Shown here piece by piece: positions 1-64,000 of a stretch of 64,000 nucleotides of DNA. The position numbers and the translations under genes were made by a program. The stretch spans positions 310,001-374,000 of the forward strand of contig NZ_PCPG01000001.1 of NCBI RefSeq assembly GCF_002979655.1. The letters are read 5' to 3'. The notes beneath the pieces were generated by a model. The model was given only the letters and a program-made list of their open reading frames with translations, was not told where the DNA came from and did not search any database. Numbering within the stretch: the first letter of the stretch is position 1; each line of letters begins with the position of its first letter. This DNA comes from Microbacterium sp. MYb45 (GTDB taxonomy: Bacteria > Actinomycetota > Actinomycetes > Actinomycetales > Microbacteriaceae).

Positions 1-1503
1 GTTCAGCTTGCGGAGAACCCGCAGCTGCTCGTCGTGGCCGGGCTTCTGGTACTTGACCTCGACCTTCTCCTGGAACCAGCGACGCTGCTCCGGGTCCTGG
101 ATGTGCATGTACTCGATGCCGAGCGTGCGGCAGTACGAGTCGCGGAGCACCCCGAGGATGTCGCGGAGCTTGGCGATGCGCCGACCGCCGAACCCGCCGG
201 TGACGAACTCGCGGTCGAGGTCCCAGAAGGTGAGCCCGTGGCTCTCGATCTCGAGGTCGGGGTGCGAGCGCTGCTGGTACTCGAGCGGGTCGATGTCGGC
301 CATCAGGTGGCCACGGACGCGGAAGGAGTTGATGAGCTCCTGCACACGGGACTGCTTGTCGACGCGCTCGGCGAGGTCGACCGCGATGTCGGGGTTCCAC
401 CGGATGGGGGCGTACGGGATGCGGAGCGCCGCGAAGATGTCGTCGTAGAAGCCGCGCTGGCCGATGAGCAGCTCATGCACCTTCTTGAGGAACTCGCCCG
501 ACCCGGCACCCTGGATGACGCGGTGGTCGTAGGTGCTGGTGAGCGTGATCGTCTTGCCGATCGCCAGCTCGTTGAGCGTCTTGTCGCTCGCGCCCTGGAA
601 CTCGGCGGGGTACTCGAGGGCGCCGGCGCCGATGATGCACCCCTGGCCCTTCATGAGTCGCGGCACGGAGTGCACGGTGCCGATGCCGCCCGGGTTGGTC
701 AGCGAGACGGTGGTGCCCTGGAAGTCGGCGGCGGTGAGCTTGTTGCCGCGCGCGCGGGTGACCAGGTCTTCGTAGGCGCTGAGGTACTCCGTGAAGGACA
801 GGGTGTCGGCGCGCTTGATGCTGGGCACCATGAGTGCGCGAGTTCCGTCGGGCTTGGGCAGGTCGATCGCGATGCCGAGGTTGACGTGCGCCGGGGCGAC
901 GACCGAGGGTTTGCCGTCGATCTCGGCGTAGAACACGTTCTGGCTGCGGAACTCGTCGAGCGTGCGGATGAGCGCCCAGCCGATGAGGTGGGTGAAGCTG
1001 ATCTTGCCGCCGCGGGTGCGCGCCATGTGGTTGTTGATGACGATGCGGTTGTCGATCATCAGCTTCGCGGGCACGGTGCGCACGCTGGTCGCGGTCGGGA
1101 CGGTCAGCGACTCGTCCATGTTCGCCGCGAGGGTCTTCGGCAGGCCGCGCAGCGGCGTGACCTTGTCCTCCTCGACCGTCTCGGCGGCTTCCTTCGACTC
1201 GGGCTTGGGCGCGGGCTTGGGGGCCTGGGCCGGGATCGGCGCGGCGGCCGCGGGCTTCGCGGTCGTGCGGGCGACCGGCTGCGAGCCGATCACGGGGATC
1301 GGGGCGGTCACCGGATGTGCCGACGTGTCCGCGGCGGCGGGTGCCGATGAGGACGTGTCCGAGTGGTACTTCTCGAGGATCGGCCACCACTCCTTGTCGA
1401 CGGAGTCGCGGTTCACCTTGAACTGCTCGTAGAGCTCTTCGACGAGCCAGGAATTGGCTCCGAACCCCCCGTCGCCGTTGACGCCGGTCACCTGGTTCGA
1501 CAC
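1..1503 (-). CDS. kgd: Multifunctional 2-oxoglutarate decarboxylase/dehydrogenase E1-E2 (Kgd), N-terminal 501 residues; runs off the window
   Basis: The actinobacterial enzyme handles 2-oxoglutarate in the TCA cycle and fuses a succinyltransferase (E2-like) domain to thiamine-diphosphate E1. Residues about 16-44 form the 2-oxoglutarate dehydrogenase N-terminal helix (ELYEQF, KEWWPIL). A Pro/Ala/Lys-rich linker follows, then an E2 acyltransferase domain with its DHRVIQG motif. The E1 part begins near residue 380 (RVRGHLMADIDPL). The C-terminal, ThDP-binding half lies beyond base 1. The GTG start at 1503 gives the standard MSNQVTGV-type N terminus and has AGAGGG upstream. Family identity is very clear; the full length cannot be seen. 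Confidence 0.95.
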   Translation of the reverse strand, partial: MSNQVTGVNGDGGFGANSWLVEELYEQFKVNRDSVDKEWWPILEKYHSDTSSSAPAAADTSAHPVTAPIPVIGSQPVARTTAKPAAAAPIPAQAPKPAPKPESKEAAETVEEDKVTPLRGLPKTLAANMDESLTVPTATSVRTVPAKLMIDNRIVINNHMARTRGGKISFTHLIGWALIRTLDEFRSQNVFYAEIDGKPSVVAPAHVNLGIAIDLPKPDGTRALMVPSIKRADTLSFTEYLSAYEDLVTRARGNKLTAADFQGTTVSLTNPGGIGTVHSVPRLMKGQGCIIGAGALEYPAEFQGASDKTLNELAIGKTITLTSTYDHRVIQGAGSGEFLKKVHELLIGQRGFYDDIFAALRIPYAPIRWNPDIAVDLAERVDKQSRVQELINSFRVRGHLMADIDPLEYQQRSHPDLEIESHGLTFWDLDREFVTGGFGGRRIAKLRDILGVLRDSYCRTLGIEYMHIQDPEQRRWFQEKVEVKYQKPGHDEQLRVLRKLN

Positions 1504-1664
1504 TCTCGATCGCCCTCTTTCATCGCTGAAGCTCTCTGGTGCGGACGTCGACGCAGGATGCGTTCGGATCCGCACACTCTCGACCAACAAGCCTAACGTG
1601 TTTCGCTCGAGGAATCGTCGGAAGCGACGCGCCCACGCGGCTGCGATCTGGGTACCGTGGACAC

Positions 1665-3119
1665 ATGGAGTTCTCTGGAGCGCAGCCGACCGTCGACCTG
1701 ACCTACTCGGACGTCTTCCTGGTGCCGCGGCGATCCGGGGTCACCAGCCGTCTTCAGGTCGATCTGGCACCACTGGACGGCACCCCGGCCACCCTTCCGA
1801 TCGTCGCCGCGAACATGAACTCCGTGACCGGACCGCGCATCGCGGCGGTGCTCGCCCGCCGAGGTGCGCTCGGCGTCCTTCCCCAGGACCTGCCGCTGCA
1901 GGATCTCGATTCCGCGATCCGCGACGTGAAGGCGCAGCCGGTCCTCTGGGACACCCCGATCGTGCTCCCGCCCGAGGCCTCCGTCTCCGACGCCCTCCGT
2001 CTGCTCCCGGCCGCCGCCGGCCACGGGATCGTGGTGGCGCAGGGTGCCGCGCCGATCGAGGTCGGCCGGATCCTCGGCGTGCTCCCGGCGACCAGACTCG
2101 CCACCGCTCTGCCGGATGCCCAGCTCGGAGATCTCGTGCACCGCGGGACGCCGTCCATCGACGCGGACGACATCGGTTCGGAGCGGCACGCCTTCGACGT
2201 CATCACGGACGCCGACGTCGAGATGGTGACCGTGGTCCATCACGGACATCTCGTGGGCACCCTGAGCGCGCGCAGTGCGCTGCGCTCGACCCTGTACCGC
2301 CCGGCCGTCGATACCGACGGGCGTCTGGCCGTCGCCGCGGCCGTCGGAATCAACGGCGACGTCGCAGCGAAGGCCAAGGCGCTCGCCGGAGCCGGTGTCG
2401 ACGTGCTGGTCGTCGACACCGCGCACGGCCACCAGGAGAGCATGCTGCGCGCTCTGCGTGCGATCGCCGAGCTCGACCTCGGCCTGCCCATCGTCGCCGG
2501 CAACATCGTCACCGCCGACGGCGTCGCCGACCTGGTCGATGCGGGCGCGACGATCCTCAAGGTGGGCGTGGGCCCGGGGGCGATGTGCACGACGCGCATG
2601 ATGACCGCGGTCGGCCGCCCCCAGTTCTCCGCGGTGCTCGAGACCGCCCAGGCCGCCAAGGAGCTCGGCGCCCATGTCTGGGCCGACGGCGGCGTGCGGT
2701 ACCCCCGCGACGTCGCGCTCGCGCTCGCGGCCGGCGCGGCATCCGTCATGGTCGGCTCATGGTTCGCCGGCACGATCGAGGCGCCGGGGGAGCTCCAGCG
2801 CGACGGCGACGGACGCCTGTTCAAGGAATCCTGGGGCATGGCGTCGACCAAGGCGGTGCAGGCGCGCTTCGGCCGACTCGACGCCTACGAGAGGGCACGC
2901 AAAGAGCTCTTCGCCGAGGGCATCTCCTCGTCCAAGATCTATCTCGACCCCCTGCGTCCCGGCGTGGAGGACCTGCTGGACATGATCACCTCGGGCGTGC
3001 GTTCGTCGTTCACGTATGCGGGTGCGTCGTCCGTGCCGGAGTTCCACGATCGCGCGCTGGTCGGACTCCAGTCGGCGGCGGGGTACGAAGAGGGCAAGGC
3101 GCTGCCCGTCAGCTGGTGA
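1665..3119 (+). CDS. guaB1: GuaB1-family IMP dehydrogenase-related protein (probable GMP reductase)
   Basis: 484 residues with an IMPDH/GMPR TIM barrel interrupted by a CBS pair (about 95-205). The catalytic loop GVGPGAMCTT carries the active-site cysteine at about 308, and VDTAHGH and WADGGVRYPRD match nucleotide-binding segments. The family was long called IMP dehydrogenase. The mycobacterial GuaB1 has been characterised as a GMP reductase, returning GMP to IMP with NADPH, so that role is inferred here. The ATG at 1665 is preferred over an upstream in-frame start because a -10-like TACCGT (1653-1658) ends six bases before it, suggesting a leaderless mRNA. It is divergent from kgd. Confidence 0.88.
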   Translation: MEFSGAQPTVDLTYSDVFLVPRRSGVTSRLQVDLAPLDGTPATLPIVAANMNSVTGPRIAAVLARRGALGVLPQDLPLQDLDSAIRDVKAQPVLWDTPIVLPPEASVSDALRLLPAAAGHGIVVAQGAAPIEVGRILGVLPATRLATALPDAQLGDLVHRGTPSIDADDIGSERHAFDVITDADVEMVTVVHHGHLVGTLSARSALRSTLYRPAVDTDGRLAVAAAVGINGDVAAKAKALAGAGVDVLVVDTAHGHQESMLRALRAIAELDLGLPIVAGNIVTADGVADLVDAGATILKVGVGPGAMCTTRMMTAVGRPQFSAVLETAQAAKELGAHVWADGGVRYPRDVALALAAGAASVMVGSWFAGTIEAPGELQRDGDGRLFKESWGMASTKAVQARFGRLDAYERARKELFAEGISSSKIYLDPLRPGVEDLLDMITSGVRSSFTYAGASSVPEFHDRALVGLQSAAGYEEGKALPVSW

Positions 3120-3147
3120 TCGCGAGCGCGAGCACAGTCGTCTTCTG

Positions 3148-3171
3148 TACAATCGTCCGCATAATGGACGA
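3148..3171 (+). promoter_or_regulatory. Putative -10 element plus a short inverted repeat upstream of the CNNM gene pair
   Basis: TACAAT at 3148-3153 is a good -10 match. It is followed directly by the inverted repeat TCGTCC-GCATAAT-GGACGA (3153-3171), which would lie at the start of the transcript or at the transcription start. It could be an operator or a small 5' hairpin. No clear -35 is visible. Confidence 0.4.
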
Positions 3172-3231
3172 CCCTCCCAGTTGCAGAACATCGCCCCACT
3201 GTCCGCCTCTCTCGCAGGAGAGGAACCGCTG

Positions 3232-4548
3232 ATGGACTACATCATGTTGGGCGTGGGGCTCCTTCTCACGGTCGGCACCGGCCTCTTCGTCGCCAGCGAG
3301 TTCGCGCTGGTCAACCTCGACCGCGCCGAGCTCGAGGCGCGACAGGCCAGAGGTGAATCCCGGCTCTCGCTCACGATCGGCGCCCTCAGGCACACGTCCA
3401 CGCATCTCTCCGCAGCGCAGCTCGGCATCACCCTGACGACGCTGCTCACCGGTTACACGATGGAGCCGGCGCTGTCGAACCTGCTTCGTCCGACGCTCCT
3501 CGCTTGGAGCATCCCGGAGGCGGCGGTCGCGCCCATCGCGACGATCGTGGCGATGCTCGTCGCCACCGTGCTCTCGATGATCCTCGGCGAACTCGTGCCG
3601 AAGAACTTCGCGCTCGCCCTGCCGCTGGCGACGGCGAAGCTCGTCATCCCCTTCCAGGTCGCCTTCACGACAGTCTTCAAACCGGCCGTGGTCGTGCTCA
3701 ACGGCAGTGCCAACGGCGTGCTGCGGAGCATGGGCATCGAGCCCAAGGAGGAGCTCTCCGGTGCCCGCAGCGCGGAGGAGCTCTCCTCGCTCGTCCGACG
3801 CTCCGCCAATGCGGGCCTGCTCGAGGCCGACACCGCGACGCTGCTCGACCGCACCCTGATGTTCTCCCGGCTGACCGCCGCCGATGTGATGACCGCGCGG
3901 CCGAGCATGCACGCGATCGCCGCGGGCGACTCGGTGGACGACGTCATCCAACTCGCGCGACGGACCGGCCACAGCCGCTTCCCGGTCTACGACGACGATC
4001 TCGACGACATCACGGGCGTCGTGCACCTCAAGGCGGCCATCTCGGTGCCGCGTGATCGCCGGATCGACGTCCCCGTCGGTGCTCTGGCGACCGAGCCCCT
4101 GCGCGTACCCGAGACGGTGCACGTCGACGCCCTGATCTCCGAGCTCCGTGCTCGCGGTTACCAGCTCGCCGTCGTCGTCGACGAATACGGCGGGACTGCG
4201 GGTCTCGTCACCCTCGAAGACCTCGTCGAGGAGCTGGTCGGCGAGGTCGCCGACGAGCACGATCGCACCAGAGCAGGAGTCATCCGCAACCGGGAGGGTG
4301 TGACCTTCCCCGGCGAGCTGCGGCCCGATGAGCTGCGCCGTCGCGCGGGCGTCGAGGTGCCGGAGGGCGACGTGTACGACACAGTGGGCGGCTACGTCAT
4401 GAGCGTGCTCGAGCGCGTGCCCTCGGTCGGCGACGAGGTGCCGCTCGACAGCGGCATCCTCCAGGTCGTCCGCATGGACGGCCGGCGCGTCGACCGCGTC
4501 CGCTACGTTCCGAGTCCGCTCGACGGGGGAGAGGAGGCCACCCGATGA
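3232..4548 (+). CDS. CNNM/CBS-domain membrane protein (HlyC/CorC family), first of a tandem pair
   Basis: 438 residues. An N-terminal CNNM transmembrane domain occupies about 1-190 ([20 protein letters not shown] is the family's first conserved block). A cytosolic CBS pair follows at about 205-325 ([38 protein letters not shown]), then a CorC/HlyC C-terminal domain. These proteins are linked to Mg2+/Co2+ efflux or tolerance; the older hemolysin label has little support. The ATG at 3232 has a strong GCAGGAGAGG ribosome site. The stop overlaps the next start as ATGA, so the two genes are probably translationally coupled and may form a heteromeric transporter. Confidence 0.9.
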
Positions 4549-5606
4549 ACGATTGGGGAGGACTCGCCTGGCTCGTCGTGCTTCTGATCGCGAACGCGTT
4601 CTTCGTCGGTGGAGAGTTCGCGGTGATCTCGGCTCGTCGGTCGCAGATCGAACCGCGCGCAGACCAGGGCTCGCGTGCAGCGAAGACGGCGCTGTACGCG
4701 ATGGAGCACGCGACTCTGATGCTCGCGACCTCGCAGCTCGGCATCACCATCTGCTCGCTCCTGATCCTGAACGTCTCGGAGCCCGCGATCCACCACCTGC
4801 TCGCCGTGCCGCTGCATGCGCTCGGCTGGCCGGACGGTGCCGTCGATGCGGTCTCCTTCGCGATCGCGCTGCTGATCGTCTCGTTCCTGCACGTCGTGTT
4901 CGGCGAGATGGTGCCGAAGAACCTGGCGTTCTCGGTGCCGGATCGTGCCGTGCTGATCCTGGCTCCGCCGCTCGTGTGGGTGTCGAAGGTCTTCATGCCG
5001 GTGATCTGGGTGCTCAACGCGGCCGCCAACGGTGTGCTGCGCCTCTTCCGGGTGGAGCCGAAGAACGAGGCCGCCTCCACGTTCACGCTCGACGAGGTCG
5101 CGACCATCGTGAGCCAGTCGCGACGTGAGGGTCTGCTGATGGACACCGCGGGAACGGTCGCCGCCGCCGTCGAATTCACCGACAAGAAGGCGCGGGATGT
5201 CGCCGTGCCGCTCGGCGATCTCGTGACGCTGCCGCAGTCGACCACGCCGGACGACATCGAGAAGGCCGTGTCCCGCTACGGGTTCTCCCGCTACGTGATC
5301 GTCGACGACGAAGCGGTACCGATCGGGTATGTCCACCTGAAGGACATCCTCCGCGCATCCGAAGGGCCGGATGCCGAGACGAAGATGATCCAGCCGGTCC
5401 CGGCCAAGCGCATCCACCACATGGTGCCGGTGCAGGAGGATACGGATCTGGAGGATGCCCTCGCGGTCATGCGCCGCGCGGGCCGCCACCTCGCGAAGGT
5501 GCGCGACGCGCAGGGGAACACCACCGCCGTGCTGTTCCTGGAGGACATCCTGGAGGAGCTGGTCGGCGAGGTGCAGGACGCGACGCGTCGCTTCCGCGGA
5601 CGCTGA
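4545..5606 (+). CDS. CNNM/CBS-domain membrane protein, second of the tandem pair (lacks the CorC C-terminal domain)
   Basis: 353 residues, paralogous to the upstream gene: CNNM membrane domain at about 1-185 (NAFFVGGEFAVISARRSQIE), then CBS1 (YGFSRYVIVDDEAVPIGYVHLKDI) and CBS2 (AVLFLEDILEELVGEVQD). It ends straight after the CBS pair, so it is about 85 residues shorter than its neighbour and lacks the FAD-binding-like CorC_HlyC domain. The ATGA overlap with the upstream gene indicates one operon. A long and short CNNM pair is a common actinobacterial arrangement. The transported ion is unknown. Confidence 0.9.
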   Translation: MNDWGGLAWLVVLLIANAFFVGGEFAVISARRSQIEPRADQGSRAAKTALYAMEHATLMLATSQLGITICSLLILNVSEPAIHHLLAVPLHALGWPDGAVDAVSFAIALLIVSFLHVVFGEMVPKNLAFSVPDRAVLILAPPLVWVSKVFMPVIWVLNAAANGVLRLFRVEPKNEAASTFTLDEVATIVSQSRREGLLMDTAGTVAAAVEFTDKKARDVAVPLGDLVTLPQSTTPDDIEKAVSRYGFSRYVIVDDEAVPIGYVHLKDILRASEGPDAETKMIQPVPAKRIHHMVPVQEDTDLEDALAVMRRAGRHLAKVRDAQGNTTAVLFLEDILEELVGEVQDATRRFRGR

Positions 5607-5620
5607 TCCGGACAGATACG

Positions 5621-5656
5621 CGAAGGCCGCCGACCCGGGAGGATCGGCGGCCTTCG
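5621..5656. terminator. Bidirectional hairpin terminator between convergent genes
   Basis: A perfect 13-bp stem, CGAAGGCCGCCGA at 5621-5633 pairing with 5644-5656, with a 10-base loop. It lies between the CNNM operon stop (5606) and the oxidoreductase stop (5673). There is no long T run, as is usual in high-GC actinobacteria. Confidence 0.75.
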
Positions 5657-5672
5657 TCGCGTGCGCGCCCGC

Positions 5673-6740
5673 TCAGCGCCAGTGCGCGCGCTCGTACTGC
5701 GGGGGCCAGGCGATCTCCGCACCGAGCTCGTGGGCGGCGCGGAGGGCGAAGTGCGGGTCACGCAACCACTCCCGACCCGCGAAGATCACGTCCGCCGCGC
5801 CGTCGGCGAGCACCTGCTCCGCCTGGGCCGACGCGGTGATGAGCCCGACGGCGGACACCGGGATGCGGCCGCCCTGGCGCACCCTCTCGGCGAGCGGCAC
5901 CTGGTAGCCGGGGAACACGTCGATCCGCTGATGCGCGACGAGGCCGCCGCTGGAGACGTCGATCAGGTCGGCCCCGTGCTGTGCCGCCCAGTCGCCGACG
6001 ATCGTCGCCTCCTCCGGGGTGAAGCCGCCGTCCGCGTGATCGGTGGCCGAGATGCGCACGAGCAGCGGCACCTCGGCGCCGGCGGTGGCACGAACGGCGT
6101 CGACCACGCGGAGCAGCAGTCGGGCACGGTTCTCGAGCGATCCGCCGTACTCGTCGTCGCGCAGGTTCGACAGCGGCGACAGGAACTGGTGCAGGAGGTA
6201 GCCGTGCGCCCCGTGGATCTCTATGACGTCGAAGCCGGCGTCGAGCGCGCGGCGCGTGGCGGACGCGAACCCCTCGACCACGCGGTCGATGCCCGCCAGG
6301 TCGAGGGCCACCGGTTCCGCGAAGCCGTCGAACGCCACTGCCGAGGGCGCCGTGGTCGTCCAGCCGCCGTCCTCCTGCGGGACGGAGCCGCGCTGGGGAG
6401 CCCAGGGCCACCAGGTCGAGGCCTTCCGTCCCGCGTGCGCGAGCTGGATGCCGGCGTGCGCTCCGCGGTCGTGGATGGCCTGCACGATCGGCGTGAGTGC
6501 GTCGCGCTGCTCGTCGTTCCAGAGGCCGACGTCGCGAGGGGAGATCCGGCCCTCGGGGACGACCGAGGTGGCCTCGGCGACGATCAGCCCGGCGCCGCCC
6601 GAGGCGAACTGGGCGAGGTGGGCGTGGTGCCACTCCTGAGCGACGCCGTCGACGGCGCTGTACATGCACATGGGTGAGACCCAGAGGCGATTGCGGAAGG
6701 TGACGGATCGGATGCTCAGAGGGGAGAAGAGAAGACTCAC
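5673..6740 (-). CDS. Old yellow enzyme-family NAD(P)H:flavin oxidoreductase (YqjM/NamA-like)
   Basis: 355 residues forming an FMN TIM barrel that reduces activated C=C bonds of enals, enones and similar electrophiles using NAD(P)H. SPMCMYSA near residue 22 carries the Cys typical of the YqjM/thermophilic subclass. IQLAHAGRKAS is the substrate/FMN segment, EIHGAHGYLLHQFLSPLSN carries the HGAH motif, and the C terminus VIFAGREWLRDPHFALRAA binds FMN phosphate. The start is GTG at 6740, six bases after a -10-like TAGCGT (6747-6752 on the other strand), so probably leaderless. It is divergent from nnrD. The physiological substrate is not predictable. Confidence 0.9.
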   Translation of the reverse strand: MSLLFSPLSIRSVTFRNRLWVSPMCMYSAVDGVAQEWHHAHLAQFASGGAGLIVAEATSVVPEGRISPRDVGLWNDEQRDALTPIVQAIHDRGAHAGIQLAHAGRKASTWWPWAPQRGSVPQEDGGWTTTAPSAVAFDGFAEPVALDLAGIDRVVEGFASATRRALDAGFDVIEIHGAHGYLLHQFLSPLSNLRDDEYGGSLENRARLLLRVVDAVRATAGAEVPLLVRISATDHADGGFTPEEATIVGDWAAQHGADLIDVSSGGLVAHQRIDVFPGYQVPLAERVRQGGRIPVSAVGLITASAQAEQVLADGAADVIFAGREWLRDPHFALRAAHELGAEIAWPPQYERAHWR

Positions 6741-6796
6741 CGTTCGACGCTACCCCCGCGGGCGTGCGCCTCGGGCCGCCGCACTAACGTGGAGTC

Positions 6797-7639
6797 ATGA
6801 TCGAGGTGCGGGAGTGGTCACGCAGCGATACGGCACGCCTGTTCCGTGCGCCCACGGCGGAGGACGACAAGTACGCCCGCGGGGTCGTGGCGCTGCGTAC
6901 CGGATCTCCCGCCTACCCCGGCGCCGCGGTGCTCGGAGTCGAGGCGGCCTGGCGGGCCGGGGCGGGGTTCGTGCGGTACGTGGGCGCGGAACGGGTGGCG
7001 GACGCCGTGCTGGCTCGGCGACCCGAGACCGTCGTGGGAGCGGACATCGGCAGTTCGCGCGTCGGAGCCTGGGTGATCGGCTCCGGGACGGATCCGATGC
7101 ACCGCACGGACGCGGAGAGCGTCGCGCTCCGCGAGATCCTCGCCGGCACGGCCCCCGTCGTCATCGATGCGGGTGCCCTGGACCTCGCGCCGGGAGCACG
7201 GGCGCCGTTCCTCGTCACTCCTCACGCACGGGAGTTCGCCCGGTTGCAGGAGCGTCTCCGCGTGCAGCCCCACGACGACGAAGACGACGATCGGGCGGAT
7301 GCGGCACGACAGGTGGCCGCGAAGATCGGCGGCACCGTGCTGCTCAAGGGGGCACGGACGCTGGTCGCCGACCCCGACGGAGCCGTCATCGCCGTCGAAG
7401 CGGGAACGGGGTGGCTGGCGACGGCCGGTACCGGAGACGTGCTCGCGGGCGTACTCGGGGCGGTCATGGCCGCGAACCCCGGAGCGGCGCTCGCCGAGGT
7501 TGCGGCCGCGGGCGCCTGGCTGCATGGTCATGCCGCGCGGATCGCCGCCGGCACGCTCGCCGGCGGCCCGGGTCACCCGATCGTCGCGATGGACGTGGCC
7601 GAGGCGCTCCCGCACGCGATCCAGGACGTCCTGGCGTGA
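6797..7639 (+). CDS. nnrD: ADP-dependent NAD(P)H-hydrate dehydratase (repair of NADHX/NADPHX)
   Basis: 280 residues with a ribokinase-like fold. It dehydrates the damaged cofactor hydrates NADHX and NADPHX to NADH/NADPH using ADP. Diagnostic segments are GSPAYPGAAVLGVEAAWRAG, VIGSGTDP, the VTPHAREFARL block, VLLKGARTLVADPDG and the glycine-rich catalytic GTGDVLAGVLGA near residues 214-225. Only the dehydratase domain is present, with no fused NnrE epimerase. A TAACGT box ends six bases before the ATG. The stop overlaps the next start as GTGA. Confidence 0.92.
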   Translation: MIEVREWSRSDTARLFRAPTAEDDKYARGVVALRTGSPAYPGAAVLGVEAAWRAGAGFVRYVGAERVADAVLARRPETVVGADIGSSRVGAWVIGSGTDPMHRTDAESVALREILAGTAPVVIDAGALDLAPGARAPFLVTPHAREFARLQERLRVQPHDDEDDDRADAARQVAAKIGGTVLLKGARTLVADPDGAVIAVEAGTGWLATAGTGDVLAGVLGAVMAANPGAALAEVAAAGAWLHGHAARIAAGTLAGGPGHPIVAMDVAEALPHAIQDVLA

Positions 7640-8871
7640 GCCGCGACTCGACGACGAGGGTGCTCGTCCTGTGGGGCGCATTCCTCCTCGTCCACCTGCT
7701 CACCGCGCTGCTCGGGTGGGTGTATCCGAGCCAGCCCATGGGTGATGTCGTGCTCGTGTACGAGCCGTGGGCGTCGGCGGCTCTCGGGGGCGGACCGATC
7801 GTCGGCATCACCGAGACCTGGGTTTACCCCCAGCTCGCGCTGGTGCCCCTGCTGCTCGCCGCCGGACTCGCCGCGCCTCTGGTTCCCGTGCTCGGCGTCT
7901 CGAGCGCTTACCTCGTCGGCTGGGCCGTGCTGGTCATCGTCCTCGATGCGGTCGCCTTCGGCGTGCTCATCTGGCGCTCACCCTCGCATGCGCGGCGGGT
8001 CGCTGCCTGGTTCTGGTGCGGCGCCGTCCTGCTGCTCGGACCGATCGCGCTGTACCGGATCGACGCGATCACCGTGCCCCTCGCCGTGATCGGCGGACTC
8101 TGGCTCGTCGCGCGACCGATGATCGCCGCCGCCCTGTTGACGGCCGGCGCCTGGATCAAGATCTGGCCCGGCGCACTCGTCGTGGCCGCCGTCGTCGCGG
8201 TCCGCGCGCGGCTGCGAGTGCTGCTCGGCGCGGTCGTCGTCACGGGCGGCGTGCTGGCGCTGCTGCTCCTGTTCGGCGCGGACACCGAGATCCTCGGGTT
8301 CCTAACCGAGCAGACCGGGCGCGGGCTGCAGATCGAGGCGGTCGCAGCGACGCCGTTCCTCTGGCTCGCTGTCGCGGGGGCTGCACGCATCGAGTACAGC
8401 TTCGAGATCCTCACCTTCCAGGTGACGGCGCCGGGGGTGGATGCCGTCGCGGCGGCCCTCACCCCGTTGATGGTGATCTGCGTGCTGGTGGTCGCGGCGA
8501 TCGGCGCGGTGAAGGCGATGCGCGGTGCCGCCTTCCCCCGGCTGTTCCCGCCGCTCGCCCTCACGCTCGTGACACTGCTCATCGTCAGCAACAAGGTCGG
8601 CTCTCCCCAGTTCCAGACCTGGCTCATCGCGCCGGTGATCCTGTGGATCGTGCTCGACCGTGCCAGAGCGCGCACGCCCGCGGTCATCGTCCTCGCACTC
8701 TGTCTGCTCACCTGTCTCGTGTATCCGCTCGGCTACGACGCCCTCCTGCGCGCTGAAGCGCTTCCCGTCGCGGTGCTTACGGTGCGAAACGTCCTTCTCC
8801 TCGTCCTGCTCGTCCTCGGCATCCGCGCTCTCCTGCGCGTGCCCGTCCGTCATCCGAAACTCCAGGAGTGA
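7636..8871 (+). CDS. GT87-like (DUF2029) polytopic membrane glycosyltransferase
   Basis: 411 residues with roughly ten hydrophobic segments. LVYEPWASAAL after the first membrane span supplies acidic residues at the position of the GT-C catalytic loop. The AWIKIWPGALV segment is typical of polyprenyl-phosphate-mannose-dependent mannosyltransferases of the GT87 family. Such enzymes add sugars to lipoglycans outside the membrane, but the acceptor here is unknown. The GTG at 7636 overlaps the nnrD stop by four bases. An open frame continues far upstream, but that part is a frame-shadow of nnrD. Confidence 0.75.
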   Translation: MSRDSTTRVLVLWGAFLLVHLLTALLGWVYPSQPMGDVVLVYEPWASAALGGGPIVGITETWVYPQLALVPLLLAAGLAAPLVPVLGVSSAYLVGWAVLVIVLDAVAFGVLIWRSPSHARRVAAWFWCGAVLLLGPIALYRIDAITVPLAVIGGLWLVARPMIAAALLTAGAWIKIWPGALVVAAVVAVRARLRVLLGAVVVTGGVLALLLLFGADTEILGFLTEQTGRGLQIEAVAATPFLWLAVAGAARIEYSFEILTFQVTAPGVDAVAAALTPLMVICVLVVAAIGAVKAMRGAAFPRLFPPLALTLVTLLIVSNKVGSPQFQTWLIAPVILWIVLDRARARTPAVIVLALCLLTCLVYPLGYDALLRAEALPVAVLTVRNVLLLVLLVLGIRALLRVPVRHPKLQE

Positions 8872-8875
8872 ACCC

Positions 8876-9205
8876 ATGCTGATCGCCTTCTCCGTCGCCC
8901 CGAGCGGCACACCCGCCGAAGGAACCGAGCGGACCGATGCCTCCGTGCACGACGCGGTGGCCGCGGCTGTGCGCGTGGTGCGCGAGTCAGGTCTGCCGCA
9001 CCGCACGACGAGCATGTTCACCGAGGTCGAGGGTCCCGATTGGGACACGGTGATGGACGTCGTGAAGCGCGCCACCGAGGCCGTCATGCCGTTCGGCTCG
9101 CGGGTGTCGCTGGTGCTCAAGGCCGACATCCGCCCCGGGTACTCGGGCGAGCTCGACGCGAAGATCGAGCGCCTCGAGGCGGCGATCGAGGAGTCGGATG
9201 ACTGA
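8876..9205 (+). CDS. Thiamine-binding-like protein (MTH1187/YkoF family)
   Basis: 109 residues, a small ferredoxin-like alpha/beta protein: MLIAFSVAPSGT, then SGLPHRTTSMFTEVEG, then GSRVSLVLKADIRPG. The family (formerly DUF77) binds thiamine or related ligands in some members; function in actinobacteria is largely undefined. The ATG lies four bases after the GT87 stop with CCAGGAG upstream. It overlaps the following GNAT gene by eight bases, so 6797-9674 is probably one transcription unit. Confidence 0.75.
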   Translation: MLIAFSVAPSGTPAEGTERTDASVHDAVAAAVRVVRESGLPHRTTSMFTEVEGPDWDTVMDVVKRATEAVMPFGSRVSLVLKADIRPGYSGELDAKIERLEAAIEESDD

Positions 9206-9674
9206 TCGGCGCGCTCCTGCCGAGGTCCGGACACGTCCGGCTGTCGACGATGACGTCGACTGGATCGCGGAACTGCGGGCGATCGTGCTCCGGTCCGATC
9301 TGACGCGGCTCGGTCGCTACGACGACGTGCGCGTGCGGCAGCGATTCCGGGACGCGTTCGCGCCGGAGGAGACCCGCGTCATCATCGTGGACGGAGAGGA
9401 GGTCGGCTCCGTCGCGCTCCGTGACGAAGGCGGGTCGCGCTGGCTGGAGCACTTCTACATCGCTCCTTCGCACCAGGGGGCCGGCGTCGGAGGTCGCATC
9501 CTGACGATGCTCCTGGACGTTGACGTGCCCCATCGTCTCAACGTGCTCCAGGGCAGTCCTGCCCGGGCGCTGTATGAACGCCACGGCTTCGTCCTCGAGA
9601 GGCAGGACGAGGTCGACGTCTTCATGTTGCGTGAGCGGACGAGCACGGACGGCGTGGCGTCGGACGGCCGCTAG
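9198..9674 (+). CDS. GNAT-family N-acetyltransferase
   Basis: 158 residues. It has the GNAT acetyl-CoA core: LEHFYIAPSHQGAGVGGRIL carries the Q/RxxGxG/A pyrophosphate-binding loop, and ALYERHGFVLERQDEVDVFML is the C-terminal substrate and strand region. The substrate (small molecule or protein) cannot be predicted. The gene overlaps the thiamine-binding-like gene by eight bases. Its stop codon lies inside the -10-like TAGGCT of the next gene. Confidence 0.82.
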   Translation: MTDRRAPAEVRTRPAVDDDVDWIAELRAIVLRSDLTRLGRYDDVRVRQRFRDAFAPEETRVIIVDGEEVGSVALRDEGGSRWLEHFYIAPSHQGAGVGGRILTMLLDVDVPHRLNVLQGSPARALYERHGFVLERQDEVDVFMLRERTSTDGVASDGR

Positions 9675-9683
9675 GCTGTACCG

Positions 9684-10913
9684 GTGAATCCCTCGACTGA
9701 ATCGAGGGGTGCGGCGAAGTGGGCGCTCCTCTCTCTCGCCATCGGCAGCTTCGGCATCGGCATGACCGAGTTCGTGGTCATGGGTCTACTGCCCAACATC
9801 GCCGCCGACCTGCTGCCCTCGCTCTGGGCCACCAGCCAGGAAGACGCGCTGAGCCAGGCCGGTTGGCTGATCTCGCTGTACGCGCTGGGCGTGGTGGTCG
9901 GTGCGCCGACCATCGCCGGCTTCGTCGCGCGCTTCCCGAGGCACCGGGTAATGATCGTGCTGGCCCTCGCCCTGACGGTCTTCAACGCGCTCACAGTCAT
10001 CCTGCCCACGTTCGAACTGGTCGCCGCCTCCCGGTTCCTGGCAGGGCTCCCGCATGGCGCGTACTTCGGCATCGGCGCCCTGGTCGCGGCCGACGTTATG
10101 GGGCCGGGGAACCGTGCCAAGGGCGTGGCATTCATCCTCACGGGACTGACGGTCGCCAACGTGGTCGGCGTGCCGCTCGGCACGTTCCTCGGACAGGTGT
10201 GGGGATGGCGCGCGGCGTTCGCCGTCGTCGCGATCGTGTTCGCGTTGGCGACGGTCTTCATCGCGGTGTTCGTGCCGCAGCACCCCGGTGATCCCGGACG
10301 CACGATGCGCCAGGAGCTCCGGGTCTTCCGCATCCCGCAGGTGTGGTTCACACTCGGCGTCGGTGCGATCGGTTTCGGTGGCTTCTTCGCCGTCTACAGC
10401 TACATCGCGCCTCTCGTGACCGAGGTCGCCGGGTCGCCGGACTGGGCGGTGCCGATCGTCCTGGTGCTGATGGGGCTCGGCATGACCGCGGGAAACCTCG
10501 TCGGCGGCCACCTCGCAGACATCGACCTGCGCCGCACGCTGCTCTACGGACTCGCGGCCCTCGTCGTCGTCCTCGGCCTGCTCGCGGTCTTGGCCTTCTG
10601 GATCGTGACGCTCGGGCTGCTGGTCTTCGTGGTCGGGTTCGTGTCGTCGGTGCTGAGCCCGACGATCCAGACGCGCCTGATGGATGTGGCCGAAGACAAC
10701 CAGTCGATCGCCGCGGCGATGAACCACTCGGCCCTCAACATCGGGAACAGCCTGGGCGCATTCCTCGGTGGGCTCGTGATCGCGGCAGGCTGGGGCTTCA
10801 CGGCGCCCGCATGGACCGGTGCCGCGCTCGCCGTGGCGGGATTGCTGATCGCCCTGCTGTCCTACCGCGTGGACGCGCGTCGGCCCGCCGCCAGGGAACG
10901 CATCGCGTCGTAG
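9684..10913 (+). CDS. MFS transporter, DHA1 (AraJ/YdhP-like) drug/sugar-efflux family
   Basis: 409 residues with about twelve predicted membrane spans. The first span ends in GMTEFVVMGLLPNIAADL, the AraJ/NepI/YdhP signature. The conserved loop GFVARFPRHRVMI follows span 2, and FLAGLPHGAYFGIGALVAAD is typical span-4/5 sequence. Such proteins export drugs, nucleosides or sugars by proton antiport. The GTG start at 9684 follows TAGGCT (9672-9677) by six bases, consistent with its own leaderless promoter overlapping the end of the GNAT gene. The substrate is unknown. Confidence 0.88.
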   Translation: MNPSTESRGAAKWALLSLAIGSFGIGMTEFVVMGLLPNIAADLLPSLWATSQEDALSQAGWLISLYALGVVVGAPTIAGFVARFPRHRVMIVLALALTVFNALTVILPTFELVAASRFLAGLPHGAYFGIGALVAADVMGPGNRAKGVAFILTGLTVANVVGVPLGTFLGQVWGWRAAFAVVAIVFALATVFIAVFVPQHPGDPGRTMRQELRVFRIPQVWFTLGVGAIGFGGFFAVYSYIAPLVTEVAGSPDWAVPIVLVLMGLGMTAGNLVGGHLADIDLRRTLLYGLAALVVVLGLLAVLAFWIVTLGLLVFVVGFVSSVLSPTIQTRLMDVAEDNQSIAAAMNHSALNIGNSLGAFLGGLVIAAGWGFTAPAWTGAALAVAGLLIALLSYRVDARRPAARERIAS

Positions 10914-10922
10914 AGTGACGGG

Positions 10923-11534
10923 GTGATCACGCCCGATTCGTCCTTGCCCGTCGCCGGCACGGTCGTGCTGCTGCGCGCAGCCGACCCCGGCTTCGAAGTG
11001 CTGCTGATGCGGCGTCCCGATCGTGGATCATTCGCGGGCGCGTGGGTCTTCCCCGGCGGCAAGGTCGAGCCGGCCGATCGGCGTGACGGTGACGAAGAGG
11101 TCGAGGACGCGTGTCGTGCCGCGATCCGAGAGACCTTCGAAGAGGTCGGGGTCGTCGTCGAGGAGCTGGTGGCGTTCTCCCAGTGGCATCCGCCGGTCGA
11201 GGCACCCACGCGCATCCGCACCTGGTTCTTCCTCGCCGCGGCGCCGGCCGCCGATCCGTCACCCGCCGAAGACGAGGTGGCCGCGATCGCCTGGGTCCGT
11301 CCTGCCGAGGCTCTCGCGCGGCACGGTGCAGGGGAGTGGATGCTGTATCCGCCGACCTGGATCACGCTGCATCAGCTGTCGGCGTTCACCGACGCGGCAT
11401 CCGCGTTGGCGTCCGGCGGTGCCGTGCAGCTGTTCCAGACACGTGTTCTGGGTTCGGGCGTCGCGCAGGCGTTCGCGTGGGAGCAGGGGCGTCTCGAGGC
11501 GGGCGAACTGCCGTGGCGGTTCGTCCCGGGCTGA
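10923..11534 (+). CDS. NUDIX hydrolase (NUDT19-like, with an insertion in the Nudix box)
   Basis: 203 residues. The fold starts with GTVVLLRAADPGFEVLLMRRP. The Nudix motif is split: WVFPGGKVEPAD, then an acidic insertion, then RETFEEVGV supplying the metal-binding glutamates. The insertion between the glycine-rich half and REXXEE resembles NUDT7/NUDT19-type CoA and diphosphate hydrolases. The substrate is not assignable from sequence. The start is GTG at 10923, with TAGAGT at 10911-10916 ending six bases upstream. Confidence 0.85.
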   Translation: MITPDSSLPVAGTVVLLRAADPGFEVLLMRRPDRGSFAGAWVFPGGKVEPADRRDGDEEVEDACRAAIRETFEEVGVVVEELVAFSQWHPPVEAPTRIRTWFFLAAAPAADPSPAEDEVAAIAWVRPAEALARHGAGEWMLYPPTWITLHQLSAFTDAASALASGGAVQLFQTRVLGSGVAQAFAWEQGRLEAGELPWRFVPG

Positions 11535-11544
11535 GCGACGCGGA

Positions 11545-12750
11545 TCAGCTCTCGAGCAGCCGCCGCAGGTTCGCGCCGACGATCTCGGTCTCGATGAGGA
11601 AGCCGTCGTGCCCGAAGTCGCTGGAGACCACGACGGCCTCCCGGTCGATCACGTTCCGGATGCTGCGGGCGATGCGCTGCTGTCCGTCGACGGGGAACAG
11701 GCGGTCGCTGTCGATGCCGAGGACGAGCGTGGTGGCCGTGACCGCGTGCAGCGCCTCTTCGACACCGCCGCGCCCGCGCCCGACATCGTGCGAGTTCATG
11801 GCCTCCACGAGCGTGATGTAGCTGTTCGCGTCGAAGCGACGGGTGAACTTGTTGCCGTGGAAATCGAGGTACGACTCCACGGCGAAGCGCCCGCCGTGAC
11901 CGAGAGGTGAGACATCCGACTGCCACGACCGCTGGAAGCGCTGGTTCAACTCGATCGGGCTGCGGTAGTTCAGCAGAGCCATCCGCCGTGCCAGCGCGAG
12001 TCCGCGGTGCGGGCCGTCGCCGTCTCCGAGGTCGTAGTACTCGCCGCCCTGGAACCGAGGGTCCATCCGGATCGTCTCCAGCTGCACGGTGTTCAGCGCG
12101 ATCTGGTCGGCCGTTGTCACCGGGGGAGAGGAGAGCACAGCCAGCCGCTGCACGCGCTCCGGGTGCGTCACCGCCCACTCCAGGGCGTGCATGCCGCCCA
12201 TGGATCCGCCGATGACCGCGGCAAAGCTGTCGATGCCCAGCGCGTCGGCGAGCCGCACCTGCGCCGCCACCTGGTCGCGGATCGTCAGGTAGGGGAAGCG
12301 CGACGCCCATTCGTAGCCGTCGGGGGCGACGCTTGCCGGTCCGGTCGATCCCTGGCAGCCGCCCAGCATGTTCGGAGCGATCACGAACCAGCGGTCGGTG
12401 TCGAGCGGCGCACCGGGGCCGGTGAGGTCTTCCCACCACCCCGCGGTCGGATGGCCGGAGCCTGCAGGACCCCGCACATGACTGTCGCCCGTGAGCGCAT
12501 GCAGCACGAGGATCGCGTTGTCGCGAGCGGCATTCAGTTCGCCCCACGACTCGTACGCGATGCGGATGCCCGGCAGCTCGCGACCGCTCTCGGTCGAGAA
12601 GGCGCCGAACGCCGCGAAACGCCGACCGCCGACCGGGTCGCCGTCGCGCCACGCGCCCGTCGCCGGTGGGCGAGCACGGAGCAGCCGCACGTCGGCCTCC
12701 GTCACGGGCGCCGACGGCACCGTGTCTTCGGATGTCGTCTGCCAGTCCAT
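11545..12750 (-). CDS. metX: Homoserine O-acetyltransferase
   Basis: 401 residues. It makes O-acetylhomoserine from homoserine and acetyl-CoA, the committed step of methionine synthesis, supplying MetY encoded about 1.2 kb upstream on the same strand. The alpha/beta hydrolase fold shows ALTGDSHVRGP, NMLGGCQGSTGP, the nucleophile elbow GGSMGGMHALEW (Ser183), and the C-terminal acid and base in VLGIDSDRLFP and SDFGHDGFL. GCQGSTGP is typical of MetX. The ATG at 12750 is six bases after a -10-like GACAAT (12757-12762 on the other strand), so it may have its own leaderless promoter. Confidence 0.95.
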   Translation of the reverse strand: MDWQTTSEDTVPSAPVTEADVRLLRARPPATGAWRDGDPVGGRRFAAFGAFSTESGRELPGIRIAYESWGELNAARDNAILVLHALTGDSHVRGPAGSGHPTAGWWEDLTGPGAPLDTDRWFVIAPNMLGGCQGSTGPASVAPDGYEWASRFPYLTIRDQVAAQVRLADALGIDSFAAVIGGSMGGMHALEWAVTHPERVQRLAVLSSPPVTTADQIALNTVQLETIRMDPRFQGGEYYDLGDGDGPHRGLALARRMALLNYRSPIELNQRFQRSWQSDVSPLGHGGRFAVESYLDFHGNKFTRRFDANSYITLVEAMNSHDVGRGRGGVEEALHAVTATTLVLGIDSDRLFPVDGQQRIARSIRNVIDREAVVVSSDFGHDGFLIETEIVGANLRRLLES

Positions 12751-12847
12751 CCCTCCATTGTCGCCTGGTCGAGCACCCGGCGGCGGCAGGTTACGACCCG
12801 GTGTCGTGTCGCCGTGCGCGCGACGGCTCGGACGAAGGGCGTGCGAC

Positions 12848-13780
12848 TCAGCGCACGCGCGTCATCGTGGCGAGGTGGTCGCTGTTCCCGGCACGTCGGG
12901 TGCTCGAGTCGACGACGTCGAGTCCGCGGACGAACACCTGGTCGATCCGGACGAGCGGGAAGGCGGCGGGCCAGGTGAACCCGAGGGTGCCGTCGGTCGG
13001 CCGTGCCCACTCGGCTTCCGTTCGCAGCGCAGCCAGGCTCGGGTCCGTCGAGGGTGCGTTGAAGTCACCGACGACGACGAGCGCGGTGGCCGCGTCGGAG
13101 GCGACCTGCTCCGCGATGCCGTTGAGCATCGTGTCGCGGTCCTGCTGCTGCCCGGGGCGCACGGAGGCGGCATGCAACACGTAGACGGCGACCGGTCCCG
13201 CGGGGCTCTGCACCTCGACGCGGAGCGCGCGCTTCCAGCTGAGCCCGAGCGTGAGCGGTTCGGCGCTCGCCAGGGGGTATCGACTCCACAGCGCCACCGT
13301 GCCGACCGTGTAGGAGTGCGGGTAGGCGTCGGCGAGCACCTCGCTCGCGGCGGAGAGGCTGTCGCCGTCGAGTTCGGTGAGGGCGATCACATCCGCCTCG
13401 CTCTGCGCGAGTTCTGTGGCGGAGGCGGCGGCGCTGCCGGAGTGCGCGCGCACGTTCTGGCTGGCGATCGTGAGTTCGCTCTGCGCACTGCCCGATCCGG
13501 GGAGTCCGGGGAACGCCGGGGCCATCGCGAGGAACCAGAGGAGCGTGGGCACCAGGAGGAGGACGATCACGCGCCGCGCGAGGAAGAGCGCGATGACCAC
13601 GAGTGCGAGGAGGACGAGTCCGAGCCAGGGGAGGACGGCGGCGACGGCGGTGCCGATCACGCCAGGAACCCATCCGCACACGAGCAGGATCAGCACGGCG
13701 ATGCCGGCGATCGCGAGACGGCGGGCGTGGCGCGTCGTGGTGCGTCGGGCGAGCGGTGGTCGGTGTTCGACGTCGATCAT
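12848..13780 (-). CDS. Endonuclease/exonuclease/phosphatase-family protein with N-terminal membrane segments
   Basis: 310 residues. Hydrophobic spans lie at about 22-45, 48-68 and 70-90. The rest is a DNase I-like EEP domain: IASQNVRAHS, VIALTELDGDS (metal-ligand Glu), VLHAASVRPG, VVVGDFNAPSTDP (catalytic Asp/Asn) and the terminal GNSDHLATM. The catalytic part should face outside; similar actinobacterial proteins may act on phospholipids, nucleic acids or phosphosugars, so the substrate is open. The ribosome site GAGGAGAGC precedes the ATG. It sits between metY and metX on the same strand with about 100-bp gaps. No direct methionine link is evident from its domain. Confidence 0.8.
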   Translation of the reverse strand: MIDVEHRPPLARRTTTRHARRLAIAGIAVLILLVCGWVPGVIGTAVAAVLPWLGLVLLALVVIALFLARRVIVLLLVPTLLWFLAMAPAFPGLPGSGSAQSELTIASQNVRAHSGSAAASATELAQSEADVIALTELDGDSLSAASEVLADAYPHSYTVGTVALWSRYPLASAEPLTLGLSWKRALRVEVQSPAGPVAVYVLHAASVRPGQQQDRDTMLNGIAEQVASDAATALVVVGDFNAPSTDPSLAALRTEAEWARPTDGTLGFTWPAAFPLVRIDQVFVRGLDVVDSSTRRAGNSDHLATMTRVR

Positions 13781-13859
13781 GCTCTCCTCACAGCGGGGAT
13801 CCCATTCTCAACGGAGCCGCCTGTGGGTCGGCCGGGTGGTGCCCGCACCCCGCGAACGC

Positions 13860-13895
13860 GAGGATGCCCCGGACCGCGTGGTCCGAGGCATCCTC
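13860..13895 (-). terminator. Hairpin terminator downstream of metY
   Basis: GAGGATGCC at 13860-13868 pairs with GGCATCCTC (13887-13895), and an inner GGACC/GGTCC stem caps the loop. It lies between the metY stop (13916) and the start of the EEP gene, so metY is probably transcribed separately from the downstream genes. Confidence 0.7.
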
Positions 13896-13915
13896 GTGGT
13901 GGTGCGTGTGGAACG

Positions 13916-15238
13916 TCAGGCGCGAGCAGCCTCCGACACGGCGCGTGCCGCAGCGAGAGCCTGGTCGAGGTCGGCCTTCAGATCGTCGATGTTCTCGATG
14001 CCCACGGAGAGGCGGACGAGGCCCGGGGTGACACCCGCGGTGAGCTGCTGCTCGGGGGTGAGCTGCGCGTGCGTGGTCGACGCGGGGTGGATGACGAGCG
14101 AGCGCACGTCGCCGATGTTGGCGAGGTGGCTGAACAGCGACAGGCTGTTCACGAACTCGCGGCCGGCCTCGACACCGCCCTTGAGCTCGAACGACAGCAC
14201 CGCGCCGACGCCCTTGGGGGCGTACTCGTTCGCCTTGGCGTACCACGGCGAGGAGGGAAGGCCCGAGTAGTTGACGGTCGCGACGTCGTCACGGCTGTCG
14301 AGCCACTCGGCGATCTCCTGCGCGTTCTGCACGTGACGCTCGATGCGCAGCGACAGGGTCTCGATGCCCTGGATGAGGTTCCACGCGCTCTGCGGCGCGA
14401 TGGCCGAGCCGAGGTCGCGCAGCAGCTGCACGCGGGCCTTGATGATGTAGGCGAGCGGGTCGCCGACCGCGGCGGTGTAGCTGGCACCGTGGTACGAGGG
14501 GTCCGGAACCGTGAGGCCCGGGAACTTGTCGACGTTCTTCGACCACTCGAACGTTCCGCCGTCGACGATGGCGCCGCCGATGGTGGTGCCGTGTCCGCCG
14601 AGGAACTTCGTGACCGAGTGCACGACGATGTCGGCGCCGAACTCGAACGGACGGATCAGGTACGGGGTGGCGATCGTGTTGTCGACGATCAGCGGGACGC
14701 CGGACTCGTGTGCGATGTCGGCGACGGCGCGGATGTCGAGGATGTTGATCTGCGGGTTGCCGATGGTCTCCGCGAAGAACAGCTTCGTGTTCGGGCGCAC
14801 CGCGCGGCGCCACTCCTCGGCGTCATCCTGGTTCTCGACGAAGGTGACCTCGATGCCGAGCTTGGCGAGGGTGTACTTGAAGAGGTTGTAGGTGCCGCCG
14901 TAGATCGAGCTCGAGGCGACGAAGTGGTCGCCGGCCTGAGCGATGTTGAGGATCGCGAAGGTCGAGGCTGCCTGGCCGCTGGCGAGCACGAGTGCGCCGG
15001 TGCCGCCTTCGAGCGCGGCGAGACGCTGCTCGAGCACGTCCTGCGTCGGGTTCTGGATGCGGGTGTAGATGTTGCCGAACTCCGCGAGGGCGAAGAGGTT
15101 GGCCGCATGGTCCGCGCTGTCGAACACGTACGACGTGGTCTGGTAGATCGGCGTGGCGCGGGCCTTCGTGACCGGGTCGGGGGCGGCGCCGGAGTGGATC
15201 TGCTTGGTCTCGAAGCGCCAGGACTCGGGTGCGGACAT
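13916..15238 (-). CDS. metY: O-acetylhomoserine sulfhydrylase (aminocarboxypropyltransferase)
   Basis: 440 residues, a Cys/Met-metabolism PLP enzyme that converts O-acetylhomoserine and sulfide to homocysteine. It shows the N-terminal ETKQIHSGAAPDP, TTSYVF, the cofactor segment ALASGQAASTFAILN (positions about 82-98), DNTIATPYLIRP, and the PLP lysine in HSVTKFLGG (Lys211). The large insertion and the SLSLFSHLANIGDVRSLVIHPASTTH block separate it from MetB/MetC. The ATG at 15238 has a GGGGGA ribosome site. An upstream in-frame start would add 35 residues foreign to the family and is rejected. Confidence 0.95.
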   Translation of the reverse strand: MSAPESWRFETKQIHSGAAPDPVTKARATPIYQTTSYVFDSADHAANLFALAEFGNIYTRIQNPTQDVLEQRLAALEGGTGALVLASGQAASTFAILNIAQAGDHFVASSSIYGGTYNLFKYTLAKLGIEVTFVENQDDAEEWRRAVRPNTKLFFAETIGNPQINILDIRAVADIAHESGVPLIVDNTIATPYLIRPFEFGADIVVHSVTKFLGGHGTTIGGAIVDGGTFEWSKNVDKFPGLTVPDPSYHGASYTAAVGDPLAYIIKARVQLLRDLGSAIAPQSAWNLIQGIETLSLRIERHVQNAQEIAEWLDSRDDVATVNYSGLPSSPWYAKANEYAPKGVGAVLSFELKGGVEAGREFVNSLSLFSHLANIGDVRSLVIHPASTTHAQLTPEQQLTAGVTPGLVRLSVGIENIDDLKADLDQALAAARAVSEAARA

Positions 15239-15289
15239 GATTTCCCCCAGGAGTGGTCGGAAGGTCGGATGGCGGATGCCGTTGCAGCG

Positions 15290-15316
15290 AGAGTACGGAA
15301 CATCGGCCCGTGTCAA
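15290..15316 (-). promoter_or_regulatory. Putative metY promoter
   Basis: On the minus strand TTGACA (15316-15311) is followed after 15 bases by TACTCT (15295-15290), about 50 bases before the metY start. The spacing is short, so this is tentative. I could not recognise a SAM riboswitch in the roughly 190-bp gap. Confidence 0.35.
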
Positions 15317-15434
15317 CAACAACCGGGAAATGTGACGTAACACGGCGGAGGCCCGGAATCACGGGGGAGAGAGGGTTCCGCGACAGCCCCGTGCGGGACT
15401 CCGCAATCTCGGCGGAACATCGTACGGTGGAGGC

Positions 15435-16217
15435 ATGGTGAACAGACGTGCAGTGGTGACAGGTGCGAGTTCGGGAATCGGCGCGGCGACGGTGCGCGCG
15501 CTCCGGGCACGAGGATGGGATGTCGTCGGTGTCGCCCGACGCGAGGATCGTCTGTCCGCGCTCGCCGCGGAGACCGGGGCTTCGGCCATCGCGTGCGACC
15601 TGACCGACCCGGCCGCGGTCGACGCGCTGGTCTCGGAGCTCGAAGCATCCGGCCCGGTACACGCGCTCGTGCAGGTGGCCGGAGGCGCCCGCGGGACCGA
15701 CCGCATCGAGGATGCCTCGGTCGAGGACTGGCAGTGGATGTTCGACGCCAACGTGCTGGCGACGCAGCGACTGGTCGCCGGCCTGCTCCCGCTGCTGCGG
15801 CGGGCCGCTGCGGCAGACGGCCACGCCGACACGATCTTCGTGACCTCGACCGCCGCGCAGTCGGCGTACGCGGGCGGCGCCGGGTACAACGCGGCGAAGG
15901 CCGCCGAGGGCATGCTGGTGAAGGTGCTTCGCCAGGAGCTCAACGGCGAGCCGATCCGCGTCGTGGAGGTCGCGCCCGGCATGGTCCACACCGAGGAGTT
16001 CACGCTGAACCGCCTCGGGGGAGACGCCGTCGCCGCCGAAGCCGTGTACTCCGGCGTCGAAGCGCCTCTTCTCGCCGAAGACGTCGCTGACGTGATCGCC
16101 TATGCGCTGGAGTCGCCGGCACACGTCAACCTCGACCTGATCACGATGCGCCCGGTCGCACAGTCGGCTCAGCACCTGCTCGCGCGCGGTCCGCTGCGCG
16201 TGCGCTCCATCGACTGA
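15435..16217 (+). CDS. Short-chain dehydrogenase/reductase (SDR)
   Basis: 260 residues, classical SDR. The nucleotide-binding TGASSGIG is at about 9-16, the acidic [11 protein letters not shown] follows beta-3, and the active site is [22 protein letters not shown] (Ser, Tyr-x-x-x-Lys). [14 protein letters not shown] replaces the usual PG motif. It resembles the YdfG/serine-3-dehydrogenase group with NADP preference, but the substrate is unknown. TACGGT ends six bases before the ATG and GGAGG overlaps the same spacer, so either initiation mode is possible. Its stop is two bases before ung, indicating an operon. Confidence 0.87.
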
Positions 16218-16219
16218 CG

Positions 16220-16939
16220 ATGGCGCGGTCTCTCGCCGAGCTCGCTGCCGACGGGCGGATCGACGCGGGGTGGGCGGAGGCGCTCGCTCCGGTACAGGAC
16301 ACCATCACGGAGATCGGCGAGCGACTCCGCGCCGAGCAGGCGGCCGGGCACGGGTACCTGCCGTCCGGCGAGAACGTGCTCCGGGCCTTCCAGCGGCCAC
16401 TCGCCGATGTGCGGGTGCTGATCACCGGACAGGATCCCTATCCCACCCCGGGTCACCCGATCGGTCTGTCGTTCGCGGTCGACCGTGACGTGCGACCGCT
16501 GCCGCGCAGTCTCACCAACATCTACAAGGAGCGCGAGAGCGATCTCGGCATCCCGCCGGCACCCCACGGCGACCTGACCGCGTGGAGCGATCAAGGCGTG
16601 CTCCTCCTCAACCGCGTGCTCACCGTGCGCCCAGGTGCCGCCGCCTCACACCGCGGTTGGGGGTGGGAGAAGGTCACCGAGCTCGCGATTCGGACGCTTG
16701 TCGCGCGCGATCAGCCGCTCGTCGCCGTGCTGTGGGGAAAGGATGCCGCGAATCTGCAGCCGATGCTGGGTTCGACGCCGATCCTCGCCTCGGCCCACCC
16801 GTCTCCGCTGTCTGCCAGCCGCGGCTTCTTCGGCTCCCGTCCGTTCTCCCGCGTGAATGCGCTCCTCGCGGAGCAGGGTGCGGAGGCGATCGACTGGCGG
16901 GTGGGCGGCGAGCCTGCGGAGCACGACCGTTTGATCTAG
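16220..16939 (+). CDS. ung: Uracil-DNA glycosylase, family 1
   Basis: 239 residues. It removes uracil from DNA in base excision repair. The water-activating motif is [16 protein letters not shown] (Asp72), with [21 protein letters not shown], and the DNA-intercalating loop [14 protein letters not shown] with catalytic His193. The length fits the family. It follows the SDR gene by two bases. Twenty bases after its stop the sequence passes into an Rhs fragment of different character, so ung marks the left border of a small acquired segment. Confidence 0.96.
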
Positions 16940-16958
16940 GCGCTCCCTTCCTGGCGGA

Positions 16959-17789
16959 GTGTCGGTCGCGCTGAGCGCGTCAGGGACGAATGGTGTGTCG
17001 GCGTCGTGGCAGTATCCGAGTCTTCTCGGGCACACGCTGGTGACCGGTGACGGGGCTGGCCACGGGGCACTGCAGCTTTACGAACCGTTCGGTCAGCCGT
17101 TGGATATGACCACGTTCGCGATCGGCACTATCGCCGCCAATGCCGCCGGGCAGAACGATGGCGCGAGCGGATGGCATCAGGGCGCCCGGAAGTCGGTTGA
17201 AGCGGAATCAACTGTCCTGATGATCGAGATGGGGGCGAGGCTCTATGTGCCGGCCCTCGGTCGATTCCTTCAGGTCGACCCGGTCGAGGGCGGCGTCGAC
17301 AACGACTACGTCTGGCCGACAGATCCCATCGGGATGAGTGATCTTTCTGGTAAGGCATGGGACTGGGGCCTAACACTCGAGATCGGGCTGACGGTGTTGT
17401 CGGCGGCGCTTCTGGTGACAGGCGTTGGGGCACCGCTGGCCGGCGCGTTGCTGGTTGCTAGAGCGGCGACGTTCGCGGTGCGCGCCGCTAAAGTGGTGAA
17501 AGACGTGGTGCAAACAACCCAGATCGTTGTTCGCGCTTCTCGGTATACGCGCGGTGTAGCTGGCGCGGCCCGAGAGATGGTCGCGTCCCCCCGCGCTGCT
17601 AGTTGGGCAGGGCGTGCCTGGTCGCAGGGCGCGAAAGCGAGCGAGCGTCTATCAAGTCACGCAACTCGCATGCGCACTGGTCCGAGCGGGCGTTGGGTGC
17701 GCGGCCCAGGCGTCAGTCAGACTGGAAGGATCAAGGTGAATTTTGGGCGGAACGGAGTTCGCTGGAACTTCCACGTGTGGCTGCAATGA
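16959..17789 (+). CDS. Orphan Rhs/YD-repeat C-terminal fragment with a toxin-like tip (rhs-CT)
   Basis: 276 residues that look like the last part of a much larger Rhs protein. Residues about 17-60 ([24 protein letters not shown]) and 89-131 ([33 protein letters not shown]...DLSG) form the conserved Rhs-associated core boundary of actinobacterial proteins. Residues 132-276 form a variable tip: an alanine-rich hydrophobic stretch (142-180), then a basic tail ending in [21 protein letters not shown]. The YD repeats, signal peptide and shell are absent because intact ung lies 20 bp upstream. No convincing promoter or ribosome site precedes the GTG. It may be a silent cassette or remnant; the toxic activity class is not recognised. 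Confidence 0.72.
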
Positions 17790-18166
17790 GCGGGGTAACG
17801 GGTTCGACCGCAGATGCAGTGACGCGCATCCTCGCTGGTGGTGCCATCGGTTTTTCTCGCACTGCGGACTGGGGGCCGTTCTACCTGAAGTTCGTGACCG
17901 AGTCGCGGCCGCAAGACGTCTTGATCGAGGTGACGTTCAACCCGGAGTTCGTCGTGCTCGATCCACCGCATCCGACTGATGTCCTGGTCTTCTGGGGCGA
18001 TCGAAGCGAAGTGAGCGAGCGGGTATCTGCGCTTCTGGCGGAGTTCGTCGTGGAACTGTGCCCCCTGCCGCAAGAGAAAGAGGCTGATTCGTATCTCTTC
18101 CGAACCGATGCAGATGAGGTGCAAGTCATCGACCCCGAGTCGCCGTGGCGGTTCACAGATCATTAG
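17786..18166 (+). CDS. Probable immunity protein to the adjacent Rhs-CT tip
   Basis: 126 residues, acidic, with no family I recognise. It begins [19 protein letters not shown] and contains [15 protein letters not shown] and [21 protein letters not shown] segments of an alpha/beta protein. Its start overlaps the Rhs-CT stop as ATGA, the usual layout of polymorphic toxin-immunity pairs, so the role is inferred from position, size and acidity. An open frame extends 61 codons upstream, but those overlap the rhs gene in another frame. Sequence between 17400 and 18170 is visibly less GC-rich than its neighbours, which suggests transfer. Confidence 0.6.
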
Positions 18167-18237
18167 CGTGATCGCGCCTGCGGCACCCAGAAGTCCGGAT
18201 CTACCGCCGCGGAACGTGCTCCCAATAGGCTGAGCGC

Positions 18238-18849
18238 ATGCAGTTCGAACCGGGGGATCGCCGCCGTGTCCTCCCGCGCCACCTCCGCCCCGAGGTCGCG
18301 CCCGAGGTCTTCTCGTACACGATCCGTGTGGTGCGTCCGGCGGACCTGCCTCACGTCCGCGAGATCTACAACCATTTCGTGAGCAACTCGGCGGTGACGC
18401 TCGACGAGCGGCGCAGCAGCATCCCGTACTGGCGCGACAAGTACGCGCTGCTCACCCGCCTGGAGCTGCCGTTCCTCGTGGCGGTCTCGCCGGCCGGTGT
18501 GGTGATCGGCTACGCGCTCGCGCAGCCCTGGGCCGGCAAGAACGCCTACAAGTACACCGTCGAGGACTCGATCTACCTCGGTCCGGGCGCGGGCGGGAAG
18601 GGACTCGGCGCGGCCCTGCTGCAGGCGCTCATCGATGCCTGCGAGCAGATCGGTCTGCGCGAGATGGTCGCGGTGATCAGCGACAGCGGCGCGGAGGCGT
18701 CGATCCGGCTGCACGAGAAGCTGGGGTTCGTCGAAGCCGGTCGCATGGGGCGGGTCGGCTACAAGTTCGGCCGCGACCTCGGCACGGTGTACATGCGGCG
18801 TGTGCTCAAGCCCACCGGACGCCGGCGAAGGCTCTTCGGTTCGCGCTGA
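18238..18849 (+). CDS. GNAT-family N-acetyltransferase, phosphinothricin-acetyltransferase-like
   Basis: 203 residues. The GNAT domain starts near residue 27 (TIRVVRPADLPHVREIYNHFVSNSAVTLDE) and has the PAT/Bar-like order: substrate loop SSIPYWRDKY, acetyl-CoA site YLGPGAGGKGLGAALLQALID, and the C-terminal IRLHEKLGFVEAGRMGRVGYKFGR. Relatives acetylate phosphinothricin, methionine sulfone or other amino acids, so the true substrate is uncertain. TAGGCT (18226-18231) ends six bases before the ATG. The N-terminal 26 residues are extra relative to typical PAT proteins. Confidence 0.82.
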   Translation: MQFEPGDRRRVLPRHLRPEVAPEVFSYTIRVVRPADLPHVREIYNHFVSNSAVTLDERRSSIPYWRDKYALLTRLELPFLVAVSPAGVVIGYALAQPWAGKNAYKYTVEDSIYLGPGAGGKGLGAALLQALIDACEQIGLREMVAVISDSGAEASIRLHEKLGFVEAGRMGRVGYKFGRDLGTVYMRRVLKPTGRRRRLFGSR

Positions 18850-18891
18850 CGACCCATCCCCTCACGATCCCGCCGACCCACCCCTTTCTGT

Positions 18892-18933
18892 GCGAACCGC
18901 CCCCTTCCGTGCGCACGCAAGGGGGCGGTTCGC
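18892..18933. terminator. Strong bidirectional hairpin between convergent genes
   Basis: A perfect 15-bp stem, GCGAACCGCCCCCTT at 18892-18906 with 18919-18933. The 12-base loop itself contains the palindrome GTGCGCAC. It separates the acetyltransferase stop (18849) from the ABC ATPase stop (18972). GC-rich repeats of this kind could also be a REP-like element; copy number cannot be judged here. Confidence 0.65.
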
Positions 18934-18971
18934 GCACAAGAGCGTGGTTCGACGTCGCGTGTAGCGGCGGC

Positions 18972-19781
18972 TCAGTCGCCGGAGGGGCGAGGGGGAGCGG
19001 CCGGGATCACCGGGATCGCCGCGAGCAGCGTCTTCGTGTAGTCCTCCGTGGGGTGCAGCAGCACATCCTGCGTCGAACCTCGCTCGACGATGTGGCTGTC
19101 CTTCATCACGACGACCGCGTCGCACAGGTTCTGCACCACGCCGATGTCGTGCGACACCAGCAGCAGGGTGAGATCGGTCGTGCGGCGGAGCTCGATCAGC
19201 AGCTCGAGGATCTGTGCGCGCACCGTCACGTCGAGGGCGGAGAGCGGCTCGTCGCCGACGAGGATTCGGGGGCGATGCACGATCGCCCGCGCGAGCGCGA
19301 TCCGCTGTCGCTGGCCGCCCGAGAACTCGTGTGGATAACGGTCGCCCATGTCGGGCTCGAGCCCGACCTGCCCCAGCACTTCGCGTACTCGCGCCCGGTG
19401 GTCTCCCTCGATGCCGAGCGCCCACAGCGGCTCTCGCACGATCTGTCCGGCCGTCATGCGCGGGTCCAGCGACGCGTACGGATCCTGGAAGACGAGTCCG
19501 GTCTCGCGCCGCAGCCAGTGCAGCGACTTCGCGGATCCCGTGGCGTCTACGGGGCGTCCGTCGATCGACACGGTCCCGGACGTCGGGCGGTCGAGACCGA
19601 GTATCAGTCGGACCAGCGTGGACTTTCCCGACCCCGACTCGCCGATGATCCCCACGGATGAACCCTCGACGACATCGAGGTCGGTCGCCGCCAGCGCCGT
19701 CTGCGTGCGCGTGCGCTCGAATGCGGTCCGCTTCGGCACGATGAAGTCCCGGCGGAGTCCCCGTGCCTCGATCAGGCTCAT
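18972..19781 (-). CDS. Peptide/nickel-type ABC transporter ATP-binding protein (DppF/OppF-like)
   Basis: 269 residues, second ATPase of the importer. Walker A is GESGSGKST (47-55), the Q-loop segment is [12 protein letters not shown], the signature is FSGGQRQR, Walker B is [12 protein letters not shown], and the switch His is in VSHDIGVV. The N terminus ([25 protein letters not shown]) matches the OppF pattern with a long first loop. The ATG at 19781 overlaps the upstream ATPase stop as ATGA, and the upstream open frame is shadow. It is the last gene of the five-gene operon. Confidence 0.92.
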
Positions 19782-20569
19782 GCCGCACCGCCGTCCGGCC
19801 GCCAGAGAGTCGCGGTGGCGTCCCGCAGCAGACCCTGGGTGATCGGCGAGGCCGGAGTCGACAGCAGCGTCGAGACGGCGGCGGCCTCGACGACGCGTCC
19901 GTGCTCGAGCACCACGCCCTCGGTCGCGACCTGCGCGAGCACGGCGAGGTCGTGGGTGATGAACACGAGCGACATCCCCTCGTCGGCGACGAGCGCGAGC
20001 AGCAGGGAGAGGATCTCGGCCTGGATCGTGACGTCGAGCGCCGTGGTCGGCTCGTCGGCGATGAGTAGCCGCGGGCGGCACGCGAGTGCCATGGCGATCG
20101 CGACGCGCTGCCGCTGCCCGCCCGAGAGCTGGTGCGGATAGCGGTCCACGATCGTCTCGGGATCGGGGAGCCGTACGCGTGCCGCTTCCGCGATCGCGCG
20201 CTCCCGGGCTTCCCGACGACCGAGTCCCTCGTGGATGCGGATGGACTCCGCGATCTGCCGACCCACCGTCCGGATGGGGTTGAGCGCCGTCCGGGGCTCC
20301 TGGAACACGATGCCGATGTCGTCCCCGCGGAGCTTCGCCAGTTCGCGATCCGGCATCCCGATCAGCTCGATGCCGTTCCAGCGGATGCTGCCGCTGGCCG
20401 TCGCGCCGTCGGGGAGCAGCCCGAGGACCGCGAGCGCGGTGAGAGACTTGCCCGATCCCGACTCGCCGATCAGTCCGAGTCGCGCACCGTCGGGTACCTC
20501 GAACGAGATCCCGTCGACGACGCGACGCCCGTCGATCTCGATCACCAGATTGCCCACAGACAGGCTCAT
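19778..20569 (-). CDS. Peptide/nickel-type ABC transporter ATP-binding protein (DppD/OppD-like)
   Basis: 263 residues. Walker A is GESGSGKS (35-42), followed by the dipeptide-transporter block [17 protein letters not shown], the signature [17 protein letters not shown], Walker [13 protein letters not shown] and [11 protein letters not shown]. OppD-like proteins often carry a C-terminal oligopeptide-ABC helper segment; here it is short ([12 protein letters not shown]). It overlaps both neighbours by four bases, so stoichiometric expression with its partner ATPase is likely. Confidence 0.92.
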
Positions 20570-21435
20570 GCGACCACTCCCGGCGTGTGGACCTCGGCGG
20601 CGCGATGCCGCAGGGTCGGATCCGTCGCCTCGCGCAGTCCGTCGCCGAGGAGGTTGAGCGCGAGCACCGTGATCGTGATCGCGAGCCCCGGCCAGATCAC
20701 CGACAGCGGATGCACGCCGATGTAGCGCTGGAGATCGGCGAGCAGGAGCCCCCAGCTCGGCTCGACCACCGACGCGCCGAATCCGAGGTACGACAGACCG
20801 GCCTCGGCGAGCACGGCGACGGCCATGGACCAGGAGAGCTGCACGATGAAGACCGGGGCGACGTTCGGCAGCAGGTGTCGCACGAGGCTCTGTGTGGGCG
20901 TGAGACCTGCGGCGCGGGCGGCGAGCACGAAGTCGCTCTGCTGCACCCGGCGCAGCTCGGGCCGGGTGACACGGGCGATGTTCACGCCGAAGCCGATCCC
21001 CACGGCCCAGATCACGACCCAGAGCGACCCGCCCCAGACGGACGAGATCATCATGGCGATCAGCAGCACGGGGAAGGCGATCAGGATGTCGACGAGAACC
21101 GCGACGGCCTCACGCACCCACCGTGCGGTGAGGGCGCCGAGGGCTGCCAGGGCGATGCCGACGAGCGTGGCCACGATTCCCGCGCCGACGCTGACGAAGA
21201 CGGTCGTGCGCGCGCCCGCCATCAGCAGGCTCAGGATGTCGCGGCCGGTGTCGTCGGTGCCGAGCAGGTGCGGCCAAGTCGGCGGCAACCAGCGGTCGCC
21301 GATGTCCGACGCCTGCGGGTCGAACGGGGTCCAGAACAGCGCCACGATCGCGGTCAGGGCGATCACGACGACGACGATGATCCCGAAGCGCCCCGTCGGG
21401 GTGCCCCAGAGTCGGCCGAGCCAGCGCGGCGTCAT
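20566..21435 (-). CDS. Peptide/nickel-type ABC transporter permease (DppC-like)
   Basis: 289 residues with about six membrane spans. The N-terminal periplasmic motif HLLGTDDTGRDILSLLMAGARTT is characteristic of DppC/OppC. The cytoplasmic EAA loop is DFVLAARAAGLTPTQSLVRHLLPNVAPV, which docks the ATPases. The ATG at 21435 overlaps the DppB-like stop (ATGA). Fragment frames extending further upstream are shadows of the neighbouring gene. Confidence 0.92.
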   Translation of the reverse strand: MTPRWLGRLWGTPTGRFGIIVVVVIALTAIVALFWTPFDPQASDIGDRWLPPTWPHLLGTDDTGRDILSLLMAGARTTVFVSVGAGIVATLVGIALAALGALTARWVREAVAVLVDILIAFPVLLIAMMISSVWGGSLWVVIWAVGIGFGVNIARVTRPELRRVQQSDFVLAARAAGLTPTQSLVRHLLPNVAPVFIVQLSWSMAVAVLAEAGLSYLGFGASVVEPSWGLLLADLQRYIGVHPLSVIWPGLAITITVLALNLLGDGLREATDPTLRHRAAEVHTPGVVA

Positions 21436-22382
21436 GCGGCCTCCCGCTGTCGAGGATCGATGGCGCGGTGCAGCAGGTCGACGACGAAGCCCACGACCAG
21501 CACGAAGCCGGTGAGCACGAGGAGCTCGCTCTGCACCTTGATGAGGTCGCGGGTGCCGACGTCGGCGACCAGCATCCGTCCGATCCCGGGGAGGGTGAAA
21601 AGCTGCTCGATGATGACGGATCCGACGATGATCCCGGCGACCTGGAGTCCGAGCACCGTGATGATCGACAGTCCCACCGCAGGGATGCCGTGCTGGATGA
21701 GCGCGCGGGTGCGGGTGAGTCCCTTCGCCGCGGCCGTGCGGACGAAGTCCTGTCCCGCGGCCTGCAGGGTCGCGCTGCGCACGAAGCGCATGAGCATGGC
21801 CCCCTCCACCACGCCGATCGTCAGCGCGGGGAGGAGCAGCGACTCGATCGCACGCCCGGGCGTCGACCAGCCGGTGCGGGGGAACCCCTGCGGCGGGAGC
21901 CAGCCGAGCCAGACCGAGAACACGACGATGAGCATCATGCCGGCCCACACGACGGGCACGGCGGCCAGCGTCTGGGCGCCGACGCTGAGGGCGGTGCCGG
22001 TGCGGCGGCCGCGCAGGAGGGCGGCGAGGATCCCGAACGGCACCGCGATGAGCACGGCGATGAGCAGCGACATGATGCCGAGGGGCACGGTGACCTGGGC
22101 CTTGAGCAGCAGTTCCTCGCCCACCGAGGCGCCAGAGAGCAGCGAGGTGCCGAGGTCGCCCCGGAAGATGCCTCCGATCCAGTCGGTGTACTGCGCGAGC
22201 AGCGGCTGGTTCAGCCCGAGCGACTCCCGGAGCGCGTCGACCTCGGCGGGGGAGGCCTGCGTGCCGGCGATCAGCTGAGCGACATCTCCCGGGAAGACCC
22301 GGAGGGTGAGGAAGATGAGCACGCTCGACACGAGGAGCCCTGCGATGAGCAGGGCTCCTCGGACGAGCGCGTAGCGGATCAC
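21432..22382 (-). CDS. Peptide/nickel-type ABC transporter permease (DppB-like)
   Basis: 316 residues, about six membrane spans. It shows the DppB N terminus RYALVRGALLIAGLLVSSVLIFLTLRVFPGDVA, the QYTDWIGGIFRGDLGTSLLSGASV loop, and the EAA motif QDFVRTAAAKGLTRTRALIQHGIPAV. The start is GTG at 22382, 17 bases after the substrate-binding-protein stop, so the gene is in the same operon. It partners with the DppC-like permease. Confidence 0.92.
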   Translation of the reverse strand: MIRYALVRGALLIAGLLVSSVLIFLTLRVFPGDVAQLIAGTQASPAEVDALRESLGLNQPLLAQYTDWIGGIFRGDLGTSLLSGASVGEELLLKAQVTVPLGIMSLLIAVLIAVPFGILAALLRGRRTGTALSVGAQTLAAVPVVWAGMMLIVVFSVWLGWLPPQGFPRTGWSTPGRAIESLLLPALTIGVVEGAMLMRFVRSATLQAAGQDFVRTAAAKGLTRTRALIQHGIPAVGLSIITVLGLQVAGIIVGSVIIEQLFTLPGIGRMLVADVGTRDLIKVQSELLVLTGFVLVVGFVVDLLHRAIDPRQREAA

Positions 22383-22399
22383 GGAGGGGTAACCGCTTG

Positions 22400-23920
22400 C
22401 TACTTCTCTGCGGAGACGGTCACGCCGGCGAGGTTGATCCGGGAGTTGATCGAGTCCTCGGGGAACCCAGTGACGATCGGTGCCACGGCCGTGATGGTCT
22501 CGCCGTTGTACAGCCAGTCGGCAGCGTGGTCCTCCGACACGATGCGCGCGGCCTGCGCGAGCAGCTCGGCGGACTTGTCGGGGTCCACCTCGGCCAGAGC
22601 CTTGGAGTACAGGTCCTGCACCTCGGCGTTGTCGTAACCGAAGTAGTAGTCGGGGTTGGCGAAGTTGCCGAAGTCGCGCGGCTCGACGTGCAGCACGAAG
22701 CTGAGGTCGTAGTCCTTGTTCGTGTACACGTCTTCGAGCCAGGTCGGGAACTCGACCGAGTTGACGTCGAGGGCGACGCCGACCTTCTTGAAGTCGGAGA
22801 TCAGCACTTTGGGCACCGTCGTCCCGTAGAACGCGGGGATCGTGAGGGTGAGCTCCAGGTCTTCCTGGCCGGCTTCGGCGAGCAGGTCCTTGGCCTTCTC
22901 CGGGTCGTACGAGATCACGTCCGACAGGTCTTCGTAGCCGGGGTCGAGCTCGGGGATCGGGCCGAACAGCGTCGTGCCCGCGCCGACCGCCTCGATGAGG
23001 GCATCGTGGTCGATGGCCAGGCGGAGTGCCTCGCGCACGCGGACGTCGTCGAGCGGCGCCTTCTTGTTGTTGAACGCCAGTGTGGCCTTGTCGGTGGTGC
23101 GGCCCTTCGTCAGCGCAAACTCTCCGGAGTCCTCGAGCTGCGGCGCGAGGTTGGGATCGACGGCGGTGAGCACCTCGACGTCGCCGGCGAGTGCGGCGTT
23201 GACGCCCGCCGTGAAGTCCGGGATGTACTGGAACTCGACCTGCGCGACACCGGCCGGGTCTCCCCAGTACTCGTCGTTGCGGGCGAAGGTGATGGTGCTG
23301 CCCTTGTTCCAGCGGGTCAGCGTGAACGGTCCGGTGCCGTTCTCGGCCGACTTCAGGTCGGTGGTGTCGCCGGTCTTGAAGACCAGCCCCGCCGGACCCG
23401 TCAGGGCGAACAGGAAGTTCTGGTTCGGCTCGGTGAGCACGATCTGCACCGTGGTGGCATCCGGCGCCGTGATCGATGAGACCGCTGCGAAGTCGGCGTT
23501 CCCCTGCACGGTGGTGTCCGTGCGGACGGTCTCGTACGAGGAGACGACGTCGGCGGAGGTGAGCGGGGTGCCGTCGTGGAAGAGGATGCCCTCGCCGAGG
23601 GTGAAGGTGTAGGTCAACCCGTCGTCGGAGACCTCGTAGTCCGTGGCCAGTCGCCCTTCGATCTCGTTGTCCTGCGTGCGGGTGACGAGGCCCTCGTAGA
23701 TGTTGTCGATGAGGATCTGCTCGAGAGCTGCGCCGCTGGTGTGCCGGATGTCGAGGTTGGTCGGTTCGAGGACCAGTCCGACGTGCAGGGTCGCGTCGGG
23801 GTCGGGCTCGCCGGCGCTCTCGGAAGGGCTGGGCGCAGGGGAGCCGGCGCAGGCGCTGAGTATGACGGCGGTGGCCGCGAGCGCGGAGATCAGCGCGAGG
23901 CGTCGGGTGCGTCGGAACAT
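22400..23920 (-). CDS. ABC transporter substrate-binding lipoprotein, family 5 (peptide/nickel type)
   Basis: 506 residues. A lipoprotein signal peptide ends in the lipobox LSAC (Cys23), then a Ser/Pro/Glu-rich linker. The SBP_bac_5 domain follows: ATLHVGLVLEPTNLDIRHTSG, ILFHDGTPLTSADVVSSYE and the conserved VREALRLAIDHDAL. Ligands of this family are peptides, nickel chelates, opines or glycosides and cannot be told apart here. It is the promoter-proximal gene of the operon, with a GAGAGGAAA ribosome site before the ATG. Confidence 0.92.
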   Translation of the reverse strand: MFRRTRRLALISALAATAVILSACAGSPAPSPSESAGEPDPDATLHVGLVLEPTNLDIRHTSGAALEQILIDNIYEGLVTRTQDNEIEGRLATDYEVSDDGLTYTFTLGEGILFHDGTPLTSADVVSSYETVRTDTTVQGNADFAAVSSITAPDATTVQIVLTEPNQNFLFALTGPAGLVFKTGDTTDLKSAENGTGPFTLTRWNKGSTITFARNDEYWGDPAGVAQVEFQYIPDFTAGVNAALAGDVEVLTAVDPNLAPQLEDSGEFALTKGRTTDKATLAFNNKKAPLDDVRVREALRLAIDHDALIEAVGAGTTLFGPIPELDPGYEDLSDVISYDPEKAKDLLAEAGQEDLELTLTIPAFYGTTVPKVLISDFKKVGVALDVNSVEFPTWLEDVYTNKDYDLSFVLHVEPRDFGNFANPDYYFGYDNAEVQDLYSKALAEVDPDKSAELLAQAARIVSEDHAADWLYNGETITAVAPIVTGFPEDSINSRINLAGVTVSAEK

Positions 23921-24012
23921 GGGCGTTTCCTCTCGGTGCGGCAGTTGCTGTGTGCCGTTGTGTCGAGCCTAGAGTTGCGTGGCGGGGTGCGGGTCGGGTG
24001 TGGAATGGAACG

Positions 24013-24933
24013 TCATATTCCGCGAGCGGCGGATGCCGTGGCGATGAGGCCGGCCAACTCGACCGGAGCGGTCTCCTGCACGTTGTGCGTCGCGTCCAGG
24101 GTCACCACGCGGGCCTCGGGCACGCGCTGCTGGAAGTCCGCGGCGTCGGTCTCGCTGACGAAACCGCGAGCGGCACGCACCAGGGTGATCGGGGCGCTGA
24201 CCCCGGACAGGTCGTCCCACCCGGTCTCGTGCAGGACCGACGGTGCGGTGGCCGAACCCGGATCGTGAGCGGCGAGGGCTTGTGCGGCGAGGTGTGCGAA
24301 GTGGTGCTTCCACTCCACTCGTCCGTCGGGTCGCACGCGGGTGTTGAGGAAGACGCCGCGCTCGGTCTCGGGACGGCTGCCGCCGAAGCCGAGCGACATC
24401 GCCTTGTCGACGAGTTCGTCCCTGGAGGCGAAGTCCGTGGGGCCGGCGTAGAACTCGCGCAGCGCGGCCGGTCCGGCGGTGACGTCGATGCCGGGGGTGA
24501 TGTCGACGATCACGAGCTCGGAGACCAGATCGGGTCGGGAAGCGGCGAGGGCGGCGCCGGTGAGTCCGCCGAGTGACTGTCCGACGACGACCTGCGGCTG
24601 TGAGGTCCAGGCGTCGAGGGCCTCTGCGACATCGCGTGCGAGGGTGCGCGGCGTGTAGTCGACGTCGTCCCGCCAGGAGGAGTCGCCGTGGCCGGCCAGG
24701 TCGATGGCGAGCAGCGGACGCTGGAGCGCGAGGGAGGTGGTGTCCCACGTGTGCGCGTTCAGGCCCGCGCCGTGCAGCAGTGTGACCTGCGGCTCCGCCC
24801 CACCGAACCGCAGAGCGCTCACCGAGCGTCCATCGGCGAGGGGGAGGGTGAGGCGCTCCACTTCCGGGAGCGGAACGCCGAGCGCTTCGGCCTGTGCGGG
24901 AAGATAGCTGAACTCGCTGATGTCGATCGCCAC
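24013..24933 (-). CDS. Alpha/beta hydrolase
   Basis: 306 residues. The core fold shows VTLLHGAGLNAHTWD (oxyanion loop), AIDLAGHGDSSW, the nucleophile elbow VVGQSLGGLTGAALA (Ser in GQSLG), ITLVRAARGFVSE near the acid, and the histidine of LDATHNVQET. The substrate is unknown; the closest look is to esterase or haloperoxidase-like proteins. The GTG at 24933 is chosen because CAGAAT (24940-24945, minus strand) ends six bases upstream, consistent with a leaderless start. The purine-rich GGAGGAG further upstream is too far away. It is divergent from the AhpD-like gene across an inverted repeat. Confidence 0.82.
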   Translation of the reverse strand: MAIDISEFSYLPAQAEALGVPLPEVERLTLPLADGRSVSALRFGGAEPQVTLLHGAGLNAHTWDTTSLALQRPLLAIDLAGHGDSSWRDDVDYTPRTLARDVAEALDAWTSQPQVVVGQSLGGLTGAALAASRPDLVSELVIVDITPGIDVTAGPAALREFYAGPTDFASRDELVDKAMSLGFGGSRPETERGVFLNTRVRPDGRVEWKHHFAHLAAQALAAHDPGSATAPSVLHETGWDDLSGVSAPITLVRAARGFVSETDAADFQQRVPEARVVTLDATHNVQETAPVELAGLIATASAARGI

Positions 24934-24984
24934 GTGGATATTCTGCTCCTCCGCGATGATGCAGGAGAAATGCTGGAGCAATGC

Positions 24985-25012
24985 GCCAAGCGAGAACCCG
25001 GAATCGCTTGGC
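24985..25012. promoter_or_regulatory. Inverted repeat in a divergent promoter region (possible operator)
   Basis: GCCAAGCGA (24985-24993) and TCGCTTGGC (25004-25012) form a perfect 9-bp inverted repeat with a 10-base spacer. It lies between the hydrolase (start 24933) and AhpD-like (start 25111) genes. It sits about 40 bases upstream of the inferred hydrolase -10 and 87 bases upstream of the other one. No regulator gene is adjacent. Confidence 0.45.
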
Positions 25013-25110
25013 TTTATGTCGCGCATAGCGCCCTTTGGCCTGGCGTTGTGCATTCTTCGTCGTCGACGCGAGCCACGACCGCGAGGGCGGGCGCCGAATA
25101 TCATGGAGTC

Positions 25111-25587
25111 ATGAGTGAGACGCGTGTGCACCTGTCCAAGACCGAGCCGACCGCTTATCAGGCGCTCGATGCGTTCTCGAAGACCGTCGGGCAGATCTGC
25201 GCGGTGAACGGCATCGACGATCGCCTCAAGGAGATCGTCATGATCCACTGCTCGCAGCTCAACGGGTGCGCATACTGCGCCCGCATCCACGTCGACCGCG
25301 CCGTCGCCGCCGGCATCGACACCGACACGCTCACCCAGATCCCGACCTGGCGCGAGAGTGGCGTGTTCAGCGAGCGCGAGCGCGCGGCCCTCGAGCTCGC
25401 CGAGGCGTTCACCTTCATCTCCGAGGACGGAGTCTCCGACGAGGTGTACGACCTGGTCGGCAGCGTCTTCACAGAGAAGGAGTACGCGGCGCTCAGCTGG
25501 GCGTGCGTCTCCATCAACGCGTTCAACCGCGTCGTGATCGCCGGACGCTATCCGGTTCCCGCCCGGACTCCGCAGGCGCAGGCGTGA
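25111..25587 (+). CDS. Carboxymuconolactone decarboxylase/AhpD-like peroxidase-related protein
   Basis: 158 residues. The CMD fold has the AhpD redox signature: Glu41, then NGCAYCARIH with Cys53, Cys56 and His60. EVYDLVGSVFTEKEYAALSWACVSINAFNRV is the typical C-terminal helix pair. Such proteins reduce peroxides, often coupled to lipoamide systems; the partner here is unknown. TATCAT (25099-25104) ends six bases before the ATG. It runs into the phosphatase gene with a one-base overlap. Confidence 0.87.
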   Translation: MSETRVHLSKTEPTAYQALDAFSKTVGQICAVNGIDDRLKEIVMIHCSQLNGCAYCARIHVDRAVAAGIDTDTLTQIPTWRESGVFSERERAALELAEAFTFISEDGVSDEVYDLVGSVFTEKEYAALSWACVSINAFNRVVIAGRYPVPARTPQAQA

Positions 25588-26297
25588 TGATCCTCGACGT
25601 CGACGGGGTCACCAACGTCCGCGATGTCGGCGGCATCCCGACGTCCGGCGGCCGCATCCGGGCGGGCGTGCTGCTGCGGTCGGGTCAGCTTTCGGGCGCC
25701 ACGACGAACGGAGCGGCCGTGCTCCGTGCGACGGTGCAGCACATCGTCGACCTCCGCGACGGCGAGGAGGTGGCGGCGGAGCCCACCGAGATCGAGGGAC
25801 CGGACACCACGCACCTCCCGCTGTTCCTGGGCTCGGTCCGGTCGTTCTTCGAAGCCGACACGAGCCTCGACGATCTCTACCTGCATCTGCTGGAGGAGAG
25901 TGGGGAGCGCCTGGTCGAGGCCATCCGCATCATCGCAGCAGGGGCGCCCACCCTGGTGCACTGCACAGTCGGCAAGGACCGCACGGGGGTCACGGTGGCC
26001 CTCGCCCTCTCCGCCGTCGGCGCCGATCGTGAGGCCGTGATCGCCGACTACGCACTCACGGAGTCGCAGCTGCCGGCGGAGCGTTCGCGGCGCATCGCCG
26101 CGTATCTCCGCGCCGAGCACCCCGAGGCGGTGCATGCGGTGGCCCTCGCGACGCAGTCGCCCGCTTCGGTGATGCGGAGTCTGCTGGAGCAGGTCGATGA
26201 GCGCTGGGGTTCCGCCGCGGGTTACCTGCGGGCCAACGGGATGACCGAGGCGGAGCTCTCCGCGCTGACCGCCGCCCTCGTCGAGCCGACTGAGTAG
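25587..26297 (+). CDS. Tyrosine-protein phosphatase (Y_phosphatase3 / PTP-type)
   Basis: 236 residues. It has the N-terminal block TNVRDVGGIPTSGGRIRAGVLLRSGQL of the bacterial MptpB-like family. The catalytic P-loop HCTVGKDRTGV has nucleophile Cys126 and Arg132. Members act on phosphotyrosine or phosphoinositides. The ATG at 25587 overlaps the previous stop (TGATG), and a GTG just before it is equally possible. Co-transcription with the AhpD-like gene is likely. Confidence 0.88.
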   Translation: MILDVDGVTNVRDVGGIPTSGGRIRAGVLLRSGQLSGATTNGAAVLRATVQHIVDLRDGEEVAAEPTEIEGPDTTHLPLFLGSVRSFFEADTSLDDLYLHLLEESGERLVEAIRIIAAGAPTLVHCTVGKDRTGVTVALALSAVGADREAVIADYALTESQLPAERSRRIAAYLRAEHPEAVHAVALATQSPASVMRSLLEQVDERWGSAAGYLRANGMTEAELSALTAALVEPTE

Positions 26298-26329
26298 CGC
26301 GCATCGGGACCGCGCCCGGCCCGAGGAAG

Positions 26330-26348
26330 CAAGGTAAGGCAAGCCTTC
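26330..26348 (+). promoter_or_regulatory. Probable DtxR/IdeR iron box upstream of the SIP-domain gene
   Basis: CAAGGTAAGGCAAGCCTTC matches 12 of 19 positions of the mycobacterial/corynebacterial IdeR/DtxR consensus TTAGGTTAGGCTAACCTAA. It ends 23 bases before the ATG and just upstream of a -10-like TACCAT (26357-26362), a position where bound repressor would block transcription. The downstream gene belongs to an iron-related family, which supports the call. Confidence 0.6.
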
Positions 26349-26371
26349 ACTTGGTGTACCATGAGAGCATC

Positions 26372-26842
26372 ATGAACACCTCGTTCGAGACTCGCAGCAC
26401 GCGCGCAGCACGCCGCGCGGCACGTCAGCGCGCGCACCACCTGGTGACGGCGGACGAACAGTCCCTCACCGAGCTCGAGGTCTTCCTGACGACGCTGCCG
26501 CTGTGCGCCTCCGGCCGCATCTTCATCGAGGTGCCCACGGTCGCCGATATCGGCGTGATCGAGGCTCCGGGACGGATGACCGTCACGTGGCTCGCGCGCG
26601 AGCAGCGTTCCGGTGCTCCCGGCAGTGGCCGCGCCTGCGCCCCCGGTCAGGCCCTGGCACGCGCGACCTGCGCGTGGGCCGACGAGATGATGTGCGACGA
26701 CGAGATCGAGACGCGCGTCACGCTGCTCGGTGGCTACCTGGGCACCGCCGACATCGTCGAACACCTGACGAGCGCGCTGCAGGTCTCGCCCGCACTCATC
26801 CGCACCCCCGAGCGCTTCGGCCTGCTGCCCGCCGACCGCTGA
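26372..26842 (+). CDS. SIP (siderophore-interacting protein) C-terminal domain protein, stand-alone
   Basis: 156 residues. After a basic N-terminal stretch (RAARRAARQRAHH) comes HLVTADEQSLTELEVFLTTLPLCASGRIFIEVP, the NAD(P)H-side domain of siderophore-interacting ferric reductases. The GRMTVTWLAR block follows. The FAD-binding half of a ViuB-type protein is missing, so it is not a complete reductase. It may be an accessory or regulatory variant common in actinobacteria. The start is the ATG at 26372; a GTG seven codons earlier overlaps the inferred promoter. An iron box upstream suggests repression in iron-replete cells. Confidence 0.75.
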   Translation: MNTSFETRSTRAARRAARQRAHHLVTADEQSLTELEVFLTTLPLCASGRIFIEVPTVADIGVIEAPGRMTVTWLAREQRSGAPGSGRACAPGQALARATCAWADEMMCDDEIETRVTLLGGYLGTADIVEHLTSALQVSPALIRTPERFGLLPADR

Positions 26843-26858
26843 CCACGCGAGCGCGGCG

Positions 26859-27302
26859 TCAGCGCGACCGGCGCACGTAGTTGCCGTCTTCCAGCCCCGC
26901 CTCGATCTCGAAGCGGTTGCGCAGAGGATCCCGGCCGGCGAACAGATACAGCACCGGCATCAGGAAGCCGTAGCGGAGCCACTGCTCCTTGTGCACGGCC
27001 TCGTGACGCAGGACGGCATCGCTCGGGCGGGCGTCACCGGTGAGGAAGCACCCGCCGACGCACACGCCCCCACGGTTGAAGGTCCAGCTCGGCATGCCCC
27101 GGAAGATCCACAGCCCGGCCCGCCTCTCGACGGGGCCGGTGCTCCACAGCGAACCCCAGAGCCACCCGACAGCCGTGCCCCAGGCATAGCCGAGGCGACT
27201 GATCGGCGAACGCAGCAGGAACGCGGGGATCCGCCGGTCGAGGCGACGCCCGCGGGCCAGCGCCTCGTCGGCGGCAGGACGCCAGTCCGCAGCCGGGTTC
27301 AC
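26859..27302 (-). CDS. Small HExxH-motif protein (often annotated Fe-S oxidoreductase), function unknown
   Basis: 147 residues. Hydrophobic stretches lie at about 38-55 and 112-122. The centre holds CVGGC (81-85), then HEAVHKEQW (His100, Glu101, His104), and the tail has RFEIEAG with Glu133/Glu135. HExxH followed by a glutamate helix is the zinc ligand set of metallopeptidases, so a minimal membrane-associated metalloprotein is possible. Database names such as Fe-S oxidoreductase are not supported by a full cluster motif. The GTG at 27302 overlaps the arginase-family stop as GTGA. Confidence 0.6.
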   Translation of the reverse strand: MNPAADWRPAADEALARGRRLDRRIPAFLLRSPISRLGYAWGTAVGWLWGSLWSTGPVERRAGLWIFRGMPSWTFNRGGVCVGGCFLTGDARPSDAVLRHEAVHKEQWLRYGFLMPVLYLFAGRDPLRNRFEIEAGLEDGNYVRRSR

Positions 27303-28102
27303 GCCACGGCTCCGACCAACCGGAGCAGTGCTCCGAGGTCGTCGACCGCATCGGCCGGCGTTCGCGGGGCGAATCCGGCGATCGTCGCGCCGGCCAGTGG
27401 GATCTCGGTGCGCAGCGCGCGGATGGCAGTGCTCAGCGCTGCGGGGGAGAGCCCGAACGGCACGGAGGAGGAGACGCCGGCGAAGTCGGAGGGGTCGAGC
27501 ACATCCACGTCGATGTGGACCCAGACCCGTGATGCCCCGGTCGCTCTGACCGCGTCGAGCAGCGCATCGGGTCGTTCGAGGTCGTCGACCGAGAGGTTCG
27601 TCAGACCCTCGAGGGGGGCGACCTCGGCGTCGTCGAGATTGCGCACGCCCACGGTTACCACCCGGTCGGCGCGGATCGCGGGGGAGAGGACGAGCTGCTC
27701 CTCGCCCTCGCCGAGCAGGGCGCGCAACGCCATTCCGGAGAAGGCTCCGGAGGGAGAGGTATCGGGCGTGTGGAGGTCGGCGTGGGCATCGCACCACACG
27801 ACGGCGAGATCGTCGGTGCCGCCCGGGAGCGCATCGATCGCGGCGACGGTGATGCTGCAGTCGCCGCCGATCACGACCGTATCCGAGTCGATGTGCCCGT
27901 GGGTGAGCTCGCGTGTGCGCAGCAGCGCGCTCAGGCGGCGCACCCCGGTGCCGAGGGATTCACCCGCCTCGACCGGCACCTCCAGCACGGTCGTGGCTGC
28001 CCGAGGAAGGTCTCCGGCGATGGCTGCGGCACCGTCGACGAGGAGCATCGCGCGCGGTGCGGGGGAACCCTGCCACTGCGGGATGACGAGGAATCGCACC
28101 AT
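27299..28102 (-). CDS. Arginase/ureohydrolase-family protein
   Basis: 267 residues. The binuclear manganese motifs are present: VIGGDCSITVA, VVWCDAHADLHTPDT and VWVHIDVDVLDPSDF (DAHxDxH and DxDxxDP), plus a late conserved glutamate position replaced by IAGFAPRTPAD. It is shorter than canonical arginases (about 300), so it may act on another guanidino compound or formimidoyl substrate. The ATG at 28102 is chosen because the longer frame runs into pspA on the same strand. It probably forms an operon with the HExxH gene. Confidence 0.82.
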   Translation of the reverse strand: MVRFLVIPQWQGSPAPRAMLLVDGAAAIAGDLPRAATTVLEVPVEAGESLGTGVRRLSALLRTRELTHGHIDSDTVVIGGDCSITVAAIDALPGGTDDLAVVWCDAHADLHTPDTSPSGAFSGMALRALLGEGEEQLVLSPAIRADRVVTVGVRNLDDAEVAPLEGLTNLSVDDLERPDALLDAVRATGASRVWVHIDVDVLDPSDFAGVSSSVPFGLSPAALSTAIRALRTEIPLAGATIAGFAPRTPADAVDDLGALLRLVGAVA

Positions 28103-28130
28103 GGGTGCCTCCGAGAAGAAGAGCGCGGAT

Positions 28131-28153
28131 GTCCCGGGCGTACGGCCCGGGAC
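28131..28153 (-). terminator. Short hairpin downstream of pspA
   Basis: GTCCCGGG (28131-28138) pairs with CCCGGGAC (28146-28153) around a seven-base loop. It lies between the pspA stop (28168) and the arginase-family start (28102), and is likely a terminator for the TPM-pspA transcript. Confidence 0.6.
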
Positions 28154-28167
28154 ACCCGCTGGTGGTG

Positions 28168-28911
28168 TCAGTTGCCTTCGATGGCCTGACGGGGAGCGCT
28201 GCCGCCGGCCTTGAGCTCGGCGAGACGCGCCTCGACCTCGGTCAGCTCGCCGAGGTCTTCCAGGCTCTCGAACTGCGCGTCGAGGCTGGACGCCGCGAGC
28301 TCGATCTTGCCCTGAGCGATGGCCTCCTGGCGACGGACCTTGTCTTCGAACCGGCCCAGCTCGCTGGTGGGGTCGAGCACGTTGATCGAGCCCACAGCGT
28401 CCTGCACCTTGGTCTGCGCCTCGGCGACCTTGGCACGCGCGAGAAGCTCGCTGCGCTTGTTCTTGAGCTCGACGAGCTTGTCCTTCATGCCGTTGAGGCC
28501 GCTCTTGAGCTTGTCGACGATCTCGGTCTGTGCCGCGATCTGCGGCTCGGCGCCGGTCGCCTCGCGCTCGGCGCTGATCTGGCGCTGCAGCGCGATCTTG
28601 GCGAGGTTGTCGAACTTGTCGGCATCGGTGGCGTCGCCGCTCTTGCGCATCTCGTCGGCCTTGCGGCTGGCGGCGAGGGCCTTGTTGCCCCACTCGGTCG
28701 CGGCCTGCACGTCTTCCTCGTGGTCACGCTCGAGGAGTCGCAGGTTGCCGATGGTCTCGGCGATCGCGGACTCGGCGTCGGCGATGCTGTTCGTGTAGTC
28801 GCGAACGAGCTGGTCGATCATCTTCTGCGGGTCTTCCGCGGAGTCCAGGAGGGAGTTGATGTTCGCGCGGACGAGGGTCGAGATACGTCCGAAGATGGAC
28901 TGCTTGGTCAT
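28168..28911 (-). CDS. pspA: PspA/IM30-family phage shock protein (ESCRT-III-like membrane repair)
   Basis: 247 residues, mostly long alpha-helical coiled coil. It begins MTKQSIFGRISTLVRANINSLLDSAEDPQKMIDQLVRDY, the amphipathic helix plus conserved helix 1 of PspA/Vipp1. These proteins polymerise on membranes under envelope stress. The tail (LAELKAGGSAPRQAIEGN) is short. AAGGAA lies upstream of the ATG. It follows the TPM-domain gene by 58 bp on the same strand, a recurring actinobacterial pairing. Confidence 0.93.
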   Translation of the reverse strand: MTKQSIFGRISTLVRANINSLLDSAEDPQKMIDQLVRDYTNSIADAESAIAETIGNLRLLERDHEEDVQAATEWGNKALAASRKADEMRKSGDATDADKFDNLAKIALQRQISAEREATGAEPQIAAQTEIVDKLKSGLNGMKDKLVELKNKRSELLARAKVAEAQTKVQDAVGSINVLDPTSELGRFEDKVRRQEAIAQGKIELAASSLDAQFESLEDLGELTEVEARLAELKAGGSAPRQAIEGN

Positions 28912-28969
28912 GCGTGGTTCCTTTCAGAGGGCGTCTTCGAGAGCTTGGCGTAAATGTCTGTGTGGCGGA

Positions 28970-31009
28970 TCAGAAGCGTCTACCTCCGGATCGACCGCTG
29001 CGGCCTCCACCGCCGCGGGATCCCCCGCCGCCGAAACCGGAGCTACGGAAACCACCGCCCCCGGAGGAGCGCCAGCCGCTGCTGCTGCGGCGGGACGACC
29101 CGCCGCCACCACCGGCGAGGAGTCCGCCGATGATGCCGCCGAGGATGTCGCCGCCGATTCCGGAACCGCCGGACGAGGAGGTGGATCCGCCGAACGGGCT
29201 GCCCCAGCCGCTGTCGTACCCGGGCGGGTTGTACGCCTGGACGTCGGACTGGGCGGCGGAAGTGGCCTGGCCGGCGAGGGCGAGTGCGCGGTTCGCCTCG
29301 GCCAGAGACGCTTCGGGGTCGGTGGCGCGCAGGTTCAACGCCTGGGTGAGACTGGCCTCGGCGTTGGCGAGCCGGGTTCGTGCGGTCGAGCCGACCGTGC
29401 CGCGTCGGGTCTCGATGAACTCGCGCGCTGCACGGATCTCGGAATTCGCCTGCGCGAGGGTCTGCTCGAGCATCTGCTGCAGGCGGCGCGAGCGCTCGAC
29501 GCCTTCTCGGCCCTGGGCGATGGCCGCATCGATCTCGGCGTTCGCGGCACTCAGCGCCTCGAGCACCCGCTGCGGATTGCGCTTCGTGCTGGCGAGGTCG
29601 GCCTGCGCCAGTTGGAGCTGCTGTGCGGTCGCGGAAGAGGCCGCCGCGATCGCACCGGTCGTATCCGGCAGCTGCTGTGCCGCGGCGAGGTCGGCCTGAA
29701 GTTCCGTGACCAGCGCCTGCGACTGTGTCTCGATGGCGGCCAGCTCGGCGCCCAAGGTCGAGACCGCCTGGGCGAGCTGTGCGGCCTGTGCGACCGACTG
29801 CTCGGCGGTGCGGATCGCGAAGGCTGCTTCGCCGGATCGGCCGGCCGCGATCGCCTGGGCGGCCGCCTCGATCGAGCGGTCGGCCAGGTCGGCGCGCTCC
29901 TGTGCCTGCGCGGGGTTGTCCGCGACCGTGCTCAGGGCTGCCGGGTCATACGTCGCCGACAGCGCGGACAGAGCCGGGGAGGCGGAGGCGAGGACCGGGT
30001 TCAGCGCCGCGCGTTCGCCGCGGACCCTCTCGAGTTCCTGCGGCGCATTCTGCTCGAGCTTGCGAAGGGCGTCGAAAGCCTCGGTGTTGTCGTCGAGCAC
30101 ATCGTCGATCTCTTCGGCGATACGGATGATGCGGATGTGCCAGGCCCGGCGGTCGTGGATCGTGTCCTCGATCTCGTCGTCGAGCTTCTGCTTGAGGTCG
30201 AAGGCCTCAGCGATCTTGGCCTTCGCCGCGTCGACGACGCGGGTGAACTCCTCGGTGGCGCCCTCACCGAACTGTGCGACCGCGAAGCCGAGCTCCTCCT
30301 TGCTGGAGGTGATGGCGTCATCGGCCTGCACGAGTGCGAGCCCGGCCTGCGTCTCGACCTGTTCGTCGGTGAGGGTGGAGAACGGATCAGCGGGGTCGGG
30401 TGTCTCCGGCATCGCGCCGCGTCGGCGGATCTCGGCCTTGCGCCGCGCGCGTCGGACGAGCGCGACGATGAGCCAGATGAGCAGAGCGGCCGCGATGACG
30501 GCCACCACGATCAGCGTGACACGGAGCGCTCCGGCACCCCCATCGCCCTGGATCTCATCGGCGGCGAGAGTGATCGCCCCGACCCAGTCGCCGTCGGCGG
30601 CGAGCGGGACCATCTTGTCTTCGATGGCGTCGAGCTGATCGAAGCTCACCGGCCCGTCGGGCGCCGCCGAGATGTAGTAGCTGCGGCCGTCGACAGCGAT
30701 CGCGAGGAGATACTGCTCGCTGCCGATACGGTTCGCCTCCGCGACCGCGTCTGCCCAGGCGGCGCTGTCGCTCGGGTTGGTGAAGTCGTCCACCAGCACG
30801 ACGAACAGATCGGCGTTCGAGTTGGCGGTCAGCTCCTCGAGCCGGGCCTCGACAGTGGCTTCTTCATCGGCACTGAGCGCGTCGGCCTGGTCGGTGACGT
30901 ATCCGGAATCGAGGGTGAGCGGATCGGTGGCGGAGGCGGCGGACGCGGTGAACGCTCCTGCCACGGCGGCCAGCGCGAGTGCGGCCAGCGTGAGCCACCG
31001 TTTCGTCAT
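28970..31009 (-). CDS. TPM-domain (YgcG-type) secreted or membrane protein with glycine-rich tail
   Basis: 679 residues. A signal peptide spans about 1-27 (LAALALAAVAGAFTASAASA). The TPM domain is at about 30-165 (GYVTDQADALSADEEATVEARLEEL, DLFVVLVDDF) and a transmembrane helix at about 174-200 (VTLIVVAVIAAALLIWLIVALV). A long alanine-rich coiled-coil region follows, and the tail from about 620 is Gly/Ser/Arg-rich low complexity. TPM proteins include photosystem II assembly/phosphatase-like domains; the role here is unknown, but linkage to pspA suggests envelope maintenance. The ATG at 31009 has a GGAGGGAA ribosome site. In-frame sequence upstream of it is rejected. Confidence 0.85.
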   Translation of the reverse strand: MTKRWLTLAALALAAVAGAFTASAASATDPLTLDSGYVTDQADALSADEEATVEARLEELTANSNADLFVVLVDDFTNPSDSAAWADAVAEANRIGSEQYLLAIAVDGRSYYISAAPDGPVSFDQLDAIEDKMVPLAADGDWVGAITLAADEIQGDGGAGALRVTLIVVAVIAAALLIWLIVALVRRARRKAEIRRRGAMPETPDPADPFSTLTDEQVETQAGLALVQADDAITSSKEELGFAVAQFGEGATEEFTRVVDAAKAKIAEAFDLKQKLDDEIEDTIHDRRAWHIRIIRIAEEIDDVLDDNTEAFDALRKLEQNAPQELERVRGERAALNPVLASASPALSALSATYDPAALSTVADNPAQAQERADLADRSIEAAAQAIAAGRSGEAAFAIRTAEQSVAQAAQLAQAVSTLGAELAAIETQSQALVTELQADLAAAQQLPDTTGAIAAASSATAQQLQLAQADLASTKRNPQRVLEALSAANAEIDAAIAQGREGVERSRRLQQMLEQTLAQANSEIRAAREFIETRRGTVGSTARTRLANAEASLTQALNLRATDPEASLAEANRALALAGQATSAAQSDVQAYNPPGYDSGWGSPFGGSTSSSGGSGIGGDILGGIIGGLLAGGGGGSSRRSSSGWRSSGGGGFRSSGFGGGGSRGGGGRSGRSGGRRF

Positions 31010-31131
31010 CGTGTTCCCTCCGACCGGCAGCCGAGCCCCATGCCATGAGTCTATGCACAGAGCCCGACACGCGACAGCACCAGCGGCGGGTTCGCCGTTC
31101 GCCCTCAGCGGAGGCACATACCCTGGAAGGC

Positions 31132-31971
31132 ATGGACGACATGTACGGTTCGGATGTGCTGGCGACAGGCTGGCGCGAACGCGGCGCGAAGAAGGTGCCG
31201 CAGGTCGCGGCGGAGGCGGATCTGGTCGTCGAGGTCGCCGATGACGGCTTCTGCGGCGCGGTCACCCGCGTGCAGGCTGGCAACGTCGAGCTGGAGGATC
31301 GCGTCGGCCGTCGACGCCTGTTCCCCCTCGGTGGCGGGTTCCTCATCGACGGCGCACCGGTGCGGCTCGTCGTGCCGGCGGCGAAGGAACAGGGTCCGCG
31401 GCGCACCGCATCCGGGTCGTTCGTCGTCGCGGATCAGCGCGCACGCGTCGCGCTGCCCAGTCGCATCCTCGTCGAGGGCAGGCACGATGCCGAGCTGGTG
31501 GAGAAGGTCTGGGGCGCCGATCTGCGCGTCGAGGGCGTGGTCGTCGAGTTCCTGCAGGGCGTCGATCTGCTCGACGATCTGCTGAGCGCCGAGCCGCCCA
31601 GCGCCACCCGCCGATACGGCGTGCTCGTCGACCACCTCGTGCCCGGTTCCAAGGAGACCAGGATCGCGCAGGCCATCGCGCGCGGCCCGCACGGCCGGCA
31701 CCTCCGCATCGTCGGACACCCCTTCATCGACGTCTGGCAGTGCGTCACCCCACGAGCCCTCGGCATCGCGAAGTGGCCGGAGATCCCGCGCGGCATCGAG
31801 TGGAAGGTCGGGATCTGCCGGGCCTTCGGGTGGCCCCATGAGACACAGGCCGACATCGCCCGCGCGTGGCAGCACATCCTCTCGAAGGTGACCACCTATC
31901 GGGACCTGGAGCCTGCGCTGCTCGGCCGTGTGGAGGAGCTCATCGACTTCGTCACGGCCCCGGCGGGCTGA
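31132..31971 (+). CDS. DUF3097 family protein
   Basis: 279 residues of an actinobacteria-specific conserved family: MYGSDVLATGWRERGAKKVPQV, LEDRVGRRRLFPLGGGFLIDG, RILVEGRHDAELVEKVWGDDLR-like text (TOPRIM-like EGxxD), and GHPFIDVWQCVTPRALGI. The VEGRHDAELVEKVWG and VLVDHLVPGSKE segments recall a Toprim fold, so a nucleic-acid role is possible but unproven. The ATG at 31132 is seven bases after TACCCT (31119-31124). It is divergent from the TPM gene. Confidence 0.85.
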   Translation: MDDMYGSDVLATGWRERGAKKVPQVAAEADLVVEVADDGFCGAVTRVQAGNVELEDRVGRRRLFPLGGGFLIDGAPVRLVVPAAKEQGPRRTASGSFVVADQRARVALPSRILVEGRHDAELVEKVWGADLRVEGVVVEFLQGVDLLDDLLSAEPPSATRRYGVLVDHLVPGSKETRIAQAIARGPHGRHLRIVGHPFIDVWQCVTPRALGIAKWPEIPRGIEWKVGICRAFGWPHETQADIARAWQHILSKVTTYRDLEPALLGRVEELIDFVTAPAG

Positions 31972-32024
31972 CGCCTCCCCGACGGACGCAGGGAGCGCGG
32001 GGCGCCGACGACTACCCTGGAATC

Positions 32025-32750
32025 ATGCCCGAACCCCGTACCTTCCGAGACGAGCCGGTGTCGTTCGTACGCCGCAGCGGCCGGATGTCCGAGGCGCAGG
32101 AGCGCGCCTTCACCGAGCTCGGCCCGCACTACCTGCTCGACGTCCCGCGCGACGTCGCCTGGACCTCGGTGCACCCGGAGGCCCGCCTCGATCCGGCGAC
32201 CGAGTACGGCCGTACCGCCGACCTCTATGTGGAGATCGGATCCGGTCAGGGGCACGCGATCGTCGCGGCGGCCTCCTCCCGTCCCGATGACGACTTCCTC
32301 GCCGTCGAGGTCTTCCGTGCCGGCCTCGCCCGGACGATGCTCGATGCCGACAGGGAGGGTGCCCGAAACGTCCGCGTCGTCGAGGCGAACGCACCCGAGG
32401 TTCTCTCGTCGTACCTTCCCGAGGCTGCGGCACGCGAGGTGTGGATCTTCTTCCCCGACCCGTGGCACAAGAAGAAGCACACCAAGCGGCGTCTGGTGCG
32501 GCCGGGATTCGGCGACACCGCGGCGAGGGCGCTGAAAGACGGCGGCCTGCTGCGTCTCGCGACCGACTGGGAGGACTACGCCCTGCAGATGCGCGAGGTG
32601 CTCGACGCCGAACCGCTGTTCGAGCGCGCGTTCGACGGGGAGTGGGCCGAGCGCTTCGACGGCCGGGTGATGACCGCGTTCGAGCGCAAGGGCATCGCGA
32701 AGGGGCGCGACATCCGCGATCTGGTCTACCGGCGCCGGGCGCGCCCGTGA
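32025..32750 (+). CDS. trmB: tRNA (guanine-N7-)-methyltransferase
   Basis: 241 residues. It methylates G46 of tRNA with SAM. The SAM site is YVEIGSGQGHAIV, with FLAVEVFRAGLART and the highly conserved VWIFFPDPWHKKKHTKRRLV (PDPWxKxRHxKRR-type motif). The C terminus TAFERKGIAKGRDIRDLVYRR matches the family's TKFExRG segment. TACCCT at 32013-32018 ends six bases before the ATG. The stop overlaps the following gene (GTGA). Confidence 0.95.
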   Translation: MPEPRTFRDEPVSFVRRSGRMSEAQERAFTELGPHYLLDVPRDVAWTSVHPEARLDPATEYGRTADLYVEIGSGQGHAIVAAASSRPDDDFLAVEVFRAGLARTMLDADREGARNVRVVEANAPEVLSSYLPEAAAREVWIFFPDPWHKKKHTKRRLVRPGFGDTAARALKDGGLLRLATDWEDYALQMREVLDAEPLFERAFDGEWAERFDGRVMTAFERKGIAKGRDIRDLVYRRRARP

Positions 32751-33637
32751 CCGAGGTCCGGCGGGAGACGACGCTGCGCCTCGCCTTCGTGCCGGCGTTA
32801 CTCGTCTGTGCCGCTGCTCCGGCGTTCTTCGTGCTGGAGATCCCGTGGCTGGGCTGGGCGCTGCTCGCCCTGGGGATCCTGGTCGCCTGGCTGCTCGAAC
32901 GCGGCCGGCCGGCTGAGGACCAGGTCGTGAGCATGGGTGCACGGCGGGAGACCGCGAAGGTGATCGGCGTGCATCGGCCGCCCTCGCTCACCAGGGACCT
33001 CTCCCTGATCGCCGTCGGCCTGCTGATCGTCAGCGTCATCCCGCTCGCCGCCGAACTCGACAACCTGGCGATGCTGCGTTTCACGCTCGCGCTGGGCGGT
33101 GCGGTCGCGGTGCCCTACGTCATCTCCCGGTTCGTCTACCGCGACCGCGCCATCAGCTTCCCGTGGCGCACGCACCGTCGATGGGGTCGTCTGCAGTGGG
33201 GATGGCTGGTGGCGGTGCTGATCCTGGGGTGGTTGATCCTGCCCTTCTACTTCATCACCAGCGGCGTCTACCAGAACTGGCCCGTCGTCGACACGCCCGA
33301 GCTCATCGCCCGGCTCTTCGTCGGAGTCGGCGCCGTGGGCATCTGGGACGAGCTGTTCTTCATCTGCACGGTGTTCGCGCTGCTGCGGCGTCACTTCCCG
33401 AACCTGGTCGCGAACCTGCTGCAGGCGATCGTGTTCGTCTCGTTCCTCTGGGAGCTGGGGTACCGCGAGTGGGGTCCGCTGCTGACGATCCCGTTCGCGC
33501 TGCTGCAGGGCTACATCTTCCTGCGCACCCATTCGCTCGCCTACGTCGTCACCGTGCACCTGCTGTTCGACGCCGTGGTGTTCGCGGTGCTCGTGCATGC
33601 GCACAACCCCGGGCTGCTGCCGATCTTCCTGGTCTGA
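32747..33637 (+). CDS. CPBP (CAAX/Abi)-like intramembrane protein
   Basis: 296 residues with about eight hydrophobic spans. GIWDELFFICTVFALLRRHFPN corresponds to the first CPBP motif (EExxxR), but the paired glutamates are reduced to Asp-Glu and the arginine is displaced. VTVHLLFDAVVF matches the later HxxxN/D motif. It may therefore be a divergent or catalytically altered relative of the Abi peptidases. The GTG at 32747 overlaps trmB by four bases, so the two are co-transcribed. Confidence 0.7.
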   Translation: MTEVRRETTLRLAFVPALLVCAAAPAFFVLEIPWLGWALLALGILVAWLLERGRPAEDQVVSMGARRETAKVIGVHRPPSLTRDLSLIAVGLLIVSVIPLAAELDNLAMLRFTLALGGAVAVPYVISRFVYRDRAISFPWRTHRRWGRLQWGWLVAVLILGWLILPFYFITSGVYQNWPVVDTPELIARLFVGVGAVGIWDELFFICTVFALLRRHFPNLVANLLQAIVFVSFLWELGYREWGPLLTIPFALLQGYIFLRTHSLAYVVTVHLLFDAVVFAVLVHAHNPGLLPIFLV

Positions 33638-33649
33638 CAGAATCAGCAC

Positions 33650-34042
33650 ATGCTCATCGTCGGTCTCGTCCTCGCCGCAGCCGCCGCTGCGTTCCACGTC
33701 TTCATCTTCGCGCTCGAGTCGCTGCGGTGGACCGAGCCGGAGACGAGGAAGATCTTCGGCGTCGCCAGCGAGGCGGATGCCGTCACGATGAAGCAGCTGG
33801 CCTTCAACCAGGGCTTCTACAACCTCTTCCTCGCACTCACGACCCTGCTCGGTATCGGCCTCGTGATCGTCGGTTCGGCCACCGTCGGACTGACCCTGGT
33901 GTTCGCCGGCACCGCGATGATGCTCGCCGCCGCATTGGTGCTCATCCTCTCGGACCGCGCGAAGGCGCGTGCCGCACTGATGCAGGGGACGCTCCCCCTG
34001 CTCGCCGTGGTCGTCACCGCGATCGGCGTCGCGATCGGCTGA
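33650..34042 (+). CDS. DUF1304 small membrane protein
   Basis: 130 residues with four predicted membrane helices. The conserved ALESLRWTEPETRKIFGV and KQLAFNQGFYNLFLAL blocks are diagnostic of DUF1304. Function is unknown. CAGAAT (33638-33643) ends six bases before the ATG, overlapping the end region of the previous gene. Confidence 0.85.
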   Translation: MLIVGLVLAAAAAAFHVFIFALESLRWTEPETRKIFGVASEADAVTMKQLAFNQGFYNLFLALTTLLGIGLVIVGSATVGLTLVFAGTAMMLAAALVLILSDRAKARAALMQGTLPLLAVVVTAIGVAIG

Positions 34043-34106
34043 TCGCCGACCGACCGGGAGCCCGGAGCGGGGTGACACGCGCGCTTCCAGCCGCCACACT
34101 CGTTGC

Positions 34107-35183
34107 ATGGCCGACTGGGTGCTGCACGTGGACATGGATCAGTTCATCGCCGCGGTCGAGGTGCTGCGCAGACCGGAGCTCGCCGGGCTCCCGGTGATCG
34201 TGGGCGGACGCGGTGACCCCACGGAGCGCGCCGTCGTATCGACCGCATCCTACGAAGCGCGCGCGTACGGCATCGGTTCGGGGATGCCGCTCAAGATCGC
34301 GGCACGCAAAGCCCCGGAGAACGCCGTCTTCCTGCCCGTGGACCAGGAAACGTACGCGGTCGCCTCCGGCGAGGTGATGGCCGCGCTCCGGTCGTTGCCC
34401 GACGTGGTGCTCGAGGTCATCGGGTGGGATGAGTGCTTCCTCGGTGTGACGACGGAGGACCCGGAGCGGATCGCCACCGCTGCACAGGCGGCCGTGCTGG
34501 CCGCGACTGAGCTGCACTGCTCCGTCGGCATCGGGGACAACAAGGTGCGTGCCAAGATCGCGACCGAGTTCGGAAAGCCGCGCGGGATCTTCCGGCTGAC
34601 GGCGGAGAACTGGTTCGAGGTGATGGGCGACAAGCCCACCCGTGACCTGTGGGGCGTCGGCTCCAAGGTGCAGAAGCGACTGGCCGCGCACGGGATCACG
34701 ACGGTCCGAGAACTCGCGGACGCCGACGAGCAGGCGCTCGTCGCGGAGTTCGGTCCGCGGATGGGGGTCTGGTATCACGGGCTCGGCTCGGGGCTCGGGC
34801 CGAGCGTCGTCGACGACACGCCGTGGGTGGCACGCAGCCACAGTCGTGAGACGACCTACCAGCAGAACCTCACGACGACCGCGCAGGTCACCGCCGCCGT
34901 CCGGGAACTCGCCGTTCAGGCCTTCGACGACTGCGCCGCTGAAGGAAGACCCGTCGTCCGCGCGCATCTCAAAGTGCGGTACGCGCCGTTCGAGACGAAG
35001 ACGCTCGGGCGCAAGCTCTCTGCACCGACGACCGATCCGGAGGAATTCGTGGCGGCCGCCCTCGCGCTTGCCAAGACCCTCGACACTGAGCGGGAGGTGC
35101 GTCTCCTGGGCGTGCGCGCGGAGATGACGATGCCCGACGAGGGCGACACCGCGGAGCGGACGCCGGTCCGAGGGAGGATCTGA
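34107..35183 (+). CDS. dinB: Y-family DNA polymerase IV, DinB2 type, with a non-aromatic steric-gate residue
   Basis: 358 residues, aligning with mycobacterial DinB2 (Rv3056-like) rather than DinB1. The catalytic carboxylates are Asp9 (HVDMDQF) and Asp108/Glu109 (GWDECFLG). LHCSVGIGDNKVRAKIATEFGKP and LWGVGSKVQKRLAAHGI (HhH) follow, then the little-finger domain. Residue 14, the steric gate that is usually Tyr or Phe, is Ile (DMDQFI). M. smegmatis DinB2 has Leu there and incorporates ribonucleotides efficiently. The C terminus is short and lacks an obvious beta-clamp pentapeptide. CACACT (34095-34100) ends six bases before the ATG. Confidence 0.9.
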   Translation: MADWVLHVDMDQFIAAVEVLRRPELAGLPVIVGGRGDPTERAVVSTASYEARAYGIGSGMPLKIAARKAPENAVFLPVDQETYAVASGEVMAALRSLPDVVLEVIGWDECFLGVTTEDPERIATAAQAAVLAATELHCSVGIGDNKVRAKIATEFGKPRGIFRLTAENWFEVMGDKPTRDLWGVGSKVQKRLAAHGITTVRELADADEQALVAEFGPRMGVWYHGLGSGLGPSVVDDTPWVARSHSRETTYQQNLTTTAQVTAAVRELAVQAFDDCAAEGRPVVRAHLKVRYAPFETKTLGRKLSAPTTDPEEFVAAALALAKTLDTEREVRLLGVRAEMTMPDEGDTAERTPVRGRI

Positions 35184-35222
35184 GCCCGCAGTCGGGACGT
35201 GGCGCCCCCGGCCGCGGGGGGA

Positions 35223-35624
35223 TCAGGCTCGGATGACGGCAGCCACCGCGCTCACTTCGATGAGCGCACCGGGAACCCCCAGGCCGGCGACGAGAGCCGC
35301 CGTGACCAGAGGCGGTGCGCCTTCTCGCGCGAGCCGGGAGGCGACCGCGCCGTACGCCGCGCGCAGGTCGGCGTCTTGATGGATCAGGACTGTCCAGCTG
35401 ATCACGTCGTCGAGTCCGGCGCCGGCGGACTCCAGCGCGATGCGGGCGTTCTCGACGGCGCGCAGCGATTGGTCGGCGGCATCGGACGAGACGATCGCTC
35501 CGGTGGCATCGATGCCGTTCTGGCCGCCGACGTAGATCGTGGTCGCGCCCGGCGGCACGACGGCGACGTGGCTGAATGCGGGACTGACGACGAGCCCCTC
35601 GGGGCTGGCGAGTGTGATCTCCAT
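35223..35624 (-). CDS. RidA-family (YjgF/Rid) protein
   Basis: 133 residues. The compact chorismate-mutase-like fold shows TIYVGGQNGIDATGAIV, AADQSLRAVENARIALESAGAGLDDVISWTVLI and VPGALIEVSAVAAV. The conserved catalytic arginine of true RidA enamine deaminases (in RxxxxVxxLP) is not apparent; the matching region reads TAALVAGLGVPGALIE. Assignment to an uncharacterised Rid subgroup is therefore safer. The ATG at 35624 follows CAGAGT (35631-35636, minus strand) by six bases. Confidence 0.78.
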   Translation of the reverse strand: MEITLASPEGLVVSPAFSHVAVVPPGATTIYVGGQNGIDATGAIVSSDAADQSLRAVENARIALESAGAGLDDVISWTVLIHQDADLRAAYGAVASRLAREGAPPLVTAALVAGLGVPGALIEVSAVAAVIRA

Positions 35625-35679
35625 GCCCACACTCTGCACCGGGGCTCCGACGTGCGGAACCCCGATGTCGAGGCGTGGA

Positions 35680-36657
35680 TCAGAAGCGCAGCAGCACCTT
35701 TCCGATGCGTCCGGCGGTGTTGCTCGCCTGCACGGCCGCGCCGATGTCGGCGGCGTCGAAGATGCCGGCGACCGGAAGGGTCAGGGTGCCGTCGGTGACG
35801 CGCTGGACCAGTTCGCCGAACAGCTCGCCGCGTGTGCCGGGGTCGAGGCTGGGCATGACCTTGCTGCCCCAGAAGCCCTTCACCGTCGCCTGCTTGAAGA
35901 TGACGTCGGACGAGGCGATCTCCATCGTGGGGGAGTCCATGGCTCCGAAAGCCACGAGCGTGCCGCCCTCGGCAAGGAGCGACAGCACGTCGCCCGCCGA
36001 AGACCCGCCGACGGAGTCGACGCCCGCGACGATCGGTGCGCCGCCGGTGATGTGCGCGACCTGATCCCGCCAGTCGTCCTGGTCCGTGGCGATGACACCT
36101 TCGATGCCCTGGGTCCGGAGCTCCTCGATGCCGGCGGTGCGACGGACGAGTCCGAGGACGTTGACGCCGCGGGCGGCGCCGAGCTGGGCGAGCATGCGGC
36201 CCACCGCGCCGTTGGCCGCATTCTGCACGATCCACTCGCCCGGCTGCACGTCGAGGAATCGCAGCAGGGTGATCGTGCTGAACGGCATGGAGATCAGCTG
36301 CGCTGCGTCCTCGTCCGAGAGGGCGTCGGGCACGGGGATCAGACCTGCGGCGTTCGCGAGGAAGTACTCCGACCATGCGCCGAACGTGCCGCCCGTCGCG
36401 ACGCGCTGGCCGACGGCGAGGTGATCGACGCCCGCACCGAGAGCGTCGACGATGCCGACCGCCTCGGTGCCCGAAGCCGCGGGGAGGTCGGGCTTGAAGC
36501 CGTACGTGCCGCGGACGGTCCGCAGATCGTGGTTGTGGATGGGGGAGAGGACCGTCCGAAGACGAACCTGGCCGGCGCCGGGCTCGGGCAGGGGGCGGTC
36601 TTCGATTCGGAGGACCTGCTCGGGATCGCCGAACGTCGGGTGGATGAGTGCGCGCAT
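35680..36657 (-). CDS. Zinc-independent MDR-family quinone oxidoreductase/trans-2-enoyl reductase-like protein
   Basis: 325 residues, medium-chain dehydrogenase/reductase. It shows the N-terminal GroES-like domain with LSPIHNHDLRTVRG, a Rossmann domain with VQNAANGAVGRMLAQLGAARG (AxxGxxG-type NADPH site), and GFWGSK near the C terminus. The cysteine and glutamate zinc ligands of alcohol dehydrogenases are absent, so a zeta-crystallin or enoyl-reductase-like activity is more likely. Its ATG has AAGGAAG upstream. It lies 26 bp downstream of the OhrR-type regulator on the same strand, suggesting peroxide or electrophile-responsive expression. Confidence 0.8.
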   Translation of the reverse strand: MRALIHPTFGDPEQVLRIEDRPLPEPGAGQVRLRTVLSPIHNHDLRTVRGTYGFKPDLPAASGTEAVGIVDALGAGVDHLAVGQRVATGGTFGAWSEYFLANAAGLIPVPDALSDEDAAQLISMPFSTITLLRFLDVQPGEWIVQNAANGAVGRMLAQLGAARGVNVLGLVRRTAGIEELRTQGIEGVIATDQDDWRDQVAHITGGAPIVAGVDSVGGSSAGDVLSLLAEGGTLVAFGAMDSPTMEIASSDVIFKQATVKGFWGSKVMPSLDPGTRGELFGELVQRVTDGTLTLPVAGIFDAADIGAAVQASNTAGRIGKVLLRF

Positions 36658-36683
36658 GGGACTTCCTTTTCGGGTGGAGGGGT

Positions 36684-37151
36684 TCAGTGGGTGGCGTCCG
36701 CCGGGGCGGGCGCGGAGAGACTCGCGGTGAGGAGCTGGAGCCGCTCGGTGATGTCGTGCAGTTCGGCGATGAGCTCGCGCCGACGGTCGTCGTCGCTCAG
36801 CCCGGCAGCTTCGGCGACCGCACCGTGGATCGGGGCGACCTCGGTGCGAAGTGCCTGGCCGCGTTCGGTGAGCTGTACGGTCACGACCCGTTCGTCGGCC
36901 TCGCCTCGGACTCGGGTGACGAGTCCCGCCTGTTCCAGACGACGCACGAGGGGCGAGAGCGTGCCGGAGTCGAGTCGCATCACCGCCCCGAGCGAGCTGA
37001 TGGTCTGCTCTCCTTCGAGCCACAGTGCGGCCAGCACGAGATACTGCGGATAGGTCAGCCCCCAGGGGGCGAGGAGTGTGCGGTACGCCTGCGTGGTCGC
37101 GCGTGATGCGGAGTACAGCGAGAAGCACACCATCTCGTCGGTCATGGCCAT
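36684..37151 (-). CDS. OhrR-type MarR family regulator (organic-peroxide-sensing class)
   Basis: 155 residues. The sequence tracks Bacillus OhrR: VCFSLYSASRATTQAYRTLLAPWGLTYPQYLVLAALW, then GAVMRLDSGTLSPLVRRLEQAGLVTRVRGEADERVVTVQLTERG (winged helix). Cys9 sits at the place of the peroxide-sensing cysteine. The start is the ATG at 37151, six bases after AATACT (37158-37163, minus strand). An 18-bp perfect palindrome overlaps the -35 region, so autorepression is expected. No ohr peroxidase gene is nearby; the co-transcribed target appears to be the quinone-oxidoreductase-like gene. Confidence 0.85.
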   Translation of the reverse strand: MAMTDEMVCFSLYSASRATTQAYRTLLAPWGLTYPQYLVLAALWLEGEQTISSLGAVMRLDSGTLSPLVRRLEQAGLVTRVRGEADERVVTVQLTERGQALRTEVAPIHGAVAEAAGLSDDDRRRELIAELHDITERLQLLTASLSAPAPADATH

Positions 37152-37172
37152 GCGATGAGTATTGCACGCAAG

Positions 37173-37190
37173 TAAGTTGTGCACAACTTA
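37173..37190. promoter_or_regulatory. Palindromic operator of the OhrR/MarR-type regulator
   Basis: TAAGTTGTGCACAACTTA is a perfect 18-bp palindrome, and AT-rich for this genome. It covers the expected -35 (TTGTGC) of the regulator promoter and lies 10 bp upstream of its -10 AATACT. It is also upstream of the divergent SulP gene, which could share control. Confidence 0.75.
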
Positions 37191-37304
37191 AAGCGGGTGG
37201 CCCGCCTTGGCGAAGGGCCACCCCTGCAGGGTGAGATGCGGTTCATGGTGAGTCCCGACCGCAGTACGCTCGGCCGGACGACCACACGGAGGCAGGAGGA
37301 TGCA

Positions 37305-38978
37305 GTGACCAGACCGTCCTGGCTGTTCAGCACGCTGGCGGGTTACCAGACCAGATGGGTCGTCCGAGACGTGGTCGCCGGACTCTCGGCCGGTGCCGTG
37401 GTGATCCCGCAGGCGATGGCGTACGCGACGATCGCGAACCTTCCCGTCCAGGTGGGGCTGTACACGTGCATCGTGCCGATGGTGGTCTACGCCGCCCTCG
37501 GAGGCAGCCGGGCGATGAGCGTCTCGACGACCTCGACGATCGCGACGCTCACGGCGACGACCCTCGTCTCCGCCGGGGTCGCAGCCGGCGCGGAGGACGC
37601 GATCGGCTCCCTGATGATGCTCACGCTGCTGGTCGGAATCATCCTGCTTCTCGCCCGGGTCGGCCGACTCGGCTCCCTCGTCGAGAACATCAGCGGGGCC
37701 ACCGTGCTCGGACTCAAGATCGGCGTCGGCGCCACGGTGGCCGTCGGTCAGCTGCCGAAGCTGCTGGGGGAGACCTACAACTTCTCGGGGCACGGGTTCT
37801 TCCGATCGTTGGCCGCCGTCGGAGAGGCGTTCGGCAGCGTCAACTGGCCGACGGTCGCGCTGTCGGCAGGCTCGGTGGTGCTGCTGGTGGTGCTGAAGCG
37901 CTGGGTGCCGAAGGTCCCGGGGACACTCGTCGTCGTGGTCGGCGGGATCCTCCTGGTCTGGCTCGGCGGGATCGACCGACTCGGAGTGAGTCTCATCGCC
38001 GCCGTGCCGAGCGGACTGCCCGTTCCCGGATTGCCCGACCTGGCGCAGGTCACCGCGCTCGTTCCCGGTGCCCTCGCGATCGCCGTCATGGCTTTTCTCG
38101 AGTCCGCAGCCGTCGCCCGAAGCCTGCGCACCGCGGACGAACCACAGATCGACAGCAACCAGGAACTCTTCGCCACCGGTGCGGCGAACACCGTCGGCTC
38201 GTTCTTCGGCACCATGCCCGCGGCGGGTGGTTTCTCGCAGAGCGCAGTGAACCAGAGCGCCGGGGCGCGATCCCAGCTGGCGACGGTCGTCACGGTCGTG
38301 CTCGCCGTCCTGGTCGCCCTGTTCCTCGGGCCTGTCCTCAGCCTCATGCCCGAGGCCACCCTGGCCGCCATGGTCTTCGTCGCGGTCGCGGGGCTCATCA
38401 ACGTCCCGGAGCTGCTGCGATGGGCTCGGATCAGCCGCGTCGACTTCTGGATCGCGCTGTCGGTCGCGATCATCGGGCTCACCGCGGGATTGTTGTCGGC
38501 CGTCGCCGTCGGTGTCGTGGTGACGCTGATCCTCGTGCTGCGCGAAGTGAACGTCCCGAGGATCCGCGTGGTGGGAAGGATCGCCGGCGTGCTCGGCATC
38601 CACCTGGAGCGCGGGCTGTACACCGCGAATGCGCTGGTCAACGAGCGCAGGCTTCTCGAGATCGTCGACGGCGAGGAAGAGGAGGTCGCGGCTCTCGTGC
38701 TCGGGATGAGGCAGCAGGAGGTCATGACCATCACCGTGCTCGATGCGCTCGAGAACCTCGACCGGGAGCTCGCGCAGCGCGACACGGAGCTTCACCTGGC
38801 CGCGCTCCCTGAACCGGCCGCCGCTGTCGCCGGACGCACGCCGTGGTTCACGGCGCTGCGCGCGGCCGGTCGCGTGCACGACACCGTGCGGGAGGGGATG
38901 GAGGCGGCCGCCACCGCCCATCGCCCAGCGGCGGCGGGAGGCGGCGTTCACCCTGGTGAACTCGATGATGCACGCTGA
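37305..38978 (+). CDS. SulP-family anion transporter with degenerate STAS-like tail
   Basis: 557 residues. SLC26/SulP membrane domain: VVRDVVAGLSAGAVVIPQAMAYATIANLPVQVGLYTCIVP, SVSTTSTIATLTA, and FLESAAVARSLRTADEPQIDSNQELFATGAANTVGSFFGTMPAAGGFSQSAVNQ with the substrate-binding region. The C terminus (430 onward) has a reduced STAS-like fold (EEEEVAALVLGMRQQEVMTITVLDALENLDRELAQRDTELHLAAL). Substrates of bacterial members include sulfate, bicarbonate and dicarboxylates. The GTG at 37305 has GGAGGA four bases upstream. Starts further upstream overlap the divergent regulatory region. Confidence 0.87.
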   Translation: MTRPSWLFSTLAGYQTRWVVRDVVAGLSAGAVVIPQAMAYATIANLPVQVGLYTCIVPMVVYAALGGSRAMSVSTTSTIATLTATTLVSAGVAAGAEDAIGSLMMLTLLVGIILLLARVGRLGSLVENISGATVLGLKIGVGATVAVGQLPKLLGETYNFSGHGFFRSLAAVGEAFGSVNWPTVALSAGSVVLLVVLKRWVPKVPGTLVVVVGGILLVWLGGIDRLGVSLIAAVPSGLPVPGLPDLAQVTALVPGALAIAVMAFLESAAVARSLRTADEPQIDSNQELFATGAANTVGSFFGTMPAAGGFSQSAVNQSAGARSQLATVVTVVLAVLVALFLGPVLSLMPEATLAAMVFVAVAGLINVPELLRWARISRVDFWIALSVAIIGLTAGLLSAVAVGVVVTLILVLREVNVPRIRVVGRIAGVLGIHLERGLYTANALVNERRLLEIVDGEEEEVAALVLGMRQQEVMTITVLDALENLDRELAQRDTELHLAALPEPAAAVAGRTPWFTALRAAGRVHDTVREGMEAAATAHRPAAAGGGVHPGELDDAR

Positions 38979-39008
38979 CGGCTGATCGAGCGGTGCCTAG
39001 GCTGAGCC

Positions 39009-40079
39009 GTGAGGGCGAATGGCGGGAGACCGCCGTCGGCGAACAAGGGGGACGGGCATGCGGAGAGGCATTCGGATCGCGTCGGCGAGGCGGTCGGGGT
39101 GGATGACCAGGCCGGCCTGACCTGGCAGTGGGCGAGGTTCGGTCTCGGTATCGCTTTCGCCCTGCCCGCGATGGTCGTCGCTCCCTTCAGCCCGACGCTC
39201 GGTCTCGCTCTCGCCGTCGGTGTTCTTCCCGCGGCGGCGTTCCGGCTTCCGCCTCGGCGACGCGGTCGCGCGGTCATCCTCCTCGTCGGAGGTCTCAGTG
39301 CGATCGGGCTGCTCGTGGGTTCGCTGCTCGCCACCGTGCCCGCCGTCGCCGTCGTCGCGGTTTTCGGCGCGGCCGTGCTCGCGTGCATCAATGCGGTGCA
39401 TGGGCGCCTGGCGCAGCTCGTGCTGATCCTCGTCCTGCCGATGATCGGCATCGGTCTGAGCTTCCCCTGGTCATCGGCAGCCGTCGGGCTCGCGGGAAGT
39501 ATGGTGGCGGGATCGCTGTACGCGTGGCTCGTCTCCCTGCTCTGGCCGGAGCGAGATGGCCCGCCGCCGCCCGCAGCTCCTGTGCCGCGAGGTCGGGCGA
39601 TGCTGGTCTACGGGCTCCTTCTCGGTGCCGCGGCTGCGATCGCCGCCGCTGTGGGCTTCCTCCTCGATCTGCAGCACGTCGGCTGGGCGACGGCAGCGGT
39701 GCTGCTGGTGATGCGTCCTGTGCGCGGGCAGCTCATATCGCGCAGCATCGGCCGGGCGATCTCGGTGCTCGTCGGCGCTTTCGCCGCCGCCGCTTTCGCA
39801 GTCTTCGCGCCGGGAGATCTCGTCATCGGCCTCGTCGCCGGCGTCGTCGTCGGTGCCCTGTGTGCGACCCAGGGGAGCCGCTGGTATGTGGCCCCGGGCT
39901 TCACGACGTTCATCGCCCTGACCTTCATCCTGGTGAACTCCACGGAGCAGCCCGGAGCACGCTTCCTCGAGCGGGCACTGGAGACACTTCTCGGCGTCGG
40001 GCTGGCGCTCTTCTTCGGGGCAGCCGTGCCGTCTCTCCTCTCGTTGCTCGCTCTTCGACGGAGGTCGCCCTCGGTCTAG
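39009..40079 (+). CDS. FUSC-like (aromatic acid exporter-type) membrane protein
   Basis: 356 residues with two sets of hydrophobic spans (about 37-180 and 198-345). The second half, GWATAAVLLVMRPVRGQLISRSIGRAISVLVGAFAAAAF, is the FUSC/ArAE signature found in efflux and envelope proteins. The cytoplasmic domain of larger relatives is absent. The GTG at 39009 is five bases after TAGGCT (38998-39003), so probably leaderless. Substrate unknown. Confidence 0.78.
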   Translation: MRANGGRPPSANKGDGHAERHSDRVGEAVGVDDQAGLTWQWARFGLGIAFALPAMVVAPFSPTLGLALAVGVLPAAAFRLPPRRRGRAVILLVGGLSAIGLLVGSLLATVPAVAVVAVFGAAVLACINAVHGRLAQLVLILVLPMIGIGLSFPWSSAAVGLAGSMVAGSLYAWLVSLLWPERDGPPPPAAPVPRGRAMLVYGLLLGAAAAIAAAVGFLLDLQHVGWATAAVLLVMRPVRGQLISRSIGRAISVLVGAFAAAAFAVFAPGDLVIGLVAGVVVGALCATQGSRWYVAPGFTTFIALTFILVNSTEQPGARFLERALETLLGVGLALFFGAAVPSLLSLLALRRRSPSV

Positions 40080-40101
40080 ACCTTCGTCCTCTCGGAAGCG
40101 C

Positions 40102-40130
40102 TTGAGCCCTTATCTGCGCGGTGTCATACT
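40102..40130 (+). promoter_or_regulatory. Putative promoter of the first LAL regulator gene
   Basis: TTGAGC (40102-40107) and CATACT (40125-40130) are 17 bp apart, a plausible -35/-10 pair. The predicted transcript starts near 40137, which excludes the in-frame GTG at 40121 as the translation start. Confidence 0.5.
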
Positions 40131-40177
40131 GCGGATATCTACTGGCCTGGCGTCGAACGATGGACCGGGGGGTTCCC

Positions 40178-42769
40178 ATGACGGAGAGCATCGGCGACGA
40201 CGATGCACCGAGGACGTTCGTCCCCGAGGCGGGCGAGGATGACGTCGCGCGTCCACGACTGCTCGACCGGCTCACGGCCGCGATGGACGAGCCCTGGACC
40301 TTGACGCTCGTCACCGCCCCGGCCGGAGCCGGCAAGACCAGGCTCCTCGCCCGCTGGGCCCGGATGATCGACGCGGAACCGGACACCGCGGTGGTGTGGG
40401 TCTCGTTCCAGCGCGGTGACGTCGATCTCTCGCTTCTCCGATCGGCGCTCGAACGGATCGACGATGCGCGGTTCCAGGAGAGCCTGGCGAAGGTTCCCCG
40501 AGCGGTATCGAGCGACACGGGTCGGTCCCTCGCGCGCGTGCTGCGGGCGACCCCCCGCCGCATCGTGCTCGTCTTCGACGACGTCCACCTGATCGGCACA
40601 CCGGACCTGGCCGACATGCTGTCGGCGTTCGTCCAGGCTGTCCCCGGCAACGCACACGTCGTCCTCTCCGGGCGCGGCACGCGGCTGATCCGCGTGGCGC
40701 GGCGTCGTATCGCCGGAATCGCTCTCGAGCTCGACAACGCCGATTTGGCGTTCACCCCCGCCGAGGTGCGGTCCTTCTTCCGCGCCAACGGGATCGCGGT
40801 TTCGCAGGGGGAGATCACGAAGATTCTGCAGCGGACCGAGGGCTGGGCCGCGGGACTTCGCCTCATGGCGCTCGCTGGAGCGGCGCACGCCGACATCACC
40901 GACAGCGCGCTCCGCGGGGATGCGCCGGCGCTGGTCGATTACTTCCTCGAGGAGGTCTTCGCCGACCTGGACGAGGAGCTGCGGGAGTTCCTCCTCATCA
41001 CCTCCGTCCCGGAGGCGTTCTCGCTCGACCTCGCGTACCGACTCGCCCCCGGTGCTCCCGCCGCCGCGCTCGTCGAGAGACTCGTGCAGCTCAGCGTGCT
41101 GATGGGGAGGCGCGGCAGCGACCCCGTCTGGTACCACTATCACCCGCTGCTGCGGGAGTTCCTCGCTGCCCGCCTGCGGGACCGGGGGCGGGCGGTCGTC
41201 GATCGCCTCGAGAAGGAAACCGCCGAGTGGTTCGCCGAGCAGCAGGAGCATCTTCCTGCGCTGCGACACGCCACGCAGAGCTCGGATCCGGCGTGCATCT
41301 CCGTGGTTCTGCGTCGGTGCGGGATGCAACTGATCCTGACGGGGCACGCCTGCGCCGTGATCGAGGCGATCGGGACGATGCCCGCTCCGCTCCGGTCGGA
41401 CCCCGCCGTGCAGATGCTGGTCGCTGCCGCGGAGCTCGCCCGCGGCGATGCCTCTGCGGCGGCAGCCGTCCTCGCGACGGTGCGCGACCAGGACGGGTCG
41501 GCGGCGACCCGTCAGTGGCTGACGGGTCTCGATCTGCACACCGCCGTGCGACGTGGGGGGATCGAGGAAGCCCTGGACCGGCTCGGACGCGCGTTCGACA
41601 CGGTCACGGGAGAGAGCCAGCTCGACACCTACGCGTTCCTGCAGGCGGCGATGGGCGAGTTGTATGTCGGTCACCTGGACCGCGCCGAGCGCTATGCGCG
41701 CTCCGCTGCCGATCAGGCTCGAGCCGTCGGTGCGATCACGGCGGAGCTCCAGGCCTCCGCCGTCCTGAACACCAGTGCCCTCTTCCGGGGCAGAATGCGC
41801 GATGTCCTCGCCTCCGGGGCCCGACTGGATGCCAGATGGCGCGACCTCGGCATGCCAGACGACTCCTTCTACGAAGTGACCCGAGTGTGGCGGTACTGGG
41901 TTCCGTACGAGCGCCTGCAGGCGGTCGACGCGGAACAGACCTTCCGTGAAGCGGCCGCGATCATCGACTCGGGTTCGGAGCCGGCGATATCGAGGGGTCT
42001 GCAGGGGCTGATGGCGCTGCTGAACGCCGAAGGCGCTCCCGACCCGCGTGCGGCGGCGACCACGCTGCTCGAGACGCTGGTCCCTCGCGACGACATGCCG
42101 CTTCCTCCGCACTGGTACGCGATGCTGGGAGCCTTCGCCATGCACGCGTTCGACCGCCTGGGAGAGCCGAACCTGCGGGACCAGTTCGTCGCCGAGACCG
42201 AGCGCGCGCTCGGCACGAGTGGTGAGGTCGTGGTCCTCCGCGCGATCGCGGCTCTGCACGACCATCGGCACGCGATCGCGCGCGAGACGCTCGCCCCCGT
42301 TCTCGACGGCTCGATGACGTGTGCGCTGCCGGCCTCGATGGTGGACGCCTGGCTGGTCGCCGCTGCGCTCGATGTGCATGCCGGTGACTCCGAGCGGGCA
42401 CAGGCCTCGCTCTCCCTGGCGCTCTCGCTGGCGGAGTCGGAGGAGCACGTCCGCCGTTTCGCCGCAGCCGATCCTGCCGTGATCCGTCTGCTGGGCGCGC
42501 GTGCGACCGCCGGAACCCGGACCCGCTTCGCCGACACCGTCCGTGATCGTCTCATCTCCGCGGGGTTGCTCGTGGACACGGAACTCACGCATCGCGAACG
42601 CATCGTGTTGCTGGCGTTGAGCCGCAACGCGACGCTGCGTCAGATCGCGCAGGAGGAGTTCATCTCCCCGAACACCGTCAAGACGCACGTGCGCAACATC
42701 TACCGCAAGCTCGGCGTCTCGGACCGGGACAGTGTGACGGCGGCCGCGCACGCCCTCGGGATCGAGTAG
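40178..42769 (+). CDS. LAL-type LuxR transcriptional regulator (MalT-like ATPase), first copy
   Basis: 863 residues. An N-terminal STAND/AAA ATPase has Walker A VTAPAGAGKTRLL (47-54) and Walker B RIVLVFDDVHLIG. It continues with the winged-helix region AEGWAAGLRLMAL-like (ILQRTEGWAAGLRLMALAG) and a long TPR-like helical sensor. The C-terminal LuxR HTH is LTHRERIVLLALSRNATLRQIAQEEFISPNTVKTHVRNIYRKLGVSDRD. LAL proteins activate operons on ligand and ATP binding. The ATG at 40178 is preceded by a purine-rich GGGGGG segment. It sits at the left edge of the membrane/stress island. The inducer is unknown. Confidence 0.88.
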   Translation: MTESIGDDDAPRTFVPEAGEDDVARPRLLDRLTAAMDEPWTLTLVTAPAGAGKTRLLARWARMIDAEPDTAVVWVSFQRGDVDLSLLRSALERIDDARFQESLAKVPRAVSSDTGRSLARVLRATPRRIVLVFDDVHLIGTPDLADMLSAFVQAVPGNAHVVLSGRGTRLIRVARRRIAGIALELDNADLAFTPAEVRSFFRANGIAVSQGEITKILQRTEGWAAGLRLMALAGAAHADITDSALRGDAPALVDYFLEEVFADLDEELREFLLITSVPEAFSLDLAYRLAPGAPAAALVERLVQLSVLMGRRGSDPVWYHYHPLLREFLAARLRDRGRAVVDRLEKETAEWFAEQQEHLPALRHATQSSDPACISVVLRRCGMQLILTGHACAVIEAIGTMPAPLRSDPAVQMLVAAAELARGDASAAAAVLATVRDQDGSAATRQWLTGLDLHTAVRRGGIEEALDRLGRAFDTVTGESQLDTYAFLQAAMGELYVGHLDRAERYARSAADQARAVGAITAELQASAVLNTSALFRGRMRDVLASGARLDARWRDLGMPDDSFYEVTRVWRYWVPYERLQAVDAEQTFREAAAIIDSGSEPAISRGLQGLMALLNAEGAPDPRAAATTLLETLVPRDDMPLPPHWYAMLGAFAMHAFDRLGEPNLRDQFVAETERALGTSGEVVVLRAIAALHDHRHAIARETLAPVLDGSMTCALPASMVDAWLVAAALDVHAGDSERAQASLSLALSLAESEEHVRRFAAADPAVIRLLGARATAGTRTRFADTVRDRLISAGLLVDTELTHRERIVLLALSRNATLRQIAQEEFISPNTVKTHVRNIYRKLGVSDRDSVTAAAHALGIE

Positions 42770-42790
42770 CGCACAGAGGAAGCCGGTCAC

Positions 42791-43507
42791 TCAGAGCAAC
42801 GCCGCGAGCGCCTTCTGCAGCTGGAGGGCGCCGATCACGAGGAGCAGAGCCGCGTTGAGCACGTGTGTGTTGCCGGCGATCCACGTGCGGACGCGGTCGA
42901 GCAGTGGCTGCGCGTCCCGTCCCCGCACGACGACGTACACGACGGGGAGAGCAATCGGGAGGGTGCCCACCACGACGAAGGCGGCTGCGACCCAGAGTCC
43001 CGCAGCCGGATCCACGTCGGACAGGGTGATGTCGAGCGCGGCGAGGATGGCGCAGGACGCGTCGACCGGGTTCAGGACGAAGAGCCCGATGCCGAGGAGG
43101 AGCGTGCGCCCGGGGCGGAAAGACTCCACCGAATGCAGCCAGCCAGGAAGCTGGGGCGACGCGGCCACGACGTCGCGCGGAGTCGAAGCCGCGGCCATCT
43201 GCAGGACGTGCACCCGGCCCTTCCGATAGACCCAGACGGCGGAGGCGACGAGGAAGAGACCGACGAGAAGGCGGACGAGTGGCACCCACAGGGGCGGTTC
43301 GCCGCGTTGATGCACCTGCAGCACCGGGAACAGCCACAGGAAGAGTGCCATGAGTCCGGCGAGGCCGAGGAACCATCCGAGAAGATACGCGATCCCATTG
43401 GCCCTCGCGTTCCGCGACAGCAGCACCGCGACGAGAGCCATGATCGCAAGCGGGCTCAACACCACGCCCAGAGCGACCGGGATGAGATCCAGGATCAGTT
43501 CGCCCAT
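42791..43507 (-). CDS. GAP-family (Sap, sulfolipid-1-addressing-like) membrane protein
   Basis: 238 residues with six predicted spans. The N terminus LILDLIPVALGVVLSPLAIMALVAVLLSRNARANGIAYLLGWFLGLAG is the family signature (LysE-like fold). NPVDASCAILAALDITLSDVDP corresponds to the mid-protein NPKN/S block. In mycobacteria, GAP proteins help export glycopeptidolipids or sulfolipids; here the cargo is unknown. It is last in the sulP-GAP-GAP operon, 48 bp after the preceding gene, with a GAGGAGCACGGAG ribosome site. Confidence 0.8.
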   Translation of the reverse strand: MGELILDLIPVALGVVLSPLAIMALVAVLLSRNARANGIAYLLGWFLGLAGLMALFLWLFPVLQVHQRGEPPLWVPLVRLLVGLFLVASAVWVYRKGRVHVLQMAAASTPRDVVAASPQLPGWLHSVESFRPGRTLLLGIGLFVLNPVDASCAILAALDITLSDVDPAAGLWVAAAFVVVGTLPIALPVVYVVVRGRDAQPLLDRVRTWIAGNTHVLNAALLLVIGALQLQKALAALL

Positions 43508-43555
43508 CTCCGTGCTCCTCTTCTCCGAGTTCGCCCGCGCCGGTCGGTGACGGGT

Positions 43556-44227
43556 CTAGAAGCTTCCGATGCCCTTGCCGATCATGGACACCCCGATCAC
43601 GAGCAGCAGGACGGCCATGATGACGGCGTTCTCGGTGGCGAGCCAGCCGCGCAGGGCGTCGAGCGGGCCGCGGAGGCGATCGGCGGCGATGAGATAGCCG
43701 ACCACCGGGACCAGGACGGTCGATGCGGCGATGAGGGTGTAGATGACGATCACCAGCACGATGGATCCGCTCGGAAGCGCCGCCGCGCCGATGTCGGTGC
43801 CGGCGCCCGCCGCCATGATCAGGTTCTTCGGGTTCACCGCCGACAGCAGGAAGCCGAGCCCGAGGGCGACCGGGAAGGTGATCGTGTCGATGGCCTTCAT
43901 CCACTTCGGGAGGGCGGCCTCTTCACCGGCCTTCGGCCGCTTGCGCCACTGCCCGAAGGCCAGGACGAACAGGAGCAGACCGAGCACGAGCTGCACCGCA
44001 CCGCGGATCGGATGGGAGACGTCGGGGTCGTCTGCGGGGAGTATCGAGGACAGCAGGGTGAACACCGTGACCGCGGCCACGATGCCGACGACCCAGCCGA
44101 GCAGGAACCCGACGCTGGTCACTCGCGCCTTCGGAGAGAGCAGCATCAGGATCGCGGCGATGATCGGTATGGGACTGATCGCGACGCCGAGTGCGAGCGG
44201 AAGCATGTCTCCGATGACGGTACCCAT
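43556..44227 (-). CDS. GAP-family membrane protein, second paralogue
   Basis: 223 residues with six spans: MLPLALGVAISPIPIIAAILMLLSPKARVTSVGFLLGWVVGI, and the conserved VNPKNLIMAAGAGTDIGAAAL. It is a clear paralogue of the downstream gene. The ATG at 44227 overlaps the sulP stop by one base. A GTG one codon earlier would give the same operon structure. Tandem GAP genes behind a SulP transporter suggest joint export or membrane homeostasis, which is inference. Confidence 0.82.
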   Translation of the reverse strand: MGTVIGDMLPLALGVAISPIPIIAAILMLLSPKARVTSVGFLLGWVVGIVAAVTVFTLLSSILPADDPDVSHPIRGAVQLVLGLLLFVLAFGQWRKRPKAGEEAALPKWMKAIDTITFPVALGLGFLLSAVNPKNLIMAAGAGTDIGAAALPSGSIVLVIVIYTLIAASTVLVPVVGYLIAADRLRGPLDALRGWLATENAVIMAVLLLVIGVSMIGKGIGSF

Positions 44228-45906
44228 CACTGGTCTTCTTTCGGTAGGGATTCGCGTTCGGCCGATGACGGCACCAGACGCGTGATGGCTGAGCGGTTGG
44301 TCGAATAGACGTCCTCCGACGTCAGCAACCCGAGGCTGGTCAGTCGGTGCAGCGTGTTCGGGCGGACCCTGCTGAACGAGAGCGACACCGACCGAGCCGC
44401 GAGCCAGTCCTTGAGCGATGCGAACGATTCGGCGCCCGTGACATCGACATCGGTCACGGCCTCCATGTCGACGACGAGGTGCTGGACGGCCCCGTCGCCC
44501 GCCGAACGGATGGCGTCCTTCACCGCGGTGGAGAAGACTGCTCCGTTCGCGAAGAAGAGCGGGGCGGCCAGGCGGATGACGATCACCCCCGGAGCGGTCA
44601 CGGTTCCGGCAGGAGCGTCCTCGAGCAGGGACTCGCCCGGATCACCGCTGGATTCCAGGACGTCGATCGCGGGATTCGAAGCGCGTCGCGCGATGTTGAT
44701 GAGCGCGAGCACGAACGCGACGAGGATGCCCGGGATCGAGCCGATGAACAGGGTGACGAGGAAGCAGGTCGCGCCGATCAGGAACTCGAACCGGTCCTTG
44801 CGCCACAGATCGATGAAGTCGCGGATCCCGAGGAGCGGGATGATCGCGACCCCGACGATGGCACCGATGGCGGGCGAGGGGATGTCCGCCAACAGAGCGG
44901 TGCCGAAGAGGAGGAGCAGGAGCGTTCCGACGGCGAGGATCAGTGCGGGGAACTGTGTGCGCGATCCCGCCTGGTCCATGGCTGCCGTGCGCGAAGTCGA
45001 CGATCCGACGGCGAAGCTGCCCTGAGCTCCCGCAGCGACGTTGGCGATGCCGAACGCGAACAGGTCCCGGTTCGCATGGAACGGATAGCCGTGCTTCTCG
45101 GAGTAGGAGCGCGAGACCAGGAGCCCCTCAGCGGTGGTGACCAGCGTCAGCGCGATCGCGGACGGAATCAGCGCGAGCCAGAGTGACCAATCGATCATCG
45201 GCCAGGTCAGCTCGGGCGGACCCGCGGGGACTTCACCCAGAACGGCGACACCGCGTTGATCGAGACCCGTGAGGACGACCACGAGCGTCGTCGCCACGAG
45301 GACGATCAGCGCCCAGGGGATGGCGCGCAGGTACCGGCGTCCCAGCAGCAGGACCGCCACCGAGCACACCGAGATCAGCACGGCCCAGAGATTGATGGTG
45401 GCGAGACCTCCGATGAGGTCGGCGACCTTACCCGTGAACTCCTTGCCGGAGTCGATCTTGACGCCAAGCATCTTCGCGACCTGACTGACCATGATGTCCA
45501 GTGCGAGGCCGCCGACGAATCCGACCAGGATCGGCTTCGAGAGGAAGTTCGCCAGGAATCCGAGCTTGAACACGGCGAGGAGCACGAACATGCCGCCGCA
45601 GATGATCGCCTGTGCGAGGGCGAGCGTCGCGTAATCGGCGCTGCCCGCCGCGGCAAGGCCACCGATCGACGAGGCGACGAGTGCGGCAGCTGCCGCATCA
45701 GGGGAGGCGACCAGCTGACGGGAGGAGACGACGAGGGCGTATACGATCGTCGGCACGATCAACGCGTACAGTCCCGCGGTCGGGGGGAGCCCGGCGATCT
45801 GCGCATATCCGATGTTCAAGGGGATGGCGATGGCGAGCAGCGTGACGCCGGCTGTCAGCTCCGTGAGGAAGTTGCGCCTCGTCAGCCCCGCGAGTGGACG
45901 TTGCAC
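44227..45906 (-). CDS. SulP-family transporter with C-terminal STAS domain
   Basis: 559 residues. Membrane domain: LTAGVTLLAIAIPLNIGYAQIAGLPPTAGLYALIVP, VASPDAAAAALVASSIGGLA, and TTAEGLLVSRSYSEKHGYPFHANRDLFAFGIANVAAGAQGSFAVGSSTSRTAA. A well-formed STAS domain occupies about 435-545 (IVIRLAAPLFFANGAVFSTAVKDAI, VVDMEAVTDVDVTGAESFASLKDWL). It differs strongly from the other SulP in the window, whose STAS is degraded. The start is GTG at 45906. A 13-bp motif shared with the second LAL promoter lies about 90 bp upstream. Confidence 0.88.
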   Translation of the reverse strand: MQRPLAGLTRRNFLTELTAGVTLLAIAIPLNIGYAQIAGLPPTAGLYALIVPTIVYALVVSSRQLVASPDAAAAALVASSIGGLAAAGSADYATLALAQAIICGGMFVLLAVFKLGFLANFLSKPILVGFVGGLALDIMVSQVAKMLGVKIDSGKEFTGKVADLIGGLATINLWAVLISVCSVAVLLLGRRYLRAIPWALIVLVATTLVVVLTGLDQRGVAVLGEVPAGPPELTWPMIDWSLWLALIPSAIALTLVTTAEGLLVSRSYSEKHGYPFHANRDLFAFGIANVAAGAQGSFAVGSSTSRTAAMDQAGSRTQFPALILAVGTLLLLLFGTALLADIPSPAIGAIVGVAIIPLLGIRDFIDLWRKDRFEFLIGATCFLVTLFIGSIPGILVAFVLALINIARRASNPAIDVLESSGDPGESLLEDAPAGTVTAPGVIVIRLAAPLFFANGAVFSTAVKDAIRSAGDGAVQHLVVDMEAVTDVDVTGAESFASLKDWLAARSVSLSFSRVRPNTLHRLTSLGLLTSEDVYSTNRSAITRLVPSSAERESLPKEDQ

Positions 45907-45996
45907 GTCGACTCCCTTCGGGAGCGCTCCGGACGAGCGCGTTCGCGTTCACGATCCCATCGTGGGGGTCGCGGCGACCATGCCCGGGTCGCAACC

Positions 45997-46009
45997 TCCT
46001 CCGGGTGAT
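45997..46009 (-). promoter_or_regulatory. Shared motif ATCACCCGGAGGA upstream of the sulP-GAP-GAP operon
   Basis: On the minus strand this 13-mer is identical to one upstream of the second LAL gene (49393-49405). It lies in non-coding sequence between the AI-2E-family stop (46033) and the sulP start (45906). A binding site for a shared activator or repressor is possible. Confidence 0.5.
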
Positions 46010-46032
46010 TTACCGAGACCATGGGTGCCCTT

Positions 46033-47178
46033 TCATCCGTTGCCACGCGCCCGGCGACGCCGATTCCGACCGCGCGCGACGGGACGCTGTTCCGGTTCGG
46101 GCTCCGGCGGCAGGGCCGTGTGGTCGCCGGAGAGCCAGCGCACCCACGTCGACTCAGGATCGCCTTCGAGGACCAGTGTGCGCACGAGCAGGGTGAGGGG
46201 GATGGAGAGGATCGCGCCGAGCGGTCCGATGATGAAGGTCCAGAAGATCACGGAGAAGAAGCTCAGCGTGAGGCTGAGGTCGACCGCATCGCTGACGAAC
46301 TTCGGCTGCACGAGCACTTGGAGGACCACGTTGACGATGCTGTAGACCGCGATGACGCCGAGAAGCAGCGGCCAGCCCCCGACCACGAAGGCGAGGATCG
46401 CCGGGGGGATGAGCCCGACCACGAAGCCGACGTTGGGGATGAAGTTCGTGACGAACGCGAGGATCGCCCACACCACTGGCGCCGGGATGCCCATCCACCA
46501 CAGGGCCAGCCCGTCGATGACAGCCACGATCGCGCCGAAGGTGGCATTGACGATGTAGTAGCGCCGGACGCCGGAGTTCAGGCGGGAGATCCGCGCGAGG
46601 GCGGCACCCTTCGTCGCGCCGAACAGAGCGGGCGCTCGACCGTAACGGGCTGCATCGATCGCCATGAAGATGATGTAGGCGCAGACGAAGAACAGCGCCG
46701 TCGCGACGCTGAGGACGGTGCCGCCGATGCTTCGTGCGACGCCGAGCAGCGTCTCGGGATCGAGGACCGAGGCTGCCGCGTCCGAGGCCTCCTCGTCGAG
46801 GCCGAGTGACTGCAGCCACCCCACCACCTCTGCGGCGGTGTTCTCGAGACCGCCCTGCGACACCAGGTCGCCGATGAGTCGCGCGAACTGCGTGCCGGCG
46901 AGCCAGAGCAGAGCGCCCATCGACAGCAGTATCAGGTAGGCGACGACGATGACCGCGGTCGTGCTCGCCCACTGCGGCCAACCGCGCCGATCGAGCGGGC
47001 GGCGAAGCGGCTCGCAGATGACGACGATCACGATGGCGAGTGCGATCGGCCCGAACAGATCACGCGCGAAGTACACGCCGGCCAGCGTCACCGCGCTCGC
47101 CGCGAGCAGAAGAAGCACGCGCAGACTGGGGGAGAGCATGCGATCGGTGGCGCGCTCGGGCGCAGGCGAGGGGTTCAC
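46033..47178 (-). CDS. AI-2E transporter family (PerM-like) permease
   Basis: 381 residues with about seven to eight spans. Family features are SVATALFFVCAYIIFMAIDAARYG, YYIVNATFGAIVAVIDGLALWWMGIPAPVVWAILAFVTNFIPNVGFVVGLIPPAILAF (the diagnostic FIPNxGxxxGxxP block), and the C-terminal SVIFWTFIIGPLGAILSIPLTLLVR. The AI-2 name reflects E. coli TqsA; many members have ion- or metabolite-exchange roles. The GTG at 47178 is chosen because TACGCT (47185-47190, minus strand) ends six bases upstream; an ATG 13 codons later lacks any signal. Confidence 0.85.
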   Translation of the reverse strand: MNPSPAPERATDRMLSPSLRVLLLLAASAVTLAGVYFARDLFGPIALAIVIVVICEPLRRPLDRRGWPQWASTTAVIVVAYLILLSMGALLWLAGTQFARLIGDLVSQGGLENTAAEVVGWLQSLGLDEEASDAAASVLDPETLLGVARSIGGTVLSVATALFFVCAYIIFMAIDAARYGRAPALFGATKGAALARISRLNSGVRRYYIVNATFGAIVAVIDGLALWWMGIPAPVVWAILAFVTNFIPNVGFVVGLIPPAILAFVVGGWPLLLGVIAVYSIVNVVLQVLVQPKFVSDAVDLSLTLSFFSVIFWTFIIGPLGAILSIPLTLLVRTLVLEGDPESTWVRWLSGDHTALPPEPEPEQRPVARGRNRRRRARGNG

Positions 47179-47249
47179 GCGGCCAGCGTAGCCCGCGGTC
47201 GGACGGGAGCCCGGTCGCCTCGCGGACGGCGGACCGGCGGCCCGGGAGA

Positions 47250-48173
47250 TCAGAACGGCTCCGGGGGCACGAGGGGCGGGGGCCCCTGCTGCGGCGTGAC
47301 CACGGCTTGCAGCCCCGACGCCTCGAGAGCCTCCGCGACGCCGCGCACGGTGTCGGAGATCACGGCACTGCCGTGCAGTGGGTGGTGCCAGATCTGGAGG
47401 GTGAGCGTCCAGCGAGTGGGCGAGATCGCGGCGACGCGCACGGTCGGGTGCTCGCGGGCGTGCACGCCGTCGACACCGCTCGCCGCATCCGTGATGGTCG
47501 TGACCGCGTCGTCCAGGTCGAGCCCCGTTGACCGCGCGATGCGGATGTCGACGTCGCTTCGGCGAGCGCCGTGACGCGAGTCGTTCACCAGGACCCCGGT
47601 GAGCAGCGCGGCGTTCGGCACGTGCACCGTGCGGCCGTCGACCGTCGTGAGGATGACCGAGCGACCGTTGAGCTCCTGCACGGTGCCCCGGATCACCCCG
47701 TCGGGGCCGTCGATGCCGATCTCCTCGCCGATCTTCACCGACTGACGGGACTGGATCAGGACCCCGGCAGCGAAGTTGTCCGCGACACCGCGCAGCACCA
47801 GGACCAGGACGATCGCGGCGATGACCGTCATCGCGAGCAGAGGCTGCACGTTCGCCCCGAGGAACGCCAGCCCGACCCCGATCCCGACCAGGAGCAGCGC
47901 GTACTGCGTGAAGCGCGCAGCCAGCTGCGAGACGGAGTCGGAGATTCCCGGGGTCCGCGCCGCCAACTTCAGCACGCCCTTGCGAGCGAGCCGCGAGAGC
48001 AGCCAGCCGATCAGCACCGACAGCAGCGCGAGCACGATCTGCCACCCCGACAGGCCCTCCGGGAACAGGTCGCCCAGCGTCACGATCGCCGTCCGCTCGA
48101 CGTCTGCCCCACGCTCCTCGACCTCATCCGACAAGCATGCGCGACGCGTCTCCCCGGTGCCCACGACACTCAT
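47250..48173 (-). CDS. Small-conductance mechanosensitive channel (MscS family)
   Basis: 307 residues. Membrane spans lie at about 45-66, 85-108 and 112-135. The pore helix and beta domain follow: VLVLRGVADNFAAGVLIQSRQSVKIGEEIGIDGPDGVIRGTVQELNGRSVILTTVDGRTVHVPNAALL, the MscS middle-domain signature. The C-terminal part holds SDVDIRIARSTGLDLDDAV. It opens under membrane tension to release osmolytes. The N-terminal 35 residues are poorly conserved, so the ATG at 48173 is only one option. It lies 71 bp upstream of the AI-2E-family gene and is divergent from the next gene. Confidence 0.85.
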   Translation of the reverse strand: MSVVGTGETRRACLSDEVEERGADVERTAIVTLGDLFPEGLSGWQIVLALLSVLIGWLLSRLARKGVLKLAARTPGISDSVSQLAARFTQYALLLVGIGVGLAFLGANVQPLLAMTVIAAIVLVLVLRGVADNFAAGVLIQSRQSVKIGEEIGIDGPDGVIRGTVQELNGRSVILTTVDGRTVHVPNAALLTGVLVNDSRHGARRSDVDIRIARSTGLDLDDAVTTITDAASGVDGVHAREHPTVRVAAISPTRWTLTLQIWHHPLHGSAVISDTVRGVAEALEASGLQAVVTPQQGPPPLVPPEPF

Positions 48174-48321
48174 CCTCAACGGGTGAGCACGGCGCGACAC
48201 ACGTGCGGCGGGGCCGGACGGCCTGCTCGGGGAGTCCATCGGCCGCGCTTCACGGCGCCGCATCGCCCCGAAGGGATGAGCCGCTCTCGCCGGTGGTGCA
48301 GCGGAGAAGGAGACTGAGCTC

Positions 48322-49389
48322 ATGTCGTCGACGCCAGCAGGGCACGATCTCCTCACGGAAGCCCGCTCCCGCGGGGCCACACGAGAGCGCGCTCGGGAAG
48401 CCATCGGGCTCCAGATCTCGATCTTCGCGTTCGTCCTCGCCGCCCTCGTCGCACTGCCCGTGTTCCGGCTGCAGTCCGCGCCGATCGCGGGTCCCGACTC
48501 GCTCGGACAGTTCGCGGCGCTGATGTCGGCGGTGACGGCGATCGTCGTCTTCGTGCTCGGGCGTGTCATCGCGGCCGACCCGGCGCGGCGCGACCGACTC
48601 GGGGTGCTCGACATCGTCGACATCGCCGCGTTCGCCTTCGCGCACGCCATGATCGCGCTACTCGGGTGGACCCTGGCGGCGACGATCGTCGAGGCGGGAC
48701 TCATCGGCGCTGTGGTGTTCCCGGTACCTGTGCTGATGCTGGCCGGTGCCGCGGCCGCATTGACCGCATACGTGACCTACTACTCCGCCACGCACCTCGA
48801 CCTGCAGCTGCTGGCCACGGTTCTCGCCGTGTTCCTCGTGCTGGGAGTGCTCGCGAGCATGCTCACGGCGAGCGACCCGCAGTGGTGGAAGGAGAACCTG
48901 AGCGCTCTCGGCATGACGGACGACCTCTCCGCCCGGGCCTTCAACCTCACCCTGATCGTCGCCGGGATCCTGGTGACGACGCTGGCCCGCTACGCGACGA
49001 AGGGGATTCCGACGCCTCATCCGCGCGGGGCCGCCTCGGTGCGCACGTGCCTCGTGATCGTCGGCATCTTCCTCGGTCTGGTGGGGGTGTTCCCCGTGGA
49101 TGAGCACTTCGCCCTGCACACCGGGGTGGCTTCGGGGATGGTGGTCGCCTACGCGGTGCTGATCATCGCCGTCCGGTGGTGGGTGCCGGGCGTCTCGCGC
49201 ACGTTCCTGCTCGTCGGCTACGTCTTCACCCTTCTGATCCTGCTGCTCGCGGTGTTCTTCGCCGTCGGCTACTACACCCTGACCGCGGTCGAGCTGGTGG
49301 CGGGGACGGTCGTCTTCACGTGGATCATCCTGTTCATCCGCACCGCCGACGCACTCAAACGCGACGCCGGGAGAGGTCTCGCGGACTGA
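48322..49389 (+). CDS. Polytopic membrane protein of unknown function
   Basis: 355 residues with about nine to ten hydrophobic spans and short loops. The N terminus is cytosolic and basic (TEARSRGATRERAREAIGLQ). I do not recognise a named domain; the overall look resembles small actinobacterial DUF998-type or related hypothetical membrane families, but no motif settles it. The ribosome site is GGAGAAGGAG before the ATG. It ends 58 bp before the second LAL gene and shares a divergent intergenic region with mscS. Confidence 0.7.
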   Translation: MSSTPAGHDLLTEARSRGATRERAREAIGLQISIFAFVLAALVALPVFRLQSAPIAGPDSLGQFAALMSAVTAIVVFVLGRVIAADPARRDRLGVLDIVDIAAFAFAHAMIALLGWTLAATIVEAGLIGAVVFPVPVLMLAGAAAALTAYVTYYSATHLDLQLLATVLAVFLVLGVLASMLTASDPQWWKENLSALGMTDDLSARAFNLTLIVAGILVTTLARYATKGIPTPHPRGAASVRTCLVIVGIFLGLVGVFPVDEHFALHTGVASGMVVAYAVLIIAVRWWVPGVSRTFLLVGYVFTLLILLLAVFFAVGYYTLTAVELVAGTVVFTWIILFIRTADALKRDAGRGLAD

Positions 49390-49392
49390 AAG

Positions 49393-49440
49393 ATCACCCG
49401 GAGGATGCCCTTGAGGGCGGAGCGTCGACGCCACTAGCTT
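49393..49440 (+). promoter_or_regulatory. Promoter region of the second LAL gene: ATCACCCGGAGGA motif and TAGCTT -10
   Basis: ATCACCCGGAGGA (49393-49405) is followed 30 bases later by the -10-like TAGCTT (49435-49440), which ends seven bases before the ATG. No ribosome site is present, so the mRNA is probably leaderless. The motif centre would be near -49, a usual activator position. Confidence 0.5.
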
Positions 49441-49447
49441 TGGTGCC

Positions 49448-51994
49448 ATGTCGCCCCCCGTACGATCGACGATGCCGGGCCCCATGGTGCGCTTCCGCCC
49501 ACCCGGACCCCAACCGGGTGCCATCCGCCGGGAAAGGGTGAGCACCGCGATCGCCGATGCAGCGGCGATCGACCCGCTGACGGTCGTCAGCGCGCCGAGT
49601 GGCTTCGGCAAGACGACCGCGGTCGCAGACTGGGCTTCCGGGCTCGAGCAGGTCGCCTGGCTCAGCCTCAGTTCCTTCGACTCCGACCCTTCGCGTCTGA
49701 CGTACGGCGTCGTGCATGCTCTGCTCGTCGGCGCCGAGCGTGCGGGGCGTCCACTCGCACTCGCGCGGGACCTCGACGATCCCGAGCATGCCTATCAGGA
49801 GATCTGCGGCGCCCTCGAGGCGCTCGACACCCCCATGCACCTGATCGTCGACGACGCGCACCGCGCCGGTGAGAGCTGGCGCACCGGGCTCCTCGGCATG
49901 CTCGCGGAGCAGGCACCCGAGAATCTCCGGGTCGTGCTGGTCGGGACGACGCTGCTCGAGGTCACCCTCTCGCGGCATCGACTCACGCATCCTGCTTCCT
50001 TCGTCGGTGTGGACACGCTCAGCTTCACGGCCCCGGAGGTCAAGCTCCTGCGCACCGCAGACGGAGCCGGGCTCGCTGCCGAGACGATCTTCGCGGAGTC
50101 CAGAGGGTGGCCGATCGCCGTGCGGCTCATGATGATCGGCGGTGCCCGACCCGACGCCCGCGCACAGAGCGCGTCGAGCTTCCTCGGGACCTACGTCCGC
50201 GAACACGTGCTCGGGGCGCTGCCGGCCGAGATCGCCGACTTCGTGCTCGACGGCAGCGTCTGCGGCGAGCTGACTCCCGAGCTCGCCGCCGCCGTGACCG
50301 AACGTCCGGATGCGGCAGAGCTGCTGGAGACGTGCGTGCGGCTCGGTCTTTTCCTCGATCGTTTCGAGGGTCCGCACGGCGTCGTCTACCGGTGGCACAC
50401 CTCGTTCGCCAAGCAGTGCGCCGACATCGTCGCGCTCGACACCGCTCGGGCTGCGGCCTGCCATCGCCGCGCCGCCATCGCGCTCGAGGCGACGGACCCC
50501 ACCGCCTCGATCGCGCACTCGCTTCGTGCGGGAGATGCGGAGATCGCGAGGGAGACGCTGCTGCACCACTGGCTCGGCCTCGTGGTCGGTGCCCGCGCGG
50601 CGGAGATCGAGCAGACGGCGATCGACATGTTGCGCCGTACGCCCGACGACGCGCAGGTGCTCCTGGTGCGTGCGTGCGCAAGCGATGTGCTCGGCGACCA
50701 TCGCGTCGCGCGCGAGCTCTTCCGGCGCGCAGAGGCGATGATCGCGCGCACCGGCGACGGGACGGAGCCCGCGGTCCTGCCGATCGCGCGTCTGTTCATC
50801 ACCGACGAGCGGTCAGAGGTCGCTGAAGCGAGTGCGAAGGTGCGGCAGATGCTCCTCGACGCGGATTCGACCGAGCTCGGAGACCGCGCGGCACTCAACT
50901 ATCTCCTCGGGTGGACCGAGATCCGGCACCGCGGTAACCCGATGATCCCGCTCGAGTACTTCTCGGCCGCGGCGAGGGAGGCGCAGAGCTCCGGCGATCG
51001 CGAACTCGCGAAGCGGTCCCTGGGGCATCTCGCCTTCGGCCAGACCTGGGCGGGTCGCCTCGTCGATGCGAGGTCATCGCTGGCCGCGGCACATCATGAG
51101 GATGACGTGAGTCTTCCCTGGAGCACCTACGCCGGAGGAAGCGCCGCCGCAGCCGCCGGGTACGTCGCGTACTGGTCGGGGGAGTTCGATGAAGCGATGC
51201 GGGCTTTCGGGACGGTGATCGCCAACGGGAGTTCCGACCGTTCCTTCACCGGCGTGGCGCGGATGATGATCGCGTACACGGCGGCCGAGACCGGTGATGT
51301 CCCGACATGCCGTCGCGCGGCGATCGGCGTGCAGGACATCCCGCTCGAGGTCGTCCACGGTATCTCCTGGCCGGCATTTCGGGAATCGTCCGTCGCGGTT
51401 CTCGAGGAGGCGGTCGGTCGACAGGACCGCGCGTTGCGGATCGCCAGGAAGTACCTCCACTGCCCGGACCTGCCGGTCGTGAACGTCACGCTCGCCGGTG
51501 TGCTGCGCCGTGCCGGTGACTACCCCGCAGCTCTGGAGATGCTGCGATCGCTGCGGGCGTTCAGCGAGGTGTCGTACGTGAAGACAGCGACCCTGATCAC
51601 CGCCGCCGTGCTGCGCCGTCACACCGGGCACCACGACGAGGCGCACGAGTTGTGCGAAGCCGCGGTCGCGGTCGCCTCCGGGGAGAACATCCGGCTGCCG
51701 TTCGGACCCCGTGAGGCGGCGGTGCGCAAGCTGCTGGGCGAGCACGTGCATTTCGGCACGCAGTTCGAGGACTTCATCGGTCGATGCCTCGCCAACGATG
51801 CCGCCGGCTCGCTGGTGGAGACGCTCTCGGAGCGGGAGCGCGATGTGTTCCAGCAGTTGCAGACGGCGCGCACACTGCACGAGATCGCTCGGGAGCTGGC
51901 CGTGTCGATCAACACGGTGAAGACCCACCAGCGCGCCATCTACCGGAAGCTCGGGGTGTCCTCCCGCCGAGAGGCCGTGCGGACGACCGTCTGA
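49448..51994 (+). CDS. LAL-type LuxR transcriptional regulator, second copy
   Basis: 848 residues. It has Walker A VSAPSGFGKTTAV (50-57) and Walker B HLIVDDAHRAG. A long helical sensor region rich in TPR-like repeats follows. The C-terminal HTH is LSERERDVFQQLQTARTLHEIARELAVSINTVKTHQRAIYRKLGVSSRREAV. It is only distantly similar to the LAL at 40178, so it is not a recent duplicate. Immediate neighbours encode membrane and stress-type proteins. The motif in its own promoter recurs before sulP, so autoregulation is a reasonable hypothesis. The ligand is unknown. Confidence 0.87.
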   Translation: MSPPVRSTMPGPMVRFRPPGPQPGAIRRERVSTAIADAAAIDPLTVVSAPSGFGKTTAVADWASGLEQVAWLSLSSFDSDPSRLTYGVVHALLVGAERAGRPLALARDLDDPEHAYQEICGALEALDTPMHLIVDDAHRAGESWRTGLLGMLAEQAPENLRVVLVGTTLLEVTLSRHRLTHPASFVGVDTLSFTAPEVKLLRTADGAGLAAETIFAESRGWPIAVRLMMIGGARPDARAQSASSFLGTYVREHVLGALPAEIADFVLDGSVCGELTPELAAAVTERPDAAELLETCVRLGLFLDRFEGPHGVVYRWHTSFAKQCADIVALDTARAAACHRRAAIALEATDPTASIAHSLRAGDAEIARETLLHHWLGLVVGARAAEIEQTAIDMLRRTPDDAQVLLVRACASDVLGDHRVARELFRRAEAMIARTGDGTEPAVLPIARLFITDERSEVAEASAKVRQMLLDADSTELGDRAALNYLLGWTEIRHRGNPMIPLEYFSAAAREAQSSGDRELAKRSLGHLAFGQTWAGRLVDARSSLAAAHHEDDVSLPWSTYAGGSAAAAAGYVAYWSGEFDEAMRAFGTVIANGSSDRSFTGVARMMIAYTAAETGDVPTCRRAAIGVQDIPLEVVHGISWPAFRESSVAVLEEAVGRQDRALRIARKYLHCPDLPVVNVTLAGVLRRAGDYPAALEMLRSLRAFSEVSYVKTATLITAAVLRRHTGHHDEAHELCEAAVAVASGENIRLPFGPREAAVRKLLGEHVHFGTQFEDFIGRCLANDAAGSLVETLSERERDVFQQLQTARTLHEIARELAVSINTVKTHQRAIYRKLGVSSRREAVRTTV

Positions 51995-52025
51995 CCCCGC
52001 GCCGCGTTCCGCGCCCGCCGACGCG

Positions 52026-52451
52026 TCAGGGCTGGCGCAGCGCCGATGCGAGAACCGTGTTCGCGATCGAGGCGGGGATGGGTTGGGTCGCGAGGATCCG
52101 ATCACCCCGACGGTCGACATCGTGGGAGAAGCGTTCACTCCAGGTCGGCTCGACGAGGATGAGTGCTGCGAGGGAGCCGATGGGGAGCCCGGATGCGAAG
52201 TGCCGGGCGTCGTCTTCGCAGACGAGACCAGGGGTGTCCAGACCGAGACCGGCGAGGGTGAACTCATCGGCGTCGATCTCGATGAGGTGCCAGTCCTCCG
52301 CGCCGAGCCGGCGGATGAGAAGGAAGTCCAGAAGGCGGATGGCGCCGCTCTCCACCTGTCGGAGCAGGGCTTCGAGGATGTCGGGGCTGAGGCGGTCGTC
52401 CTCCAGGCGCACGACGACGAATTCGACGTCGCCGAGCGCCTGCAGGGACAT
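52026..52451 (-). CDS. DUF6325-like small protein, copy A
   Basis: 141 residues: LGDVEFVVVRLEDDRLSPDILEALLRQVESGAIRLLDFLLIRR, AALILVEPTWSERFSHDV, and a terminal helix ending in IPASIANTVLASAL. It is homologous along its whole length to the gene at 53088-53522. The ATG at 52451 is chosen over a GTG at 52469 because its N terminus aligns exactly with copy B and GAGGTGG lies upstream. It follows the SHOCT-domain gene by 22 bp. The family is often next to SHOCT proteins; function is unknown. Confidence 0.75.
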   Translation of the reverse strand: MSLQALGDVEFVVVRLEDDRLSPDILEALLRQVESGAIRLLDFLLIRRLGAEDWHLIEIDADEFTLAGLGLDTPGLVCEDDARHFASGLPIGSLAALILVEPTWSERFSHDVDRRGDRILATQPIPASIANTVLASALRQP

Positions 52452-52473
52452 ATCGACCACCTCAGCCACGATG

Positions 52474-52860
52474 TCAGCTCAGTGCGCGCGTCTTGATGGC
52501 GGCGAACTCGTCGGGAGTGATCGTTCCCGCCGCGAGGAGCTTCGACGCCTTGTCGATCTCATCGCTGGGACTGGATCCGGCGACGCTGCGGATGTAGGAG
52601 TCGGCAGCGTGCTGCTGCTCCCGGTACGCCGAGACGCTGCGTTCGCCCATTCCCTTGCCGCGTGCGATGAGGTAGACGAGCGCCGTGAGGAAGGGCACGA
52701 AGATGAGGAAGATGATCCACACGGCCTTCCACCACCCGTTGAGGGCGTGATCCCGGAACAGGTCGGCCACGATGTTGAAGAGCACCATCAGGTAGGAGAT
52801 GAACACGAAGACCCAGAAGAACCACCAGATGATGTCCCAGAAGCTTTCCCAAATGGACAC
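52474..52860 (-). CDS. Membrane protein with C-terminal SHOCT domain
   Basis: 128 residues. Two membrane helices (WDIIWWFFWVFVFISYLMVLFNIVADLF and WWKAVWIIFLIFVPFLTALVYLIARGKGM) resemble the phospholipase-D nuclease N-terminal (PLDc_N) hairpin. The C terminus DEIDKASKLLAAGTITPDEFAAIKTRAL is a SHOCT oligomerisation motif. The GTG at 52860 has AAAGGGG at good spacing; 25 further codons upstream lack a ribosome site. It is co-transcribed with the DUF6325 copy A. Confidence 0.78.
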   Translation of the reverse strand: MSIWESFWDIIWWFFWVFVFISYLMVLFNIVADLFRDHALNGWWKAVWIIFLIFVPFLTALVYLIARGKGMGERSVSAYREQQHAADSYIRSVAGSSPSDEIDKASKLLAAGTITPDEFAAIKTRALS

Positions 52861-52994
52861 TTCGGACCCCTTTCGTTGAGTTACTGCGTACGGCGATAGT
52901 GACAGCGCCTCCACGGGCGCGGGAAAGCTGCTCACCCCTAGCGGGCGACCCCCGTGCCCGGCAGGTCGAGCCGCCGGACGGCGAAGTTCTCATC

Positions 52995-53027
52995 CGATCG
53001 GGGTGAGGGCGGCGATCACCCCGATCG
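52995..53027. promoter_or_regulatory. Inverted repeat between the mirrored DUF6325/SHOCT gene pairs
   Basis: CGATCGGGGTGA (52995-53006) and TCACCCCGATCG (53016-53027) form a perfect 12-bp inverted repeat with a nine-base spacer in the divergent promoter region. Each arm reads TCACCCCGATCG toward its own gene pair, resembling the TCACCC core upstream of sulP and the second LAL. Confidence 0.55.
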
Positions 53028-53087
53028 CGGCAGTGCGAACATGGCCGCAGAGTCCCGGTACGTCGTCGCCGGGAGAAGGGATACTCC

Positions 53088-53522
53088 ATGAATGACTTCC
53101 GATTCGGCCCCGCCGAGTTCTACCTCGTCGGGTTCGAGGGCGATCGTCCAGACCCGGCGACGTTCCGCGCGCTGACCGACCTCGTCGACAGCGGGGTCGT
53201 GCGATTGCTCGACTTCGTCCTGCTGTCGAAGTCGGCGGCAGGGGAAGTGGAGATCGTCGAGCTCGACACGGATGACGACTCCCTCGGACTCGACGACTTC
53301 GAGCCGATCGCCGCCGGGCTGGCCGGCGAAGAGGACGTGGAGGCCCTCGCGAGCGCTCTCGCCCCCGGTCAGTCCGCTGCCGTCGTCGTCCTGGAACTCG
53401 CTTTCGCCCGCACCCTCGCGCAGAACCTCGCCGCCGCCGGCGGTCAGGTGCTCCGTAGCGAGCGCGTGCCGGCACCCGTCGTGAACGCCATGATGGACAT
53501 CCTCGATCAGGAAGGTGAATGA
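53088..53522 (+). CDS. DUF6325-like small protein, copy B
   Basis: 144 residues: FGPAEFYLVGFEGDRPDPATFRALTDLVDSGVVRLLDFVLLSK, AAVVVLELAFARTLAQNLAAAGG, and the C-terminal PAPVVNAMMDIL. It shares fold and length with copy A but is clearly diverged. The ribosome site GGAGAAGG precedes the ATG. The next gene, a SHOCT protein, starts one base after this stop, mirroring the pairing on the opposite strand. Function unknown. Confidence 0.77.
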   Translation: MNDFRFGPAEFYLVGFEGDRPDPATFRALTDLVDSGVVRLLDFVLLSKSAAGEVEIVELDTDDDSLGLDDFEPIAAGLAGEEDVEALASALAPGQSAAVVVLELAFARTLAQNLAAAGGQVLRSERVPAPVVNAMMDILDQEGE

Positions 53523-53523
53523 C

Positions 53524-53871
53524 ATGCCCTTGAGAAGATTCGGTCGCCCGGGACTGATCGGACTGGCCGCCAGGACCGCGGTGGTAGCGGGAACGGCGTC
53601 GGCGGTCGGCGGTGCGATGTCGCGGCATCAGCAGGAGCGTGCGCAGGGGCAGTACGAGCAGCAGCAGTACGAAGCCGCTCAGCAGCAGGCGCAGGTCGAC
53701 GCCGCCGCGCAGAACGCGGCAGCCCAGTATGCGGCTCCGCCGGTACAGGCGGGTGCGCCGGCCGGGACGGATGATCTGATCGCGAAGCTGCAGCAGCTGG
53801 CGTCGCTGAAGGACGCCGGCGTGCTGTCCGAGACGGAGTTCGCTGCGGCAAAGCAGAAGCTCCTGAGTTGA
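53524..53871 (+). CDS. SHOCT-domain protein with Gln/Ala-rich linker
   Basis: 115 residues. A short N-terminal hydrophobic helix (LIGLAARTAVVAGTASAVGGAM) is followed by a Gln/Tyr/Ala-rich region, then GTDDLIAKLQQLASLKDAGVLSETEFAAAKQKLL, a textbook SHOCT motif. The ATG at 53524 is used because AGGAAGG sits nine bases upstream; a GTG at 53515 is too close to that site. It probably oligomerises or tethers partners at the membrane. It is in an operon with DUF6325 copy B. Confidence 0.8.
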   Translation: MPLRRFGRPGLIGLAARTAVVAGTASAVGGAMSRHQQERAQGQYEQQQYEAAQQQAQVDAAAQNAAAQYAAPPVQAGAPAGTDDLIAKLQQLASLKDAGVLSETEFAAAKQKLLS

Positions 53872-53928
53872 GAGGTCTGGCCGTCGTCGGCACACGCGAG
53901 CGACGCGACCGCACGAGGAGGAGAGCGA

Positions 53929-55314
53929 ATGAGTGAACTGGATGATCTGCGAGCCCGGGTGCTCCTCCTCGAACAGGAGAACCAGACACTCAAGAGCGAG
54001 ACTCGAGAGAAGCCTCGTCGCCGACCGGTGGGCAGGAGCATCGTCGCCGGAATCGTGCTCGCCGTGGCGGTGCTGCTCGCGCCGATCGCGGCGATGGGAA
54101 CGTGGGCGCGCCTGCAGCTGGTCGACGCCGATCGGTTCGTGGCGACGTTCGCGCCCCTGGCCGAGGATCCGGACGTGCAGGACTTCGTCGCCGCTCAGGC
54201 CAGCGCCGCCATCCAGGAGCAGGTCGACCTCACGGCTGTGGTCGGCGAGGTGTTCGACGGACTACGCGAGCTCGATCTGCCGCCGCGCGCGGCATCGGCG
54301 CTGACCCTCCTGGAGGCGCCGGCGGCGAGCGGACTGACATCCCTCGTCGACGGGGTGATCCACGACGTCGTCGCCTCGGACCAGTTCGCCGATATCTGGG
54401 CGCAGTCGCTGCGCTTCACCCACGAGCGCGCTGTCGCGATCATGCAGAACAGCCCGGACACCGCGCTGCAGCTGGCGGACGACGGGGTGCTCTCGATCGA
54501 CCTCGGCCTCGTCGTCGAGCGGGTCAAGTCGGTGCTGGCCGAGCGCGGTGTCGGCTTCGCCGATCTGATCCCGGAGATCGACCGATCGATCCCGATCGCC
54601 CAGGCGGACGCTCTGGTGCTCGTGCGGACCGTCTACCAGATCGCCGTCGCCGCAGGGTTCTGGCTGCCCTGGGTCGTGCTCGGCCTCGTGGTCGCCGGCA
54701 TCCTGATCGCCCGGAACCGCCCGCGCGCGCTCTTCTGGACCAGTGCCGCGTTCGCGGTCGCCTTCCTCCTGCTCTCCGCAGGCATGGGCATCGGGCGGAC
54801 GTTCTTCATCGGGGCCGTGAGCCCGTCGATCATGACGTCGGCCGCCGCACAAGCCCTGTTCGACGAGGTCACCTCGCTGCTCAGCTCGACGATCGTCGCG
54901 CTGGCGATGGTCGGCGTGCTCATCGCGGTGTGGGCGTGGCTCGCCGGTTCGAGCCGCAGCGCCGGGGCCACTCGTGGTGTCCTCGAGAGCGGCTTCTCCG
55001 CGGTGCGCGGGACCTGGGAGCGACGGGGACTGTCCACCGGACGATTCGGTCTCGCGGTGGATAGGTTCCACGGACCCATCGTCATCGTCGGCATGGCTCT
55101 CGCACTGCTCATCCTGATCGTGACGCGACCCGTCTCGTTCGGGACGGTGGTCGGCGTGACGATCGGACTGATCGTCTTCATGATCCTGATCGAGCTGCTG
55201 CGGCGCCCGACCGCGGAGGCGGATCCCCTGGATGCCCCGGGGACGCCCGAGACGGATGGCATGGGGATCGAGACCGCCGACCCGGAATCTCCGGTGGTCA
55301 CCGCCGCTTCGTGA
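53929..55314 (+). CDS. Large membrane protein with N-terminal coiled coil, function unknown
   Basis: 461 residues. Residues 1-27 form a leucine-zipper-like coil (LDDLRARVLLLEQENQTLKSE). A span at about 37-58 is followed by an extracytoplasmic domain of about 180 residues (VDADRFVATFAPLAEDPDVQDFVAAQASAAIQEQVD). Four more spans follow in the C-terminal half (from about 240), and then an acidic tail. The extracytoplasmic segment resembles a family of actinobacterial integral membrane proteins with this organisation, without known function. AGGAGGAGAGCGA precedes the ATG. It follows the SHOCT gene by 57 bp and probably belongs to the same transcript. Confidence 0.75.
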   Translation: MSELDDLRARVLLLEQENQTLKSETREKPRRRPVGRSIVAGIVLAVAVLLAPIAAMGTWARLQLVDADRFVATFAPLAEDPDVQDFVAAQASAAIQEQVDLTAVVGEVFDGLRELDLPPRAASALTLLEAPAASGLTSLVDGVIHDVVASDQFADIWAQSLRFTHERAVAIMQNSPDTALQLADDGVLSIDLGLVVERVKSVLAERGVGFADLIPEIDRSIPIAQADALVLVRTVYQIAVAAGFWLPWVVLGLVVAGILIARNRPRALFWTSAAFAVAFLLLSAGMGIGRTFFIGAVSPSIMTSAAAQALFDEVTSLLSSTIVALAMVGVLIAVWAWLAGSSRSAGATRGVLESGFSAVRGTWERRGLSTGRFGLAVDRFHGPIVIVGMALALLILIVTRPVSFGTVVGVTIGLIVFMILIELLRRPTAEADPLDAPGTPETDGMGIETADPESPVVTAAS

Positions 55315-55326
55315 GCCGCCACGCAG

Positions 55327-55363
55327 GAGGATGCCCGGAGAGCCGCGCTCCCCGGGCATCCTC
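55327..55363. terminator. Bidirectional hairpin terminator
   Basis: GAGGATGCCCGG (55327-55338) pairs perfectly with 55352-55363, and the flanking ACGCA/TGCGT can extend the stem after one unpaired base. It lies between the convergent membrane-protein and HAD genes. Confidence 0.75.
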
Positions 55364-55372
55364 TTGCGTCGT

Positions 55373-56326
55373 TCAGGCGCCGTCGACCTCGGAAGCGGCC
55401 TGGGGGAACACGGTCGCCCAGTCGTCCTTGACGCTCACGACGGTGTACCCGGCGTCATCGGCGGCAGCGAGCGCCTTCTCCGCGCCCGCGTCGTAGGGTG
55501 CGTCGCCGCGGTCGGGGTCGTCGTGGTGGATCAGGATCGCGAATCCGGGGCGGGGTCCCTTGCGGGCGAAGTCGAGCATGGCCGTGTCGCCGTTCGAGTT
55601 GCCGCCGGCGAACAGCGGCCGTCGGCCGATGCGGCTCCAGATGCGCACCGGCTTCTCGGGTCCGTCGTCGAAGAATGCGAGGGATGACGAGTACTTCACG
55701 GTCGCGTCGGCGTCGTCCCAGGTGAGACCGAAGGCCGAGCCCACGACGCGCTCCGGCGGGATGCCGTAGTTGGCCTGCGTCATCGGTCGCATGAAGTCGC
55801 GCTCGCCGCCCGACACGATGTAGCAGGTGAAGCCGTGGCTCTCCAGGTACCGAAGCAACTCGACCATCGGCTGGTAGACGGCGTCGGCGTACGGCCGCTT
55901 CAGGGCCGGATGCTGCGCCGTGCGATAGAACTCCCCGACAGAGAGCGCGTAGTCCTCCACGCTCATTCCATCGGTGAGGCCGACGAGCGCCTGGATGATG
56001 GTCTTCAGGTCGGAGTCGTCACCGCTGTAGTGCTTGTCGATCGCCGTGCTCAGCCAGCCGAAGTCGCCGCTCACCGCGGCGAGGTACGGTTGCCGCTCCG
56101 CGAGCTCCGGCGCACGTTCCGCAGCCGCGCGCCATTGCTCGACCACGTAGTGCAGTTGCGTGGGCATCGGCTTCTCGGACCACAGTGTGCCGTCGTTGTC
56201 GAACACGGCGATGCGCTCCTCGACCGGCACCGCATCCGGGCCCTCCGCGACGGAGGCGACGAAGGCCTCGATGTCTCTGCGCGTGCGGGTGTCGCGCCAA
56301 GAGGGGAGAGAGCTGTGATCGGTCAT
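55373..56326 (-). CDS. HAD-superfamily hydrolase (phosphoserine-phosphatase-like)
   Basis: 317 residues. HAD motif I is IAVFDNDGTLW (nucleophile Asp43, acid Asp45), motif II CYIVSGGERDF, and motif IV GGNSNGDTAML. A helical cap lies between motifs I and II. The family is commonly annotated as haloacid dehalogenase or nonspecific acid phosphatase. Unusually, motif I reads DND rather than DxD with a hydrophobic middle residue. The ATG at 56326 has GCGAGGA upstream. It is divergent from the small proteins at 56604 onward. Confidence 0.83.
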   Translation of the reverse strand: MTDHSSLPSWRDTRTRRDIEAFVASVAEGPDAVPVEERIAVFDNDGTLWSEKPMPTQLHYVVEQWRAAAERAPELAERQPYLAAVSGDFGWLSTAIDKHYSGDDSDLKTIIQALVGLTDGMSVEDYALSVGEFYRTAQHPALKRPYADAVYQPMVELLRYLESHGFTCYIVSGGERDFMRPMTQANYGIPPERVVGSAFGLTWDDADATVKYSSSLAFFDDGPEKPVRIWSRIGRRPLFAGGNSNGDTAMLDFARKGPRPGFAILIHHDDPDRGDAPYDAGAEKALAAADDAGYTVVSVKDDWATVFPQAASEVDGA

Positions 56327-56603
56327 GTCGGGTCCTCGCGTCTCGATGAGTGGGCGGCAATCGCCTCCAGGGTCGCACCCGCGGTGTCGTCGCACAGTCA
56401 TCGGTCACCCGGTGGGGGCGATGCCGTCGACCGTAGGGCCGCGATGTGTACGTCCAGCCGGGTCACCGTCGGTCGAGGATCCGTACTGAATCACCGCGAG
56501 GCCGAAATCGCAAGGGGGTCATGTGCGGGGATGGCTCCACCTAGTGTGAAAGCGCCGCCACGGACCCGGCGGCGAAGCATCCGGACGAGTCGAGGGAGTG
56601 ACC

Positions 56604-56948
56604 ATGAAGACACTCATCACCCAGGTCGGAAGCTATCTGACCGGCGACGCGACGGCCGATGCGGTGGTGCAGTACTGGCTGGCGTTGACGGAGGAGCGAC
56701 GTACCGACGTCGTCGACATCCCCATCGTCGGGTCGGGCGGCGAGCGTTCGTACGTCCGTCTTGCGCTCGGAACGACGCTTCCCATCGCCGTGGTCGACGC
56801 CGGCCTGGCACCGGAGCTCGATGACGACGAAGGCGCAGCGAAACGACTGCTCGCGCGCGCACACGCGCTCACGCCGAAGGCCGGACCGGCGTTCGAGCCG
56901 GGCGACGAGCCGGAGTCGCCGGACGGGTACGACTCCGCCCTGATGTGA
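56604..56948 (+). CDS. Small acidic protein of unknown function
   Basis: 114 residues: MKTLITQVGSYLTGDATADAVVQYWLALTEERRTDVVDIPI, then VRLALGTTLPIAVVDAG. It is acidic overall and soluble, with no family I recognise. GAGGGAG lies upstream of the ATG. Upstream, AATCACCGCGAGG (56489-56501) resembles the motif before sulP and the second LAL, and CTAGTG lies nearer the gene. It is the first of three small genes in a row. Confidence 0.65.
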   Translation: MKTLITQVGSYLTGDATADAVVQYWLALTEERRTDVVDIPIVGSGGERSYVRLALGTTLPIAVVDAGLAPELDDDEGAAKRLLARAHALTPKAGPAFEPGDEPESPDGYDSALM

Positions 56949-57089
56949 CGAGGTGGGTGACGCGCGGGCGGTTCGGAAGATAGCCGCTTCGTCCGGTGCG
57001 CTCAACCCCCTGCTCCTCATCGTCCGGTCGGGTGAGACTGATCGTGGTCGCCGATTCGGCGACGAAGACGCCGAGACGAAGGAGGAGAG

Positions 57090-57422
57090 ATGGAATCGAC
57101 ACCGGATGGCGTTTCGGAAGTCGGAGCGGATGCCGTGCAGCCGCTGCGCGATGCGGATGCCACAGCCGTCGGGGACGGCCGTGACCCGGCTCAGGCCGAG
57201 TGGGAGCAGACGACGGCGCTCGATGGAGGGGCGACCGACGATGTGCTCGACCCGGCGACCGCCACGGGCGCCGACCCGGATGAGCTCGCTGCTCCAGACG
57301 ACGAGGTACCCGCGGATGACCTTCCCCGATCCGCGTTGCAGCCGGAGAGCCAGGGGGACGACCCCCTCCTTGCCGAAATCGGTGAGGACGGCGAGGGCGA
57401 CCTCGGGACCGGAGACATCTGA
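57090..57422 (+). CDS. Small, very acidic, low-complexity protein
   Basis: 110 residues dominated by Asp, Glu, Ala and Gly, with few hydrophobic residues and no lysine; probably disordered. A strong AAGGAGGAGAG ribosome site precedes the ATG, which supports real translation. Its stop overlaps the next start (TGATG). Similar acidic, hypothetical proteins are common beside DUF2188 genes in actinobacteria. No function can be assigned. Confidence 0.65.
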   Translation: MESTPDGVSEVGADAVQPLRDADATAVGDGRDPAQAEWEQTTALDGGATDDVLDPATATGADPDELAAPDDEVPADDLPRSALQPESQGDDPLLAEIGEDGEGDLGTGDI

Positions 57423-57721
57423 TGAACGCGCTGCGGATAGTCACGAGGTCGAAGAACGGCCAGTGGGTGAATGAGGTCGAGAGCGCTCCGGAACTCTCGC
57501 GCAGCTACAGCAGCCGCGACGAGGCGATCGAGGAGGGTGAGGCGCTCGCCGCGGAGCGCGGCGCGAAGCACGTGGTCGAAGACAGCGAGCCGACGGGAAC
57601 GATCACCGACGGCGGTGCGCCGGAGGATGATGTGGCTGTCGTGGGGGAGAAGCCTTCCACCGGGGCGGGGACGGACACGACGGACGAGAACGGGTTCCCG
57701 CTGGAGAACCCGTCCGGCTGA
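57422..57721 (+). CDS. DUF2188-domain protein
   Basis: 99 residues. The domain occupies about 3-50: RIVTRSKNGQWVNEVESAPELSRSYSSRDEAIEEGEALAAERGAKHVVED, a compact beta-beta-alpha unit with the W-x-V and DEA/E motifs of DUF2188. The remaining tail is acidic and low complexity. It is translationally coupled to the upstream acidic gene by a one-base overlap. Function unknown; DUF2188 proteins are often stress-induced. Confidence 0.82.
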   Translation: MNALRIVTRSKNGQWVNEVESAPELSRSYSSRDEAIEEGEALAAERGAKHVVEDSEPTGTITDGGAPEDDVAVVGEKPSTGAGTDTTDENGFPLENPSG

Positions 57722-57760
57722 TCCGCGTGAGGGAGTGCGTCAGCCGTCGGCGTCGCCACG

Positions 57761-57811
57761 TGCACAACGACGAAACCCCGCCTGGATCAGGCGGGGTTTC
57801 GTCGTTGTGCA
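57761..57811. terminator. Very strong bidirectional terminator hairpin (22-bp stem)
   Basis: Bases 57761-57782 pair perfectly with 57790-57811 around the loop TGGATCA. The upper part, CGAAACCCCGCC/GGCGGGGTTTCG, is a typical terminator stem. It lies between the DUF2188 gene and tRNA-Arg, which face each other. Confidence 0.85.
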
Positions 57812-57822
57812 GTTGGTCTGTG

Positions 57823-57895
57823 TGCCCCCGACAGGAGTCGAACCTGCGACCTACGGTACCGGAAACCGGCGCTCTATCCACTGAGCTACGGAGGC
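57823..57895 (-). tRNA. tRNA-Arg (anticodon CCG)
   Basis: 73 nt. The acceptor stem GCCTCCG/CGGGGGC has one G-U pair and discriminator A. D arm GCTC-AGTGGATA-GAGC. The anticodon loop TTCCGGT has CCG at 34-36 and U33. Variable loop AGGTC; T arm GCAGG-TTCGACT-CCTGT. The first anticodon-stem pair (27-43) would be C-U, a mismatch; the other four pairs are good. The encoded CCA end is not present. It lies 925 bp from argS on the other strand. Confidence 0.93.
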
Positions 57896-57911
57896 GTACC
57901 GATCGACAATA

Positions 57912-58727
57912 TCACTCGTCGGGGGTCGTCTCCGACCCACCCGCTTCGGTGACCGGCGCGGCGCGCAGCTCTTCGAGTGCTGCGGCGAGCTTCTCTGCCA
58001 GATACCGGTGGCCGTCGGTGGACGGATGCTTGCGCCCCACCTCGACGTCGATCACATCGAGGTAGTTCTGCTCGGTGATCCAGTTCCGGGCGATGGGGGA
58101 GAGGTACCACCAGCCGCGGGCCCCGGCGAGTTCGCCGAGATCCGTGTCGATGCGCGCGGTCGCAGCCCCGACCGGCAGCTCGTGCGGTGCCGGTCCCAGC
58201 ACGACGATGACCGCGTCCGGATGCGTGGCGGCCAGGGCGTCCCACGCCGAGGTCACGGCCTCACGGTAACCCTCGACGCCCTGTGCCCGGTCGTTGATCG
58301 AGCCCTGGATGATCACGAGGTCGGGTGCGAGCGAGGGGTCGAGTGCCGCGATGCGCTCTCCGAAGGTCGGGCCGTCGAGGCCGGGCTTGAGGTAACCGCT
58401 GCCCCGGACGCCGTCCACGATCGTCTCGCCGCCGATCAGATCGGCCAAGAGGTACGCGTAGCCGAGCGTCGGGACGGTCGCCGCCGAGCCGTAGGTCCAG
58501 CTGTCTCCGAACACCAGAACGGTCGGGTGGTCCGGCAATGTGAGGGGAGCCGGCGCGATGGCTTCGGAGGCCGTGCCGGCGGCCGCGGCCGGGGCTCCCA
58601 CGGGGGCGGCGGAGGGCGGTGGCGTCCATGGCCGCCACATGCCGACGACGCCTGCCGCGACGGCGAGGAGGAGGGCGATGGCGACCCCTGCGGTGCGCAG
58701 TCGACGACGGGTGGCGGGGGCCTTCAT
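57912..58727 (-). CDS. Secreted or membrane-anchored SGNH/GDSL hydrolase
   Basis: 271 residues. A single N-terminal membrane anchor lies at about 14-32 (GVAIALLLAVAAGVVGMW), followed by a Pro/Ala-rich linker. SGNH block I is VLVFGDSWTYG (catalytic Ser), block III is IIQGSINDRAQG, and block V is HPSTDGHRYLAEKL (Asp-x-x-His). Likely an esterase acting outside the membrane on lipids or polysaccharide acetyl groups. The ATG at 58727 is supported by TACTCT (58734-58739, minus strand) ending six bases upstream. Confidence 0.84.
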   Translation of the reverse strand: MKAPATRRRLRTAGVAIALLLAVAAGVVGMWRPWTPPPSAAPVGAPAAAAGTASEAIAPAPLTLPDHPTVLVFGDSWTYGSAATVPTLGYAYLLADLIGGETIVDGVRGSGYLKPGLDGPTFGERIAALDPSLAPDLVIIQGSINDRAQGVEGYREAVTSAWDALAATHPDAVIVVLGPAPHELPVGAATARIDTDLGELAGARGWWYLSPIARNWITEQNYLDVIDVEVGRKHPSTDGHRYLAEKLAAALEELRAAPVTEAGGSETTPDE

Positions 58728-58819
58728 GGGATGAGAGTAGATCACTGCGCGCCGATTGCGAATTCCGCGCGCCCCGCGCCGTCGGACGGCCGGTCGCCGA
58801 CCCGTAAACTGAGGGGGCT

Positions 58820-60484
58820 ATGAACCCCGAATCCCTCGCCGCCGCTGTCCTCGCCGTCCTCGCTCCTATCGCCGAGGAACGACGTCCCGGCGAGCCGCTC
58901 GGGGTCTCCGTGAAGGACATCGTGCTGGAGCGTCCGCGCAACCGCGACCACGGCGACTGGGCATCGAACATCGCCATGCGGCTCGCGAAGCCTTTCGGCA
59001 CGAACCCGCGCGAGCTCGCGCAGCAGATCGCCGACGGTCTCGCCGCTGTCGACGGCATCGCGAGCGCGGAGGTCGCCGGCCCCGGGTTCATCAACATCCG
59101 TCTCGATGCCGCCGCCGCGGGTGCGCTGGCCAAGGTCATCGTCGACGCCGGCACGGCCTACGGTACGAACATGTCGCAGGAGGGCGTCAGTGTGAACGTC
59201 GAGTTCGTCTCCGCGAACCCGACCGGGCCTCTCCACATCGCGCACACCCGTTGGGCGGCGCTCGGCGACTCGATCGTTCGTCTGCTGCTCGCAAGCGGCG
59301 CGCGTGCGGTGCGCGAGTACTACATCAACGACGCGGGAGCGCAGATGGACCGCTTCGCCGTCTCCATCCTCGCGGCCGCCAAGGGAGAGCCGACGCCCGA
59401 GGGGGGCTATCCCGGTGCGTACATCGTAACACTCGCCGGCCGGGTGCTCGAGGCACGTCCCGACTTGCTGCAGCTTCCCGAGAGCGAGCAGTCGTCGGTC
59501 GCGCTCGAGCTCGCCTACGAGTTCCAGCTCGCCGAGATCAAGAGCTCGCTCGATCGATTCAACGTGCCGTTCGATGTCTGGTTCTCCGAGCGCACGCTGC
59601 ACGCGAAGGATGCATCGGGCACGAGCCTGATCGATCAGGCCGTCGACCGCCTGCGCGAGCAGGGACACGTCTTCGATGAGGATGGCGCCGTCTGGGTGCG
59701 CACGACCGACTTCGGCGATGACAAGGACCGCGTGATCCGTCGCTCGAACGGCGAGTACACCTACTTCGCCGCTGACGCCGCGTACTACCTGAACAAGGGC
59801 GACCGCGGCTTCCAGAACAAGATCTACCTTCTCGGCGCCGACCACCACGGCTACGTGCACCGTCTGAAGGCGGTCGCGGGAGCAGCGGGTGAAGACCCGG
59901 AGAAGAACGTCCAGGTACTGATCGGGCAGATGGTCTCGATCAACGGCGCCCGCCTCAGCAAGCGCGCGGGCAACATCATCGAGATGGACGACCTGCTCGA
60001 CTGGCTGGGCACCGACGCGCTGCGGTACTCGCTGGAGCGCTCGCCCGCGGACTCGCCGCTGGATCTGGACCCCGAGCTGCTGCAGAAGCGCACGAACGAC
60101 AATCCGGTCTTCTACGTGCAGTACGCCCACGCCCGCACGCACAACGTCGCGCGGAATGCGGCCGACTCGGGCGTGGATCGCTCGGAGTTCGCGCCGGAGA
60201 CGCTGACGCACGAATCCGAGGCCGCTCTGCTGGGAGCGCTGCAGGAGTTCCCGCGCATCGTCGCATTCGCCGCCGAGGTCCGTGAGCCGCACCGCGTCGC
60301 CCGCTACCTCGAGGAGCTCGCAGGGCTCTACCACCGCTGGTACGACAACTGCCGTGTGATCCCGCAGGGTGACGATCCGGTCGAGACCGTGCACCGCACG
60401 CGTCTGTGGCTGAACGACGCCGCCGGACAGGTGTTCCGCAACGGTCTCGATCTCCTCGGAGTGAGCGCCCCCGAGCGCATGTGA
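58820..60484 (+). CDS. argS: Arginyl-tRNA synthetase
   Basis: 554 residues. Class I synthetase with the ArgRS N-terminal additional domain (about 1-90), the HIGH-type motif NPTGPLHIAHTRWAALGD, and YINDAGAQMDRF. The KMSKS-equivalent is RLSKRAGN with VSINGARLSKRAG. The C-terminal DALR anticodon-binding domain follows (about 435-554, ending LLGVSAPERM). TAAACT and GAGGGGG precede the ATG. It lies near tRNA-Arg(CCG), a linkage also seen elsewhere in actinobacteria. Confidence 0.97.
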   Translation: MNPESLAAAVLAVLAPIAEERRPGEPLGVSVKDIVLERPRNRDHGDWASNIAMRLAKPFGTNPRELAQQIADGLAAVDGIASAEVAGPGFINIRLDAAAAGALAKVIVDAGTAYGTNMSQEGVSVNVEFVSANPTGPLHIAHTRWAALGDSIVRLLLASGARAVREYYINDAGAQMDRFAVSILAAAKGEPTPEGGYPGAYIVTLAGRVLEARPDLLQLPESEQSSVALELAYEFQLAEIKSSLDRFNVPFDVWFSERTLHAKDASGTSLIDQAVDRLREQGHVFDEDGAVWVRTTDFGDDKDRVIRRSNGEYTYFAADAAYYLNKGDRGFQNKIYLLGADHHGYVHRLKAVAGAAGEDPEKNVQVLIGQMVSINGARLSKRAGNIIEMDDLLDWLGTDALRYSLERSPADSPLDLDPELLQKRTNDNPVFYVQYAHARTHNVARNAADSGVDRSEFAPETLTHESEAALLGALQEFPRIVAFAAEVREPHRVARYLEELAGLYHRWYDNCRVIPQGDDPVETVHRTRLWLNDAAGQVFRNGLDLLGVSAPERM

Positions 60485-60524
60485 TGCGCGCGTCCGTCCG
60501 GTCGGGTACGGCAGGATGGCAGGC

Positions 60525-61373
60525 ATGAGCGACGACAACCACACCCTGCCGTATCCGGACGCCTCGGCCGAGCATCCGACGCTCGTGATCCCGAGGGACG
60601 GCGCCGATCAGCAGGCCGATGCCGCTCCGCGCACACGCCGCCGCTGGCCGTGGGTGCTGCTGATCGTGGTGGTCGTGTTGGCGCTGCTCGTGGTCGCCGC
60701 CGAGTTCATCGCGCGCGCGGTGCTCCCGGGGATCGTGCGGTCGATCGTCATCGAGCAGCTGGATCTCCCCGCCGATCAGCAGCTCGACGTGGAGACGCAG
60801 GGCCTGTTGCTCCCGCAGCTCATCGGCGGTTCCCTCGACACCCTGCACCTGTCGACGGACTCGGTGACGCTGGAGGGCGTCACTGGCGCGGCCGAGGTCA
60901 CCGCGACCGTAGTCCCGCTGCGCGGCGGCGACCTCGGCGGAGCCGCGGGAACGATCCGCATCGATCAGGCGGAGTTCACCTCCCTGCTCGCCGGCACCGA
61001 GCTGCCCGTCGAGTCGGTCGAGTTCGCGGCGCCGAACGCGACGGTGAGCGGCTCGATCAGCGTTTTCGGGGCCGCTGTGCCGCTCTCTCTGACCCTCACG
61101 CCCGGTGCCGTGGAGGGCGACCTGGAGCTCACGCCGGTCGCTGCGAGCATCGGTGGACTCGACATCGACCTCGACCAGGTCGGCTCGACGCTGGGGTCGC
61201 TCGGCGAGGGCCTGACACAACCGCAGCGGGTGTGCATCGCCGATCAGCTGCCGGCCGGACTCACCCTCACCGGGTTGGAGATCGTCGACGGTGCAGCAGT
61301 GATCGACATCGACGTCGACGGCGCGATCGTCACCGACACGTCGCTGCAGGAGAAGGGTGTCTGTCCGAGCTGA
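60525..61373 (+). CDS. DUF2993-domain secreted or membrane-anchored protein
   Basis: 282 residues. A cytosolic disordered N terminus is followed by a membrane anchor at about 42-66 (WPWVLLIVVVVLALLVVAAEFIARAVLPGIV). The DUF2993 (LmeA-like) lipid-binding-fold domain follows, with repeated beta hairpins such as LDTLHLSTDSVTLEGVTGAAEVTATVVPL. Mycobacterial LmeA supports lipomannan elongation; this paralogue's role is unknown. The start is the ATG at 60525, with CAGGAT (60512-60517) seven bases upstream and a second, less favoured ATG at 60516. It follows argS by 40 bp. Confidence 0.82.
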   Translation: MSDDNHTLPYPDASAEHPTLVIPRDGADQQADAAPRTRRRWPWVLLIVVVVLALLVVAAEFIARAVLPGIVRSIVIEQLDLPADQQLDVETQGLLLPQLIGGSLDTLHLSTDSVTLEGVTGAAEVTATVVPLRGGDLGGAAGTIRIDQAEFTSLLAGTELPVESVEFAAPNATVSGSISVFGAAVPLSLTLTPGAVEGDLELTPVAASIGGLDIDLDQVGSTLGSLGEGLTQPQRVCIADQLPAGLTLTGLEIVDGAAVIDIDVDGAIVTDTSLQEKGVCPS

Positions 61374-61392
61374 ACCGCTCGGAGCAGCACGG

Positions 61393-62130
61393 TCATCCGC
61401 CGCGTGCCTCCGTGATGCGCCGCGCGAGCCATTCGGGTCTCTGCAGCGGGATGCCGTGTCCGCAGCCGTCGACGACCTCGATCGTGCTGTGGGGGAGTGC
61501 TGCGTGCAGCGCCGCGGCCGAGCGCCTCATGAGCTTCTTCTCCGCGGCTCCGACCAGGATCAGTGCCGACCCGGGGAATGTCGCCCAGTCCGCAGGCGGC
61601 ACGAATCGCAGGTTCTCCTCGACCGAGGTGAGCAGCGTCTCCCGGGAAAGGGCCGACGATGTCTGCAGGTAGTCGGCCATGTGCGACTCCGGTACGAAGA
61701 GCTCCCGGGCCTGCAATCGCGCGAACTTCTCGTTCTTCGCGAGCCCTGCGGTCGCGCCGAGCAGTGCCAGAGTCGGTCCGGTCATGCGCAGGGGCACGGC
61801 CTGTGCGCTGATCACGACGACCCGTTCGACGAGGTCGGGTCGCAGAGCCGCGAGCAGCACGGCGAGCTGTGCACCGAGCGAGAAGCCCGCGACCGTGGCC
61901 GGGCGGCCCTCGCCCTCGAGGATCTGCGTGAGCAGTTCGACGGTGTCGTGGTGGGAGGCGTAGTCCTCCGCCGCGCTGCGCCCGTGACCCGGGAGGTCCG
62001 GCACCAGCACCCGCGCCTGCGGAGGCAGGTGGGCGCGCATCGGCTCCCACATCCATCCGGCGACGCCCCCGCCGTGCAGGAGCAGCAGCGGTGGTTCGCC
62101 CGCACGCCCGAAGGTCTCCAGGTGCATCAT
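61393..62130 (-). CDS. Alpha/beta hydrolase, distal gene of a TetR-controlled operon
   Basis: 245 residues: LLLLHGGGVAGWMWEPM, VLVPDLPGHGRS, nucleophile elbow VAGFSLGAQLAVLLA (Ser in GFSLG), and VVDGCGHGIPLQRPEWLA with the histidine. The fold fits esterases, lactonases and haloperoxidase-like enzymes; the substrate is unknown. Its start overlaps the TetR stop by four bases, so it is co-transcribed with the regulator and the other hydrolase. Confidence 0.83.
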   Translation of the reverse strand: MMHLETFGRAGEPPLLLLHGGGVAGWMWEPMRAHLPPQARVLVPDLPGHGRSAAEDYASHHDTVELLTQILEGEGRPATVAGFSLGAQLAVLLAALRPDLVERVVVISAQAVPLRMTGPTLALLGATAGLAKNEKFARLQARELFVPESHMADYLQTSSALSRETLLTSVEENLRFVPPADWATFPGSALILVGAAEKKLMRRSAAALHAALPHSTIEVVDGCGHGIPLQRPEWLARRITEARGG

Positions 62131-62711
62131 GTCTCCGTCTCGAAGGCCGCGGCCATCCGCCCGATGGTGTCGATCGTGCCCTCCAGCAGGGCGGGGCCGA
62201 GCGGACCGAGCAGTCGTGCCGCCGACAGCAGTCCGATCGTCGTGCTCGACAGCGCCAGAGCAAGTGTGCGTGGATCGACATCCGTGACGATCAGCCCGCG
62301 CTCCTGCAGCTCACGGAACCACTGCACGACCCGCTGATGACGCTCGCGGTAGCGACCATCGGTCTCCTCCATCACGTGGGAGCCGAGGATGCCCCGATCG
62401 TCGAGGAACGCAGCGGTCATCAGCGGGTCGTCGAGCAGCGCCCGAGCCGTCGCCCGACAGGCGTCGCTGAGACGAGGATGGTCACCCAGCTCGCTTCGGA
62501 CCCGGTCGGCCATGCGCACGTTGCCCTGCAGCAGCAGGGCGTCGAGGATTTCACGCTTGCCGGCGAACTCCAGATACACGGCACCCTTGGCGATGCCGGC
62601 GCGCTCGGCGATGGCGGCGACGCTCATGGCATCGAAGCCGTGCGCGAGCACGAGTGTTCGGGCCGCATCGAGGATGCGCGCGCGTCGGTCAGGAACGCGT
62701 GGTCGGGGCAT
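62127..62711 (-). CDS. TetR-family transcriptional regulator
   Basis: 194 residues. N-terminal HTH: ARILDAARTLVLAHGFDAMSVAAIAERAGIAKGAVYLEFAGKREILDALL, the standard TetR signature. A ligand-binding helical domain follows. The ATG at 62711 has GAGGAG at correct spacing. It overlaps the upstream hydrolase by 23 bp and the downstream hydrolase by four. A 34-bp near-palindrome before the first operon gene is its likely operator. Confidence 0.9.
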   Translation of the reverse strand: MPRPRVPDRRARILDAARTLVLAHGFDAMSVAAIAERAGIAKGAVYLEFAGKREILDALLLQGNVRMADRVRSELGDHPRLSDACRATARALLDDPLMTAAFLDDRGILGSHVMEETDGRYRERHQRVVQWFRELQERGLIVTDVDPRTLALALSSTTIGLLSAARLLGPLGPALLEGTIDTIGRMAAAFETET

Positions 62712-63588
62712 CGGCACTCCTCAGCTGTTCGAGCATCGCCGGGATGACGCTGTCGGGGCGGTCGCGCTGCACCCAGTGGCCGGCGCCGTGCGCGACCTCC
62801 AAGGTCGCCGATGGCAGCAGCGCGGCTGCCGTCTCGATGCGAGCGAGGGGGACTCCGGTGTCGCGATCGCCGTGCACCAGCAGCGTGGGCGTGCGGATGC
62901 TCGCGAGCTGATCCGTGTAGACCGTTCGCAGTCGATTCCAGAGCACCTGATCGCGCTGCCACTGGCCGAACGTCTCCAGGCTCGAGCCGCCGGCGGCTTC
63001 GGCGAGGACCGCATCGACGAGCTCGGGACTGCGCGCCTGCGGGTTGCGCACGAGGTCGCGGAGTCCGCGCTCCATTGCGGGGCGGTTCCGTGCGTACGAA
63101 CGGGTCATCGCGCCCAGCAGCCCGGAGCGCAGTAGGAGGAAAGACATCAGATGGGTGATGCGACCGCGGAAACCGTCGGCGAGGCGGGGCATCAGACCGT
63201 AGCAGCCCAGGAGCACGGCGGTGCGAGCGCGGCCGGGCTGATCGAGCAGGTGCCCGACCGTCATCCCTCCGCCGAGGGAGAGCCCGGCGATCGCGTAGTC
63301 GCTGAGTGCGAGTGTGTCGACGAGCTCGCCGACGTGTCGGACGAGAAGCTCCTGCGTGAGCGGCCAGTCGGCCCGGGGGCTGTGTCCGAAGCCGGGATGG
63401 TCCGGCGCTATGACGCGGTGCCCCGCCTGCGTGAGGGCCGGTCCGACTTCGCCCCAGGAGAGCTCGGCGCTGTCGGCTCCGCCGCCGTGCAGGAGCAGCA
63501 CCGGGATGCCGGTCTCCGCGACCGGCCGCCACTCCAGCGCTGACACCGTGGCGTGGGGGAGTTCGATGACTGTGCGGTGGGCGTCCAT
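62689..63588 (-). CDS. Alpha/beta hydrolase, proximal gene of the TetR operon
   Basis: 299 residues: LLLHGGGADSAELSWGEV, IAPDHPGFGHSPRADWPL, nucleophile elbow AIAGLSLGGGMTVGHLL (Ser in GLSLG), LLVHGDRDTGVPLARIE (acid), and VAHGAGHWVQRDRPDSV (His). Similar proteins are epoxide hydrolases, C-C bond hydrolases or lactonases. GAGAGGACGAC precedes the ATG. A clear palindrome just upstream suggests repression by the co-encoded TetR, lifted by the hydrolase's substrate. Confidence 0.85.
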   Translation of the reverse strand: MDAHRTVIELPHATVSALEWRPVAETGIPVLLLHGGGADSAELSWGEVGPALTQAGHRVIAPDHPGFGHSPRADWPLTQELLVRHVGELVDTLALSDYAIAGLSLGGGMTVGHLLDQPGRARTAVLLGCYGLMPRLADGFRGRITHLMSFLLLRSGLLGAMTRSYARNRPAMERGLRDLVRNPQARSPELVDAVLAEAAGGSSLETFGQWQRDQVLWNRLRTVYTDQLASIRTPTLLVHGDRDTGVPLARIETAAALLPSATLEVAHGAGHWVQRDRPDSVIPAMLEQLRSADAPTTRS

Positions 63589-63598
63589 GTCGTCCTCT

Positions 63599-63632
63599 CG
63601 TTGTGACCAGAATAGCTGATCTGGTCACAACG
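63599..63632 (-). promoter_or_regulatory. Probable TetR operator overlapping the operon promoter
   Basis: CGTTGTGACCAGA (63599-63611) and TCTGGTCACAACG (63620-63632) are 13-bp perfect arms with an eight-base centre; across all 34 bases only two pairs mismatch. On the minus strand it covers TATTCT, a good -10, and ends ten bases before the hydrolase start. Repression by the TetR protein of the operon is the simplest reading. Confidence 0.8.
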
Positions 63633-63644
63633 AAGACGCGCGGG

Positions 63645-64000
63645 CTAGGCCGACTTCTCGGCGGACGCGGCCTCCTGCGCGGCGCGCAGTTCCGCGGTGG
63701 CGACCTTGACGTCGACCTCGGCGCGCTGCAGGCGTCGTTGGACGAAGGTCGTCGCTGCGAAGCGGGCGTGCACGCGATCGGACTTCTCCTCTTCGGCCGT
63801 CACGATGTACGCGCACGCGAACAGCATCACCTGCGCCGAGAAGTTCAACCAGATCAGCAGCGCGAGCAGCGAGGCGAAGGAGGCGAGAAGCGGGTTGCTC
63901 GTCGCGCCTCCCACGAACAGTCCGGACAGCTCCTGCAGGACCAGCAGTCCCACGGCGCCGAGCAGCGCTCCCGACCAGAGAGACCGCTTCGACGGTCGCA
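63645..64000 (-). CDS. YihY/BrkB-family membrane protein, C-terminal part; runs off the window
   Basis: 118 residues are visible: SKRSLWSGALLGAVGLLVLQELSGLFVGGATSNPLLASFASLLALLIWLNFSAQVMLFACAYI, the typical last two or three spans of YihY/BrkB proteins. A charged cytosolic tail (VQRRLQRAEVDVKVATAELRAAQEAASAEKSA) follows. The upstream part lies beyond base 64000. The family was once called RNase BN, which is not supported. The GTG at 63953 is internal, not the start. Confidence 0.88.
   Translation of the reverse strand, partial: RPSKRSLWSGALLGAVGLLVLQELSGLFVGGATSNPLLASFASLLALLIWLNFSAQVMLFACAYIVTAEEEKSDRVHARFAATTFVQRRLQRAEVDVKVATAELRAAQEAASAEKSA

Follow-up and report, generated by a model that had tools for sequence, protein, structure and literature searches.

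Two spacing classes of MalT-like half-sites at predicted promoters of a LAL-containing gene island in Microbacterium

A membrane-and-transport gene island of the Microbacterium oxydans group carries, at several of its predicted promoters, inverted pairs of MalT-like half-sites that fall into two spacing classes, with either zero (N0) or five (N5) bases between the half-sites. On balance we favour the reading that the N0 site is the operator through which LAL1 activates LAL2 and sulP, and that the N5 promoters are read by LAL2, which would give a two-step cascade. The features of the window, the whole stretch of 64,000 nucleotides that was analysed, are collected in Table 1.

LAL1 and LAL2 have the features of LAL proteins, as judged from their predicted frames: a large size, a P-loop near the N-terminus and a C-terminal GerE domain. 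Their TPR regions scored 42.7 bits for TPR_MalT in LAL1 (below the cut-off of 45) and 34.2 bits for TPR_12 in LAL2 (above the cut-off of 30.1). Conserved TTGAG and ATACT elements lie in the promoter region upstream of LAL1. SHOCT gene A scored 24.3 for the SHOCT domain, under the Pfam cut-off of 27. The genes sulP-GAP-GAP are the likely target operon of a zero-spacer site.

Table 1. Sites, predicted promoter elements and genes of the island (window coordinates)
Feature	Position	Strand	Remarks
LAL1	40181-42769	plus	882-aa frame; P-loop APAGAGKT at 66; C-terminal GerE, E 3.5e-12
sulP and two SfLAP/GAP genes	42791-45906	minus	sulP 44227-45906; GAPs 43556-44230, 42791-43507
Predicted sulP -10 GATCGT	45951-45956	minus	52 bases after T of TCACCC
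13-mer copy, zero-spacer pair	45997-46009	minus	126-bp gap before sulP
N5 dyad TCATCC-N5-GGGTGA	48170-48186		between MscS and DUF998 genes; kept in some relatives
N5 dyad TCGCCC-N5-GGATGA	48263-48279	plus	before DUF998; exact in 9/9; predicted -10 GAGACT 48310-48315
DUF998 membrane protein gene	48322-49389	plus	likely N5 target
13-mer copy, zero-spacer pair TCACCC/GGAGGA	49393-49405	plus	58-bp gap before LAL2
Predicted LAL2 -35 TTGAGG	49411-49416	plus	CCTTGA invariant in 10 aligned promoters
Predicted LAL2 -10 TAGCTT	49435-49440	plus	41 bases after T of TCACCC
LAL2	49448-51994	plus	848-aa frame; P-loop APSGFGKT at 49; C-terminal GerE, E 3e-14
SHOCT gene A and DUF6325A	52026-52935	minus	likely N5 targets
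N5 dyad TCGCCC-GCTAG-GGGTGA	52932-52948	minus	before SHOCT gene A; predicted -10 CACTAT 52896-52901
N5 dyad TCATCC-N5-GGGTGA	52990-53006		before DUF6325B; predicted -10 GAACAT 53037-53042
DUF6325B and SHOCT gene B	53088-53871	plus	likely N5 targets
HAD hydrolase frame	55373-56401	minus	predicted -10 inside 5' end
N5 dyad TCGCCC-N5-GGGTGA	56405-56421	minus	before HAD hydrolase gene; predicted -10 GACCCT 56369-56374
13-mer relative AATCACCGCGAGG, half-conserved	56489-56501	plus	before small acidic gene; -10 TAGTGT 51 bases downstream

Zero-spacer sites and their conservation

The initial annotation had described an identical 13-bp motif, ATCACCCGGAGGA, in the short gaps before sulP and LAL2, and a sequence search confirmed both copies, their strands and the gap widths; a string search of the whole genome of 4,074,608 bases (4.07 Mb) gave only these two exact copies. 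Matches with one mismatch were found at 16 further places, against 2 for the backward control. For the suggested comparison of coding with intergenic sequence a GC3-based frame test was used: neither of the two exact copies lies in an apparent coding frame, 12 of the 16 one-mismatch places do and four lie outside. When up to two mismatches were allowed within the window, five matches were obtained with 2.64 expected, a number reached by 11 of 100 shuffles, and there is no excess over chance. The zero-spacer string is also common in the genus (at least one copy in 102 of 149 genomes), and its genome-wide counts were dropped as evidence since single copies are common. The exact-string count is weak evidence; it is conservation that provides the evidence.

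The left half followed by GG was kept in 11/11 genomes at each promoter, as TCAYCCGG before LAL2 and as TCACC[CA]GG before sulP, so that the conservation in related Microbacterium that had been named as a check was found at both sites. On aligning the promoters, 11 of 13 motif columns were invariant at LAL2 (n = 10) and 9 of 13 at sulP (n = 9), with 0 of 20 columns invariant just upstream in either case, though the genomes are related and the counts are thus not independent. The right half is variable: exact TCAYCCGGAGGA occurs in 6/11 LAL2 promoters, exact TCACCCGGAGGA in 3/11 sulP promoters and TCACCAGGGGTGAG in four sulP promoters. A free-standing 13-bp box was dropped as an interpretation, since the relatives reveal a pair of half-sites, and the 13-mer is best read as the putative zero-spacer pair TCACCC/GGAKGA, that is, mirror-image MalT-like half-sites back to back. 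For the LAL2 site a 3-base spacer is a possible alternative reading, because GGAKG three bases further on is kept in 10/10 promoters.

A spacing scan of half-site pairs, with both strands counted, gave N0 and N5 as the sole peaks. In 221 kb of islands with both LAL1 and LAL2 there were 27 N0 strand-hits, 22 of them at the LAL2, sulP and sulfatase promoters and 5 elsewhere. Outside LAL1 islands, 3 were found in LAL2-only islands and none in the other two LAL groups; 435 kb of background gave 1, and the single-site stretches, 643 kb in total, gave 3. The N0 peak is restricted to islands that hold LAL1 as well, before LAL2, sulP and the sulfatase gene. The latter, located between LAL1 and SfLAP, was identified by Pfam scan in L021 and judged elsewhere by frame (L029) or gap width.

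The distance from the N0 site to the predicted -10 is 51-53 bases for sulP (11/11), 51-52 for the sulfatase (6/6) and, for LAL2, 40-41 in eight genomes and 51 in L088, with L027 and L028 left out of this measurement as their LAL2 site was not read. The two distance classes (40-41 vs 51-53) are about one helical turn apart. CTAG sequences at 49434 and 56541, previously described as -10-like, fit -10 elements and are kept in 10/10 and 4/4 genomes, respectively, and the LAL2 transcript is probably leaderless. The relative AATCACCGCGAGG, reported at 56489, is present, and its left half lies 51-52 bases ahead of the -10 in 4/4 genomes, but conservation of the right half was not found in the four genomes compared.

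Five-base-spacer dyads

At the SHOCT, DUF6325B, DUF998 and HAD promoters these half-sites recur with five bases between them, as TCRYCC-N5-GGRTGA, at a fixed distance to the -10; this form was found in 10/10, 10/10, 9/9 and 9/9 aligned regions, respectively. An extended -10 begins 27 bases past the N5 dyad in 38 of 205 sides, counted in both directions of each palindrome, with a mean of 0.95 per offset and a next best value of 5. Because the dyad end is 30 bases from the -10, transcription is predicted to start about 42 bases past the dyad. At the HAD hydrolase gene the -10 falls within the 5' end of the frame, which suggests a later start near 56326.

Some details of the initial annotation have to be revised here. 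ATCACCCCGATCG at 53015 is present but not conserved, the conserved element at this place being the dyad before DUF6325B, and the CTAG at 52938 lies in the variable five-base spacer of the dyad before SHOCT gene A and is therefore not a -10. The sites listed as one shared motif split into the two spacing classes. The proposal of a LAL-linked regulon is well supported for a local set of promoters, and this set is larger than the sites then listed.

Dyads of the N5 form are also present near LAL and LuxR genes elsewhere. Among the matches listed, a LAL gene was present in 10 of 12 stretches with clustered N5 dyads and in 2 of 33 single-site stretches; it was found in 0 of 20 random stretches. In the clustered sample L123 and L124 overlap, L125 and L128 come from one genome, L143 was classed as two-site after retrieval, and L102 was counted as lacking a LAL gene located about 1.6 kb outside the stretch. 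In several other islands (e.g. L085, L091-L094, L097, L098, L100, L101, L123 and L124) the dyads adjoin the LAL's or LuxR's own start.

LAL1 distribution and competing readings

LAL1 is present in 7 of 149 genomes of the genus, and all seven have TCAYCCGG at LAL2. The zero-spacer pair was absent upstream of LAL2 in the 11 LAL2-bearing, LAL1-less genomes read (G064, with LAL2 at a contig end, was left out), and in three LAL1-less LAL2 genomes sulP carries an N5 dyad instead. In the wider family LAL1 was found in the window's own genome only, of 398, with at most two candidates scored per genome. A LAL1 paralogue (50% identity, contig end) had no N0 site nearby, in 10.6 kb of sequence, a result that is mildly against the association or uninformative. 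For the one spaced pair followed up in a LAL1-negative genome (G142), no island protein was found in 19.5 kb of sequence. The reading of G002 as a separate loss event for LAL1 and the site was dropped; at the cut-offs used it lacks both LAL1 and sulP and its sequence before LAL2 differs, so that one block seems to have been lost.

According to the favoured cascade, LAL1 would be expressed from a promoter that has -35 and -10 elements of its own and would bind the zero-spacer sites, thereby activating rather than repressing LAL2 and sulP-GAP-GAP, and in relatives the sulfatase gene. LAL2 would then activate the five-spacer promoters of SHOCT, DUF6325B, DUF998 and HAD. More tentatively, the two LALs of one island may use the same half-site alphabet and be told apart by the spacer alone (0 vs 5) within such a cascade, with TPR-only LuxR relatives shifting one half-site letter (C to T), which would amount to a spacer-and-letter code.

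It is rather unlikely that both spacings are recognised by LAL2, or by each of the two LALs, with the N0 site before LAL2 serving autoregulation and its link to LAL1 reflecting shared descent. As N5 dyads adjoin LAL and LuxR starts elsewhere, the LAL2 site does hold an autoregulatory position, and since the LAL1 carriers form one clade, the association of LAL1 with N0 may be a matter of descent only. Against this reading, LAL2 relatives without LAL1 have no N0 site and their sulP then carries N5, and a change of five bases in the spacer, about half a helical turn between the half-sites, would be hard for one fixed dimer to accommodate. That a non-LAL regulator binds the N0 site, the resemblance in half-site letters being coincidental, is quite improbable: the variable right half would fit such a protein, but the left half and the island are the same and the peak falls at exactly N0 in LAL1 islands only. 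A chance match, or GGAGGA as a ribosome-binding site, is hardly credible, for in spite of the mismatch counts and the common strings in the genus, chance is contradicted by the invariant columns and fixed -10 distances across 11 genomes, and the sites precede the predicted -10s, beyond ribosome-binding distance from the annotated starts.

Known LAL systems and significance

In Actinoplanes sp. SE50/110, the region of a MalT-type LAL has an inverted TCATCC-5nt-GGATGA upstream of 17 starts, and deletion or overexpression of the LAL alters genes under this N5-type motif (PMC7567727). As in the island, two LAL-type genes share one region with membrane genes and little-characterised genes, and the SHOCT, DUF6325B, DUF998 and HAD sites match that motif as inverted pairs with a five-base spacer. 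The motif ends 34.4 bases ahead of the transcription start in Actinoplanes, compared with about 42 here by prediction. The 13-mer sites differ in that their half-sites are separated by 0 bases (3 on the other reading); the available text of PMC7567727 describes no zero-spacer class. The Actinoplanes system is maltose-dependent (PMC7567727).

MalT-type boxes had been thought to differ in sequence from the motif, but GGAGGA, which occupies 49400-49405 and recurs in the copy on the minus strand, is an exact match to the E. coli MalT core GGA(T/G)GA, as quoted in PMC7567727. The core is repeated in the maltose promoters of E. coli, unlike the inverted pairs with 0 or 5 bases between the half-sites here, and no maltose gene was found among the 19 island proteins scanned. 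The Streptomyces coelicolor LAL SCO6993 resembles the proposal made here in that it binds short inverted repeats, with its own promoter among the targets; according to the part of PMC9628970 available, its sites have no shared consensus, none being predictable, and it acts as a repressor, unlike the situation proposed here. A literature search on DUF6325 found no paper, and the material returned by searches on LAL/Microbacterium regulon, LuxR/SHOCT/sulfatase/SulP and MalT/STAND held no account of the island.

LAL proteins are numerous in actinobacteria, and to our knowledge binding sites have been established for few members. The present sites supply a testable candidate operator at a fixed promoter distance and a collection of likely target promoters across the genus, and clustered dyads offer a means of locating LAL clusters with nothing but DNA sequence. 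Should the spacer decide which sites belong to LAL1 and which to LAL2, the island would show cleanly how spacing can encode specificity between related regulators that coexist, and if the spacer-and-letter code is true, it would apply to a large and poorly mapped family of regulators in actinobacteria.

Conservation of the 13-mer and its zero-spacer reading

The initial annotation had pointed to an identical 13-mer in the gaps before sulP and before LAL2, the latter encoding one of the island's two large LuxR-type (LAL) regulators, and this observation proved real in both position and gap size (see table). These two are the only exact copies of ATCACCCGGAGGA in the genome. When up to two mismatches were allowed, five places were found in the window against 2.64 expected; since 11 of 100 shuffles reach five, counting by itself is insufficient to carry the finding. 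On comparison with nine syntenic Microbacterium loci (L021-L029; LAL2 79-91% identical), it was found that both sites are conserved in the orthologous promoters: the motif is invariant at 11 of its 13 columns before LAL2 (n = 10, including the window) and at 9 of 13 before sulP (n = 9), against 0 of 20 columns just upstream in each case. TCAYCCGG precedes LAL2 in 11/11 promoters (genome G029 added) and TCACC[CA]GG precedes sulP in 11/11 (G029 and G023 added). The right half is looser than the left, with exact GGAGGA in six of 11 LAL2 promoters and complete TCACCCGGAGGA in three of 11 sulP promoters. One relative (L023, genome G127) carries the zero-spacer element in tandem before sulP, as two copies of GTAAATCACCAGGGG 20 bases apart.

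The 13-mer is composed of A, TCACCC and GGAGGA, that is, of back-to-back half-sites with zero bases between them (N0). A three-base spacer, TCAYCC-GGR-GGAKG, also fits the LAL2 promoter (10/10), and the zero-spacer reading is preferred because a third N0 promoter, which the window lacks, has a clean GGATGA right half. The gene behind this promoter, which is part of the island in the relatives and sits between LAL1 and the SfLAP genes, encodes a sulfatase (PF00884 in L021); the promoter's site is TCACCCGGATGA in six of the seven relatives with a sufficiently wide gap and a shortened variant in the seventh (L027).

Coordinates of sites (C, contigs of the same genome; N5, five bases between half-sites)
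Feature	Location	Strand	Context
13-mer ATCACCCGGAGGA	45997-46009	minus	126-bp gap
13-mer ATCACCCGGAGGA	49393-49405	plus	58-bp gap
N5 dyad, one mismatch	37218-37234		near start of second SulP gene (frame 37179-38978)
TCATCC-N5-GGATGA	C1:910581-910597 (L094:9582)		flanked by TPR-GerE regulator and SHOCT gene
Perfect TCACCC-N5-GGGTGA	C26:37216 and C26:37921 (L095:9217, 9922)		0.7 kb apart, before 209-aa protein (no Pfam family) and a sulfatase
N5 dyad	C22:74777 (L096:9278)		DUF2252 frame start; TGCCACGAT -10 at offset 28
Tandem N0 element	L023, ~5930-6000		sulP promoter

Association of N5 dyads with LAL genes

At least one exact TCRYCC-N5-GGRTGA dyad is present in the aligned promoter regions of SHOCT (10/10), DUF6325B (10/10), HAD (9/9) and DUF998 (9/9), the first two regions overlapping in some genomes. 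The window holds seven strand-matches against 0.13 expected, and the genome 18 distinct places, five of them within 8.3 kb of the island; across 59 genus genomes there were 444 strand-matches versus 43 for a backward control. An LAL-type frame (650 aa or longer, carrying a LuxR-type HTH) was found in 10 of 12 stretches with at least two dyads among the matches listed, in 2/33 single-site stretches and in 0/20 random ones. The two misses are L127 and L102, the latter beginning about 1.6 kb past an LAL of its genome. Other island proteins have relatives in 9/12 (multi-dyad, among the matches listed), 4/33 and 0/20, respectively. Half-sites are all TCATCC in six stretches with TPR-only LuxR relatives (~490 aa) and mostly TC[AG]CCC in islands of LAL2 relatives; L085, with a full-length LAL and only TCATCC half-sites, is an exception.

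When spacers of 0-15 bases were scanned, N5 was the peak in every LAL group (77, 41, 12 and 58 strand-hits). A second peak, N0, appeared only where LAL1 and LAL2 share an island (27 strand-hits in 221 kb, 22 at LAL2, sulP and sulfatase promoters and five in other places), against 3 in the 214 kb where only LAL2 relatives occur, none in 117 kb with TPR-only LuxR and none in 195 kb of other LAL clusters; background had 1 in 435 kb, and the single-site stretches had 3 in 643 kb.

Promoter phasing and the regulators

Counted from the first T in TCAYCC, the predicted -10 follows after 40-41 bases at LAL2 in the eight genomes that could be read (51 in L088), after 51-53 at sulP (11/11), after 51-52 at the sulfatase (6/6) and after 51-52 at a small acidic gene (4/4, left half-site only). 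The two N0 positions differ by about 10-11 bases, suggesting an activator that would have to sit on one side of the helix. The LAL2 core promoter, CCTTGA ... CACTAG, ends at the start codon, so its transcript is probably leaderless. For N5 (103 dyads, 205 sides), the extended -10 TGNSANNNT begins 27 bases past the dyad in 38 sides (mean 0.95 per offset, runner-up offsets 5), and in 10 of 110 with close relatives removed (mean 0.32, next 3); kinship raises these counts, yet it does not explain the single peak. Three of five island dyads match this form, DUF998 having GAGACT at the same offset without TG. LAL1's own promoter retains TTGAG and ATACT in 3/3.

LAL1 is matched in 7 of the 149 genus genomes, each of which has TCAYCCGG ahead of LAL2; no zero-spacer pair precedes LAL2 in the 11 LAL2-bearing genomes without LAL1 that were read, and in three of these (L078-L080) sulP has N5. 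This distribution favours LAL1 as the putative reader of N0 and LAL2 of N5, but the LAL1 carriers all belong to a single clade, and in G002 the absence of LAL1, of sulP and of half the site looks like one loss.

Relation to known operators and other circuits

An Actinoplanes region that contains two LAL-type genes has TCATCC-5nt-GGATGA upstream of 17 starts, and deletion or overexpression of one of the two altered most genes there (PMC7567727, which also quotes the MalT core as GGA(T/G)GA). According to PMC4381067, MalT forms a multimer that binds cooperatively to the MalT boxes. No similar motif was seen in the parts of PMC9628970 and PMC3282765 that describe Streptomyces LALs. Judged from sequence, the 13-mer would most likely be a zero-spacer variant of this known operator kind under LAL control. 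The regulon first proposed is partly right, as probable local, LAL-linked control; its CTAG at 52938, taken for a -10, is actually the spacer of an N5 dyad.

The C1 LuxR-SHOCT pair, of the TCATCC kind and with a 491-aa TPR-GerE regulator devoid of the P-loop domain, makes up another circuit of this type, smaller and outside the window. A search with LAL1 and LAL2 tails found no GerE gene in the C26 stretch (L095). In another family of the order, G152 has 11 dyads among the matches listed, 10 being TCACCC-N5-GGGTGA, spread across contigs; one (L142) adjoins SHOCT and DUF6325 relatives, and the 19.5 kb that were read for this stretch contain no GerE gene. L123 (G210, likewise from another family of the order) combines an LAL and three N5 dyads with a sulfatase, an Na/H exchanger and a DUF6325 relative; the N5/LAL circuit seems to extend outside the family.

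Searches on DUF6325, motif plus LuxR, LAL/Microbacterium, SHOCT/sulfatase/SulP and MalT/STAND found no literature on the Microbacterium island. Its products include a SulP-STAS transporter, SfLAP/GAP, an AI-2E family transporter, an MscS channel, DUF998, SHOCT and DUF6325 proteins and an HAD hydrolase, and our guess is that the island may mount a response of the envelope, ion or sulfate-ester kind.
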